Source: Chromera velia (Eukaryota; Sar; Chromeraceae). From it: a stretch of DNA of 64,000 nucleotides. Shown piece by piece: positions 1 to 64,000 of the stretch. The stretch covers positions 1-64,000 of the forward strand of contig JAHBMJ010000035.1 of the NCBI GenBank assembly GCA_018398765.1, given 5' to 3'. Each line of letters starts with the position of its first letter. Position 1 is the first letter of the stretch. The notes below the pieces were generated by a model, which made no database searches, was not told the DNA's origin, and saw only the letters and a program-made list of their open reading frames with translations. The translations under genes were made by a program, and so were the position numbers.

Positions 1-39
1 CACACACACACACACACATGCACACACACACACACACAT

Positions 40-73
<34 letters not shown>
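1..73. repeat. (CA)n microsatellite
   Basis: An almost pure CA dinucleotide tract with two ATG interruptions runs from the window edge to about position 73. It probably lies in an intron of the gene whose first visible exon starts at 263. Reading frames across it (His-Thr repeats) are artefacts. Confidence 0.95.
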
Positions 74-75
<2 letters not shown>

Positions 76-262
76 CATCCAGACGAATTGTGCACTCCTG
101 CCGTGGAGGGAGGACGTGCTCCATCCATCTCGTGGAGGCCCCTCCCTCTGCATTCAATGGAGCTTCTTTCTTTCTTCCTCCGTCTCTCCTGACTTTTCTT
201 TCTGTGCTCTCTCTCTTTGCGCGCCCTTTTTGATAAATTCGCGAATCCATCTGTGCTTGCAG

Positions 263-2500
263 ATTGTGTCCGTGCCTGTCGGTATGGTGACGATCAAATT
301 TGGAGACACCTACAACGCTGCGGTACGTGGAGGGTCTTGCAGTGCATGTCCGGCTGTCACGCAAGCAAGCCTACACAGTAGAGGCGCACATTCAAAGCAT
401 GCAGCTTGAGTGGAGCTCTCTGCAATTATTTTCGGGGCCCCATTCAGTGCTGCTGTGTGAACATGTCTGTGTGTATCGCGGTGTGTTTGTCTGTATGTCC
501 ATAAGCACGCTTGCCTTCGTCTCTCTCTGCTACTCTGCAGTCTTCTCTCTGTTCAGACAGCCCCTCCATAGATGTCCTTTCCCTCATCGCTCATTGCCTG
601 TGTATGTGGTGGGATCCCTATCTGTGCTTGCGTGGGTGTTTGCGAGTGTGGAGGCCGGCATGATCGTTTGCCTGTGTCATCTGTCTTGTGTCACCGTCTT
701 TTGCACGGTCCTTTTTTTTTGCGTGTCCCTTGACACCTGCCTCCCGTGTGTTCTTTGCAGAACTACAGTGGAGACCGTGACAAGTCGCCACTGGCATCAA
801 GTGAGTAAGACAGACAGGCAGGCAGGCAGGCAGGAAGGGAGGGCGAAAGGAGGATGCGTCTCGGCTGTTTTGATGTATTTCTGTACATACCTGATGTAGA
901 TTGAATATGCATACGCACTGTGGGTCTCTCTTCTGTTTTTTGTCTGTGGAAGCTTTTGCCGCTGTGCTGTGCATGTTCTCTCAACGATCGATTGCAAAGG
1001 AAGTGATCGATCATGCTGACGCCCCCCACAATAGCACACCTAACAATCCTCCCTCGGTGTCTCTGTGCGTGTAGGTGACATTGACCTCTCCCCCAAGATT
1101 GATGTCAGGAGAAGATCGATGCTCGCCAAGGCACTCGCAGATGGAAGAGAAAGCATATCGCCACCTTTCACCGCAAGACGGAGCTCAGTTCCCTCACTTG
1201 CAGCGCTTTTACCCCCCGAAGATTTGAAGGCTTTTCCCCTCTGGGCGGTCATCTTCCGTCTGCTCCATCGACAAAACGAACAAAAGCGACAAGGTGTGCC
1301 TGACGGGAAGGATGATACAGAAGCCATACAACCTCTGTTGGGTCGAACGCTCGTCCAGTTGACGTACTTACCCATCGCCCCCCTGCATGGTGGGAGACAC
1401 TCAATAGACTCCATTTTCTCCCCTCCCCGCGGTCGAGGGAGTGTTTATTCGTCCGTCGTCACTGTACAGATCACGGAGACCGAGAGGGATGGCCGGGCTG
1501 TCCGCAGAGCGCTGCAAGCTTTCGACCTGACTGAGGGAGAGGGAGCAGGGCTTGCTCTCGTCCGAGAAGCCGCCGCAGCAGCAATGCTCACAAAAGCGGT
1601 CAAATGGAATGAAAACCACCAGGCAGATCCTTCCCCGTCCCCCCCTCTGAGTGCAAGGCAAAGAACGAGCCGTGGCTGTTTGAGTGATTCCAACTCAAAG
1701 AAAGATCTCAATTCCCCTCCCAGCCCCATGCCTTCGTCTCCTCCTTCGTCTCCCGGCCCCCCCGAGAAGTTGGCACTAGAGCCACCACAGAAACCTGCCG
1801 ATGTTTCCAGTGCACAAGTGAAGAAAGCCTCCACATTAGACGACCTGGCTGCTGACGGTTGTTTCAGCGCGTCGACTTTGGAAAGGGCGTGTGACGAGGT
1901 CGCTCGGGAGGCTGCAGAAGAGAGCCTGATCAGCGCTCTGCTTTCCAGCCGCGCTTTTGATGAAGAATCCGAACTCTGTCCCGAGGAGCAGCATAAAATG
2001 AGGCGGTCCATCTCAGCGGTCAGTAGGTCTGCTTGCCTCTGTTTTTGTCTTTTCTGTGTGGACCTGCTGCCTCAATGCATTCGACTCTTCACACCCGAAT
2101 AGCTCCTTGCCAAGTGTATAAAAGATTGATTGTGTGTGGTCCAGCTGCTTTACTAAAATCGAAGTTTGCATCCGTCCTATTCAGACATTCTGCATTCTGC
2201 TATACGTGCATGCAGGCAAGACAGCAAGTGGCAGCACAAAAAGAGAAAAAGCTGCGGGAACTTCAGAACCTGCGGCGTCTCCTGCGGCAGGAGCAGCGTC
2301 TTCGGCTTCTTTTGGTGGACCGCATGCGACGACTGACGGGGTCTTTTTCGGATCCCGGGGATTCGGAGAACGAGTCGGGGTCAGAAAGGGAAAAGGACAA
2401 CCTTGAACGGGCCGAGCAGCTTGACGAGGTCGTGGTTACTATCCCGTCTCCCGAAACAGCTCAAAAGGAAGTCCTTGTGGGTCCCCATGCTCTCGTGTAA
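263..2500 (+). CDS. 3' part of an unrecognised multi-exon gene, coiled-coil C-terminus
   Basis: Four exons join in one frame: 263-322, 761-800, 1075-2018 and 2216-2500 (TAA at 2498-2500). Each has a CAG or TAG acceptor, and the donors are GTACGT, GTGAGT and GTCAGT. The 5' end lies outside the window or in the CA-rich start. The long third exon encodes about 314 residues: a basic start, a hydrophobic stretch near DLKAFPLWAVIFRLLHRQ, then a low-complexity Pro/Ser segment (around 1630-1770) and an acidic helical part. The last exon is a Lys/Arg/Glu/Gln-rich coiled coil (KEKKLRELQNLRRLLRQEQR) with an acidic serine patch after it. I do not recognise a family. It could be a scaffold or cytoskeletal protein, but that is only inferred from composition. 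Confidence 0.7.
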
Positions 2501-3659
2501 CTTCGCTGCGGCAATCAATTTCTTGCGCACAATCTATTTAAATAGTTGCCCTTCATTGAAATAGAGGCATTCAAGCTACCACTCTGTACATATAACTTTA
2601 AAAGTGTTTTGATTGCGCATGCTAACTACTTTTTTTTAATGTATCAAGCCATCTACATAGGGAATACTTATCATATGATAGGGGAATACACTAAAAAATC
2701 CATCAAAGTAAGTCACGCCGTATAGTTAGTTACAAAAGCGTTAATCAATTGGTATTTATAATATATATAAATTTAAGAACACTAGGTTTTCTCTGTAGTT
2801 TGAACATATAATTTAACATGCAATTTACGTTTTATTACGGTTTTAAGAGTTTTGTTTTTAAGGTATTTGAAATTTAAAAATTAAGTGTATAGAGTGTATG
2901 AAAAATCATGGATCTGGTCCTAGATGCAGCTAAAAATGTTTGAGTCATAGAAAACCATGACTTTTCTCATACATAATTTTATTTTTCAAACCTAAACATA
3001 ATTTCAAATTTCAACTTTGAAATAATTTTATTTTAATCCATTCGATCTAGTATTCAAATTATTGAAAACATGTATAAATAACAGTATAAAGAACTTTGAA
3101 ATAAAATAACCTTGAATTAAACAGCTAGCTTGATACTAAGGTTTGACACTGCAAACTAAGAATGCTTCCTGTATTTACAACCCCATCTATATCTTTATTC
3201 GCACTTCAAAATAATGGACATTCATCAAGAATTTGACTATACAATTCATTTGATTCAATGATTTGAAGCCGTTTTTTGATAGGACTCTAGATGTACTTCT
3301 TCTCAACATGTTCATTTGCTTGCTTTTTATGCCCATTCCTTTTTGACGCTGGATTTGACAAATCATATCTGATTCTCAAACCTTCTCCTGTTACCACCAC
3401 GAGGCGCCTGACTCTCCTAGAAGCAGCAGAACGGAGGAAGGAGCTCTTCTTCAAGTTGGATGCTCTTTGCTCACATTTCCCCGCAGATTCACTTGTCGAC
3501 CTTGCCCGTCTCTGCATTTGTGTGTGAAGGTCTTCTTCTTGTGTGCACCACTATTTCTTCCGCCGGCTCTTTAGGAAGAGGGCTTTTCTTTTTGTGTGAA
3601 GGTGTGTCGTTTCTTTGTGAAGGTGTCTCAGTTCACCCTGCATGCGAGGTTGCTGGCTG
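2501..3659. other. AT-rich intergenic spacer with a doubtful small ORF
   Basis: The segment from 2520 to about 3290 is strongly AT-rich with no coding frame. It separates the 3' ends of two convergent genes. From 3291 to 3527 a + strand frame of 78 codons is open, and its middle (TRRLTLLEAAERRKELFFKL) has helical character, so it could be an exon or a small gene. I found no start context or splice partner that settles this. Nothing else is visible. Confidence 0.5.
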
Positions 3660-4942
3660 CTAGAATGCCTCTGCAGCAACGAGCACTCCACCGGCCATCA
3701 GGGGAAGCCAGGGATTCCCAAGGGACATTATGATGCACCCTGCCCAGCCGTTCGATAGTTCATGACCCCCTGCTGCACAGAATATGAGCCCGATCAGGAT
3801 GGCAATCAGGAAAGACCAGGGCCAGAGGATCATCAACGCGAAGCAAAGAATCCCTGCGGCAATCATCACGATCCCCAAAAGAAGGTGCCCGATGTGTTTG
3901 AGGACTTCTCGGAGCTCCATGGTCTGTGCGTCAATCTCCTTTGACTCCCAGTCCTGCAAGGAAGAGAAGGAATCATTCACAGCAGAGAAGGGGAAATGGA
4001 CTTCCTGGAAAGAAGGTAAGGATGTGTGTGTGTGTGTGTGTGTATGTGTGGGTGCGCATGAAACGACAATCAAGAGTGGAATGGAAAGGATGCAGCGCAC
4101 GCCGTCAATTCTTCCTGAACACCCCCCATCCTGATTTGTTTCTAACTGTGTACTGCGTCACGTTTGCCGTCATAGCTTTCCATCGTCTTCTTATGAAACC
4201 ACATACTCACCCGCTTCACAAGCTGCACCATTCCCGTTGCCGCCCCTTCCCTTGCCAGAGAAGAAGAAGCGGATGAATTAGAAGAAGATGAAGAAGGTCC
4301 GAGAGGGTCTCCAAACCCGATTTGATCGAGGGACTCCAGAAGAGAGAACCTCAGAGAGGGGTCTGAACTGCCCTCGACCTCCTCTGCCTGCACTAAATTC
4401 ATCCGTCAAATAAGTCATGTGGTCGAATGACTACGGGGGCATATAGAAGAAGAAATGGAGAGCGAAATAGAAGGACTCGGGATGTATGCTTGTGAAAGGA
4501 CATCGAGGTGCATATTCCTACCTGTGTGAAGGATGTCTTTGAGGACGCGTTGTTCTGTTTCCCTTCTCCATCCAGAGATTTGTCAAGGACCGGAGGTCCA
4601 AAGATGCTCTGTCCTCTGTCGTCTGTGAGGTCCAATTTGTCCTTCGAGAAGGTGTGGAAAGAGGGAAGTCGGGCCTGAAGGAAGAAAGGAAGGAAGGAAG
4701 ACATGCAGGCGGGCAGGCAGGCGGGCAGGCACGTGAAAGAAGAAGGGGATGAAGGAAGAAGGAAAGAAATTGATTGCAAGCCTCAAGAGGGCACCGAGGT
4801 CCATGTAAAAGGGGGTCGGTCAGGAATCTCTGAGTATTCGAGACCTCCGATATTGCTTGCATGTGGTGACCTCGGCCGTGGAAGGAAAGAGTCTTACCAT
4901 TCGGACGGGAAAAAGGAAGAATGGCACCAGTGACTCTCCCAT
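3660..4942 (-). CDS. Small membrane protein, four exons, about three C-terminal TM helices
   Basis: Reading on the minus strand, the exons are 4898-4942 (ATG at 4942), 4522-4674, 4211-4387 and 3660-3953 (stop at 3660). They total 222 codons, and all three introns are phase 0 with donors GTAAG, GTAGG and GTGAGT and CAG acceptors. The first half is polar and Ser-rich. The last exon carries about three adjacent hydrophobic helices (HLLLGIVMIAAGILCFALMI, then FLIAILIGLIFCAAGG, then IIMSLGNPWLPLMAGGVLVA). It is therefore probably an integral membrane protein with a cytosolic N-terminus. I recognise no family. The first exon is short and the true start could lie further upstream. A TG microsatellite lies in the last intron. 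Confidence 0.65.
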
Positions 4943-4989
4943 GTGTTGGTGTGCGAAAGAGGGGGGAAGAGAGAGAGAGAGAGAGAGAG

Positions 4990-5020
<31 letters not shown>

Positions 5021-5393
5021 GAGGGAGGCAGACAGACGCACACGGAACGGAAGACGACAGAAATGTCCTCTAAGACCCTGTCTTAATTGCTTCGTCTTTG
5101 TGGGGAACAGCACAAAGCAAAAGTATGAAGGTACAGCAGTACGGACTGACGAGATCTCGCGCCTTCAAGTTATGGAATTTTTGAGGAAGCATGTAGAGCC
5201 GCGACGTGGCGTCTGCCAGCTGCAGGTGAAGCAATGAATGCATGTTGGTTTACTTAGACGGTTGTCTATTGGAGAACTCCGACCAATTTGGAGGAAATGG
5301 GACTAAATGGCATTTCAGAGGAATGTGCAGAAAACGTATAATAACAAGAAGAAGAAAAAGCGGACAAATGTTAGTCACCTTTTACTCGTACTA
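4943..5393. other. Short spacer with GA/GAAA microsatellite
   Basis: Lies between the start of the membrane-protein gene and the stop codon of the next minus-strand gene. It holds a (GA)n tract followed by (GAAA)n at about 4965-5022. No exon with acceptable splice signals was found. It must contain the promoter of the membrane-protein gene, but no motif stands out. Confidence 0.5.
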
Positions 5394-8300
5394 CTAAAAG
5401 CGGGCCTCACTATCGGTCGGCACCATACCTTCCTTGCCTGATTCCTGACTGACATCTGCAAGAGTCAGATCTCCTATTTCGATCAGCTCGGGAGAGGATG
5501 CAAGAGTGGCAGAGGGATGCAGTCCGCCTCTCCCATGTCCCATTTTCACGTCCCAAGTGGAAGGGGAAGATCCCCTCTCACTCGACCTCTTCAATTTGCT
5601 CAGAGAAAGGGGCACAGGGAGGGCACCGTCGAGGTCCAAGAAGGCCCCGGCATCCTCTGTCAGGGCGTCCACCTGCTTGGCTTCACTTGCAACGGCCTTC
5701 TCAATCCCCCCCTCCTTGTCCATCTGCATATAACCATCATGCATGCATGCATGCAGGGGAATTAAGCAGAGAAAGGGGCCGGGCACTGAAAATGCAAAGG
5801 CGCAAAAACAAGTCAGCATGAGGTGACATTGAGATCCGGCCTAAATGGTTTCGGCTTTTCTGCTGAATTGTTTTCATCTGCTCGTCTCCGTTGGGCTCAA
5901 AAGCGTTTCTTTTTTTTGCATTCCTTTTTTCATTCCTAGTCATATGGCAGAGGCTGCAGTTATCTCGGCCATTCAGTTCTCTGTACGCACATGCAGAGAG
6001 CCGGCAAGTTGAGGAAATTCCAATGAAGACGCTCATGAATAAAACAGCCTAATCCAGCATCTCACTTCACATTCAGTGCGCACCTGTGCTTTCTCCTTAT
6101 TGGGCTTCAGACGTTCCAGCTGCAGGGCGCAGAAAGGGTTAAATCATGTCAGGCACAACACACAGAATGGTTTTAATTTGATGATGGTCACCCCCTCACG
6201 TCTTATAGAACCGTCTGACAATTTGTTGAATGAACGTCAGAAAGAGAGAGGCGAATCTGGAAGTCTGGGCACTCACAGAGAATGAAAGGGCCGCACCGGA
6301 GCGGGCAGGAGGCAAGGAGACGCCGGCTAGAGGCAGCAAGTGCTCATGCAGCAATCGACCGACCGACCATTCCGAGCATCTTCTTTCTTACGGTGGATCC
6401 AGGCTTCAGGGTTCTTCTTACTTCGTCCTGGTAAGCTTCGCTTTTCTGACAGAGACCCTGCACACACACACACGTACAAACTTACACACCCCATACACAC
6501 ACCCCATACACAAACTTGCACACGTACAAAGTCAAAAAGGCACCCACAAACTAACAGGCAAACTTACACACGCGCACACGCGTACGCACCTGCGGACCCA
6601 TTTGACTCATGAAGGCCTCCTTGGTCCACAATGCAGATCGACACATCACGGAAGCAGCAGTCGAGACAGACGGCTTTCCCCCTCCGACACAAAAAGGTGT
6701 AGGCTCCCGGGGAGCAAAGTACATCATTGTCTGGACGTCTCAGAACATGACCAAACGGACAAATGCACCCACACATACTCACACGAGCAAAGAGATAAGA
6801 AACTACCACAGGAAAACCACTCTTCTTTTCTTACTTCCCCTCAGATAGATACGGGCTCATGACGAGCATTTGAAAGCGCTCTTCCTTCTTCCCACACACA
6901 TCTGTTTGAGAAAAGGAAACGGGAACGAAAAGATGCAAAACGGACTGACCCAGTCGACCAATTCTTTCTTATGTTCCTTCGTCCTCGCGTTTCTGGTCTC
7001 ATCGTCGGGTGCCGACTCGATGTACATTCTCTTTTCGGCTGCAGGCGGAGACAAGACAAGACAAGACAAGACAAGACACGGTGAGACCATGCCTGTAAGT
7101 CGTCGATGCTTTCTACGATTAAAATCTATTTCCATCAACACGCGCGTTCTCTCAGAATGGAATCACGCCAGACAGAAAAGGAAATCCCCGCTAGGAAGAA
7201 TAAAAAGGCAAAAAAGCAAAATCAACTCATTGACTAATTGATGCGAAGCAAGAACAAGAAGATGAACAGACAAATAGGCACTCAGGCAGACAGAAAGCTT
7301 GCTCTCAGCTTAATCGACGAACTCTGTTGAAGATGTTCTCATCTTTCTTATTTGGAAGGAGCCCACCCCCCCACAGGTTCTGAATCTTTGGACACGCTCA
7401 CCTGAGAGATAGATGTCACAAGCTGTACGGCCCGTCCCAGCATTCTGATCAAGTTCGCGCTGCGAGACAGGGCGATATGCAAGTCAGAGCAGAGGACCAG
7501 CAACACATATACAGACATTCACATAGACAGATAATTACATCGCAACTCTCCTTTTCCATTTCCTCTTTGCATTCTCTCTTTTCTTTCTTATCACACTAAA
7601 AGAAAGACGCCCATCCAGTCCACTTTCTCGACGTCAAGCCCCTCTGCCTACTGCTTTTCTTCTTTCACCGTTTTGGCAGGCAGACTTTGACCTGAATCTC
7701 AAGTTGCCTTTTTATTCGGCTCCCTCCCCCCGCCCGCAAAACGCTCTTTTCGTCCACTGCTCATCTCGTCGCACGTACACTGGTTGAGCGAAGACACTTT
7801 TTTTGCTCAAAAGAAGAAGAGATGCGGAGAACACAGAGGAGGAAAAAGAAGGCAGACCATCCAGGTACGAGCGAAAAAAACGCATTCACTTACCACTTTC
7901 TGTGCGTCTTCATCTGTCATTCTGCACTCTGCAATGTCTCTCAGGAGGAGGGTGCCGTCCTTGAGACTCTGCAGAGAGAGGTCAAAGCGTTTCATTACTT
8001 ACAACCACACATGCGGGGGAACGAGGAAAGTGCCACGGTACAGAGAGAAAGAGAGAAATGAGGTTGCGTCGAATTTTAATGAGTGCTCCAAGTCATGGGC
8101 GCAAACCGACCGAAACCTCCTTTGGCTTTCAAATCAAAAAATGGTTCGATCTGATAACAACCTGATGAAAGCTAGAGTCTGTTCACAGAACATTTCCGTT
8201 TCCTCTCAAAAGATCCTTCCACTTACTTGGGAGAATGACTCTCTGCCGCAGGGTCTCTCCTTGATGCTCTTCACCAAATCCATCAGCATGTCCACCTCCT

Positions 8301-9920
8301 GCTTGCTCGTCATGTCGGGTCGGCATCTTTTCTGCACCCGTGCACCAATATTTGTTCTCTTCATCCATGCAGTCAGCCAGCAAAGCAGCTGTAGGACGTA
8401 GAAAGAGCGACAGGAGATGTTCAAAGGACTGCCGACAAGAGCCATCGAGTCTGATTCTGCGACGTCCCGTCAGAACAAGAAGATCAAGAGGAAGCCTCCT
8501 GAAGAACCATTGATCAAAGCAAAGCCATCAACCACATAATTTTTGTCGCATCTGCAGAGTCTTTTTGTTTGTCAAGACAAGGCTCCTTCTGAGATGTGCC
8601 TCTGTCTGTTCCCTCCCACCTTTTCTTTTGTCTCCGGGTCCTCTCTGTAACTGCAGAAAGGACAGTGAGTGCGCCAGGAAAGGAAGACAGGCGGTTTAGC
8701 GTTTTTTGCCCACTTTGTATGTAATACTTTTTGTGTCCACTTTGTATGTAATGCTTTTTGTGTCCACTTTGTAATTAATACGAAATAAGCTTGACCAGCA
8801 ATCTTTCTCCTTTTCCTTGTTTCAGTCACCAGAAAATGTTGCCGACTTTGAGAACAAGTATGGCTCTTACAATCACCCAAAGATAGAAAGGCATTCTGGC
8901 TAGAAAGAATGCAGACAGACAATGCCACGACTAGACAAGCACTCAGATGGACAGAAGAACAAGAAGGAGACAGTCTGATAGGCACACCCACCCACCCTGC
9001 TTTGACGTCATTCACGGTGCAGTCAAGGATGTCGCCTTCCACCTCGGGTTTGTAGTGAAGCGCAACAAGGGAGAACGCCCCTCCTACCCTGCAATTGTGG
9101 CACAGGGCAGAATGAATGCCTCGTTCCCTTCCGATCGGGACTCAAGGAGTCAGCAATGCACCCTACCAGTCCGACAAATCGACACTTCAAAGAAAGAAGG
9201 AGAGGATCAAAACACTTCATCCTTACTGACTTTCTAGTTTCGGCATCAAGTTTTTCCCTGCACCGCAAATTTGAGCCCTTTTAAACTATGCTTGGGAAAA
9301 GAACAGACGAATCCTTTCGTTTCTCAAAAGACAGAAGTACCAAAAGAATGACTGACTGACTGACTGACTGACTGACTGACTGAGTGACTGACTGACTGAC
9401 TGACTGACTGACTGACTGACCTTTCCAGGCTGACTGCCTTTTGAGGGGTCTCGAGGAAATCGTCGGTTGCCCTGAGGTAGAGAAACAACAATTCCCTCTG
9501 CACTCAGCGTCAAACAGACGAAGCGATAAATTCACATACACACTCTGTATTCCAGAACGAAAGCAAAACAGGGGAAGGAAGGAAGGAAGGAAGGAAGGAA
9601 GGAACGAACGAACGAACAAACGAACGAACGAACGAAAGACGGAAGGAAGGAACGAAAGAGAGAGGGGCAGGGAAGAAGGGGAGGAACTAAGTAAGCGAAG
9701 AAGAAACAAGAATGTCTTTCCACTCCCCTGCGTACTGCCAGTAAGCGGAATTTGAACTCTTCAACAGTGCAGAATCAAATTGAAAGAAGGATACCAGAAG
9801 GAGAGGCATAATTCATCAGTCGCCGCTTTGGCTCCTTCAAACAAATTCTACATTGAACAGAGATGCATCCACGAAAGCCACAACTGTTGTGTCAGCAGAG
9901 ACCCCCTCATCCAGAGGTAC

Positions 9921-9963
<43 letters not shown>

Positions 9964-10105
9964 AGGGAGAGGGAGAGAGCAGACTGACGAACCATCATTG
10001 CCTGACGGGATCCTGCAATGTCCTGGACCCTGAAGCCGCTCTGATTGAATTCTTCCTGGAGGCAGGTGTAATCACAAACACAGAGACACGTCCACACACT
10101 CACAT

Positions 10106-10145
<40 letters not shown>

Positions 10146-12299
10146 TTACACTTTTACACTTTTACACACAAAAACACAAACACACAAACACACAGACACA
10201 CACTTACTCACTTACAAAGTGGTAGAGAATTTTTTTTTTCTGAAAGCGGAAGCCCGCGCAGCAGCAGAAAGAGGAAATAGACAGGCGGGGAGACATAAAA
10301 AACAACCGGACGACCACAGTGAGACAATTCAAAACAAGGATGAGCAGACGGACCTGAAGAAGATTCATTGGAAGGATATAGCTGTGTTCCCCTTTCCTAC
10401 AGCACGGGTGTTCCTCGACCTGTTTGATTTTCTGCCCGTCGCTCCTGAAAGGAGCAGAGAGAAGAAGAAGCAGGATATGATATGCACCAGATGTCCCGAT
10501 CATGGAATTTTCCTGAATCTTTTCTTCCTGTTACTTCCAAGGAAAGAGAAAAACTGCATCTAGGCTTGGAGGAGCTAGCGGTGTCCTTTTATGTATGTGC
10601 CTTTTCTTTTCTCACACAAGACAGGCAGAAAGATCGATAGACAAAGAAAGTAGCTGCCCGCTTTCCTCCCTCCCTTGCTCCCTCCCTTCCTGCTTCTGTT
10701 TTCCGTCCCCGCTGGTGTGGGGGCTTGCCTGTTGAGCATTCTCTTTCCCCATTTCTGCCTCCCTGTCCCCATCTTCTTTCTGCCTGTCCCCCCAAATGAC
10801 TCACGAATGACAACTTGCGCAGTAGAACTCTGGGTCTGTTGGCAAATCGTCGTAGCTGCATGCATCAGGAAGAACGCGAAGATCGAGAAGGGCGCATGAG
10901 AAAAGGAAAAGGAAGAGGCATGGCAAATTCCAAAGGGAAGAGGCGTAATCAATCGCAGTCAAAAAGAAAAAAAGAAACAAACGGGCCAACTGACAGGCAG
11001 GGTCTCCCAAACAGATTCGGGACGCAGTAGGAAAGTGTGCATGCCACCGCTCCAGTATTGAGACTGTCTGTCATATTATTTGAACAGAACGGAGTGGCGA
11101 ATTGGGAAAAGCCGGTAGCAATAAACATGCGCAAGAGCGAAAAACGAGAGGTTCCGGGTTGAATCACAAGCACTTTCTCATTGAACAATCGATGTATTAC
11201 ATGAAAGCAAGGGCTCCCGCTTGAGAGACGGACCTTTGCCATGAGTCGTGTCCAATTTTGTCACAAAATCCGCTGCAAAGAAGCAACAAGGAGACGACAG
11301 ACGTCTTGTTTTCAGGTCCCGCAGGTTTACCGAAAAATATCCTTTTCTATTTTTCCCACTATCTCGCGCTTGCCTTAGTGTCTGAGAAACGAATCGCCAA
11401 AGCACGCAAGTTAATCATCCTGCCCCCNNNNNNNNNNNNNNNNNNNNNCCCCCCACTGACTCAAAGGATGGAGGATCGTAGGGCTTCATCACGTCATCCA
11501 ATTTCTTCCACCTGCAGATGGTCAGTCAGTCAGTTAGTCGATTAGGGATGGAGGGCACAGGCAGACAGAAAACGATGGAGCTACGGGAACGCGTCATTTC
11601 TTTGTTGCATTTAAACAATCATTCTGTGAGCCAATGCGTGCGTCGACAGTGATGAAACGCATACATGCAAACAGATCGACACACACACAAAGTTGAAGCC
11701 CGTATATGGATGAACGTACACCGGAGACAGCCGCATCCATCCATACGTGTGCGTGGAATCGTTCATTGCGGAAGTAGAGCAAAGCGTAAAGACAAGACTG
11801 ATGTCATTTTCTCTTCAGGCAGACAGGGGAACGCTCCAGACCTGTTAAAAGAGAAAAAGTGCGTATGTGCCCCATTCAAAAGCCCAACTCCCTATGCATC
11901 TGCACACGCATGAACACTTACCGATGAATTTCCTTCGTCCACCAGAGTCTGGTGAGAAACAGACAGGTAGCGTCCGTCTCTGTGCTTGAGATGAGGTTTC
12001 CCTGCGGATCCATCGTCTTCTGGAGACAGCGGGAGTTTTTGGTCGCACACGATGGACCCTCGCACGCGAGCTTCGTCACCTCCCTCTTCTTTGCCCAAAA
12101 CGCTCCGTAGCGCTCGGTGGTCCCCTTGCTGCACACTCACTCACTCTCTCACCAAGGTCACTCGGGTCACTCACTCACGCATGTAAACACAAAAATCCGG
12201 ATGGATTCACATGAGAGACAGAGAAGCCATTCGACGGAATTCAAATCCATGGCTGAACCGGTTTCTGTCTGTTTGTCTGTCTGCCTACGTGTCTGGCTT

Positions 12300-12337
<38 letters not shown>

Positions 12338-12740
12338 CGGCTAGCTGGCTGGCTGGCTGGCCGGCCGGCCGGCTGACTGTCTGATTAACTGAACGACTGA
12401 CCGACTTACTGACTGATTCATTGACTGGCTCAGTCTGACTGACTCACTGACGGACTGGCCAACTGGCTCACGGGCTGGCCGGCTGGCTGACTGATTGAGC
12501 CGCTAGATCTGACCAAGAGCCTGACTAGAGCTGCATGAATGCCTGCGTGACTGACAAGTGATATCGGCATTCGCCTCCGATAGAGTCCAACTGCCGATGC
12601 TCCACCAACTGGGTCTTTGTCTCTTTTTTGCTGACGAAGGAGGAAAACGCATGTTCCGCTCTTGACCTTGCAAGGCCATACTCCGACAGCCTCGCCAAGG
12701 TACCTGCATGGTGCTCTGCCTTGTTGCTGACTTGGATGCA
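5394..12740 (-). CDS. Unrecognised Cys-rich protein, at least 18 exons
   Basis: Minus-strand exons chain in a single frame with matching phases from about 12680 down to the stop at 5394. Examples: 12556 to about 12680, 11922-12128, 11461-11511, then exons near 11250, 11020, 10850, 10440, 10050, 9890, 9750, 9470, 9050, 8650, 8300, 7930, 7430, 6660, 6410, 6310 and 6120, and the last at 5394-5723. Consecutive exons read smoothly, e.g. LWWTKEIHR joins WKKLDDVMKPYDPP and then GFCDKIGHDSWQSGG. Visible features are scattered Cys residues, a Cys cluster (VCLDCCFRDVSIC), a segment resembling a beta-barrel start (ALHYKPEVEGDILDC), and a Ser/acidic C-terminus that reads as disordered. I cannot assign a family. 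A remote S1-like or lineage-specific fold is possible but unproven. The first exon and start codon were not located. Introns contain GACT, CA and GA microsatellites and a 21-N gap. Confidence 0.6.
9347..9420. repeat. (GACT)n microsatellite at a 5' splice site
   Basis: An almost pure GACT tract on the plus strand. On the coding (minus) strand it reads GTCAGTCAG... and begins a few bases after the donor of the exon ending near 9428, so the intron 5' end has expanded into the microsatellite. Confidence 0.85.
9575..9660. repeat. GGAA/CGAA compound microsatellite
   Basis: A tandem GGAA tract changes into CGAA/ACGA units. It lies in an intron of the unrecognised minus-strand gene. Confidence 0.85.
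9925..9982. repeat. (GA)n microsatellite
   Basis: A GA tract within an intron. On the coding strand it forms a CT-rich polypyrimidine tract just upstream of a predicted acceptor. Confidence 0.85.
10095..10210. repeat. (CA)n microsatellite
   Basis: CA-rich simple sequence in an intron of the unrecognised minus-strand gene. Confidence 0.85.
11428..11448. other. Assembly gap (21 N)
   Basis: A run of N flanked by poly-C on both sides, inside an intron directly after the donor of the 11461-11511 exon. The true length is unknown. Confidence 0.99.
12295..12500. repeat. Degenerate GACT/GGCT tetranucleotide array
   Basis: About 200 bp of GACT units drifting into GGCT, GGCC and CGGC variants. On the coding strand of the minus gene it lies about 60 bp downstream of a GTCAGT donor at 12550-12555. 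Confidence 0.8.
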
Positions 12741-13186
12741 GTGGGCGCTGCAGAGCATCAGAATAAGACAAGACGCAGTGAACTGCGTTCTGAAACTCCG
12801 CGTGCCGACCGGCATTTGCTTTCGTCTGGTATGCTCTTCAATCGTAGATCGTTATACACGTATTTTACAATGGCGTTTGTTTTCGAAAAAAAAAAACGGA
12901 TCTCTGTAGTGCTTTCTTCTCGGTTAATTGACCAACTGGATTCAGATTGCTGGGGAAATGCTGTAAGGGTGCATGGGAACAAAGGCACCACTCTCAGCTT
13001 CCCTGCTACCAGACTGATTGACCAAGCTCTCGTCTGTCAGGCTGTCTTACTGCTGTGCTCGGTGACTGTCCAAGTGAGTTACTTCCAGCACTGCAATGAT
13101 CCATCTTTGTTCGAGCTTTTCTCTTCACTTTCTCAATGCTACCTGGCTGAAATGATCGAAGCTGATGGAGCAAAATTAGTTGACTC

Positions 13187-13223
<37 letters not shown>

Positions 13224-13584
13224 TGAACATGCATGCATGCATGCATCATTGCAATGCGTGAACCAAAAAAAAAATCGTCAAGCATGCAGGGGATTCGCGC
13301 GCTTTTCTCTGCATGCGCGCATGCAGAAGGCGCGCGAAAAAGTTTGTCAAGGCACATCGTTCGAACGTTCGAACACGAGCGAACACATCTTTCAGATTTT
13401 TCAGGCGTTGGAAGGATGTTGGAAGGATGATTACTTGAAAGGATGTCATGCAGAGCATTTCATCTCTCTATCGCCAAGCGACAGCAGATGAGGTGAAAAA
13501 GGCGTCGTCCAGCAAGTGATCGTTTTCTCCCTCAACTTCTTTTGTTTTCTCTCTGCATGTTTGAAGAGATTCAACTTAACGTCA
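12741..13584. other. Divergent intergenic region with long inverted repeat
   Basis: Lies between the minus-strand Cys-rich gene and the plus-strand glycosyltransferase. It contains an (AT)n tract (about 13190-13218), GCATGCATGC repeats, and a perfect 18-bp palindrome CTGCATGCGCGCATGCAG at 13309-13326. Outer arms (GCGCGC...GCGCGC) extend the palindrome to about 45 bp. A CGTTCGAACGTTCGAAC block follows at about 13358. It could also hide 5' exons of either gene. Confidence 0.55.
13294..13375. promoter_or_regulatory. Inverted-repeat cluster in divergent promoter
   Basis: A perfect 18-bp palindrome is nested in longer GCGCGC arms and followed by a second palindromic block CGTTCGAACG. Its place between two head-to-head genes suggests a regulatory or cruciform-forming role. 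That is inference from position only. Confidence 0.35.
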
Positions 13585-15582
13585 ATGATCCGCTGGATTT
13601 TGCCATCACTTATTTGGGGCCCTTCTGGCGGCACCTCTCTGCATGTCTGCAGAGAGGAACACAAATTTCAAGCCGTCGGATGGACGGAGAAAGAGACGGA
13701 CCTGGACGGCCATCGAAAATGTCCCTTGCGCACTCCTGTCCCGCCCTTTGAGTTTCTCAAAGAACACTCATCGACAGATCCTGGAGTATCCAAAGGAGAC
13801 GGCACAGTTCGGGTAGACGGTGTTCGGAGTTTCCCTGACGCACGCTGGGAGCAGAGGGGGAACAATAGGGAGGAGCGGCTTGAAAATCAAGCGACTGTGG
13901 AAGCATTTGACGCTCATCCAGACGTTCTCGCGTTTCTGCGAGGGGGTCTATCGGAGGGCGCGCGTGCCTTCTTGAACAAGACCTGGGAGGCAGCATCGAG
14001 CGTTGAGCTCGTGCAGGACCCCCAGCTGGGGGAGGTCTTGGTCTGGCCAGCAGCTGCCGAAAGGGACGTGCGGGGAGCAGCAGCAGGTGACGGGGTTGGG
14101 AGAGTTGATGAGAGTGAGGCTGTGCATGCCGGTTGGGGACGGGAGAGGGCAGAAGGGTCTGTTCCTGAGATTCTTTTGTTGAGGGGGGCAGAGGAGAAGC
14201 GCAGGGTAAGGGAGTTGATCGACCTGGCCGTTCTGGGAAAGGCCTATAAGAGAATGGGGGATAAGGTCATTTTGCTCGGTTGGGCAAGAGCTGCGAGTTT
14301 TCATGGTTGGCGTGTGCGAATTTTTGCAGAGACAGAATCATTCTTCAAGGCAATGAATGCTCGAAGGAAGCAGCTGTACTTAGTAGACAGTCGCTGCCTC
14401 CGCGTAGAGAAGGTGAGAGAGAGCCTCAAGAGATTGACAGAGAAAGGGGAAAGGGGAATGGGGGGGTGTTTGAAGAGCCGCTTTTTTGTGTACAACTTAT
14501 GGGGGGGATTGCCCGAGAATTTATTTGCTGCCAGAGAAAGACAGAAGAGGGGCGGGCGGGGAGAGACAGAAAATGAACATTTTGTGCTGAGCAAAGGGCG
14601 ACAGATTGTGTCTGGCTGGCGTTGGCCAGGCTATCCTGAGAATACGCCCATTGGAATTCTGCCGAGCTTAATGACCTTCTGGGGTCTGCCTGCATTCAAA
14701 TCCATGAGTCCTCCTGCAGAGTGTTGTCTCGTTTTCTTCATGGGGAAAAACGAAGAAGACTTGAGTGGCATCGGAAGCGTTCTGGAACTTTTGAATGAAC
14801 GCCTAGGAAGTCTCGTTGCAGAAGTTGGAGAGTGGGGCTCTGAGGGAGGGGAGCACTGGAGGCCGATCTGTATGGGGGTGAAAGTGAAGGAGGGCAGAAC
14901 TCTTGCTGAGACTGTGAACCTGAAATCGGCTCTGCAATACACTCGCAACCTGGGCGTGATGGACCCCCTCACTTTCTCGGCACTGGTGGGCTCTGCCAGG
15001 GTCGTGGTGGGGTCGGGGGCGCCGATTGCGAGTCCCACAATTGTGGATGCAGTTGTCGCACAAGGGCACGTGTTCGCGCCGCGCAGACAGTTCTGTAATC
15101 CTTCTCCTGGAAGAGGGTGTCTGGGGCCCCACGAAAGATGGACAGAGACGGACGAGCTGACCTCAGAGGAAATAGTTGAACGAATTGTTGAAAAGTTGCG
15201 GGGACTGTGGCCGTCTCCAGTTGAGGACAATCAACACAGCTCTACTGCAGTGCACGGCGGGACAGAGGGAAAAAGTAAGATGGAGGGGGAACAGTCAGGC
15301 TTCACAGAGACGCAGTTGCAATTGCCGAAGCATTCCCTACCCGATTGGTGTCGTAGGGCATTGACAGTCGCACAAGAGGACCAGTTTCAGAGTGTCAGGG
15401 AGAGAGTCACCCCTGAGTTGCATGTAGATGTTTCTGTCTTGACCCCAGGCCCCCCATCAGGATCTTCTTCAGAGCATGGCTCTCGATCTGGCCTGACGGG
15501 ATTCCTTTCAGTAGAATCTCTGTTGCAAAGCATGAAGAAGTGGCTACTGCAGAATTCGGACGATTCTTGCGTCCTTGAATAA
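13585..15582 (+). CDS. GT18-like glycosyltransferase (MGAT5 family), intronless
   Basis: A single uninterrupted frame of 665 residues, unusual here where most genes are cut into tiny exons. I chose the ATG at 13585 (MIRWILPSLIWG) because the open frame above it begins with a GTG; a 5' exon remains possible. The short hydrophobic start could act as a membrane anchor. In the C-terminal half two blocks align by eye with MGAT5 (alpha-1,6-mannosylglycoprotein GlcNAc transferase): WPGYPENTPIGILPS versus the family's FPHTPDNSFLGF, and GVMDPLTFSALVGSARVVVG followed by PTIVDAVVAQGHVFAP versus GILSGRDLQFLLRETKLFVG and APLEAIANGCAFLNP. The last block in the family belongs to the nucleotide-sugar-binding end of the GT-B fold. 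The product is inferred to be a Golgi glycosyltransferase. The exact donor and acceptor cannot be told from sequence. Confidence 0.7.
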   Translation: MIRWILPSLIWGPSGGTSLHVCREEHKFQAVGWTEKETDLDGHRKCPLRTPVPPFEFLKEHSSTDPGVSKGDGTVRVDGVRSFPDARWEQRGNNREERLENQATVEAFDAHPDVLAFLRGGLSEGARAFLNKTWEAASSVELVQDPQLGEVLVWPAAAERDVRGAAAGDGVGRVDESEAVHAGWGRERAEGSVPEILLLRGAEEKRRVRELIDLAVLGKAYKRMGDKVILLGWARAASFHGWRVRIFAETESFFKAMNARRKQLYLVDSRCLRVEKVRESLKRLTEKGERGMGGCLKSRFFVYNLWGGLPENLFAARERQKRGGRGETENEHFVLSKGRQIVSGWRWPGYPENTPIGILPSLMTFWGLPAFKSMSPPAECCLVFFMGKNEEDLSGIGSVLELLNERLGSLVAEVGEWGSEGGEHWRPICMGVKVKEGRTLAETVNLKSALQYTRNLGVMDPLTFSALVGSARVVVGSGAPIASPTIVDAVVAQGHVFAPRRQFCNPSPGRGCLGPHERWTETDELTSEEIVERIVEKLRGLWPSPVEDNQHSSTAVHGGTEGKSKMEGEQSGFTETQLQLPKHSLPDWCRRALTVAQEDQFQSVRERVTPELHVDVSVLTPGPPSGSSSEHGSRSGLTGFLSVESLLQSMKKWLLQNSDDSCVLE

Positions 15583-16352
15583 TGAAACCTAGATTTAAAG
15601 AATGTTTGGCACATTTTCAGAATATTCATAATTAAAGTATAGTTCACAAATCCTAGCATAAATCAAATCAAAAATTTATTTACAAAAATTACTGTATATA
15701 TATTATATCGTCTTCAACTTTCAAATTGAAGTTATAACAATCATTACCACATGATAGTAGTAATAAAACGGAATGAAACGTATGAAAAACGCTAGGAAAA
15801 ACGATTACAGTGTAACATGATCGGATTCAATAATTATATAGTCCTTTAGAATGCTTAATTTTTTATGATTAACCTAGTGATTAACATTATTATTGAGTCA
15901 ACTTATACAAGAAAAGCCGTAAAAAAAGTAAATTACTAGTGAAACTGCGCCGCTTCCGCGAAATTCACAAGTTATATAGATTTAAGTTGTACCATCCAAC
16001 TAGAAATCCAAATATATGCTAAGAATAGTTAAGAACACACTTGTAAAATCCGCTAGAAAATCCATAAAATTATGTATTAGTATTTGATGTATAACAATTT
16101 TATGTTTCTGCTGAAACTAAATTTGAGCTGTATCTCGATCAATATATGGATCTGACTACGGATCTGAAGACAACGGCCCATGTTTCAATCTAGGTTTCGA
16201 TGTAACGCTACACCATCACGATCCCGTCTTTCCTTATTTCCTACTTCACACCCGCAGGTCAGAGAGGACAGTGGACAGAGACGAGCAACGCCCATATCGG
16301 TGTAACGCAAGTAGCAAGTAACGAAGGTGGTCAGGAGAGGGGGAGAGGGAGG

Positions 16353-16391
<39 letters not shown>

Positions 16392-17446
16392 CTTTTTGTA
16401 CAATGCACTGACCCAAAAAAGACAGCGCAAAATGAAAGTGAAACAAAAATTGGACACTTTGCATGATACACAGCAAACACCGGCAAAGACACAGGGTCCA
16501 CGCATATGCGTGTGCATGCGTGTGCGAATGAGTATGTTAGTGTCTCGGTGTGTCAATGTGCGTGTGTGTGAAATGGGGAGACTGTCACAATGGCAAGCCC
16601 GAACCCCAAGGTGCCCTGGTCGAAGAATATGAACTCGCTTGGTCAAGACCGACAGAGAGATGGGAAGAGTCAGTCAACCCTGACTGAATGTGGAAAGAAC
16701 GAGATAAGAACAATGCAAAAACAAATTCTCGGAGAAAGACAAGACAGAGATCCAACCTTGCCCCCCCCCCAGGTCGGAGAGGATGGGAGGCAACTCAACA
16801 GACTCGGTCTTCTCATTTGAACGTCGACACGCACGCAGTGTCTCGGGCACTTCCCAGAGAACCATTGAAAGAAGGAGCAGGGCAGTCGAAAGTGCATGAG
16901 GGAGAGGACGTAAACGTAAAGAAGAAAAAAGAGATTGAATTAATTTCAGCATCTCGATCCATCCATCCATCCATCCAATCTCCTTTGATCAACCGATCGA
17001 CCCGCCAGACACATTTATTCTTCACACCACACAATCCCCAGTGTTTCCTTCCCGCCCTGTCCCCTTCCCCAACCCCAACCAGACAAACAGCCAAAAGGCC
17101 CAATCCACGTTCGAGCCCAGATTCGCCGAGAGGGAAACGACCATCACAACCTCACACATCCGGCAAAGGGCAGAAGCAAGAACCGCACGGACAATGATGC
17201 AAAAGAGAGACACTTTGCCGCTCTTCCCCACGGTGCGCGCACAGTGCCTTCACATGTATCCGAAGCCAATCCCTCTCCCTCCCAGTCAATCCAACTTCCG
17301 TCAGTCAGCGAGTGGAGCAACCAGACAGTCAATTGACAATGGTCTTTCCTTCCTTCTCCCCCCCCGTTCTTTTTTCTTCCACTCATATATATATCTTTCT
17401 AGTCCTCTCGTTTGTCTCGATCCTCCTCCGTCCCTTCCGCACCCTC
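15583..17446. other. Convergent intergenic spacer, AT-rich then simple repeats
   Basis: The spacer lies between the 3' ends of the glycosyltransferase (+) and the kinase (-). 15590 to about 16200 is AT-rich without coding frames. (GA)n lies at about 16341-16388. The remainder is unremarkable, with a CATC tract near 16960-16977. I see no exon that joins either neighbour. Confidence 0.55.
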
Positions 17447-21464
<4,018 letters not shown>

Positions 21465-22272
21465 CTGAAGGACCGATTGAAGGAAAAGAGTGAGTGTCAG
21501 TGAAGATGCGAAAGGGCAAAAAGAAGTTAACTTGTTGAAACAGAACGCTGTCCTTTGTCGCGTTGGCTCAGAGACTTAGCACAGGACTTGTCAATCGCAG
21601 ACGCACGCTTCTTGTGACAACTCCGTGGGTGCGAAGGACATCAACAGAGTGATCACACCCTGGGAAAGAGCATCACAACATAGATGTATATCACAGCAGG
21701 TCAGTGCAGAGTACTCTGACAGTGGTGGAGTTGGAGGAGTCTGAGAACGGAGGAAACATCGGGGATTCGGGGATCGAGGTAGGGGTCAAAATGGTTTGTT
21801 TACGGTTGTTTATTTTCGGAGCCGCGAGCCGGCCGGCCGCGCGCGGGCCCGCCGGGCAAGCGTCGGCAAGCCGCGCCCGCCCGGCGGGCCGGCTGCCCCC
21901 CCAATTAAAGGCCGCAATGCATGACGCGGGCCGGGCACTGTCAGCCAGGCCGGGATTGCATGGCGGCCGGCCCGTGCATTCTTGGGGACCGACCCAAAAT
22001 GGACGCCCCAAAAGGCCTGACCCGTGCGAGCTGCATGCATGCACTCACAGTCTGCATGATTTGCCTGACCTTGCTCAACCCAACTATAGTGCCAGAGGCG
22101 ATATATACGTGTTGCTTGGTTCAATGGTTTTGTGCAATAATCTGCTTCGCTTAGTTCGCTATCGGCGTCGGAGTCGAAAGTAATCCTCTCTTTTGCTTCT
22201 GTAGCTGATTAGCATTATTATCGACAGGGTTTGACCTTACAGCCCCCTCCTGAAACCGAACGAACCGCTGCC
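21465..22272. repeat. Divergent spacer carrying a GC-rich dispersed repeat
   Basis: The spacer lies between the kinase (-) and the ankyrin gene (+). About 21820-22110 is very GC-rich (GCCGGCCGGCC, CGCGCGGGCCC). It contains GGCCGCAATG, GGATTG, GGCGGCCGGCC, TCTTGGGGACCGACCCAAAA and CCCCAAAAGGCC in the same order as the copy at about 27600-27720. It ends near GAGGCGATATATA (about 22095). A TATA-like string about 180 bp before the ankyrin ATG may be promoter, but this is inferred from position alone. Confidence 0.7.
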
Positions 22273-23401
22273 ATGGAGACAAAAAGTGAATCCGCTCCGA
22301 ACCGCACTTTCGCGGGAAAGAAGATCGTCCAGCCGAAGGAAGGGGTATCACCTGGTTGGTTGTCTGGCTATCTGGTTGTCTAGTTAGTTGGTTGGTTGGC
22401 TACCTGGCTGCCCGGCTGGTTGGCTCGTTGGAGGGTCTGTTGGTTTTTCGCTTGTTTTTTGGATCGCGTGAGTGATTGCGTGCATGCTCGATTTCCTCAG
22501 CAGCAGATTGCTTGCGAGGGCGTGAATCTTCTGACAGAGCAAAAGCGAGAGCAAGTGAGAGAGGGAAAATGAAAAAGAGACGGAGAAGCAGACCACAGCA
22601 AAGACGTCATGACAGACACATGCAATCCCCCCCAAAGGCGTCAGTCGAAAGACAGAAAGAAGTCGACGAACAGAAAGCAGACATGCACATGCAGGAACAG
22701 CAAGCAAAATGATCTCTGCTTGAATTGAAGGAAGTGTATAGGTGGGGAAAGGCAAAAGGATACAGCGACGCCGGTCTTTATGAAAGGCACCGTGCGTGGC
22801 TCTGCCAGAGATTGGGTATAGTTGTGCCCCGAAGTTCGCTTCAGCCGTTCATGATTCTGTTTAATTGCCTGTCCGTACACCGAATCGTCTCCTGTCCGCT
22901 TCTACAAAGGGCAGTCCGATCTCACCTTCCTAGCTCTCTCTCTGCAGAGCCCCGCGTCTGCCCCTAATCGCCCTGCCGCACCACAACCCACTTCAACAGC
23001 TGTCCCCAAACCCAAACAACCCGCACCGTCCCGTCCCCTTGCGAGACCGGTGATCCCTCAGGCTGGTTCTGGACAGGTCAGCCCTTAATTGAATTCTTTT
23101 TTTTTCTTTTTCAAACAGTATTGACGCGCTTCGATTCTCGATCGTTCTCTTCCTTGTTAAAAATCAATCAGTGTTTTTCGATCTTTCTTTCTTTCTTTCT
23201 TTCTTTCTTCCTTCCTTTTCTTTTCTTTTCTTTCTTTTCTTTCTTTTTTTTCTTTTTTTTTTTTCTTTCTTTTCTTTCTTTTCTTTCCTTTCTTTCTTTT
23301 CTTTCTTTTCTTTCTTTTCTTTCTGTCTGTCTTTCTGTCTTTCTGTCTTTCTGTCTTTCTTTCTTTCTTTCTTTCTTTCTTTCCTTCTTTCCTTCTTTCC
23401 T

Positions 23402-23441
<40 letters not shown>

Positions 23442-23513
23442 TTCTTTCTTTTCTTTCTTTTCTTTCTTTTCTTTCTGTCTGTCTTTCTGTCTTTCTGTCT
23501 TTCTGTCTTTCTG

Positions 23514-23549
<36 letters not shown>

Positions 23550-23593
23550 TCCTTCTTTCCTTCTTTCCTTCTTTCCTTCTTTCCTTCTTTCCT

Positions 23594-23629
<36 letters not shown>

Positions 23630-24655
23630 TTCTTTCTTTCTTTCTTTCTTTCTTTCTTTCGGTCTTTTCTTGTACGCAAGTCTCCTTCTTTCTGTGCATC
23701 TCGTTATCTCTCAACCATCCGCACACTTGCCCACAGGTTCCGAAGACCGCACCTACTCTCTTCTCCATCCATCCATCTCCCCTCAGTTTTTCTACTCCTG
23801 AATGCACTGCCCTTCGGATTCATTTGCAGACTGTAGAGAAGCATTCCTGTTCCTCCCGTCGCTGATGTCTTCAGGAAAAACTGAAGGAACTCTCTCACCC
23901 AACAGAAGATCCAGGTCAAAAGGTGAACAAATCTGACGAGCTTCTGGCAGAAGGACGCACAAAGATCGTGAGTTTTAATTTCGTAGTGTATACCTTTCTT
24001 ACGAGCTAAGACTGCTGTGGTTCTGCTGTTTGGGAGGGGGAGGACAGACGAAAAACACATGAAGAGCAAAAGCGAACCCTGAATGTTTTGGATCTCTTCT
24101 TTTTATCAAGCGAAGGACTCTGAATCGGAGAGAGAAAGTACACACACCCAATTTACTCGCTTCCTTGACCATTTAGTTAAGTGAAAATGAAACGCAGTGC
24201 CCGCATCGAACTTTCGTTTTTCTGCGCTTTTCGCTCTCCACATTGTCACAAGCCCGCTATCGAGACGCCTACTTTCTGATACAGGAGCAGACAAAACGCC
24301 CCCTGTGTCTTAATTCTGGATTGTCGTCACTCCTGCAAGCGTGGCTGCAGGAGGATCTAGCAGAAAACCCTGGGTATATTCTCCTTCAAGCAGTTCGATA
24401 TCGCAAGATAGAGAAGGTCAAGAGGCTGCTGGCTGAAGGAGCTCCTGTCGACTACGTGAGGAGGTTCGGTCGAGGATGGGTGAGTCCCAATTGGTGCATA
24501 AATTCGTTTCTCACAGCCAATACAGACAAACAGACGAATAGAGAAGCGGACTTCTTTTTCTTCTTCTTCTTCTTCTTCTGTTTCTTCTTCTGTTTCTTCT
24601 TCTTCTTCGTCTTCTTCTTCTTCTTCTTCTTCTGTTTCTTCTGCTTCTTCGTCTT

Positions 24656-24686
<31 letters not shown>

Positions 24687-25553
24687 GCATTGCTGTTATT
24701 CCTATTCTTCTTTTTTTCCTTTTTGTCCTTGTTTCTCCATTTTGGGCACCTTTGCCTGCCTATCTGCAGGACAGAGAGACCCCGTTGCTGGTGGCCGCAG
24801 CCCAGGGGGATCTGGAGATGGTCTCTCTCTTGGTCCAAAATAAAGCGAACATTCGTGAGGTTGACGGCGTGAGTCTAAAACTTTTCTCACAAAAGAATCT
24901 TCCTTCATTGCCACCATGCCTAGCGACGTGGCTGTCTTCTGGGCAGCTGTCTTCATGAGGAGAACATTCTTCCCTCCCTCTCCTGTTATGCCTCACTGTC
25001 AGAGAGAGAGAGCACGCTCTCGCTGGATAGTCGTGAGACTTAATGAAGGGCGGCTGGCTGTAGGCCATGATCTGTTTTTCAAAATATGTTTTGTTGTCAT
25101 TGTTCTGGTTGTCCGCTGCGATCTGCAGACACCCGACGGACTCAGAAATGAATCGTCCGTGGTCGTACGGTCGGAGGTGCATGAGACAACTTAAGTCCTA
25201 GTCAGTGAATAGACAGCATCAAACCTCCATCTTTCTGTTTCTTCTATTTATCACCACCATTGGGTTTGCTCGGTCATGCCCGGTGGCCGGGTCCAATTCT
25301 CAGGAAGGGCCCCTTCTAATTCTGCTCAGTGCATGGGAGTGCTTGCTTGGTTGTATCATGACTGCATGCAGCAATCGAGGACGGCCCTGCATTTGGCTGC
25401 TTCCAGCGGGCATGAGAGCGTCGTGTCATTTCTGATCGATCGGGGCGCAGACATCAACGCAAGAAACAAAGTAAGTAAGTCAGTTCGGTCCTTTCCCACC
25501 TGAGTCGCCTGAAACTGCTTTGTTTGTTTGTTGTTTGTTTGTTTGTCTGTTTG

Positions 25554-25597
<44 letters not shown>

Positions 25598-25602
25598 TGT
25601 GC

Positions 25603-25641
<39 letters not shown>

Positions 25642-25688
25642 CGTGTGTGTGTGTGCGTGTGTGCGTGTATGTGTATGTGTGTGTGTGC

Positions 25689-25719
<31 letters not shown>

Positions 25720-26777
25720 TGAGTGTGTGTGAGTGCGTGCGTGCGTGCGTGCGTGCGTGCGTGTGTGCGTGTGTGTATGTGAGTGTGTGCAAGCGTGCAT
25801 GCGTGTGTGTGTATGCGCGGGCGCTCGCGCGCGTGCGCGCGTGTGTGCGTGCGTGTGTGTGTGTGTGTGACCAAAGAAAAAAAAAGGACAACGAGCAAAA
25901 CAAACAATTACCCCACCTGAATCTACGATTATTGCAGAACTCGGCCTTTGCATGCTTGTTTGACGTGTGCGATGAATTACTAGTCTGACTTAATGAACTT
26001 AAGCATGATGGATGCACTTTGTCGACTTGGTTGTTGCAGAGCGGGTCAACGCCTCTGAAGTCAGCCGCATTTGCTGGGAATGAGAAAATGGTGTCACTCT
26101 TGATTAAGAAGGGTGCGAATGTGAATGAACAAAGCAAGGTGAGTCAATCCGTAAATTGGAGTTCAGTTGCTGTACGTCTCTCCTACTCGCTGGCCTGCAT
26201 GAGTAAGTGTCTTTTCCATTTCTCAAGCGCGTCTTCTTTCTTCAATTTGACGTACCTGTTTGGATGCATGGACAGATGACTTGTCGGCAGACTCTTGTGC
26301 GTGAACGTGCATGCCGTCACACAGATATGGTCCGATGAAATCCCCAGGAGGAAAGCTCTAGTTGATATCTCAGCATTTCTGCAGTATGCAGAGATCAAAG
26401 GCTGGAAATTTCCGTTCCCTACTTTTCACTTTTTTTTTTCAATTGTTGTTATTCTTTATGCAGAAATCAAAGGCTATGCCTTACGGTTTCCGTACTAAGA
26501 CTTCTCTGTCTCTGATTCTGTGTCTTCTTGTTTCTTGCCGGGTTTGACAATCTGAAAGCAGCAGAAAGTGATCGGAGCTTCCATTCAGTCAACTTGAAGC
26601 TGAAACGCCTTTCTTTACCGCTTTTGCAGACATGAATGTACATGAATAACGCATGCAAGTATCTTCAACATATGTCTGATTGCAATGCAGTGGGGCATAA
26701 AACCACTGGCAGTTGCCATCACGGAGAAACACTCCAAAGTCATCGAAATCCTTCGGAAAGCCGGGGCGTCCGAATGA
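22273..26777 (+). CDS. Ankyrin-repeat protein, one repeat per exon
   Basis: Eight exons: 22273-22344 (ATG), 22948-23076, 23875-23967, 24285-24455, 24770-24868, 25372-25470, 26040-26138 and 26691-26777 (TGA). Every intron is phase 0. The N-terminus is basic and Pro/Ala/Ser-rich and probably disordered. Exon 4 ends with a first ankyrin unit ([20 protein letters not shown]). Exons 5, 6 and 7 are each exactly 99 bp (33 codons) and each carries one ankyrin repeat, e.g. [40 protein letters not shown] and [20 protein letters not shown]. The last exon holds a capping repeat ([20 protein letters not shown]). The product is a small (about 236 residue) soluble protein-interaction module with no other domain. 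The introns hold large CTTT, TTC and GT microsatellites. The junction before exon 4 has an alternative acceptor. Confidence 0.8.
23179..23680. repeat. Large (CTTT)n/(CTTTT)n/(CTGT)n microsatellite
   Basis: About 500 bp of CTTT-type units with interspersed CTTTT, CTGT and CTTC variants inside intron 2 of the ankyrin gene. A block of about 190 bp (CTTT, then CTGT, then CTTC order) seems to occur twice, at about 23240-23430 and about 23430-23630, suggesting a higher-order duplication. Long Phe/Leu/Ser or Lys/Glu/Arg frames across it are artefacts. Confidence 0.9.
24553..24690. repeat. (TTC)n microsatellite
   Basis: About 135 bp of TTC triplets with GTTTC and GTC interruptions in intron 4 of the ankyrin gene, upstream of the exon 5 acceptor, where it extends the polypyrimidine region. 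Confidence 0.9.
25520..25870. repeat. (GT)n/(GTTT)n/(GA)n compound microsatellite
   Basis: About 350 bp of GT repeats with GC interruptions, a GTTT start and an internal GA block in intron 6 of the ankyrin gene. All reading frames through it are low-complexity artefacts. Confidence 0.9.
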
Positions 26778-28548
26778 TCAAATAACCAATTAACCTAAAG
26801 GGGCAGTGATTAAAGTCAAGTCATATGAAGACATCCTCTCAGTCTGGCACTCAGGCTACCTGGTCTTTCTTCTTAATTATCAATTTTCAAGCAAATGAGA
26901 GGCAATGAATATATTTTTTGTAAGGCTCTAACAGTTTTTATTTTTAAAACCGTGCTCTTTTGGAGTTTGAACAGTTCACATACTCATACGTATGTACTTT
27001 TGACGTACTATGCAATTTTAATATTAAGTTTTCGTTACATTTTATTTACTTCTTATATGCCCGACAAATACGTAGACGACGTACCATTATACAATGAAAC
27101 AATTAATACAAAAAGCATAAGACCAATGCCACTATATCAGTATGCATTAGTACGTAAGCTTTAATTGTCAGCCCATCACCGTCCGTCATGCGACTGTCCG
27201 CCGCGCGCCGTGGGTCACCAACTCCTAGAGAGTTTAGGGCCGAAGAACCGTGAAGACCTAAAATTACCTAAAATCGAACTGTATCGACCTTGCGGAGTAT
27301 GTCATTTCGGAGAGTTCACGAAAGTTCAAAAGACCCAAAAACGAAGAGTGATCAGCATCATCGGTATGTCATGGCTCGATGACCTAAATACGTGGATCGA
27401 GTATTTCAGAGATAGACACCGCGAGTCGTTGACCCACGCCGCCCGCCAGTGTACAGTCAGAATTACATGGCAGCTAACCTTTTTTTTTCGGGACCAACCT
27501 AAAATAGAGGCCTCAAAAGGCTGAAATGTACGTACCAAAATGACTTAGGGCACAGTCAGGATTGGCAGCCGGCGGTGGCCGGTGGATTCTTGAGGACCGC
27601 GTCCCAATTTGACTCCCAAATTAACGGAGGCCGCAATGACCCGGGATACAACCGGGATTGGCGGCCGGCCTATTCTTGGGGACCGACCCAAAATAAACAC
27701 CCCAAAAGGCCGCAAATGACCCGTCGACGATCCATGCATCCATCCGTGCAGTCCATCCATCTTTCCATCGCCGGTCTGTACGGCGTCCGCATGCGCTGCA
27801 GCTATCATATATATCGCCTCGGGGGGCAGCTCAGCTCTGCTGAGATCAGCCGAGAGGCCCTGAGATCGCACGCACTCGCATAACGCATTTTTTCGTTTTG
27901 TCATTTTTGAGGGGGGGATCGGTTCTGTCTCCGTCACGGTCGCGGTGTCGCCCGAGTTCCAAAATGTGCCCCTCAAGCAACTCGCACGGAGCCGCGATCG
28001 CACATGCCTTAATTACTTTGGTCATGCGTGCCCCTCAAGTAACTCGCACGGAGTTGCACATGCATACAACGCGCGCGCGGTCCCGAAAAGCATACTTCGC
28101 TGCCGTGGCCCCCGCCCCATGGCAGCACACAACTTAGACATGCAAGCCCCCGATGATGTGCATCAATTAGCGGACCCCTAAATAGCCCCCCGAGGCACTC
28201 ACCCAACTGGTTGGGTGTATCCCGTAGCTGTACATGTGACATACACTCCAATTGTTTCGATCAAATGAATTCGGCAGACTGGTTGACTTCATGTAATGTA
28301 GTGAGATTGTGTGTCTGGAGGACCATCGCCAATTACCAGCAGTGAGTTGTACGTCTGCCCTCGATCAAGAGCTGGAGCGAGGGTTCCATTCTGCATTCTT
28401 TCTGACCTAACTGCATGCATGCACGCTTGTACAGATTGATTCGGCACATTCAGAGCCAGCTTGCCTGCTGAGTTCCCATACGACTCGGAGACTCAAAACG
28501 CGAAGAAAGCATCTGAGGGAACTCAATCCCTGAACACACTGCAAGAAA
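26778..28548. other. Intergenic region with AT-rich part and GC-rich repeats
   Basis: 26780-27170 is AT-rich. From about 27170 to 28230 there is a mosaic of repeats: two or three diverged copies of a unit with GGGACC(G/A)ACC(C/T)AAAAT and CCCCAAAAGGC (near 27490, 27590 and 27680), TATATATCGCCTC at about 27806, and a local duplication of TGCCCCTCAAG(C/T)AACTCGCACGGAG at about 27965 and about 28029. No credible host coding exon was seen. A 5' UTR exon of the LRR gene may start near 28435 (after TTGTACAG). Confidence 0.6.
27440..27725. repeat. Tandem diverged copies of dispersed GC-rich repeat
   Basis: Shares, in the same order, GGCCGCAATG, CCGGGATTG, GGCGGCCGGCC, TCTTGGGGACCGACCCAAAA and CCCCAAAAGGCC with about 21890-22020. 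A more decayed copy precedes it at about 27460-27530. No open frame and no clear terminal repeats were found, so the class is unknown. Confidence 0.75.
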
Positions 28549-29559
28549 ATGAAAGCGAACAAAGAAGGAATCTCGACTCGTCTGGTCCCCACTGACGTCC
28601 AAGTCGAGGCCGACCTTATCAGGACTGCACAGCTGGAGGCAGAAGGTCTGGCTGTCCTCAAAGGGCTCACCGAACATGCAGACCTCCACGGGGAGTTCCC
28701 TGCAGAAGTCAATCTCGCAGGTCTGAAGATCCCACCCCTTCCACGTCGTGCCTTCCTTGAACGTCTCGAGAAGGACGGGGGAGTGAAGACCCTGAACCTC
28801 TCCCAGATGGGAATGGACAATGGGGACGGGATTTACATCTCGAAGGCGCTGAAGGCGAATAAGACCATTTCAAGTCTTGACCTCAGCAGCAACAAATTCG
28901 GTACCTACACTGCGAGCATTCTGGGGGAATCCCTCTCAGTGAATGAAACCCTCGAGCGTCTTGACCTTTCAGACAACCCTCGCCTGACCGACGGGGGTTC
29001 GTGTGACACTGGGAACACGCAGAACGGAATCGAAAAGTTTGCGGAGGGCCTGGGAGACAATCAGAGTCTGAAGTGGCTGGACATGTCTTTTGATGGTGTA
29101 GACGCGCTCGGGGGGCAACATCTGGTGGAAGCGCTCCGAAAGCGCCGTCAGGCTCTGGACATCTTTGCGGAGCCAGGAAATCATCTGACAAATCAGCAAG
29201 TCAACGTCTTAGCATCTTTCCGCATTGAGAAGGGAGATGGTGGAATTGGAGCGTTGATTGACCGTTTCGATGTGTCTGCAGTTCTCAAACAGAAGAAGAA
29301 AGATACGGAGAAAGCAGAGGCAGAGAAAAAACAGAACGAGAAGGAGGAGAAGGAAAATGCAGCCAAGGCAAAAGCACTTCCCCAGAGTGCCCCAAAAGAA
29401 GGGGAAGATTCTTCTTCATCTCCTGCAGACCCTCCAGCAGCAGCGACAGATCAACCTGGAGATGCGGAAGGAGAACAGACAGAGGGCGGAGAGCAAAGGA
29501 CAGAAGAAGCTGACAAGGCAGACGAAACGGTTGGTCGAGAAAACATAAGCAGGCAATGA
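28549..29559 (+). CDS. Leucine-rich-repeat protein with charged C-terminal tail
   Basis: A single-exon frame of 336 residues starting at ATG 28549 (context GAAAATG) and ending at TGA 29557-29559. Residues 70-230 hold RNase-inhibitor-type LRRs with spacing of about 28: VKTLNLSQMGMDNGDGIYIS, ISSLDLSSNKFGTYTASILG, LERLDLSDNPRLTDGG and LKWLDMSFDGVDALGGQHL. The last third (residues 245-336) is a Lys/Glu/Ala coiled-coil-like stretch followed by an acidic Ser/Pro/Gln disordered tail. There is no signal peptide or TM helix, so it is a cytosolic or cytoskeletal interaction protein by inference. A possible 5' UTR exon precedes it. The EF-hand gene follows 320 bp downstream on the same strand; no donor before the stop links them. 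Confidence 0.8.
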   Translation: MKANKEGISTRLVPTDVQVEADLIRTAQLEAEGLAVLKGLTEHADLHGEFPAEVNLAGLKIPPLPRRAFLERLEKDGGVKTLNLSQMGMDNGDGIYISKALKANKTISSLDLSSNKFGTYTASILGESLSVNETLERLDLSDNPRLTDGGSCDTGNTQNGIEKFAEGLGDNQSLKWLDMSFDGVDALGGQHLVEALRKRRQALDIFAEPGNHLTNQQVNVLASFRIEKGDGGIGALIDRFDVSAVLKQKKKDTEKAEAEKKQNEKEEKENAAKAKALPQSAPKEGEDSSSSPADPPAAATDQPGDAEGEQTEGGEQRTEEADKADETVGRENISRQ

Positions 29560-29882
29560 ATAGAGCTTAGAACATGAAAATACAAAGGAAAAATCTTCCT
29601 TCTTTCTGCCTACACCCTTTCCCTTCCCGCGCGCTCTCTCCCGTTCCTTCCTTCCCTGCCACCCCCCCCTGGATCTTCTTCTCTTCCTTCATCTCTTGCA
29701 TGATCGCGGGATCCCTTTCCGATACTTGCGCGCTTCTCCCCATCTCCCAATCTCTCTGTTTCATCTGAGGATGTGTCCTCTCTTCTTCTCTCTCCCCGCT
29801 CTCTGTCAATTCCAGCAAAGGGAACAGATGGTGACCCTGAGTGCCCACCTTCAATCCATCCATCGGTCGATGCATGCAGGAC
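29560..29882. other. Short tandem-gene spacer
   Basis: A pyrimidine-rich spacer of 323 bp between the LRR and EF-hand genes. A TGCAG acceptor-like site lies directly before the ATG region (about 29880), so the EF-hand gene may have an unseen 5' UTR exon. No open frame of note. Confidence 0.45.
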
Positions 29883-31230
29883 ATGGAGAAGGTGAAGAGA
29901 AGTGTCGACAAAATGTTCGCACTGCCAGAATGGAAAGCGATGCTGGAGAGAGGGTTCCAACACTACGACATTGACGGGTAGGTTGGCAATCCGATTTCTT
30001 TACTAGCTTTTTGCCTTCCTTTCTTCCCCCGATTCCTTGATACTCTTATCCCCGGTTTCCTTGTATTCCGGTGTTTGTTTCTCAGCACTCCGCTCAGTCT
30101 GCCTATATGCTTGCCTGCCTGTTTCTCCATCTGTCCGTCTTTCCAGCTATCTGTCTGTCTTTTTGTCTGTCTACTTGTCTCTTCATCTATTCATCCATCT
30201 TTCCATCTGTCCATCAATCTTTGTCATCATTGGCGCTTTCGAGAGTTGACCTGTATCCCTCCTAAGTCGTCACCACCTTTCTTCTCTGTTCTTCTTCTGC
30301 CTCCCGTCCATCCATTTTGCACCCACTCCCTCTCCGTCCTTTAGACAGTCCTTTCTCTTGGCCCCAGCCTTCCTTCCCACTTCTCTCTGTATCGCTCTCT
30401 TCCCCGTGCTCTCTCTGTGCCGTTGTCTGTGTCGTATACATGAAAATTTAAAATAATAAACGAAGATAGGCGAAGTTGCCTTTGTGTTGCTCTGTTGGAT
30501 CCGTTCGTGTCACTCTCGTCAATATCTTTGGTTTCATTTGCTGACTGGCTGGCTCACTGACTGACTGACTGACTGACTGACTGACTGGCTGGCTGACTGA
30601 CTGACTGACTGACTGACTGACTGACTGACTGACTGACTGACTGCAGTTCCGGTCAAATGGACACGAAAGAGATGAAAAAAGCCATGGCGACTCTCCAAAA
30701 AGGAATCGTGAATGACTACTTCCCCGAAGTCAAACTGCCCCCCGTGGACGACGAACGTCAGTCGTTAGGCAGCGGTAAGGACGCAGTGGGTCTTCTTTCT
30801 TCTCTGGCCTTTTCTTCTCTCTCTCCTTTCTTCTCCGGACTGAAGTCTGCTTTACTCGCTTGTGGTATTCCACACCGTCGACGCGTATGGCTGCGTCTGC
30901 TCTTTGTGTCTGCTTGCAGTGGTGGAAAAGAGCATGAAGGTCTTTGATGCGAACGAGAACGGCACTCTCTCGCTGACCGAATATGCGGCGTTCTCCGATT
31001 CCTACCTTGGCGGGTTGATCGTCAAGGGAGCAGAGGAGTACGAAAAGGCCGAAAAGAGTTTGGGGCCTGTCATAGAGAAGATCGTTCTCCGGACGTCCCA
31101 ACTTCAGGCAGCCACGAAGACGCAGAAGGCAGCAGAAGCAGAGGCAAAGCGTGAAGGGGGTAGTGCCTCCAGACCGAACCCGAACTCCAAAAAGGAGCCA
31201 AAGCAACCAAAGAAAAAGCCTGAAGAGTAA
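29883..31230 (+). CDS. EF-hand calcium-binding protein, two EF loops
   Basis: Three exons: 29883-29977 (ATG at 29883), 30647-30774 and 30920-31230 (TAA). The phases fit (2, then 1). The first EF loop is rebuilt across intron 1: HYDIDG plus SGQMDTKE, giving the canonical D-x-D-G-S-G-x-M-D-x-x-E pattern. The second lies in exon 3: FDANENGTLSLTEY. Both loops keep the calcium-ligand positions. The C-terminus is a Lys-rich tail (KKEPKQPKKKPEE). The length of about 177 residues fits a small two-hand sensor. The calcium-sensing role follows from the family; the partner is unknown. The intron 1 acceptor grows out of a (GACT)n microsatellite (30541-30645). Confidence 0.85.
30537..30645. repeat. (GACT)n microsatellite abutting a 3' splice site
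   Basis: About 105 bp of GACT/GGCT units runs straight into the CTGCAG acceptor of EF-hand exon 2. There is no separate polypyrimidine tract, so the microsatellite itself occupies the place of the branch/polypyrimidine region. Confidence 0.9.
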
Positions 31231-32682
31231 AGCGTGGACGAAGGAACCGGTCGCTTTGAACTGTCCGAGAAAGACGGTTTAAACTCGGATCGGAACCTCC
31301 TCTATACACATATGAGAGAGCTGACCGAAAGGTGGCAGGCAAAAAGGATCACACTGGGAATGAAGTACACCCAAGCCGCTATATTGAGCTACTAGATAAG
31401 TGCATCATGATGCCATCATCTTCATCATCATCTAGATTATGGATCATAACTCCTATAAGCTACTACAGTCCTGGGCGTTGGACAATAAGAAAAAAATAGG
31501 TCTGCGGTGCATGCTTCTCTTTTAAAATCCGAGTCAAAAGATAAGTCTAAAGATAAGTTCAAATCTAGGTTCAAATCAATTTTTACTCTATAGTTTTTAC
31601 AGTATTAAATTAATTTTACTGTAGCTTTCGTAACATTATTGCTAAATAGTGTTAAATAAACTAGTGAATAAAATGTTTGATATACAGAATACCTTCTTAG
31701 ATATCTTAATACTATAGATTCGTATAGAATTAAGTGTCTAGTATTCATTATAGTATTGAGTAAATTGTTAAACAAAATAATCGTCTGAGTCACGGTCTGG
31801 TAAAATTCCTAGCAAAATTCATCGAATACTATTCACCAAATTTGAATGAACCTGCAATGTTATATTGCTACTACCGTAACTGTATGAAGCTAATAATATT
31901 TCAAGCGATAAAGCCTATAATACTTGTACTACTACTGTATGGCAGTGTATGCAGGACGTATTTTATAAGTATTCTATAAAACTTCACATAATATTATATA
32001 TAATGAAATATCTTCATATATGATCGAATTTTTATTTAATATTTAACAATATTTAACTAAAATCTACATGGACTAAACTAGGCACTGATTAAATTTCATT
32101 TGAATTGAAGTTTGATACTTGCAAAGCTTGAAAATTTAACTATAGATTTCAATAAAAATTTCTGGTAAGTCAAAAACTGTTTGTCTCAGGCTTAACTTTG
32201 TTAGCATTAAGCCTTTTATGTTGTATTTGATTCGTTTTTTCTGTAAGTTTGTCCATACACACAGGCGCCTGTTGTATCTAACACGGTGAGGCAAAGTGAA
32301 TCAGTGATACAGGGCTAATCACACGACCTAGCGTCCGACACGCAAGCACACTGGCAAAGGGTCATATCCTTTTTCCCCGCTCACTTTAGCGTTCATTCCA
32401 TCTTGTCACACTATTTCCTTTCCGTTTGCATCCATACCTCACAAGCTTGAATCTCAACGCCGCCTCGGACACAGCGCTCTGAGTCTCAATTAACATGAGT
32501 CAAAGTCTCCCCTCATACCGCACGGTCGGCCAATCTAGAGTGTTCCGTTTGGCCTCTGACATACTCCTTTATTGTCCTCTCTGCTATTTATCTCCATTCA
32601 TCCTCGTCAGGCTCTGCCCAGAGACCATTGCAGTCTGGATTCACGTGCAAGCCGACTCTACCCCTCTCTCCCTCCCCCACAC
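31231..32682. other. AT-rich convergent spacer
   Basis: Lies between the 3' ends of the EF-hand gene (+) and an acidic-protein gene (-). 31380-32250 is AT-rich with no coding frames. 32250-32680 has ordinary composition but no exon that I can support. Confidence 0.55.
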
Positions 32683-34532
32683 TTATTGATTTGGAATTTC
32701 CAGAGTGTCTAAAGGAAAGGTGAAGGTCTGCGCCTTCCCGTTCCCCTCCGAGTCTTCGGCTGTGCGGTCATCTTCTTCCTCGACGCTGCTGATGCCCACC
32801 CTGCACAAAGGAGAAGTGAGGCAGCAAAGAGGATGCCTGGATGCGTCGAAGAAATCAACTTCCTGTACAAAAGATGATGGTTATAGGGAACAACACAGAT
32901 GCCTGCTTCCACGAAAATGGCCTGTTTAGAGCACAGAAGTCAAAGGAGGGAAGTCCGAGGATACCTTTTTTGAATCAAAGGACTTCCGATTTTGGGAATG
33001 TCTGCTGAAAACACGCGTTCGACTAAGAACCACAAAAGCGGGCTCTTGACCTTGACCGTTCTTTTTGGGTACCACTGCGGAGCATCCCCCCCTATGCACC
33101 CCCCATCTGCGCTCTATGTTTGGGCGAACTTGATTCTAGCCTTCTTAATTGCCTGACCCCCCTGTCCGAAAAACCGATTCCCTCCACCCTCCCAGCTCTC
33201 TCTATGCGGCTTTCTACTTCCCGTGTCTCTGTAGCACTGTGCACTTGCAACCAATCGTTTTGTCAACAGCCAGCCTCTATCCGTCTTTATCTGATTCTCT
33301 TTGTCACCATGGAGCTGGGGTACTTGTATTCATGACCTTCCTGCTGTCTTCGAGCTTCTCTATATGTAACAGTGCTTGAGAAGCACACTCATCTGTCTTT
33401 CCGCTCTTTTCTTCTTCTCCTTGTGAGTGTGCTTGAAAGCAGCATGTGTCATGTCCCTTCCCTTCCCTTCTCCCCTGTTCTTTTCTATATCTCTCATATA
33501 CACTTTTCCCTTCTGTGATGCTTTCCCTTTCCCATCATTCTCACACTGCCTACACTTGTGTGCCGTCACCCCTTCCCACTCGTCTCCATGTCTCTGGCTT
33601 GTTTTATTTTTCGGCAGCCTGACAGCAAGCATCAATTCCTTTGACTCTTCTTTTTTTGCCGGAAACTAAAACTGCCCAGCCTTGGATGATCTGTGCATCT
33701 GTCTTTTGTGCTCTATGCTCTACCCTGTGGTGATTTTCTTTTTTGATACATGTACTCAACTTCCCCCCCTCCGATGGCCCCCTGTCTTGCCTCGATCAGC
33801 TCTCGATCAGGGAAAGGGACGTGAGACACGAGCACAACGGCGGACAGGCTCCTTCCCCACCTCTGCCTCGTAGGGACGCAATACAGACGTCAGAAGGGAA
33901 GCCTGAAAGAGGGCGCCTCAGGGACAAAAGACCTGGAACAAATCACTTGGCGGAAGGCCAACAGACACACTAGAGGAGAGGGGGAAGGATTGGAACAAAT
34001 CACTTGGCGGACGGTCAACGGACATACCGACAAGGAGACAGCAAAAAAACAAACAGAAGGGAACAAGGCACTTAATTCAAGTTGGCGGAAGGCCAAAGGA
34101 CAGATCGGCACACGGGATGGAGGCGCCCAAGGGACGAATAGATTAGAATGAGGGAGAAGGCGGAAGGCCCACGAACTCATGGAGGGGATGAGTGACAGCG
34201 AGGGAGGGTCGAGAGCGAGAGCAATCAACCAACACAGAGCCAAGAGCGTCTGGGTGACGACGGTCTCTTGGGACGTTTCACTTCCAATCTTTCTCTGTGT
34301 CGGTCGGAAGAACGGACTTTCTAAGATCGAGCACCTGGTCGAGTATTTATAAGAAGTTGAACCTGGTCTGAAAGCTAAAAAAACATCACCGGAATGCAAA
34401 CCTTGTACTTGGGGATGAGGCACCTCACCTGGCCCTTTTAGAAGTCCTCTTGCCATCATCCCCTTCTTCGTCTCCTTCTACACCCTGAGCTTCACCTCCT
34501 TCCTGTTCGTGTCGCGCCCTGGTGGAGATTGT
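32683..34532 (-). CDS. 3' end of an unrecognised acidic protein gene (two exons seen)
   Basis: Two minus-strand exons fit in frame: 34429-34532 (after CTTTCTGCAG, donor GTGAGG, phase 2) and 32683-32800 (after TTTGTGCAG, TAA at 32683). They encode about 74 residues, polar and acidic with a basic cluster at the junction (KRTSKRARVGISSVEEEDD), which could serve as a nuclear localisation signal. The roughly 1.6 kb intron is long for this window and carries a local direct repeat at about 33950-34130. Upstream exons and the start were not found. A frame at about 34600-34690 looks protein-like but does not join in phase. No family is recognised. Confidence 0.5.
33915..34120. repeat. Diverged local direct repeat
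   Basis: The string TGGAACAAATCACTTGGCGGA occurs twice (about 33930 and about 33993), each followed by AGG/CGG-CCAA/TCAACGGACA-like text, with a third decayed copy at about 34080 (TTGGCGGAAGGCCAAAGGAC). The unit is about 60-90 bp. It lies inside the intron of the acidic-protein gene. Confidence 0.65.
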
Positions 34533-35097
34533 CTGCAGAAAGCAAGGAAAGGACCCAAATCAACAATGCCCCCGATTTCTATGAACGCAATCATCAGTCA
34601 CCTTGCTGAATTGAAGTAATCAACGCTCTGCACCTTAATTATCAACTTTGCAAAGAAGAGCTCGGGCACAGCAGAGAATATGGTGAGCTGGACGTGTAAG
34701 AATAGATGAGCACATGGTGCAGCATGGACTGCACGTGTGATCCCGTTCAGGATAACAATCGGGCGGGTAACATGCCGGAAAACCGACCGGGTGCTGGCGG
34801 GGTCGACCCCGCCGTCATGGGGTCATAAATTTCAATCAGGGGGGGGTCAGAAAGGCCATATGATTGCACAAGACACCACCAACGGGCAGCCAGGCAGGCA
34901 GAGAATCAGACAAAGTTGTCTGCGGAACCACAGCACACCGAAGAGGGTGAAGGATGGGACAGTTGAGGTCCAAACGGAGTAATTGAGACCGTCAGTAACC
35001 TCAAGCAGAATGGTGCGGGCGCGTATGCTTCTCTACGGTGGTCCCCCCGGGAAAAGAAGCGCTATTCAGATTACATTGAACCTGCGCACAAAAAAGT
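34533..35097. other. Spacer with 18-bp palindrome
   Basis: No supported exon. It contains a perfect palindrome GGCGGGGTCGACCCCGCC at about 34797-34814 within otherwise plain sequence, between the acidic-protein gene and the 3' end of the nuclease-like ORF. Confidence 0.45.
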
Positions 35098-36291
35098 CTA
35101 CGAAGGGACTGCAGTGTGCAAAGCAGGTGTTTGGAAAGTTGCGTTGTCAATCGGGGTGCCTCCTCTGTGCAGTCTACCTGTGAGAAGGTATAGAGCTGCA
35201 TCGTGGAGGGAGCGGGGACAGGCCATGTTGAACCGCCAAAACAGTCGCTGACGTGTCTTGGAGGCGATTTTGTCAACGAGGGCCTCAGAGAAATGAAGGC
35301 GGAAAAACATCACCCCTTCACCAAGGTCAGACCTACACAATCCAAGTTGGGCAAAATCTACGCTTGAGAATAAGTAGAAATAATCTGTCGAGGTTGGTTG
35401 AGGAGGTCCGACAAGAAAAAAGTCAAATTCCCCAACATCATATGCCACTGCTTTACCGCCAAGTACCCGTTTGCTACTCACCGAAGCTTCCAGGCGCGAG
35501 GCACACCAGCACCTCCCCCGGTAGGATGTCTTCACCTGAATTCTGAGCGGTCTGAATTGATTGGAGGAGGGCAATCGTAGAGTGAGGTCGTACGAACCAA
35601 GGGGGTCTTCCGCAAGTGACGTTTTGAGTCCGGCCGCGGCAAACAGGGGCTGGAACCAACGGAGTGTGATGGCCTCTGTTTTATGTGTGGGGGAAAGCTG
35701 ATTTTCAAGCTCTTCCAGAGTGTACAGGCGGACTCCAGCTGCGGAACTCCCGCTTAAAGCCTCGTTGTAATGCTGGAGAAATTTTTCCCAGAGAAGCATT
35801 TCCCCCCTGTCGTTCCTGTCCCAACTACATCGAAAGTCTTCCGTATCATACCTCCCTCCGGGGGTGATTGGGATCACGCCACAATTCGGAAAAGGAAAGG
35901 ATCCTGGGAATATCCACACACCGTCCGGCATATCAGCTGACAAACCAATACCGCTCTGCAGAGCAACGCACGTGACCACCATGCCCACATACCCTCTGTT
36001 CAATCCCTGGAAGCGCCAGTGGCTTCCTATGCAAGCTGTCGATTTCACCTGCACAGCTAGCCACGGGCCATTTTGGAAGCCCCTGGGTCGGATCGCCATG
36101 TCAGCTTTTGCCTTATCAGGCAGCGCGTGTTCAGGCTCTTCGAACCAAGGTTTGATCGCCTGCCGGATGCGCTCTTTTGCGCGATCTTCCACACTCAATG
36201 CGTGCGCCCACCGCGTGATTGGTCCTTTAGAGTTTCTGCTTCTTCCTTCATTGCCAGCAGCGTTCAAGGGGCCTTTGGGGGATTCGACCAA
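35098..36291 (-). CDS. Intronless protein with two D...QVK nuclease-like cores
   Basis: A single frame of 397 residues on the minus strand (ATG at 36291, stop at 35098). Two segments show the same pattern: an Asp in a beta-strand, a loop, then a strand ending QVK plus Ser/Thr. They are KADMAIRPRG...WLAVQVKST at residues about 62-85 and SYDLTLRLPSS...LRIQVKTS at about 237-262. Each is preceded by a helix with aromatic residues (KPWFEEPEHAL; RWFQPLFAAAGLKTSL). This D-x(n)-(E/Q)xK arrangement is the core of PD-(D/E)XK nuclease-fold proteins, and QxK variants are known in that superfamily. I therefore infer a tandem duplication of a nuclease-like domain, active or decayed. Being intronless in an intron-rich region may mean recent transfer or mobile-element origin. 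A second minus frame at 36343-36738 just upstream may be an extra exon. I name no function beyond this. Confidence 0.55.
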   Translation of the reverse strand: MVESPKGPLNAAGNEGRSRNSKGPITRWAHALSVEDRAKERIRQAIKPWFEEPEHALPDKAKADMAIRPRGFQNGPWLAVQVKSTACIGSHWRFQGLNRGYVGMVVTCVALQSGIGLSADMPDGVWIFPGSFPFPNCGVIPITPGGRYDTEDFRCSWDRNDRGEMLLWEKFLQHYNEALSGSSAAGVRLYTLEELENQLSPTHKTEAITLRWFQPLFAAAGLKTSLAEDPLGSYDLTLRLPSSNQFRPLRIQVKTSYRGRCWCASRLEASVSSKRVLGGKAVAYDVGEFDFFLVGPPQPTSTDYFYLFSSVDFAQLGLCRSDLGEGVMFFRLHFSEALVDKIASKTRQRLFWRFNMACPRSLHDAALYLLTGRLHRGGTPIDNATFQTPALHTAVPS

Positions 36292-37975
36292 TTTCTTTGG
36301 TGACGAAAAGGAGCGCCTGGTCTGGTTCGGGCTGAAGGGGATTTATGCCGCCAGCTGATGTGGCTTCAGCACAGGTTGCAGGCAGAGCGCTGGAAAGGAC
36401 GTCTGCATCTCTTGAAAACCTCTGAAGGGACATCGTCTCCCCTCCTCTATAACATGGAGCTTCCTACCCCCCATCCCCGCTTTCTCGTTAATTTCCACCC
36501 TTCTGTCATCTGCCACAAACATTTTTGGCTGAAAAACCATACCAAGCAAACGGCTTTGGGTGGCAGCGCGGGGATTTTGAGAAGAAAACCAGCTCTGCGA
36601 CAAGCGGCCACAGAAGATTGAACAAAAGCTTCTGGGGGCAGTGTGAGAGCGTAACGTTCGAAACAACACATTGCGTTCGAGCCTGAATAATGCCTTTGCC
36701 ATTGCGCTCCGTTCGAGTGAAGGATCGGACGGCAGCAAATATTGAAACAGAGGCTGCTCGCAACTAAAAGCGTAGATGGGTCTTACTGGAATCAGATTCT
36801 CTGGTCCGGAAGCGAGTTCGAAAGCAGCGTGGTCAGTGTGAGGTACTCGTCTCCATGTTGAGGCAGCACTATAGCACGGCTGGATACCCCTGCATGGAAA
36901 CGTAATATATCGTCTGACTCAAAAGGACTGTGTACACATACTAATTGAGGCCATTCATCCTCTTCATAGAGATCTGGGTATAGCATATCTGTCTGACGGC
37001 CCTGTCAGTTGCCGCCAAAACTCGTGTTTCGATATGTTTCAATCGTGCAATCGTAAGTCGATCGACAGTTGGTGATCGCGTAGACGGGTGTGCATGCATG
37101 TGCATGCATGCATGGCTATCTGAAATCAGCCAGCGTCAGCCAGCTGCATCATAGCTGAATCTCGTCTGTCTGAGTGCGTACGGGCCCTGCATATGACCCT
37201 GGAAAGCGTAGCGTGGGGCACTTAAAAAAATTGTAGCTACTTGAGGCTATTTGTACTAGAACTGTCAGGATGGCTCGAAATTCATGCCATAAACGCGCAT
37301 ACGACCTCGTCCTTGACGTGAGACGGTATTTCTCGGAGAGTCGGAGTGTATTGGAGTGTTCTGGACTAAGAACCTAAAATCGGAATATGTTTTGCAGAGT
37401 ATGTTTTACGGAGTATTTCCATAGTTATCCATAGTAAAAAAAAAACTTAGTCTTCAATTAAAATAAATTAGAAAACATCGTTAGAATGACTTATAATGAT
37501 TTTGCTATACTTAGATGTTAAATACTGTTAAAAAAACTAGTCTGATAACAAGGTATAACAAGGTGACTTGATCATAGAAATACATATAGAATAACATAGA
37601 ATTGAACAGTAAGTTAAATAAATTCATCAAATTGACAAACTTAAATTAAATTGTATTAATTGTGTCTTGAGACAATGAGGTCACTGTTAGGAAAATAGTA
37701 CTGAAAATACCGAATTAAGAATTCCTTCATGAGCGTATACAAAGCAGAAGGACGAAGAACAAAAGGGCAGACGAATCTAGAGACAAAGTAACGTTCAAAC
37801 TTTTCGCAACCTTGTCAAACACCAGAGATCAGACTTTTCTCTACAAAGACCAGCCACCCTTCAACAAAGTGTTCGGTCGTCCCCCCCATTCCCTTAATTC
37901 CGTCACCAAGTGTAGGCAGACTGTCCACAAAACAAATTGATGCACCTGTAGTCACTGCACTAATCTGGTTTTCAC
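36292..37975. other. Intergenic region with possible upstream ORF and AT-rich part
   Basis: 36343-36738 holds a minus-strand frame of 131 codons, basic and without recognised domains; it could be a 5' exon of the nuclease-like gene. 36740-37380 shows no supported gene (TGCATGCATG repeats at about 37092-37115). 37430-37760 is AT-rich and noncoding. The 3' end of the SCAPER homologue follows. Confidence 0.45.
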
Positions 37976-40900
37976 TTAAGTCTCTTTCTCACCCGATTTA
38001 TCTTTCTCCCCCTTTTCGACTGATCCCGATCCCCCCCCACTTGCGCTCTGCCCTCCCAAAGAAGGGTTGGTGCCTGCAGAAGCGCCAACCGCGCTTCCGC
38101 CCGCTCCCGCAGCGGTTGACGCAGATACTGCAGTTGCGCGTCTCGCCGCGCCAGCAGTCTTCCCCCCCCCCACGCCGGATGAGACTTGAGAAACCTGCGA
38201 TGGCAGCGAGACAGCGGCACTCGACGGCCCTCCTCCAGCTGCTGTTGGGGACGCGCAAGGCGGAGAGGGAGCAGATGCAGAACCCCCAATCGTGGCGCTT
38301 GTCGAAGTCGGAGCAGGTGCTGGTGCGGGCGTAGAGTCCTTCTCTCCGTCTGAGAAGAAAACGATCGCCTCAGGAAGACAGGAGACAGGGAAACGAAAAC
38401 TGAAGGACTGGAAGAGCAAAGTGCCAGAAGGCAAAGACGCGACTGCCTGCTGTCCCCTGTCTTCCTGCCCTCCTCCCGCCGTCTCCCCGGCAGAAGTACC
38501 AGCGGCAGAGGAGGAAGAAGCTGGGGTAGCAGAGACAGTGGCCTGACGATGCGTCTGCTGTTTGTGAGAGAAGGAGCCCCCACTGGGTGACGACGCAGCT
38601 GCTGCAGTCATGTGTCTGTCACACGCGGGAGTTGCAGGTTTCTCTTTTTCTTTCCGTGCATGCCCTTCTCCTGTGACTGCCCTACCACTCCCCACTTGTC
38701 CCCTCTCCTTTTCCTCACTTCCCGTCACCTGGGTGACGCTGCCTCTGAGCCCTCCCTCATGTTCCATGTCTTCTTTTTGCCTCTCCTTCTCCTTTCCGGC
38801 CAGGTACTTTCGGATGGGGAGGATGGAGAGCTCCGAGGAGAGCACCTTCAAGTTCTCAGGGTTTCGGAACGTTGAGGCGATCAGGGTGGGAAACAGAACC
38901 TGAAAAGGAAGGAACAGAGGGGCGTACAGACATACAGACAGAGAAGGGATACGCATGTGATTATGTACACAACTTGACTTACATTCTTGCTGACACACAT
39001 AGTCGGGGGACGGAACGCTCGAGGAGGGAATGAGAACGAGAGTGGAGGGGCTGACGTCCAAAAACCCATGATGGATGTCCAAATGCGGACAGATTGCTTG
39101 GTCAACAGAATGCGACGGAGAAAAGGAAGCGGCAAAGTTGAGAAGGAGAAAACAAAAGGAGGCAGGAGCGAAGCAGAAACAAAAATGGTGTAAACCAACA
39201 ATCCCCTCTCCTACGACCATGACACCCACCTCCTTCAATTTCTCGTCAACGAAATAGTTCATCGGGAGGGATGCCAAGCGTGAGAGGAGGTTCTGCAATG
39301 AAGATAAATGATACAAGTCGTGCAAGGTAAGAAGGAAGAAAGAGCGAAGTGCGACGACCCGCAACGCAGGAGAGACGAGTGCGAGTCAATTCAAAGACAA
39401 AGAAACAGAGAGAAAAAAGAATCACTCACAAGCCCCGTCTTGAGGCGAAATTAAATCAATTGCAAACATAAGAAACAAAGTGACTCACCTGCCCGCTGCC
39501 CACTCTCATGATCGTTTGCCCCTCTGGATTGTCCAGGCAGAAATGTCCCAACAGGAACACAACGTCATGGAGGATGTCCCTGCACACAACACAAAACAAT
39601 AAACAACACGAAGAAAGAGCCTGTATGCAAGACTGGCATGAGAACTATGTACGAAAAGGAGGTACAGACACAGGAAGGAAATAATAGACGCAGAAAGAAA
39701 AAAGGCTGGAGGGAGGGAGGCATCTCTGTTCCTTTTCCTCACCTCCATTCCCTCAATCCAATTCACTCCCTGCTCACTTCACTTCACTTGCAGTCTGCCT
39801 GCCTGCCTGCCTACCTGCAGTCCTCTTGGTGGTCCAGTCGGGGAGTGCAGTAGTCGAGAAGGTAGGCTGCCAGGTGCACAAGCTCGTTGGACTGTCGGCC
39901 GAGGACTCTCTGCGAAGGAGAGGAGAAAAGAAGAAAATTAGGTGATCGAACAGAGAGGAGGAAGTCGAGAGAGAGCAGAACGCACTCACTCGGCTTAGTC
40001 TCCGCGAGAAAGAAATGGGGCAAAGGGGGGCAGAAAGAAAAAAATCCAGAAGTGACTATTAGAACGAGTCCGCCCTCCACGCACAAGCCTCTACCGATCG
40101 ATAGTTTCTAGCCTCCTCTCACACACTCACCTACCTGCATAGACCGAAGTTGCAGCCTGGCCGCATGGTTGATCACCCTCACGACAGCCGCGCAGACCAG
40201 CAGAGACGCCTGGGGGACTCGGGGGGGCAGCACGGCCCTCGGAGGACCGTCAAATAACAGCAGAGAGGCCTGCAGACATGCATACAGAATTCTTTAGAAA
40301 TAAACGTCAAACAACAGCAGGGAGGCCTGCAGGCAGGGAGGGAGGCAGACACGGGGACACAAAGGGCGGGCAGCCAGAAAAGAGACAAAGAAAGAGCAGG
40401 AGTGCAATGGATGGATCAGGAGACAAGACAAGACAACAAAAACTGAGTGAAAGACCTGGAAGGAAGCGTCAGTGGATGAAGACTGAAAGGAAGGACAAAG
40501 AAAGACAAGATCCCTGAGGATTCAATAAGGCCGGGCAAAATCAAGATCACTGGCTGACTGACAGACAGACTGACCATCAGAGTGACGCCCCCAAAAAGGG
40601 CGGTGTCCTCGAAGATCCTGCTCAGGGCAGCAATGGCCAGCTCCTCTCGACTCACAGAGACCTGAAGAGGGGGGGACTTGACCGAAACCGCCCCTGCCGC
40701 CGCCGCCTTTGCTCCTCTAGTGGAAGAGAAGGAAGAGGCACCAGGAGGGCCAGTGACATGGCGAGGGGATGTGGCGCCGCCCCCGACCCCGGTGGTCCCC
40801 CTCGTGCGGAAGGAGGCGCCCCCTCCCCCCCCGCCGCCTCCGCCCCGTTTCGCCCTGGCTGCCTCTGTGCCTCCCTTTTCCTTCTCCCCCCTTTTCTTCT

Positions 40901-43900
40901 GCTGCTGCTGGCCGGTCTTGCTTGCCGATGCAGCAGTCGCCCCTCCCGTCCCACCACCGGAATTCGCAGAAGCACCAGCAGCAGAAGGTTGCTGCTGCTG
41001 GAGGGTGGAGACAGCGGGGGTGATGCCAGAGAGAAGAGCATCCAGGACGGGAGAGGGCGGGCACTTTGGGTGTGAGGTGATGCACCGCCATCTGCACCAG
41101 TGCCTGCAAGTGAAAGTCGAAAGGCAAAAGAAGAGAAACAGGGAAAACAATGCAACGACTGCCAGTGACCCCAAGGACCGCCCATTGGGAGGGGACACAC
41201 GCGCGCACAAGCCGGAGGCGGGGGGGCGAGAGAAAGGAGACAGAGAGCGAGAGAAAGAGAGAGAGAATTTACAGTAGGGAAACGGACTGCGGATGGACAG
41301 ATATAAAGACGAAACGCGAAGAATATAAAGAGACAGGGGCATACTACTTCCCCTTTCTTTGTCCAAGGATCATGACACTCAGTCGTCGACAAAGGACGCA
41401 TCAGCGTTGCGTCCGGAAGACAATTAACTGGATCGTACTGTCGACTCCCTTTCTTTCTCTCTCACCTGCTGAGTTGTCCCATCAGAGCTCCAAGAAAGGA
41501 AGTTCCCTTCACGAGAAGAAGCGGGAGGGAAGAGGACAAATCCAGAGGTCCGGTCACCTTGGAGAACTCGAAGGTCAAGTGGAACGCGAGGCCTGATCGA
41601 ACAGAAGGAATGGAAAAAAAGAGAAGAAGATCATATTGCATCCACTCTCATGTGCGCAAAGAGACCCGACTGGGAGCCCTCTGATCATGAGCCTGTCCTT
41701 TAGAGTTGGTGCGAGGGACCAGGGAAGAGATGACAATATGAAGGGAAAGAAAAAAGAACTGACTCACCCGAGGAAGCTGCAAAGAGAGCGAACTCTTCTT
41801 TCATCCTGTCGAAGAGGAACAGAGAAGAAACCGCAACGCGAGAAGGTGAGAGAGGAGGACCCGCACCTCCACCTGAATTGTGCTGTTGCGTGTGCGTGGG
41901 AGTTTGGGGGGCTATGCTTCCTGCTGTTGCTGGTTTGGCAGGCGATAGGACAGGAGAGCCTGCGAACGCTAGTGTTTGCTTGGCTGTACTGTGATCATCT
42001 CCCGTTTCCCTCTCTTTATCTTTTTCCTTTTCAGCCCCATCCTCTTCCTCTTTCTCCATCTCCCTCTCATGTTTGTTGTCAGGTCTGGAATGCCCAGAAA
42101 GGCTCAAATCGACTGCAGCACTTGCCACCAGGGCGCCACCCTGTTTAAGAAGCAGAGTAATCACGTGAAGCAACTGCGGCTGCACAACACCTGACACAAC
42201 GCCAGAGCGCGCCATCTCCTCCCAGGTATCCTCTACAGAGGACCCTCCAGAGGGCAGGGGGGGCAGGGAGGACCCACTCGCAGTGCCCACTGCCCCACAA
42301 GGAGTGCTCAGACTCTCTGTTGTCTGATGTTGCTGCTGCTGATGCGACGTCTGTTGTGCGAGGTCCCTCTGCTGTTGCACCTCCCTAAAAGGCTCCCCTG
42401 TTGCCAGACGCCTCTCTCCTGCAGGCAGGTCGTGATGAAAGAGAAGAGAAAGACGGTTGAAACAAAATTATGAAGAAAAACAGGGCCACCGAAAGACCTT
42501 TCTGTCACGGGCTTTGCTCCTTTTCCACCCTATTCATTTTTTTTTGCCTTTCCCTGTACGCCGTTCTTCTCGAAAGATCTCCAAAAAATGGACGGGAGAA
42601 ATACCAACACGTAGAAGGATAGTGGCTGTTACGAGAATAAAATGCTCGCTTGATTGAGGACACACGAAAATGTTGCAAGAGGCCCCCCCCGCACGAGGCG
42701 AAGGATGCCCGTGAATGACGAAACTTTTTTTCCGTTGTCGTTCAGGTAATCAATCCACCGCCTCCCACCCCCTTTCCTTTCTCTATTCCTCCCGACCTTG
42801 AAACAGCTCCAAAGCGAAGTCGACTAGGACAGTGGCCCGACCCGTCAGGAGAAGGAAGGACCGACACACGGAGGACTTGGCAAGGAGGCCCAGAAGCTTG
42901 AGGGCAAAACTGCAATCGTGCACGCAAGAACAACCACGCAGGAAAGAACACAAATGATGAGGACAGAAAATAAACTTCCCGTATCACGACAAGCTTCTGT
43001 CTTTCTGACTTATTCGCTCAAGTTGCGGGTCTCTACTCTAGGTTTGTAAAGCAGTGAAGCTCTCTCTCCCTCGCTCTAGGTGATTGAAGGAAGGAAGGAA
43101 GATTGCATGGCTAACGGGCCGACTGACTGACTGACACGATGGTGTCTTTGACAGAAGCGGACGGGAGGTCTGAAGGCACCTGGGACGGCCTCAGTCCCTC
43201 CAGCACCGTCAGGAGGACCGCCGCCCCCCCGAGTCTCAGGAAAGTGGACGTGTCGCCCTCTCGGGAGGCGTCGAGGACCTGCATGAGAGGCGCCACACAG
43301 AGAGAGGAAGGGAGAAAAGAGGGCGATCGAAAGTATAATGAGAGGTAGGCAACCAGACAAAAAGCTGGCAACCAGACAATTGAGAAAGAAGACAGAACGA
43401 GAGAGAAACCAAAAGAGAAGGAAAGGTAGAAAGGGAGGACAACAGAAAAAAAAAGAAAAAAAAAAAAGATGGAAAAGTCTGTCTTTCTGTCCGTGTGTTT
43501 TTGTCTACTTAACTGACTGACAGGCTGACCTTGCAAAGTTCTCTCAGCGTCTGTTCGACCTTGCACATCTCCCAAGAGGAGGGGGAGAGACCGCAGAGCG
43601 CCACCGACTGCTGCGGAGAGAGCGACCCCACTCCTCCTCCCCCTGCTGCTGCTGCAGGAGAGATAGACTGCCCACTGGGGGACGATGAAGGCCCCGTGCC
43701 TGTCGTCTGTCCGCAGGAGGAAGAGGAAGAGGAAGAGGAACTTTCTTTTTCCTTGCCGCCCTGAAGAGAGGCCTGTACAGAGGGGTCCGAGGAGGCCTCC
43801 ACCTGCGGCAGTGCACAGTCCGCGCACACAGAGAACCGAGAGAGCGAACGAGAGAGTGCTACACACACACACGCGCGCGCGCACGCACGCAGACACGCAG

Positions 43901-46179
43901 AAACCTCGACCGAAAGCACTGTAGGAGAGAGCTCAAGGCGACGACTGTGTCCTCATAGCAACCGCCCCACTGTTGCACCCACACAAATATGGCTTTTCAT
44001 TGGCTGCCCCGTTTCCCACCCACACAGGAAAAAACGGTCGGGGAGCGCTGACCGACCAATTGGCGCAACTCCTTCACCAGCTTCCCGACACGTGACCTCT
44101 TCGCACCGGCAGGACCACATCCACACGCATCCAGAGCGCTCCTCTCGTCTGCCAACGCGACAGCCGTCCACCTTTGCAGCTTGCCTTTGCTCCTGCAAAG
44201 CAGAAGAGAAGCAAATAAATGATCATGCTCACTGACGATCTATGCGCTACAACGAAGCGTGTTGCTTTCAAGGAATGGGCGAAGGAGCGCATTTCACCTC
44301 TCTCTGCGCTTCAGGAAACAGAAATAGAATTGCAATCGGTTTGCTACTGACTTGACGGAGAAAGCTTTGAGGGCATCTGCGGCAGCAAGGAGATTCCTTT
44401 GAGATTCCTCCCTTTTTGCCTTCCCCTCCTTGTCTGTTGCATCTTTCTCTTTGTCTTTCTCCTTTGAAGGCAAGCGAAAGAGAAGTGCTTCCTCCTCTCT
44501 TTCTCTTTCCCTCTCCTTCTCCTTTTCTCGCTCGCGCTCGTGCTGTCTGGCTTTGTGGGAGTGAGGGGGAGGAGGTGACGTCGGGCCGTGTTTTTGGGCC
44601 CTCGACTCCGAGGTGGTTGCCGTGGAAGAAGGGAAGGAAGAAGAGGCCCCCCCAGAGGGAATGGAAATGGACGAAGAATGGGGGTCTTCTCCCCCCCCTG
44701 TGTTTGACTTTCTGTTGTGAGTTTGTCTATTGACAAGCTTCCCTCCTGCTCCTGCAGAGAGAGAGGAGTCCTTCTTTGCTCCTGCTCCCCCGCTCTGTTC
44801 TTTCTCTTTCTCCCCTTTTTCCTTCTCGTGCGTTTCCCCTACAGCCTTCTCCTTCTCCCTTCGCTTCTTAGGACCCCCCCCCGTCTTTGTGAGGGATTTG
44901 GTTTCTGGCGCAGTCGTCTCGCTGAGCTCCTTTTCGTTCAGTTTCTCGTCAGTCGGTCTCTCTTCTCCTTCCTCCTTTTCTTTGTCCTTTCCCCCACGCA
45001 ATGCCTTGTCCTTTTCTTTCTGCTTGTCCTTCTTTGCATTCTTTGCGTCCGGCCTTCCCTTCGCAATCGCCAATTCCGACTGTGCATGCGCTTTCCCTCC
45101 CCCATGCAGGTGCTGCTGTTGTCGGGATGTTGCGGCCTCAAGAGAGGAACGACTCGGGTTTACTGCCGTCGGAGGTTGCTGCGTCTTCGTGTTCGCAGCT
45201 CGACCGTTGACTCCGGGGCGGCGCGGCGGCACAAAAATCCATCGGGGCGATTCCGAAAGAGAAAACGTGTGACGTGTCTTGGGGGGCGTCGCCACAGAGG
45301 AGGCCCGGTCCCCTCCCATGAGAGCGCTTGGGGACTTGGGGGGCTGTGAGTCGGGTGCTTCCTTCGGAGAAGAGCCGGGGGCGGCTGAAGAGGCTGGAAT
45401 GCCGCTTCCCGGTCGGCCTGGTGCCATTGCAACACTCGAGGACGGAGACGAGAGGACATTGCCCTCAAATGCCGTCTCCTGTGAATTTTTCCGAACGGAG
45501 ACGCTGGCTGCAGTGCCGGTAACTGTTGCAGATACAGTGAGTGAGTGGGCAGAGAGAACTGAGGCAAAGGAGGAAACAGAGTGAGAGTGAGAACCCTCTC
45601 GAGCGGGCGCCTGACGTTGGAGGGCGTCCATCGGGAGGGATGCCGGGGTCCCTGCTGGCCCTGCCGGGGCCCCTGCAGCTGCTGCGGCAGCAGATTGCCT
45701 TCCTGGTTGTTTTCCTTTTCCTGCATGGGCCTTTCCTCGCTGCTTCTCCTCCTTCTCCTTTTCTTTCTTTGCAGCAGCTGCCGCTGCAGCTGCATAGGTC
45801 GCTTTTGTGTTGGTTGAGGCGTCCTTCATCATCAGAGACGCCCCCCCCGAGTGTTGGCCCTCGTGGCGGTTGGGCTTTGCAGAGGATGAGGAGGAAGAGG
45901 CGGCTCCTGAGTCTCGGTGCTGCAGTCAGTGCGTCGAGTCGAGGAGCAGTCAAAAGCGAAGAGCAAAATTAGGGCTCGGTTCTTCGACCGGCGCGCAAAC
46001 GAACGGAAGACAACGCAGTGGGACGAGAAGGGCAACTTTTGTATTACCCCGGGATAAATTGCCGACAGTTGTTCTCGGTCTCCCTGAACGCGCGTGCGCG
46101 CGCGTGTGTGTGTATCTATGTGTGTGTCTGCCTGTCCGTCTATCTGTCTGTTTGTCTGTATCTCGAGCGAAGGAGACAG

Positions 46180-46214
<35 letters not shown>

Positions 46215-49200
46215 AAGAGGGAGAGAGAGAGAGAGAGAGACAGAGAGAGAGAAAAGCGCAGAGGCAAAGAAACAAGACCCACCCACCAGAGCCGTAACTG
46301 CCGAGACAGACTGGCATTCCAAGTTCTTCTCTGCAGAGGCAGAAGCCCCCCCCGCAAGACCAGAGGAAGAAGCTGGGAAGGATTCATCACCCAGCGCCCT
46401 GGAGGCTGCTCCCTTCTCCTTCTCTTTTTCGGCTTCGGATACAGAGACAGAGACGGTGTGCATGATCGTGGAGGGGGTGCCTGGGGCGCTTCTCTGTCCC
46501 TCCCTTTCCCTCTCTCTGTCCAGAACGTCACCCCGACTTCCCGATCCAGCTGCCCCGCTTCCCCTGTAAATCAGTGAAGCTGCACTCACACACAGAAAGA
46601 CTGTATGTCTTGCTTTTTGCCTTCTTTCTTTTTCGTTTCAAGCAAACAAGAAAGCAGACAGACAGGCAGGCACACAGATTATGCGGTGCCTTTCTTTCCT
46701 TGTCTTTCTGCCGTCAAAACGGAGAAAGAAGAAATGCCTTCCAGACAAAAGAGAAACAATCGGTGACTTCTTACGATTGCAAAGAGAAGAGGAAAACGAA
46801 TACAAATACAAACATTTTACGTTTTGCTTCGCTCTACTCCCATAGCGCTTCTTTCTGGCCTACTGGATTCCTGCCAAGTCTGCTCGTATCCTCGCTCAGA
46901 TGTTAATGTAAGAATATATCCGTACGCACACACAAAAAGAAACACTTGACTCACGCACTCACGCACCCACCCGTCGATGTCTGCCCGCTCCTCTCCTCCC
47001 CCAGAGGTGAACCTTCAGAGTCACCCGTTTGACGCCTATCCTTGTCCCCTTGCCTCCCTTCATGTCCTCTCTCCTGCCGACAGCCACCCCTGTCTTCTCC
47101 CTCTCCAGAGGCACAAAAGGCATCGTCGTCGGAACGCCAAATCCGAGGAGAGGATGAAGGTGTACCGGGCAATCCAGAGTCACCATGTCCTCCCTTTCCG
47201 GGGCCATTCGGGGGAAACGAGGAGACCGCCGCCGGAGGTGAAAGGTCCCCGAGCTCTTCTTGGAGCCGGTGGTCCCTCTGGCAAAAAAAAGAAAAAAAAA
47301 GGGGGGGGAGAATAAGAGAAGTGGGGCATGATGGCAACAGAGATGATTGAGTCTACTTCTCGGGTGCAAAGTCTGCAGCATGGGCGGTCACCCTGCTCAC
47401 TGAATTTCCTTTCTCCCCTTTCGGTCACCTCCCTGCATCTGTTGCGCTCTCCCAGACTTCTGAACGGCGACATGTTTCCCTCTCGAGAACTCACAAACGT
47501 GCGGACATTCTTTCTGGTTGTAGAATGGATCAAATACGCTCAGGGAACGACAAGAGATCGACGCAATTACTGCCTGCCTGACTGCCTGACTGACCCTTGA
47601 GTTGACATAGTGATGAGGAGACCTCTCAGGAGATGAAAACGACCCCCCACAGTCTCCCCTTCTGCTCGACCTCGACAGCCCAAACCCCGTACCGCCCCTG
47701 CCACTTGGGCCCGTGAAGGGCAGAGATGGACCCCCATCCGTCTCCTTCAAAGAGTCCGGACTCACACTCAAACCCATGCTGCAGTGAAAAGCAGGAGTGC
47801 AGGCATGCGTCCATACGGGTGCATCGGTGGATGTATGCGTTTAAAGGGAGCAACAGGGACGGAAAAAACAGAAATCGGTCGACAAGTCAGCAGCAGGCAC
47901 GTCGGGACAAGTCCAGTTGGCAGAGATACGTCTTCGTCCCATGTCTACTGATCACCGAAAAAGAAATCGGAATCAGGTCCTGATTCTCTTCTTTTAGAGA
48001 AGCACCGTCAGAGCCCGAAACACTTTTGACGTCTTTATCCCTCCTCCAACTTCGCCCAGTCTTCTGCTTAAGACACTAGTGACCGTCGTATCATCAAGAA
48101 AAGGCAGTTCAGCAAAAAAAGAGGACACACAAGCTTCCAGTTCCAAGGCAGCTACTGACGGACCGTGCAGCAAGAGAGCGTCTAATTCTGGACTCGGGAC
48201 TGTCCCCTGGACCGGAGCCCTGCACACACTCACACACGCACAGACAGAGGGTGATGGCAACCGAACTAAAAGTTTGGGCATGCAAAAGATTCCCAAACTG
48301 ATTTCTTGTGGACAAGCAGATAGGCAGAGAAAACTGCAGAAGAAGACACAAATATGCGGAGGTGAAGAGAACACAAATATCGCCGCGACCGGAGAGGAGA
48401 TTTATGAACACACAGGAGACAGGAAGTTGTTTTGAAAAGAAATTCATCCGGTTGAATCCCTCTCTTTTGGACTGATCAATAGAATCGATATCAATCACTT
48501 CCCTCCAAAAACAAACAATACAGCAACCGACGAAACCCCAATTTCAAGTCCCGCCGGGTGTTTGGAATTTTTTTTGAAAGGGCTGCTCTTCTTTTGTCCG
48601 CCCTTTCTGGTTATGTCTGTGCGTACCTGCTGTGTGCGCATCACTTTCTTTCTCTGCAGGACTTGAGAGATTCTCCTTTCATCCTCCATCCCCTTCTTTC
48701 GAATGCTTTCCAAGTGGAGTTGGCGTCGCTCTGCTGCCAGCTTTTCTTTTCCCTGCACGCGCACATGCATGCAGTGTTTGTTCATCGATGGGGGCGCAGC
48801 AGAATGAATGTGTGTGTGGTCTGAGTGTGGGGGGAAATCCGAAGAAACCTCCAGCAGCTAGCGTCGAGTGACCTGACAGTCAGTCCTCCACGGAGAGAAC
48901 AGAGAGGCGGGCAACGTATCATACGCAACCTTCTTTCCAGAGTACAGGTGAGCCACGAAGGCGTGGAAACGGAAATGGGTGCCAGAATGAGAAGTTAAAT
49001 GACCCATCGATGGATCAGGAAAAACTCTCGGCTCTCGGGCAAACAGCAAAGTGCAACACCCTCCCTACCATTCAACAACATCCATACAACCCCATGAAGT
49101 CTCCTTGCGGCTTTCACACATGTGTACGCCTGGACACATGGATCACTGTACGCAACATCGTGCGGTTATTCGTGTTTATTGCGTGGAACCATTCATTCAA

Positions 49201-49596
49201 AACCTTCGTCCCGAACCTCTAATTGTCTCCTCTTTTCTTCTTGCGCCTGCGTCTCCTTTTTCCGACGCTGCTGGAGGGCCCTGCACAAAGAAAGGACAAA
49301 AGTGCATCCACACGGTTCCTTCCTCATCCTTTTCGTCCTGTTTTTTGCGGTAAGATGGTGTTGCATGTGATGCTTGTGTAGCCATGGCGAAAGCTTGCAA
49401 GCTCACTGTGGGATGTCAAAGAAGGCCAATTCGCTTCGATGATGTGCGGCTACAGTTCTTCTCCAATTCACATCATGTGCTCTTGGGAGGAGTGAGAGAG
49501 AGAGAAAGAGTTACAACCATACGGAAAGATGATAGCGAAGTTCGAAAAGACAAGATCAGAAGGACACAAACACAGGAAATACGAAAGGAATGGTGT

Positions 49597-49636
<40 letters not shown>

Positions 49637-50706
49637 TCTCTGATACGGGCAAGCAAACCCTGGCTGCAACCTCGCTTCCTCGCTCTCCTTCTTTCCAGAG
49701 AAAAAAGTTCTTCGCTCTTTCACTCTCTCCTTCCCAGTACCTTCTTCTACTCACTGACAGACTCATGCACTCCTTCGCTCCCTCCCTCCCCCCCTGCCAC
49801 ACTGACGCTGAAATCCGTCTCGCTCTGTCCAGCAGTCTCCTTCTGTATTGTCCCTCCCGGCTCTGCCTGCATGAAGAGGCCTGCGCCAGTCTCCCTTCAA
49901 GAACGGCTGCAGGGAGGGATGGGAGGACAGAAGGAAAGAAGAGACAAGGAGGGAGGGGCGGAAGGAAGGGAGGTGCACCACTGATTGTGAAACAGGGAAC
50001 GCTGCATCGGTTAGAAATGAAGAAAAAGGGCTCCTGGATCTCGTTCACCTGTTTGGTCTTCCAGTTCTCCTTTGCAACCCACCCATTTCATCGCCGAAGC
50101 CCAACCGCAGCTTTCGCTGAAAAGCAAAGGGGGGGGGGGGGGNNNNNNNNNNNNNNNNNNNNNNNNNNNNNNNNNNNNNNNNNNNNNNNNNNNNNNNNNN
50201 NNNNNNNNNNNNNNNNNNNNNNNNNNNNNNNNNNNNNNNNNNNNNNNNNNNNNNNNNNNNNNNNNNNNNNNNNNNNNNNNNNNNNNNNNNNNNNNNNNNN
50301 NNNNNNNNNNNNNNNNNGGGGGGGGGGGGGGGCTGGACGTCGGATGAAGAGGCCCGGGAAGGGAACAAAAGAAAGTGGAACCACAATACTTGACAAAATG
50401 ATCATACCAGAAAGGGTGTCCCTACAGTCAGACGACATGGGGCAGAATAGGCGATAAGCAAGAAGTAAATGCAGAAAAAAAGCATCGGGGTTGCGTGAAC
50501 GACAGGGTGCTTGCTTAGCACGGCCACCCTACTGACTGACTGACTGACTGACTGACCAGCGGCATTCTTCCTGAGTTCGTCCTTGATGAAGGCGATGATT
50601 TGCTGCTTGTGGCTTTCTGTCCGTGCTCGTCGGCTCACCTCCCTCAGGGAGGCTTCGTATTGTTCCTTTGCCCTGCAGGAGATGAGAAGAATCAAGTCAA
50701 TCCGGA

Positions 50707-50741
<35 letters not shown>

Positions 50742-53700
50742 AAGAAAGAAAAGAAAGGAGGGACAGAAGGGAAGTGAAAAAGGGGCCGGATGAGATCGAG
50801 ACAGGCTCGGAGAAAGACGTCCAAAGAAGAAGAGGAGAAACGACAGACGGCCAATAGAGTGATTTCGTTTGACACGCACCAAGGCACATCCTTGAAGCGA
50901 GACAGTTCAGGCAAAGATATTGCTGTCACACCCACTATGTCAGGCTGTCTTCCTTTCGCTACCGCTGGCGTACCCCGTAACCCTTCTTTCTGTGCAAAAA
51001 ATCAATGAAAAAATGGCACCAGCAACATGATGAACACCTGCCTGGTCATCTTCCGCAGCAGTTCGTCTTGTTTCGTCTCCAACTCGCGCTCCTTCCGCTC
51101 TCGCGCTCTTCTGCAAGTGCATTGCGGTGATCGGGAACTTACTGGGTCAGTCAGTCAGACGTCGGAGAGAGAGAAGGTATGGGGGAGGGCAGCAGGAAGT
51201 GGATGGAGCCAAGAGAAGAAAGGAGAACATCGGATACGCTCGGGAGGTACACACCGGCCCGAAAGAATCAACAAAGGCCTTTTTCCGGCAGCCCAATACA
51301 AAGTCGCGTTTTCACTGTGATGCAGAAACTCTTCTGCAAATCTCACTTGGCCGGACCTGTCGACCATATCTTCATTCATTCATTCGACTCACTGGATCTT
51401 CTTGTCGAGCTCCAGCGATTGACGCGTCCGTTTGACGTCTTCCGAAAATCGGAACTCCATTGCGCGTCGCTGCGTGTAGAGAGCGAGGGAAGGAAGAGTA
51501 CTCGCTCAGGTAATAAATAAGTTGGGGCAAGGAGAGGCAGAGGCAGCGTGTCAGAGACAAGAAGCATCTTTGCTCACAGTTCCCTTTCTTCTCTCTTTCT
51601 GGTGGAATGGTGAACACCTTCTTTGAAACAACGATTGAGGCAGGACAGGAGATTTGAATCCCCCACTCGCACTCCAAATGATTCTCAATCACACACAATG
51701 AAGGTCAAGTTTTCTCTCTCATCTGACCTTACCTGTCTCTCTTCCTGTCTTCTCAATACTTCCACGGGTGCTTTCTTCTGCAAACAGGAAGGCAGGAAGG
51801 AACGCAAGAAGGAGAGATGAAAGTGAATTAGCTCACGTCCCTGACCGCAAACATAGGAAGACAGACAGACGCGACGATCGTTCGACTGAAGAAAAGAAAA
51901 GAATGAAATTGCACAAAAAAGAGAAAAGGATGAAAAAGAGCCAGCAGCCCGCCCGAATATGTTGAAAGAAACCAAATCAAGGAGTCGCCTGTTGTAAACG
52001 ACCTACAGCGTATCTGTCCGGGGATGAGAACCGCATGTGGAGAGCCCTCTGTGCATCCATCACGTACTGCACAATGTCCCGAAGATCTGTCCCCCCTCTG
52101 CTGCTGCTCCCTGCCTCTGTCCCCTCTGCGCCTCCCTTCGCTGTCTTTCCTCTTGCTGTATGTTCGGTAACAGAGTTGAGACCTGAGTGGGGCGTTGGGA
52201 GACGTCTCCAGCTCTGGGAGGAGCTCATGCTCGCAGACGACCTGTGGGTTGGCAGAGGCACGGCCCCGACAGAATCACCACCTCCAGTTCCAGCGCGATG
52301 CGTGGAGGCGGGGGGAGATCCTGGTTGAAAGGACGGCGACACATTCCCTGATTTTGGCGGGGGACTCGGGGGCTCCGCCGCGGCTGCCCTGTAGCCTGCA
52401 GGGAACAGGGGCGCATTTTGGACCTTCCTCCCTCGTCTTAAGGCTGCTCCCTGCTGGGCTTGCGCAGAGGAGGAGGAGGCTGTGACTTGAGGGGCACCTT
52501 GGCTGCTGAAGGAATTGTGCGCCGCCACCTGCCTCTGGTGTTGTTGGAGGGACCCCGGAAAGGCGGCGACACCCGAATACTGCTGTTCGGAGACGGGCGT
52601 CTCATGTCCTTGCAGTGCTGCGGGTGTCATCTTGAAAGAAGACGAGACGGTTGAAGCAGCATCAAGAGGTGGACGTGCACTTCTGGCAGTCGGGGTGGGG
52701 ACGGAGGAGGCTGGGGGGGAGGGCGCGGTCCTCGCTGTGGGTGCGGGGGGGCGTCTCCCTGGAGATCGGTGTCCGTGCATAGGGCTCTGCATCAGCCAAG
52801 AACAAAGTAAAGCAGTATGCATTCGTCCATGCATCCCTGCATGAGATTACACCTGTCCACTATTTTTCAGAACCTAAGCTCCTCATGAGTCTATCTCCCG
52901 TTATGCGCGCCGCCCCCCAATAAACGACCAAGCATCCAAACATTTGCCTATCTGTCTGGCCTTCTACGAACGAGAAAGAGGGAACGGTCATTTTGCGGTG
53001 AGGAAAAAGAGAAACGGCAGAAGAAAGAGGAAAGACTCAGTCATCCATGAAAAGACATCATTTCAAGAAAAGAGAGAAAGACTTGCAGACCTCCCGACTA
53101 CACCCTCCAGCAGAACCCCGGGCGATGCCACGAACAACAAAAGGAAAAAAACCTCTACTTACCTGCAGCATCGAGAGAGCAGTCTCCAGCTGCAGAGGAG
53201 GCTTCTGCTCCCCCTGTTCTGAACCTGCTGACATCCGTCTCACCTCCCAAGCATGAGACACAACTCTGCTGTGCGTTGCAGTTCGGGGCGTGTGGCTGTG
53301 GGAAGACCCCCCCCCTCCTTGCGTTACTGAAGACTCCCCCCCACTCTCTGTCATACAGGTCAGGCCCCCAACCTTGTCCTTTCCTGCTACTGCTGACTGC
53401 TCCTGTCCATTCCCTCCCCCTTCCTTCACATGGGTCTCCTTCCCTGCAAGTTGGGGATCTCTTTCTTCGGCCTGCTGGAGGAGATCCTTCTCTCTTTCTC
53501 TTTCCCTCTCGTTCTTCTCTTTCTCGAGGCTTTGAGCCTGCTCTCGTGCAGTCTGGTGGGCAAACTCCTGGAGATGAAACCTCTCAACCAGCTGCGAGAA
53601 GTCGGCCTCCGCATCTTTGAGAATTTGAGTGACAGACCCGACACAGTCGGGGTCAGATTCAAACTCACAAAGCGCGTAGATTTCGTCAATCGAACGGCGG

Positions 53701-54098
53701 AGACGGCTGAGAGACTCAGTCCAAAGCCGAGCACGCAGAGCAAAACCGTCGAAGTCCCCAGCCTGCATACTGGTGCTTCCCGCAGTCAGACAAGAGGAGA
53801 CGCCAAGACTGTTGGCTGGGGACGGTAGAACACCCGACACATCCTCGTTGTCTTCATCATCAACTTCGACCTCTATTTCTGTCTCTATCTCTACATCAGC
53901 CCCCGCTTTTGACGATCGGTCTTCGTCTTCCTCGTAGTCCTCCTCTCCGTCCTCTGTGTGCTCGTGTGCCATCAAATCGGCCACGATCTGTGTGACCGTC
54001 TCCATGTCCACCCCACTCTCTATTCCCTCGAAGTCCGAACTCTCAAGTCGTGAGACGTCAGGAGGTTCTGTGAGGGCCCTTCCGCTAATTTCAGACAT
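37976..54098 (-). CDS. SCAPER: SCAPER homologue (S-phase cyclin A-associated protein in the ER)
   Basis: A 16-kb gene with about 25 exons. It starts at ATG 54098. The first exon (53163-54098) has the SCAPER N-terminal domain: LRRSIDEIYALCEFESDPDC, then FHLQEFA, then HAWEVRRMS, matching LRRxVDEIYxTCE...IQLQE...AWEVxKMSPG of animal SCAPER. Then come a Pro/Ser-rich exon (52007-52786), small coiled-coil exons (51733-51777, 51393-51469, 51038-51110, 50557-50665, and 48645-48752 with ERRQLHLESIRKK), low-complexity exons (44.3-48.4 kb), KGKLQRW near 44180, and helical-repeat exons such as GDTSTFLRLGGAAVLLTVLE (43.2 kb), 42.8 kb, 41.5 kb, 40.2 kb and DILHDVVFLLGHFCLDNPEG (39.5 kb). The C-terminal exons (39230-39292; 37976-38899) read NYFVDEKLKE, VLFPTLIASTFRNPENLKVL and FRFPVSCLPEAIVFF, as in the SCAPER C-terminus. 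The zinc-finger exon is not clear (a Cys/His motif lies near 47.5 kb). A gap at 50143-50317 may hide an exon. Ser/Gly/Ala/Lys-rich insertions make it longer than animal SCAPER. Confidence 0.85.
43120..43140. repeat. (GACT)n at a SCAPER-homologue donor site
   Basis: A short GACT run which on the coding strand reads GTGTCAGTCAGTCAG, directly following the end of the exon that encodes SASVKDTI. It exemplifies microsatellite growth from a GTCAG donor. Confidence 0.75.
46179..46252. repeat. (GA)n microsatellite
   Basis: A GA tract in an intron of the SCAPER homologue. Arg/Glu or Ser/Leu frames through it are artefacts. Confidence 0.9.
50143..50317. other. Assembly gap (175 N) flanked by poly-G
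   Basis: A run of N bounded by 12-15 G on each side, inside the SCAPER homologue between the coiled-coil exons at 50.6 kb and 49.2 kb. It could conceal exon sequence. Confidence 0.99.
50531..50556. repeat. (GACT)n immediately at a donor site
   Basis: A GACT array which on the coding strand starts exactly at the 5' splice site of the SCAPER exon 50557-50665 (intron begins GTCAGTCAGTCAG). Confidence 0.9.
50706..50745. repeat. (GACA)n microsatellite
   Basis: About ten GACA units in the SCAPER intron upstream (coding sense) of the 50557-50665 exon. Confidence 0.9.
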
Positions 54099-55148
54099 TG
54101 CCGCTCAGATTTCTCCCACCTTCTGCCCTTCCTCTTTTTTGAACCGGCGGCAAACGACTGCCAACTCAGTCCTGGTGTCCCTTTCGTTCACAAATTTCAC
54201 ACGAGACTGCGGCCGTCCAAGCGCGCTTTCATCCGTGGACGTACTGAGAAGGACAAAAAGAGGTCCTCAGGCAGACTGCCTGCTTCTTTCTCTTGCACAC
54301 TGTGTACCCTGACGAATGTTACACCGAGATACCTGGCAAAGGTGTAGCCACAGACTGACGGAAGGACTCTGTATGGAACAACAGTTCAAGAGCGTCCGAA
54401 CAATACACTCCGTGGAATGCACCTCTCTCTCGACAAAGCAGAATGGCAGCACTTCGTTCGAGATGCCTATCAGCTTCCGGCCTCGTAGAAAGAATTGTCA
54501 CACCTAAACGAGACTGAGACGGGCGAATTTATTCTCCTGTTGGCAGCCGTATGTCAGAATTGAGACCAGACCGACTCATGCAAATGAAGCGTCCATGCAC
54601 GGTCCCCCATGGACAGACACAGTTGTTACAGTGACGTCCACAGTGCTTCCACACCTTCGATCGCCTGCTGACAGAACCTGACAACCTGGGGATCACTCAG
54701 AAGATCTCGATCATGCAAAAGGACTCATGATGACATGATCAATCAACTTGCTCGAAGATTTGATGAGATTTGTGAGTGAGGCTTGAATTTTTTTTTTCCT
54801 CACAATTAAAATTAGCTCGGAGGGTTAGCTCGGACTGGAGCCGCGGGGATCCGAATTCGTGCGCAAATCCGATTTTCGTGACCGATCTAACTAATAATAG
54901 CCAGGAAACGTTTGTAAGGAGATTTGTAAGGCTCCTCTTCTTTTCACGTGATCGAGCAAAAGTTTGGTTCTGCCGTCACAACCTCCTGATCGGTTGATAG
55001 AAAACCAATCCTACTCCTCGTCTTATCAACCAACGCGAATTCGTTTGCGCGCAGGTGGTCAAGGCGAGTAAATTTTGTGTGCACGGGCATTCTGGCCCAA
55101 GCAATCCCTTCAAACGTGCTGATCGTTCTTTGCTGTCTGGGCTGAAAG
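54099..55148. promoter_or_regulatory. Divergent promoter region SCAPER/DNAJC21
   Basis: About 1.05 kb between the SCAPER ATG (leftward) and the DNAJC21 ATG (rightward). It must hold both promoters. No open frame worth calling, no TATA-type motif that stands out, and AATTAAAATTAG-type AT tracts near 54800. A separate small gene is not supported. Confidence 0.4.
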
Positions 55149-58100
55149 ATGCCTGCTAAGACTTGCTTCTATGAGGTTTTGGGAGTGGACTCGAAGGCGG
55201 ACGACAATGAGATCAAGAAGGCTTACAGGAAGCTTGTGGGTTGAGTGAGAAGGCAGACAGGCAGATCGACTTCTTCAGCTAGACTCTTAAGATTCCCCAT
55301 GATCCTCTTCTCTTCACTGCTTTTCGCCCGGCTGCCTGCATTCTGCCGGCCTGCCTGCTTGAGTGCAGGCGCTCAGATGGCATCCCGACAAGAATCCAGA
55401 TAACGTGAAGCAGGCCCAGGAGGTAAGCCGTCTCTGCAATTACCGTGAAATGGCATTTGGGGCAGGATCCTGCTACTGCGCCCCGAACGTGCAGTTGCTG
55501 CCCCGTGCTCAGGCCGCAATTGACACACGCAGTCTTTAATTTCAATTTTCGATTGCATTGCTTTGTCGCAAGTTATCCTTTTCCCCACCTTTTCTGCTCG
55601 TCCTCTCAGCCGTCCCTCTTCGCCTGCGGAAACGCAATAACTTGGCATGCGGTTCCCGCATGAATTTTTTCTTTGTAGATGGACAAGAAATAAGCTTGCC
55701 ATGCGAGTCCGGCACTTGTTTTTCCTCGCTTGCCTCTCTGTCCGGTGGGTTGCAGGAGTTCCAAAAGATCTCTGAAGCCTACGAGACGCTGTCAGATCCT
55801 CAAGAGAGGGCGTGGTATGACAGCCACAAGCGAGAAATTCTCACCGGAGGTCAGTGTCTCCTAGCAGTGGGTGGGACTATCGGGGTGAGACGAAGCCCCC
55901 ACTTGGAGGAGTAAGGGGACGAATGAATGAAAGAAAAAAACGAAAGAGCCGCAGAATGAAATAACAAAAAAACAAACAAACGAACGCTGCAATAAACGAA
56001 TGGATGAATGAATGAATGAAATTCCTGTCGCCTGCCTGTCTGCAGAGGACACGAATCCAGAGGACGCCCAAGAGACGAAGCTGCATCTGTACAAATTCTT
56101 CAGGTGGGCAACGGGGTCGGGTGGGAGGCGGTCAGGGTAGAAGAAGAAAAGGGGGTGCACGTGTGGTGAGTAAGGCAGGCTTCTTTTCTTTGCAGATGAG
56201 ATCGCCAGATCATTTTTCTTTAGTAAGAAAATCGTTGCAACAGGACAGAGGGCGGGGGGGTGACACTCTTTCATTGATGGATGTCAAAAAGGAGGGATCA
56301 TCAGCAGGTGACCAAGAGATGTAAACCAAGTGGGTGCCTGGCTGTTTGCAGTCGCGAGGCTTTTGACGACTTCGGAGACGGCCCCCGTGGGTTCTTCCGC
56401 GTTTTCGATGAACTCTTCAAAGAACTCTTCAAGGAAGAAATCGAGGAGTGCGATCCGGACGAAGATGTGCCCCCCCCCGTCAGTTGAACGTTCAGACAGC
56501 AGAAACTTCTTCATGTCTTTTTTTGCTCTTCCCTCTGTCTGGCTAGAGAGAAGTCGGCCTGGCTGCCGTAGCATCTCACAAGTTGCTTGTCCATCTCTAC
56601 TCAATTGCAGCAGAGAAAAATGTGAAACCGCGGGTGAGCCAGCTCTTGTTCCGGTATTTGAGCGATGTCTATACGTGCACCCGTGTGTGTGTGTGTGTGT
56701 GTGTGTGCGTGTGTGCGTGTGAGGTCGTGCACTTTCCTGTGTTCGTATGAGATCTTTTCCCCTCACGGACTCCCTGCAGGCTGCGGAGTTTGGAAAGTCC
56801 AAAACAGACTGGAAGGTGGGTCTTCCTTCCAGCGCTCTCTCTTTCTTTCTCTCTGTCTCTCTCTGTGGCTCTTTGTATTTCTAGCGGCCTCCCCTAGTGA
56901 GCGTCGTTCTTTGCCGTTTTTCCCCGGTGTGTGTTTGATTGCACCCCTTAAGTTGCCCTGGTCTTTTTTTTTCAAATGTGCACATCGGACCTGATCAACC
57001 CGGGCCACGTGTGATCAGATTAAAGACTCATGCAAGCAATGCGCAGAAGAGAAAGCCAGTTTCATGGAGGAGAAAGAGACTTGACGGACGTGAATGATCG
57101 AGGCCAGCGAAGAATTCAGTGTATCACCCCAACCGAGAGAAAGAAAGAGAATTAGAATCCAGTCACAGGTAAAGGCCAGAAACAGCGAAGTGAGGACCAT
57201 CTGGCCTGCTCTCCGTCAGATTTTGTTTGAATATGCAGAAAGAAACACAGACAGACACATGTTCTCGTCGTGTGATGAATGAGATGTGCAGGATGTGAAT
57301 GCGTTCTACATGCACTGGTCAAACTTCGCCACTCGGAAGAGAATGACGCAATTCGACAAGTATAAACCGTCAGACGTCAGTCGCGCCTGCCAAATTCAGT
57401 GTTTATTCGACCCATCTCGGTATGTTTGCACGTTTTTCTGCAGACCATTTTTGAAAGTCAATCGTCGAGGGAGCAGAAACATGTAGTTGAGACAGGGAGA
57501 AAGAAGAGAGGATGGGCTCAAGTGGTATGAATCACAGCTGCATCTGAACGAACGAACGAACGAACTCAAATGCAAATACATATGTTGGAGGAACGTGCAG
57601 GCCCCCAACAGGCAAATCAGGCGGCGCATCGACGAAGGTCAGCAAAGGGAGGGAGCGTAGAGGGACACTGAAGACTTGCTTCCTGCCGCACTTTCGTTTT
57701 TCTTTTACCCACCACACTCCTTTTGACCTGTGATTTTATTCTCCCCTTTTCTCTGCAGAAAACGCAAATAGCCGGAAAGAGGCGAGACAGCGTCTGACTC
57801 GCCTCGTGCGGGAGTTGGTCGCTTGGGTGAAGAAGAGAGACCCCAGAGTCATTCGAAGAAAAGCAGAAGTCGCAGAAGAGCAGAGAAAGGCGAAGGAAGA
57901 AGCGGTGAGTACGCAGCATAGGAATCCGTCAGCAGATGATCAGGCGCACCTGAGACAGGAGAGCGTCTTTGACGTTCAGTGACTCTGCATCTGTCTGAGT
58001 CCCTGCATGTTCCTCTGCCTGCCTGCCCAGTAATCGGCTGTTGCTGCGTTCAGCTGTGCTTTCGGCTGTTTTTCGTTGTTCGAGTCGCTTCTAGACGACG

Positions 58101-61086
58101 AAATGTGTGGGGGCGGCTTAGCACTCGACATGCTGTGCATTGAAAGTTTTCTGTCTGACTCCCAGTCTCTGTATCTCTTTCTGTCACTCTCTGTGTGGCG
58201 GCACGTATTGAATGTGCGTCTGTCTCTGTCTGCAGCAACGCAAAAAGGAGGAGGCAGAAAAGAAGAAACGGCTCGAGGTTGGTGTCTTTCTGTCTCTCTC
58301 TCGCGCGCGTTTTCTCTGATCCTTGTGTGTGTGTGTGTGTGTGTGTGTGTTCGTTGTGTGTGTTCTGTGTGTGAAGTGGTGTGTGTGGAGGAATAGGTGA
58401 TGGAGAAAGAGTGTGCAAGGGGCTGAGAGAAGTCTGTCGGCATCTTCTCCGGGCCGTATCTTCCCTCAGGCATAAGCGCGATAAAACGTTTTTGATGGTA
58501 ACAGTTTCGCACCAGGGTCACTTGCAGTAAATGCAAAAACCGAGAAGGCCGTCATCCATTCATCCAGTCGCCGCAAACGAAAAAGTTTAACGGGATTTTG
58601 CGCAAAGAGAGTGAAAGGTCCTCTTTACACTTTTTAATGTGTTGGTTGATTTGCGGTTCTTCCTTCTGCAGCGCAAACAGGCGAGGGAAGAAGAGGAGAG
58701 GAAGTGGAAGGAATACAAAGCTGCGAAAGAGGTATGTCTTTCAGGAAAGCGCAAAGCCCAAAAGCGAAAGAAAAATAAGCAAATGGGCTCGCAGCGAACT
58801 TCAGCTGTTGGCAGGCATGTGAGAGAGCCAGGCAAAACTGTAAGCTCCGCTTCCCACCGAATCGTTTGCACATTCAGTGCCAGGAAGCAGACCCACCAGT
58901 CGGGCCCTTCCTGGTTGCCGATCACAAACTTACGTGGTCTGTTTTTTTGTCTGTACTCGTTCGGCCGGTAAGCTGGTCAGTGCAGTTTCTTGTTTTCTCT
59001 ATACACTGTGCAACTTAACTGCTCTTTTGTATCCTGCATCCCTTTCTCCGTCTTTCTCTCTGTCTCTCGCTTTCCACTGTGTGTTCTCCCTGCATCCTAG
59101 GAATGAACTTTCCGGCTATTGTTCCTCTCCCTTTGTCGTCTCTCTCAGGCTGCTGAAGCCGCTGGAGAAGAATTTGCCGCCTCTGACTATTCGTCTTTTG
59201 AGGAGGAGGAAGTCGCCCTCTTGCGGTCAGTGCATGGGGCGCTCCGAGAACGAAAACGGGAAAGGCGAGAAAAGAGCAGGGATGCCGTGTCTTATTTCAG
59301 CCAGCCTGCTCACACACGCAAACAAACGGGAACTGCTGAGAGCTCACACGCCTGGAAGTATCAGAACACACGATTGTCTCTTTCCCTCCCTCTCTCTTCC
59401 CCTCCTCTCTCTCTCTCCCTCTCGTGTTTTGACTTGTTGCAGATGCCAGGCCTGCAACAAGAACTTCAAGTCCGAAAAACAGTCAGTCAACCAAGAAGAC
59501 GGAAAGGCAGGACGATCGTCACGCTAAAGCACCCGCTTGCTTTTCTTTTTTTCTATCTTTCTTGGCTCCCTCCGTCCCTCTGCCCGTCACCCACCTGCAG
59601 CGACAAAAAAAGATATGTTTGTTTACTTGCTCGATCCAAGTACCCAGCAGCTGTGGTTCTCATCTTATGGTTCTTTTCACTTTAGCCAAGGACCAAAAAA
59701 AGGAAACGGTGCCATGCTGTACTCCATCAGTGTGCTGTACTCCTCCCATCACCATCAGCGCTGCCGTTCATTTCTGGTCTATGCATGCATGCAGGCTCGA
59801 GGCCCACACAAAGTCGAAGAAGCACGTGCAGGCCGTGAAGGCCCTCAGAAGAAAACTCGAGAAGGAGGTCAGAAAGACAGACCAGACAGAGAGCGGGCGG
59901 TTCAGACTCGGGTTTCCTTGCCAAAAATGCTCAGAGCCGGCACCCGCCCTCTCACGCTCCTATCTTTCCCGATTATACAGAGAAAGAGACAGGGAGAGGG
60001 CGAGAGGGAGACGTGGAGGGCAGGAGAGCTAGACAGGCATAGACACAAAAACACAGATCTCATGGAGAGCCGAATTGAAATGTTTTTCTGCTTGTCTGTT
60101 TAGTCCTCTGCGTGTGTTTTGTGTGTGTGTGTGTGGCTGAGTGAGTGCAGGAGAGGGAACTGCAAAAGGAGAAAGAGTTGCAGGCAGAAGAAGAAGAGGA
60201 GAGCGGGGATGGGGAGGAATTGAGTGAGGAGGAGGAGGAGGTAAACGGGAGTGTCCAGAGAAAGAATGAGGAGGAGGGGACGACGAATGGAGTGGCAGAA
60301 GAAGACGAAGTGGGAAGGGAGACAGGAACAGAGGAGGACGAGGAGGAACAGGAAGAGGAGGATTCTCCGGTTGCACGTCCGAACGCTGTAGCAGAGAATG
60401 GAGTCAGTGAAAACGAAAAAACAGCCGAGGAGGAGGAGGAGGACGAAAAGGAGGAGGAAGAGGACGACATCCCAGTGTCGTTTCTGAGAGGAAACTCGAG
60501 AAGAGATCGCAAACAGCAGCAGAAAAGAGCACGAAAAGGAAAAGGAGTCATCCGAGGTCCGATTTCTTCTTCTGATGAAGAAGAGGAGGCCGACGCCGAG
60601 GAAGACGACGAAGGTGTTGACGCACCTTCTCCTTCCGCGGCTGCCGCTGCTGATGCTCTTTTTGAGGAGAATGCTGCGAAGGAAGTTGACTGGTCTGATG
60701 ACGACAAAAAGAAAAAAAAGGGAAAGGGGGCAAAGGGAAGGGCGAAGGGAAAACAACCAGTCGCTGCAGCTGCAGCAGCATCAGCAGAAAATGCTGAGGA
60801 GGTTAGTGAGAACATTTCTCCGGCAGCAGGAGAAGACCCATTTGAGGAAGAGGACCAGCAACATGGGGGTAAGCAGAAAGGAAAGGGGAAGAAGGGAGGA
60901 GGGTCTGCACCTTCTGCAGGTGGAAGCGCTGCTACTTCTTCTCACTCCTGCTCTGTGTGTGGGGCAGCGTTTGACTCTCGCACGAAACTCTTCACGCACA
61001 TCAGGGAAAAGGGCCACGCGGCCTTGAAAACTGTCCAAGGGGGGGGGTCAGGTTCTGGAGGAAAGAAGGGGAAAAACAAAAAATGA
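55149..61086 (+). CDS. DNAJC21: DNAJC21/Jjj1 homologue, J-protein of 60S ribosome biogenesis
   Basis: Fifteen exons with consistent phases: 55149-55235, 55369-55422, 55756-55849, 56046-56103, 56352-56478, 56780-56815, 57292-57375, 57601-57637, 57759-57904, 58236-58277, 58672-58731, 59149-59225, 59443-59481, 59795-59867 and 60151-61086. The order matches DNAJC21: a J domain ([20 protein letters not shown], the HPD of [26 protein letters not shown]), the family linker ([20 protein letters not shown]), a charged helical region ([20 protein letters not shown]), a first C2H2 finger split by an intron (CQACNKNF + HTKSKKH), a long acidic Glu/Asp region, a Lys-rich part, and a terminal second finger ([20 protein letters not shown] with GH). 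In yeast, Jjj1 works with Ssa/Rei1 to free Arx1 from cytosolic pre-60S particles; the same role is inferred here. The gene looks complete and intact. Confidence 0.93.
60121..60140. repeat. Short (GT)n before the last DNAJC21 acceptor
   Basis: A GT tract in the last intron of DNAJC21, just upstream of the GAGTGCAG acceptor for the 60151 exon. Confidence 0.7.
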
Positions 61087-61656
61087 CTGGATCCATTTTT
61101 TGCTTGTGAAAACATCCATTTGCGAAAGGATCTATGTCCGGCATTTGTTTTTTAATGCTACCCCAGTGCATACCTGCACAGGACTGAAAATCCATCCATT
61201 TCCGATGCACTGCCCCTCAAGTTGGTCAGCTATCGCACTCATGATCTAGCTCATGATCAACCGTCCGCTGATTCTGGTATATCAGCTCGCGAAATCGGCA
61301 CGTGTATGAAAGTCTCCTGGTACTTTCAAATTCAAAACTAGGCGATCCATTGGCCAAACTGTAGTCCAATGTGTTAAAGTTCGTATAGCATGACTCAAAG
61401 ACTACTAGTAACTCAAAGACTTAATTCATCAGTCAATCAAAAAAAGAAGAAGTTGACTCTAGGCGTGGACTTTAGTTAGTTAGTTTAGTTTATGACCCCA
61501 TGGAGAACTAACTACTAGACTAACGAACTTAACTAACTAAATAGTTTTGATCTGAACTAACCTTAAGATTTGAGCAGCGTTTGCACCTCCCCCCTCCCCT
61601 CATATCATGATGTTTGATGTCATTGCTGCTGCTGCTGCAGAAGCGGCTGCCAGTGG
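61087..61656. other. Noncoding 3' flank of DNAJC21
   Basis: 3' flank without supported genes. Repeats of ACTCAAAGACT (about 61390-61425) and CTAACTA/TTAGTTAGTTAG strings (about 61475-61560) give the region a self-complementary look. Confidence 0.5.
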
Positions 61657-61938
61657 CATCTCTGAGTCGGCAAGGTATTTAAAATAGTAAAAATAGTTAA
61701 AAAAATAGTTCAAATAGTTACTATTTTTACTATTTGCTACGTCACATAGTAAAATAGTTAGAAAATAGTTAGCTATTTTTACTATTTTAATAGTAAAATA
61801 GTGCTATTTTACTATTAAAATAGTAAAAATAGCCAACTATTATGAACTATATATATTTTACTATTCGACATAGCGAATAGTAAAACTACAATAGTCACTA
61901 TTTTTACTATTTTGACGTAGCAAGCCGACTCATAGATG
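61657..61938. mobile_element. AT-rich inverted-repeat element, MITE-like
   Basis: About 280 bp made mostly of ATAGT/ACTAT units. The ends are inverted: CATCTCTGAGTCGGC on the left and, read from the other strand, CATCTATGAGTCGGC on the right. Both are followed within 30 bp by AAAATAGTAAAAATAG. Interior blocks are also mutually complementary, so the whole could fold as a hairpin. No coding capacity. Class unknown; a miniature DNA transposon is the simplest reading. No clear target-site duplication was seen. Confidence 0.6.
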
Positions 61939-62127
61939 GGTCTGGACCATCTAATCCGTGTCCCTCTCTTCTTCCACCGGGAATCCACCCCTCCCCCTCC
62001 CGCTTCTCCCTACTCTAAGACTTCCCCCTCTATTAAATTCAACTGTAGCTGCAGCGGCTTCTCTTCTTCGTTTCTCGATCCTTCTTCTACCACGTCTCCC
62101 CCCCTGCCGCCTCTCCTTTGCTGCGCT

Positions 62128-62919
62128 TAGTGACCATGTTTGATTTGATTATATTTGATTTGATTTGATTTGATTTGAGCTTCAACCTCAAATATTTAAT
62201 ATTTGAGGTAAGATTTGAGGTTAACCTCTTAGGGTTCCTCACTGAGTCACTGACTTACTGTCACTCTGATCATTTTTCTCATGACAGTAGTTATCAGAAC
62301 ATTTCTGATGTATGTTTCAAAAATTTAAAAAAATATATGACTTTCCTGAATGCGACCACATGTCGAGGGTGATCGACACTCGTCGGGTCGCTGCTTTTCT
62401 CAACCTGTCTTTGATTGACAGAATAATCTCGTTCTTCAGTGTTGGGAGCAGAAGTCTCTGCACCTTCCCCACAGACGGGAGATCGTAGCGGGGGTCCAGT
62501 GCCTTGACCAGCTTTCGCAATGCCTCGTTTTCTGTGAGATGAGGCCAGCCAGCACTGGCCAGAAAGTCAGTGGTCAGCATATCGCACTTGATTCTCTTCT
62601 CATGCGTCTCTGCATATGGTGCGACCACGGCTTCTGCTTCATCTTTAATGGGGAAAAACGTTCGCACGTCAGGCTGCTTCGTCCCCCCCGCCCCCTCCGA
62701 TCGCTTCTCCTGTTAGGTTTTTCCATTTGAATCAGCATGCGTGATGGATCGGTACTTGCAAAAGTTTTTTCGGGACCTTCATATTTGAGGTTGAAAGTCA
62801 TATTGATCAAATATTTGATCGTATTTGATAGGTCCTTAAACACTAGGTCCTCCCTGACTGGATATTTGATTTGAGCTTAAGCCCTACCTCAAATCAAATC
62901 AAATCAAACATGGTTACTA
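62128..62919 (-). mobile_element. hAT-like DNA transposon, internally deleted
   Basis: A 792-bp element. The left end is TAGTGACCATGTTTGATTTG, and the right end read from the opposite strand is TAGTAACCATGTTTGATTTG. The flanks GCTGCGCT (62120-62127) and GCCGCGCT (62920-62927) form an 8-bp target-site duplication with one mismatch. TAG-type termini and an 8-bp duplication are hAT hallmarks. Inside, on the minus strand from 62667 to 62317, 116 codons read like the N-terminal part of a hAT/BED-type transposase: LRKLVKALDPRYDLPS, a helical segment, then VSITLDMWS (family pattern D.W). The frame ends soon after this, so the catalytic core and dimerisation domain are absent and the copy is non-autonomous. 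Subterminal GATTTGATTT and AACCTCAAAT repeats are present at both ends. Confidence 0.8.
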
Positions 62920-63087
62920 GCCGCGCTCCCCCCCTAGAATGGTAAGAAGTCAATTTAAGAACAGTAGAGATTATGACCTTAAGGACTTCAAGCAGATGGT
63001 GTTGTCAACCGGTTTTCTTAATTAGAAAACGGAGACCGTAGGAGCCGACCAGAGAGCAAGGACCTAATTAAGGGGAGAACATTTTTG

Positions 63088-63252
63088 AGGGTGGTGACCC
63101 TCAGTCCGGGGATGAGCTTGCAGATGAAGCCCAACACCTTTCGGCCGAGCTTGCCAATCTGTTTGCTGATCAAAAAGCAGAAGGGGATCGCATTTTTCCA
63201 GCCCGTCGGCGACTTCCGCAGGCTGTAGCCCTTAAAGCTAGACTTAGCTAGT
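63088..63252 (+). other. Orphan protein-like frame, possibly an exon or transposon remnant
   Basis: A plus-strand frame of about 55 codons after a TTTTTGAG acceptor-like site reads as a plausible helix-rich peptide (GDELADEAQHLSAELANLFA, then GDRIFPARRRLPQAV). It ends at TAG near 63250. No start, partner exon or family was identified. It lies between two hAT-related sequences, so a transposase fragment is possible. Confidence 0.25.
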
Positions 63253-63269
63253 GCAAAAGCCCATGTTTC

Positions 63270-63425
63270 TAGTGACTAGATTTGATTTGAAGTAGAGCTT
63301 AACCTCAAATAAAATCTTAGGCCTGAGAAACTTTAGCATGATAGGGCCTATCAAATCCTATCAAATCTACTTCAAATCTGACTTTTTAACCTCAAATCTT
63401 CGAGGTTAATCCGTCATCCAGTCTC
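63270..63425. mobile_element. Second, shorter relative of the hAT-like element
   Basis: Starts TAGTGACTAGATTTGATTTG and contains GAGCTTAACCTCAAAT and ATCAAATCTACTTCAAATC. These resemble the TIR and subterminal repeats of the 62128-62919 element. About 150 bp, without coding sequence. The right end is not clearly defined. Confidence 0.5.
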
Positions 63426-64000
63426 TCAAATGAGTCTTTGCACTTTTTTATACGAAAAAAAAAAAAGATTTCACATGAATATGAACGCCCAAACGCTTTT
63501 CTAAATGTCTGTTCAGTAAAAAAAAGGTCATCCAGTATATTTTTCAGACATTCAAGTTTTGATAGAGGGTTTAAAGTGGTTCTTTATTATGCTGTGGCAG
63601 TTTTTACGCTTCTTTCTTTGCCTTAGGCCCTTCTTCAGTCCCCTTTTATCAAACCGATGAACGATGCTAAACAATCCCATAGGTCATAACAACAAGAAGG
63701 CCGCATTAGTGTATACTGCCGGCTAGTACGCGACGAAAGTGTAGTCTGCAGAAAGAGGGAGTAATGTAATTGTATGCCAAGTTAAGATTTCGGGTGAAGA
63801 AGGATGAACTCTGAGAAGGAGAGGGAGAGACGATTTGTGGGTGTAAATATGCCGCCACTGCCAGTCTGCCACCTCCTCCTTCCAAAAACATCTTGTTGCA
63901 GCCCACACGGTCTAACCATTGTATCCGACGCACAGGATTTGCTAGTGGTGTCGACTGTGTTATGTCATCTTCAGTGTAGCTATCATTGTCTGTCAAGAGT
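63426..64000. other. Window end, no firm gene
   Basis: A minus-strand frame from 63996 to 63706 (96 codons, starting MTDNDSYTEDDITQ) and a short plus frame at 63438-63626 are open, but neither shows splice context, composition or a family that I can support. The former could be the 3' end of a gene entering from the right. Confidence 0.3.

Follow-up and report, generated by a model that had tools for sequence, protein, structure and literature searches.

Arrays of the tetranucleotide GTCA are anchored at 5' splice sites in this genome: they start close to the donor much more often than expected, in the phase of the donor and on the coding strand. The first-pass annotation had noticed such arrays at several exon ends and had proposed either that donors seed tetranucleotide expansion or that new introns obtain their donors from arrays. 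The donor-anchored arrangement was confirmed as real, above chance and broader than first described. The first of the two proposals was supported by position, phase, strand, the preceding G and the presence of other GTNN units at donors, and we consider it probable (about 0.6) that donors act as proto-microsatellites that seed slippage into (GTNN)n arrays.

The window is the whole stretch of DNA that was analysed (64,000 nt; contig C35, positions 1-64000). Its GC content is 0.45-0.55, and its genes are intron-rich with low-complexity stretches. A gene-finding HMM was trained on 264 kb (the window and 200 kb of contig C1), and most of the introns analysed are predictions of this HMM. The self-training loop yielded the coding model and the weights of exon positions -3 to -1; donor positions +4 to +6 were learned, and +3 was kept flat in the loop. 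Model A had flat donor positions +3 to +6 and a generic acceptor, so that circularity is reduced, not absent. Genome-wide counts were performed over one eukaryotic assembly (177.8 Mb, 4,040 contigs). Introns with N were dropped from the array-to-donor distances together with those shorter than 80 nt, and from the array coverage profile (234 introns, model A) together with those shorter than 100 nt; introns shorter than 180 nt were left out of the branch-point and acceptor-run counts. For the donor-type fractions (227 donors, model A), donors beside exons with a coding score of 2 or less were dropped. For the GTNNGT seed test, 170 of the 253 model A donors were left after the left-edge and other filters (sites whose preceding base continued the repeat, GTGT units and sites near N were dropped). 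A satellite on contig C1 (about 73.8-75.5 kb), or a gene overlapping it, was excluded from the distance, unit, seed, intron-similarity and acceptor-run counts; it was still included in the coverage profile and in the donor- and acceptor-type fractions. The units of this satellite (L038; about 73813-75523) are often 21 or 31 bases apart, with GGTCAGT in each. Note that the GTCA pattern reversed is the same repeat in another phase; its count was used for the C and A phases and did not serve as a null.

Six exon ends in at least two unrelated genes had been named by the first-pass annotation. Five of them are donors in the self-trained model C (43136, 43530, 40575, 47595, and 9421; Table 1), and the named sites are indeed spread over two distinct gene models. 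Before it was self-trained, the HMM had picked only 43529 and 40574 of the six as donors. At 43512-43521, the perfect 10-nt GTCA array starts 8 nt inside the intron. The sixth site, at 50556, was a near tie, since model C puts the exon end at 50639, not at 50557: the longer exon, to 50557, had a coding score of 4.49 and a donor PWM score of 6.31, versus 4.14 and 5.93 for the exon to 50639. The longer exon matched a segment of human SCAPER (8bpo) weakly (shuffle P = 0.03, uncorrected for the choice of the segment by eye). The residues beyond 50639 hold the larger share of this weak match (shuffle P = 0.12 alone), and SCAPER was not retrieved by a whole-PDB search with exon 50672-50557. The site falls within a predicted 31-exon gene on the minus strand (35097-54098), which has the SCAPER N-terminal domain at one end and, at the other, long exons with no Pfam match in the set scanned; this prediction may be two genes joined by the gene model.

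The window holds nine perfect GTCA-class loci of at least 10 nt after merging of neighbours. Five are GTCA-sense loci at donors (9349, 43121, 43512, 50531, and 59480), three are TGAC-sense loci that lie a short way before an acceptor (11521, 30541, and 51146), and one lies in an intron interior (12300-12457). The acceptor near 51110, which the third TGAC-sense locus precedes, is unmodelled and weakly supported; over 140 nt, its candidate exon had a negative coding score whichever of the three frames was read. The kinase donor (GTCGGTCGGTCGGTC) carries a (GTCG)n array, that is, a unit other than GTCA in the same placement.

Table 1. Arrays at or near splice sites in the window (slash, exon-intron boundary)
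Position	Strand	Feature	Basis or context
9349-9420	-	(GTCA)18 with one interruption (perfect runs of 35 and 36 nt); first base is the donor	Exon 9497-9421, model C
11521-11534	+	(CTGA)n as read on minus-strand gene; ends 9 nt before acceptor 11511	Model C
12300-12457	-	Degenerate GTCA array in intron interior	Only window array away from splice sites
20265-20279	-	(GTCG)3.75; first base is the donor	Inside protein-kinase domain; model C and Pkinase match
30541-30643	+	(CTGA)n, opposite orientation; ends 3 nt before acceptor 30647	EF-hand match crosses intron
40554-40574 (site near 40550-40574)	-	Donor ATG/GTCAGTCTGTCTGTCAGTCAG, imperfect array	Gene models before and after self-training
43121-43135	-	GTCA array, perfect 15 nt; first base is the donor	Exon 43278-43136, model C
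43512-43529	-	Donor AAG/GTCAGCCTGTCAGTCAGT (also read AAG/GTCAGCCT)	Gene models before and after self-training
47569-47594	-	Donor AGG/GTCAGTCAGGCAGTCAGGCAGGCAGT, imperfect GTCA/GGCA mix (GTCAGTCAGGCAGTCAGGCAG)	Model C
50531-50556	-	(GTCA)6.5, perfect 26 nt, at intron start; candidate donor CTG/GTCAGT	After exon 50672-50557; open frame and weak SCAPER match
51146-51158	+	CTGACTGACTGAC as read on minus-strand gene; about 35 nt before candidate acceptor near 51110	
59480-59489	+	CAGTCAGTCA across donor CA/GTCAGTCAACC	DNAJ/zinc-finger gene; zinc-finger Pfam match crosses intron
59782-59794	+	TGCATGCATGCAG; last base adjoins acceptor of exon 59795	Acceptor-side counterpart, model C

Enrichment of GTCA arrays in the first 20 nt of introns, which the first-pass annotation had proposed to test, was seen over the 264 kb. 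Under model A, 8 of the 15 intronic GTCA arrays of at least 10 nt start within 20 nt of the donor (0.98 expected), and the other three models gave 10/16, 8/14, and 9/15 (about 1 expected each). TGAC-sense arrays were found at this distance in none of the four models (0/3, 0/17, 0/17, and 0/6). The orientation contrast had a p value of 0.00009 in model B (10/16 versus 0/17, many of the 17 opposite-orientation arrays being one compound array) and was not significant in model A, which had only three opposite arrays (p = 0.22). In the coverage profile (model A, 234 introns), GTCA arrays of at least 8 nt occupied 4.7% of intron bases 0-9 versus 0.44% of the interior, and the opposite-orientation repeat had no coverage in the first 60 intron bases. 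GTCA starts 52 of the 227 model A donors versus 7.3% of intron-interior GT sites; in a separate count of donor types, there were 57 GTCAG and 49 GTGAG. The arrays are not restricted to one unit: at the 22 model A donors with a period-4 run of at least 9 nt, the units were GTCA (8), GTGA (4), GTCG (3), GTGG (2), GTGC (2), GTCT (1), GTTG (1), and GTGT (1). Perfect tandem runs at donors reach 36 nt, a length far above chance, as in microsatellites.

The phase of the arrays was counted over the whole assembly. The left edges of GTCA runs of at least 12 nt lie in the G, T, C, and A phases in 4890, 2512, 3059, and 3435 of 13,896 cases, respectively (25% each by chance), counts that are not independent because the arrays are clustered. 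The base before the donor-phase left edge is G in 2,660 of the 4,890 cases (54%); for the C phase, taken as a control, 1,241 of the 3,059 edges have a C before them (41%). With runs of at least 6 nt, the left edges numbered 85,151 (G), 89,971 (T), 99,201 (C), and 74,850 (A), and the extension per 6-mer was 5.74% in the donor (G) phase, 2.79% in T, 3.08% in C, and 4.59% in A. The G phase has no surplus of 6-mers, yet it extends most often. For (GTGA)n, the genome-wide phase bias was weak (2538 versus 2106 left edges, and similarly 2738 versus 2323 right edges; two of the four phases counted), which counts against a general rule since GTGAG is also a common donor.

Seed and extension were then separated. 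The GTNNGT sequence, that is, the tandem delta-4 arrangement, was found at 69 of 170 donors versus 386 of 3006 intron-interior GT sites (p = 4e-18); with the other filter set, its fraction was 0.467 of the 227 model A donors. Period-4 runs of at least 10 nt were about fivefold more frequent per site at donors (9/170 versus 32/3006, p = 0.0002). Once GTNNGT was given, such runs were no commoner at donors than in intron interiors (9/69 versus 32/386, p = 0.25). Against pooled non-coding sites (intron interior, antisense, and intergenic), donors with GTNNGT did extend more (odds ratio 2.9, p = 0.009). Extension to at least 8 nt was seen at 9 of 22 GTCAGT donors and 3 of 19 GTGAGT donors, a difference that was not significant (p = 0.10); these counts are the donor rows of a tally that the contig C1 satellite inflated, and no other rows of it were used. 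We interpret the excess of arrays at donors as mainly one of seeding, perhaps with a small extra.

In the donor-seeding mechanism, the consensus GTNRGT, in which C is common at +3, has GT at both +1/+2 and +5/+6 and so already contains about 1.5 copies of GTNN; donors would be ready seeds for slippage. Replication slippage would extend the seed into the intron, where we infer added units to be nearly free of cost. The exon side would be held by the coding sequence and the donor, the arrays would grow rightward, and the fixed left edge in the GTCA phase would follow from this constraint. The dominance of GTCA would be due to GTCAG being the commonest donor type here. A second possible reason is that internal GTCA units have no -1 G and mismatch U1 at +3; they would be weak rivals of the first unit, and growth of the array might then leave the splice site in place. 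Against pure seeding, the donor phase extends more per 6-mer genome-wide, although these ratios pool donors with all other sites and are raised in the A phase as well.

The pairing with U1 was evaluated for these units. The 5' end of U1 is canonical (AAACUUACCUGG) in two loci, one above and one below the gathering score, with a third, weaker match; the idea of a U1 co-adapted to +3 C was ruled out by this canonical end. The duplex energy (kcal/mol) was -13.9 for CAG/GUAAGU, -9.5 for CAG/GUCAGU, -5.2 for xUG/GUCAGU, and -2.8 for the internal unit UCA/GUCAGU. The many candidate donors in register that had been pointed out in the arrays are present as sequence, but the internal units pair poorly in comparison with either exon junction, and the first unit should usually win, the margin being small for xUG exons. 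Internal units of other arrays gave -6.3 (GUGA), -10.2 (GUGG), and -11.5 (GUAG). The modelled energies suggest that what makes GTCA arrays tolerable is that no unit but the first is a fair donor. Against this idea, several rarer units are equally weak as internal partners of U1, and GTGG and GTCG arrays occur at donors though their internal units out-pair those of GTCA. Protection of the first unit by a -1 G was not borne out, as donors with runs of at least 9 nt were not richer in -1 G than the others (15/22 versus 168/227 in model A; 20/27 versus 133/194 in model C).

A wider reading is that splice signals are standing birth sites of microsatellites at both intron ends, with (GTNN)n extending into the intron from the donor and (TGCA)n from a TGCAG acceptor. 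GTCA arrays and +3 C donors would promote each other's spread, since GTCA would be able to expand at the donor without creating strong competing, frame-shifting donors. We regard this reading as tentative and rather doubtful. TGCAG ends 142 of the 228 acceptors even under the generic acceptor of model A, and (TGCA) arrays occupy 4.5% of the final 10 intron bases versus 0.5% of the interior (model A, 234 introns). In the whole assembly, TGCATGCATGCA has a G after it in 2,984 cases and an A or a C in 3,001. TGCAG with a preceding run of at least 8 nt was not significantly raised at acceptors in model A (12/124 versus 7/152 in the interior, p = 0.15); model C gave 13/127 versus 7/116. The (TGCA)nG arrays at acceptors are a weaker parallel to the donor arrays. 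TGAC-sense arrays ended within 50 nt of an acceptor in 0/3, 3/17, 3/17, and 2/6 cases in the four models (expected 0.16, 0.94, 0.94, and 0.51; P = 1.0, 0.063, 0.062, and 0.084), a tie to acceptors that is suggestive only. The (CTGA)n arrays upstream of acceptors were also considered as iterated CTGAC branch points, but this was set aside, since CTGAC at -60 to -10 was not enriched in model A (13 versus 13.1 expected) and had only a mild excess in model C (24 versus 17.0). Other tetranucleotides were also sided, GCAG arrays being concentrated towards the 5' end of introns and CTGC arrays towards the 3' end (window and L031-L050); the absence of GCAG near the ends could reflect AG avoidance just before the acceptor.

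Selection may alternatively keep the arrays, if repeated GTCAGT recruits U1 or splicing enhancers to a donor weakened by its +3 C. This would fit with the mismatch of GTCAGT to canonical U1 at +3, with the greater extension of donor-phase runs per 6-mer genome-wide and with the pooled non-coding comparison. In addition, -2 A is rarer at donors with runs of at least 9 nt (9/22 versus 147/227 of the others, model A), as if arrays aided weak sites. We nevertheless think it unlikely, because the extension rate at donors did not differ significantly from that of intron-interior sites, internal units barely pair with U1, and the best U1 duplex of CAG/GUCAGU was no better when an array was added (-9.5 both ways).

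It is still less likely that the arrays predate the introns and gave them their donors, or that introns are inserted elements that carried the array. One strand of the array does hold many GT and AG dinucleotides, and arrays are common in the genome. However, many different GTNN units form arrays at donors, and the similarity screen of 238 introns of the 264 kb (plus-strand, low-complexity-filtered) gave 38 distinct similar pairs, 18 of them in one local stretch of contig C1 and the remaining 20 only 18-56 nt long. Within single introns, the two ends were no more complementary than shuffled sequences (5.383 versus 5.374, 222 introns), and by the same comparison the pairing of 5' and 3' arrays as a stem was rejected. 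No sequence family shared among introns, as introners would give, was found in these 238 introns, a sample from which a rare family would escape. The 18 local pairs lie within about 27 kb (L048-L050; contig C1, minus strand, about 173-200 kb), as if from local duplication. Finally, mere coincidence between a microsatellite-rich genome and common GTCAG donors, with nothing more to explain, differs from donor seeding mainly in emphasis and already deserves little credence: introns are generally rich in period 4 (match rate mostly 0.33-0.44 versus about 0.25 in exons) and extension from a given seed is ordinary for introns, but arrays are about five times as frequent per site at donors as in the interior, with phase and strand fixed.

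Introns were also read by homology. Four compact places from multi-row contigs were picked among 39 GTP_EFTU-family matches before the sequence was seen, and 12 donors were read by eye from the translation; for 4 of these the stretch ended before an acceptor was reached. GTCAGT starts four of the 12. We take these loci to be EF-Tu, BipA, and LepA. The EF-Tu exon ends with AAITKV/GTCAGTCAGTCAGTCAGTC, and the donor carries (GTCA)4GTC; at the nucleotide level, the donor is AAAGTG/GTCAGTCAGTCAGTCAGTCGGG, and the protein picks up again at TTGCAG/CTGTCTGAAAAG. The intron-bearing gene is presumably the organellar EF-Tu, in which we would expect the valine before the intron. In the window genes, Pkinase, DnaJ, zinc-finger, and EF-hand Pfam matches run across predicted junctions. 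Continuity of the protein across a GT-AG intron was seen for introns of the EF-Tu family and for those crossed by the Pkinase, DnaJ, zinc-finger, and EF-hand matches, which are a subset of the predicted introns. Another GTP_EFTU match (G000:C4040:11453-12055) has one in-frame TGA and could be a plastid tufA; the TGA would fit a plastid code in which UGA encodes Trp.

Among the matches listed in the open-licence literature (titles and the starts of abstracts), no description of donor-anchored arrays was found, and the main text of the chromerid genome paper contains neither 'splice' nor 'microsatellite'. Donor-anchored arrays would join two subjects that are usually separate, the birth places of microsatellites and the evolution of the splice-site consensus. 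If donors seed slippage, one could predict intron starts to be hot spots at which length varies, and the units tolerated at donors would be a readout of the choice of the spliceosome among repeated donors. Gene finding here could also draw on the +3 C of donors, the TGCAG of acceptors, and the arrays as markers of boundaries.

The closest likeness in arrangement is to tandem delta-4 donors, GTNNGT, in which a GT four bases downstream of the authentic one can compete as a 5' splice site (PMC1876488). The arrays here iterate this arrangement; they differ in being expanded up to 18 units, at many introns, and in that the internal GTCA units appear weak by energy. Intronic repeats that alter splicing near splice sites appeared among the matches listed, i.e., a 7-bp repeat of LHX3 in dogs and a poly-A of PMEL17 in merle dogs. 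These also have a repeat close to a splice site, but they are single disease or trait loci, whereas the pattern here is genome-wide and anatomical, and its unit contains the splice signal. Introners, or intron-generating elements, would give repeated sequence at intron ends; in the 264 kb, related introns form a single local cluster, other matches are short, and the ends show no complementarity. In the proto-microsatellite model, short chance repeats seed slippage. The likeness lies in the 1.5-copy seed that would precede expansion; the difference is that the seed here is a functional splice signal kept in place by selection, and a seed so fixed would give arrays with a fixed left edge, phase, and strand.
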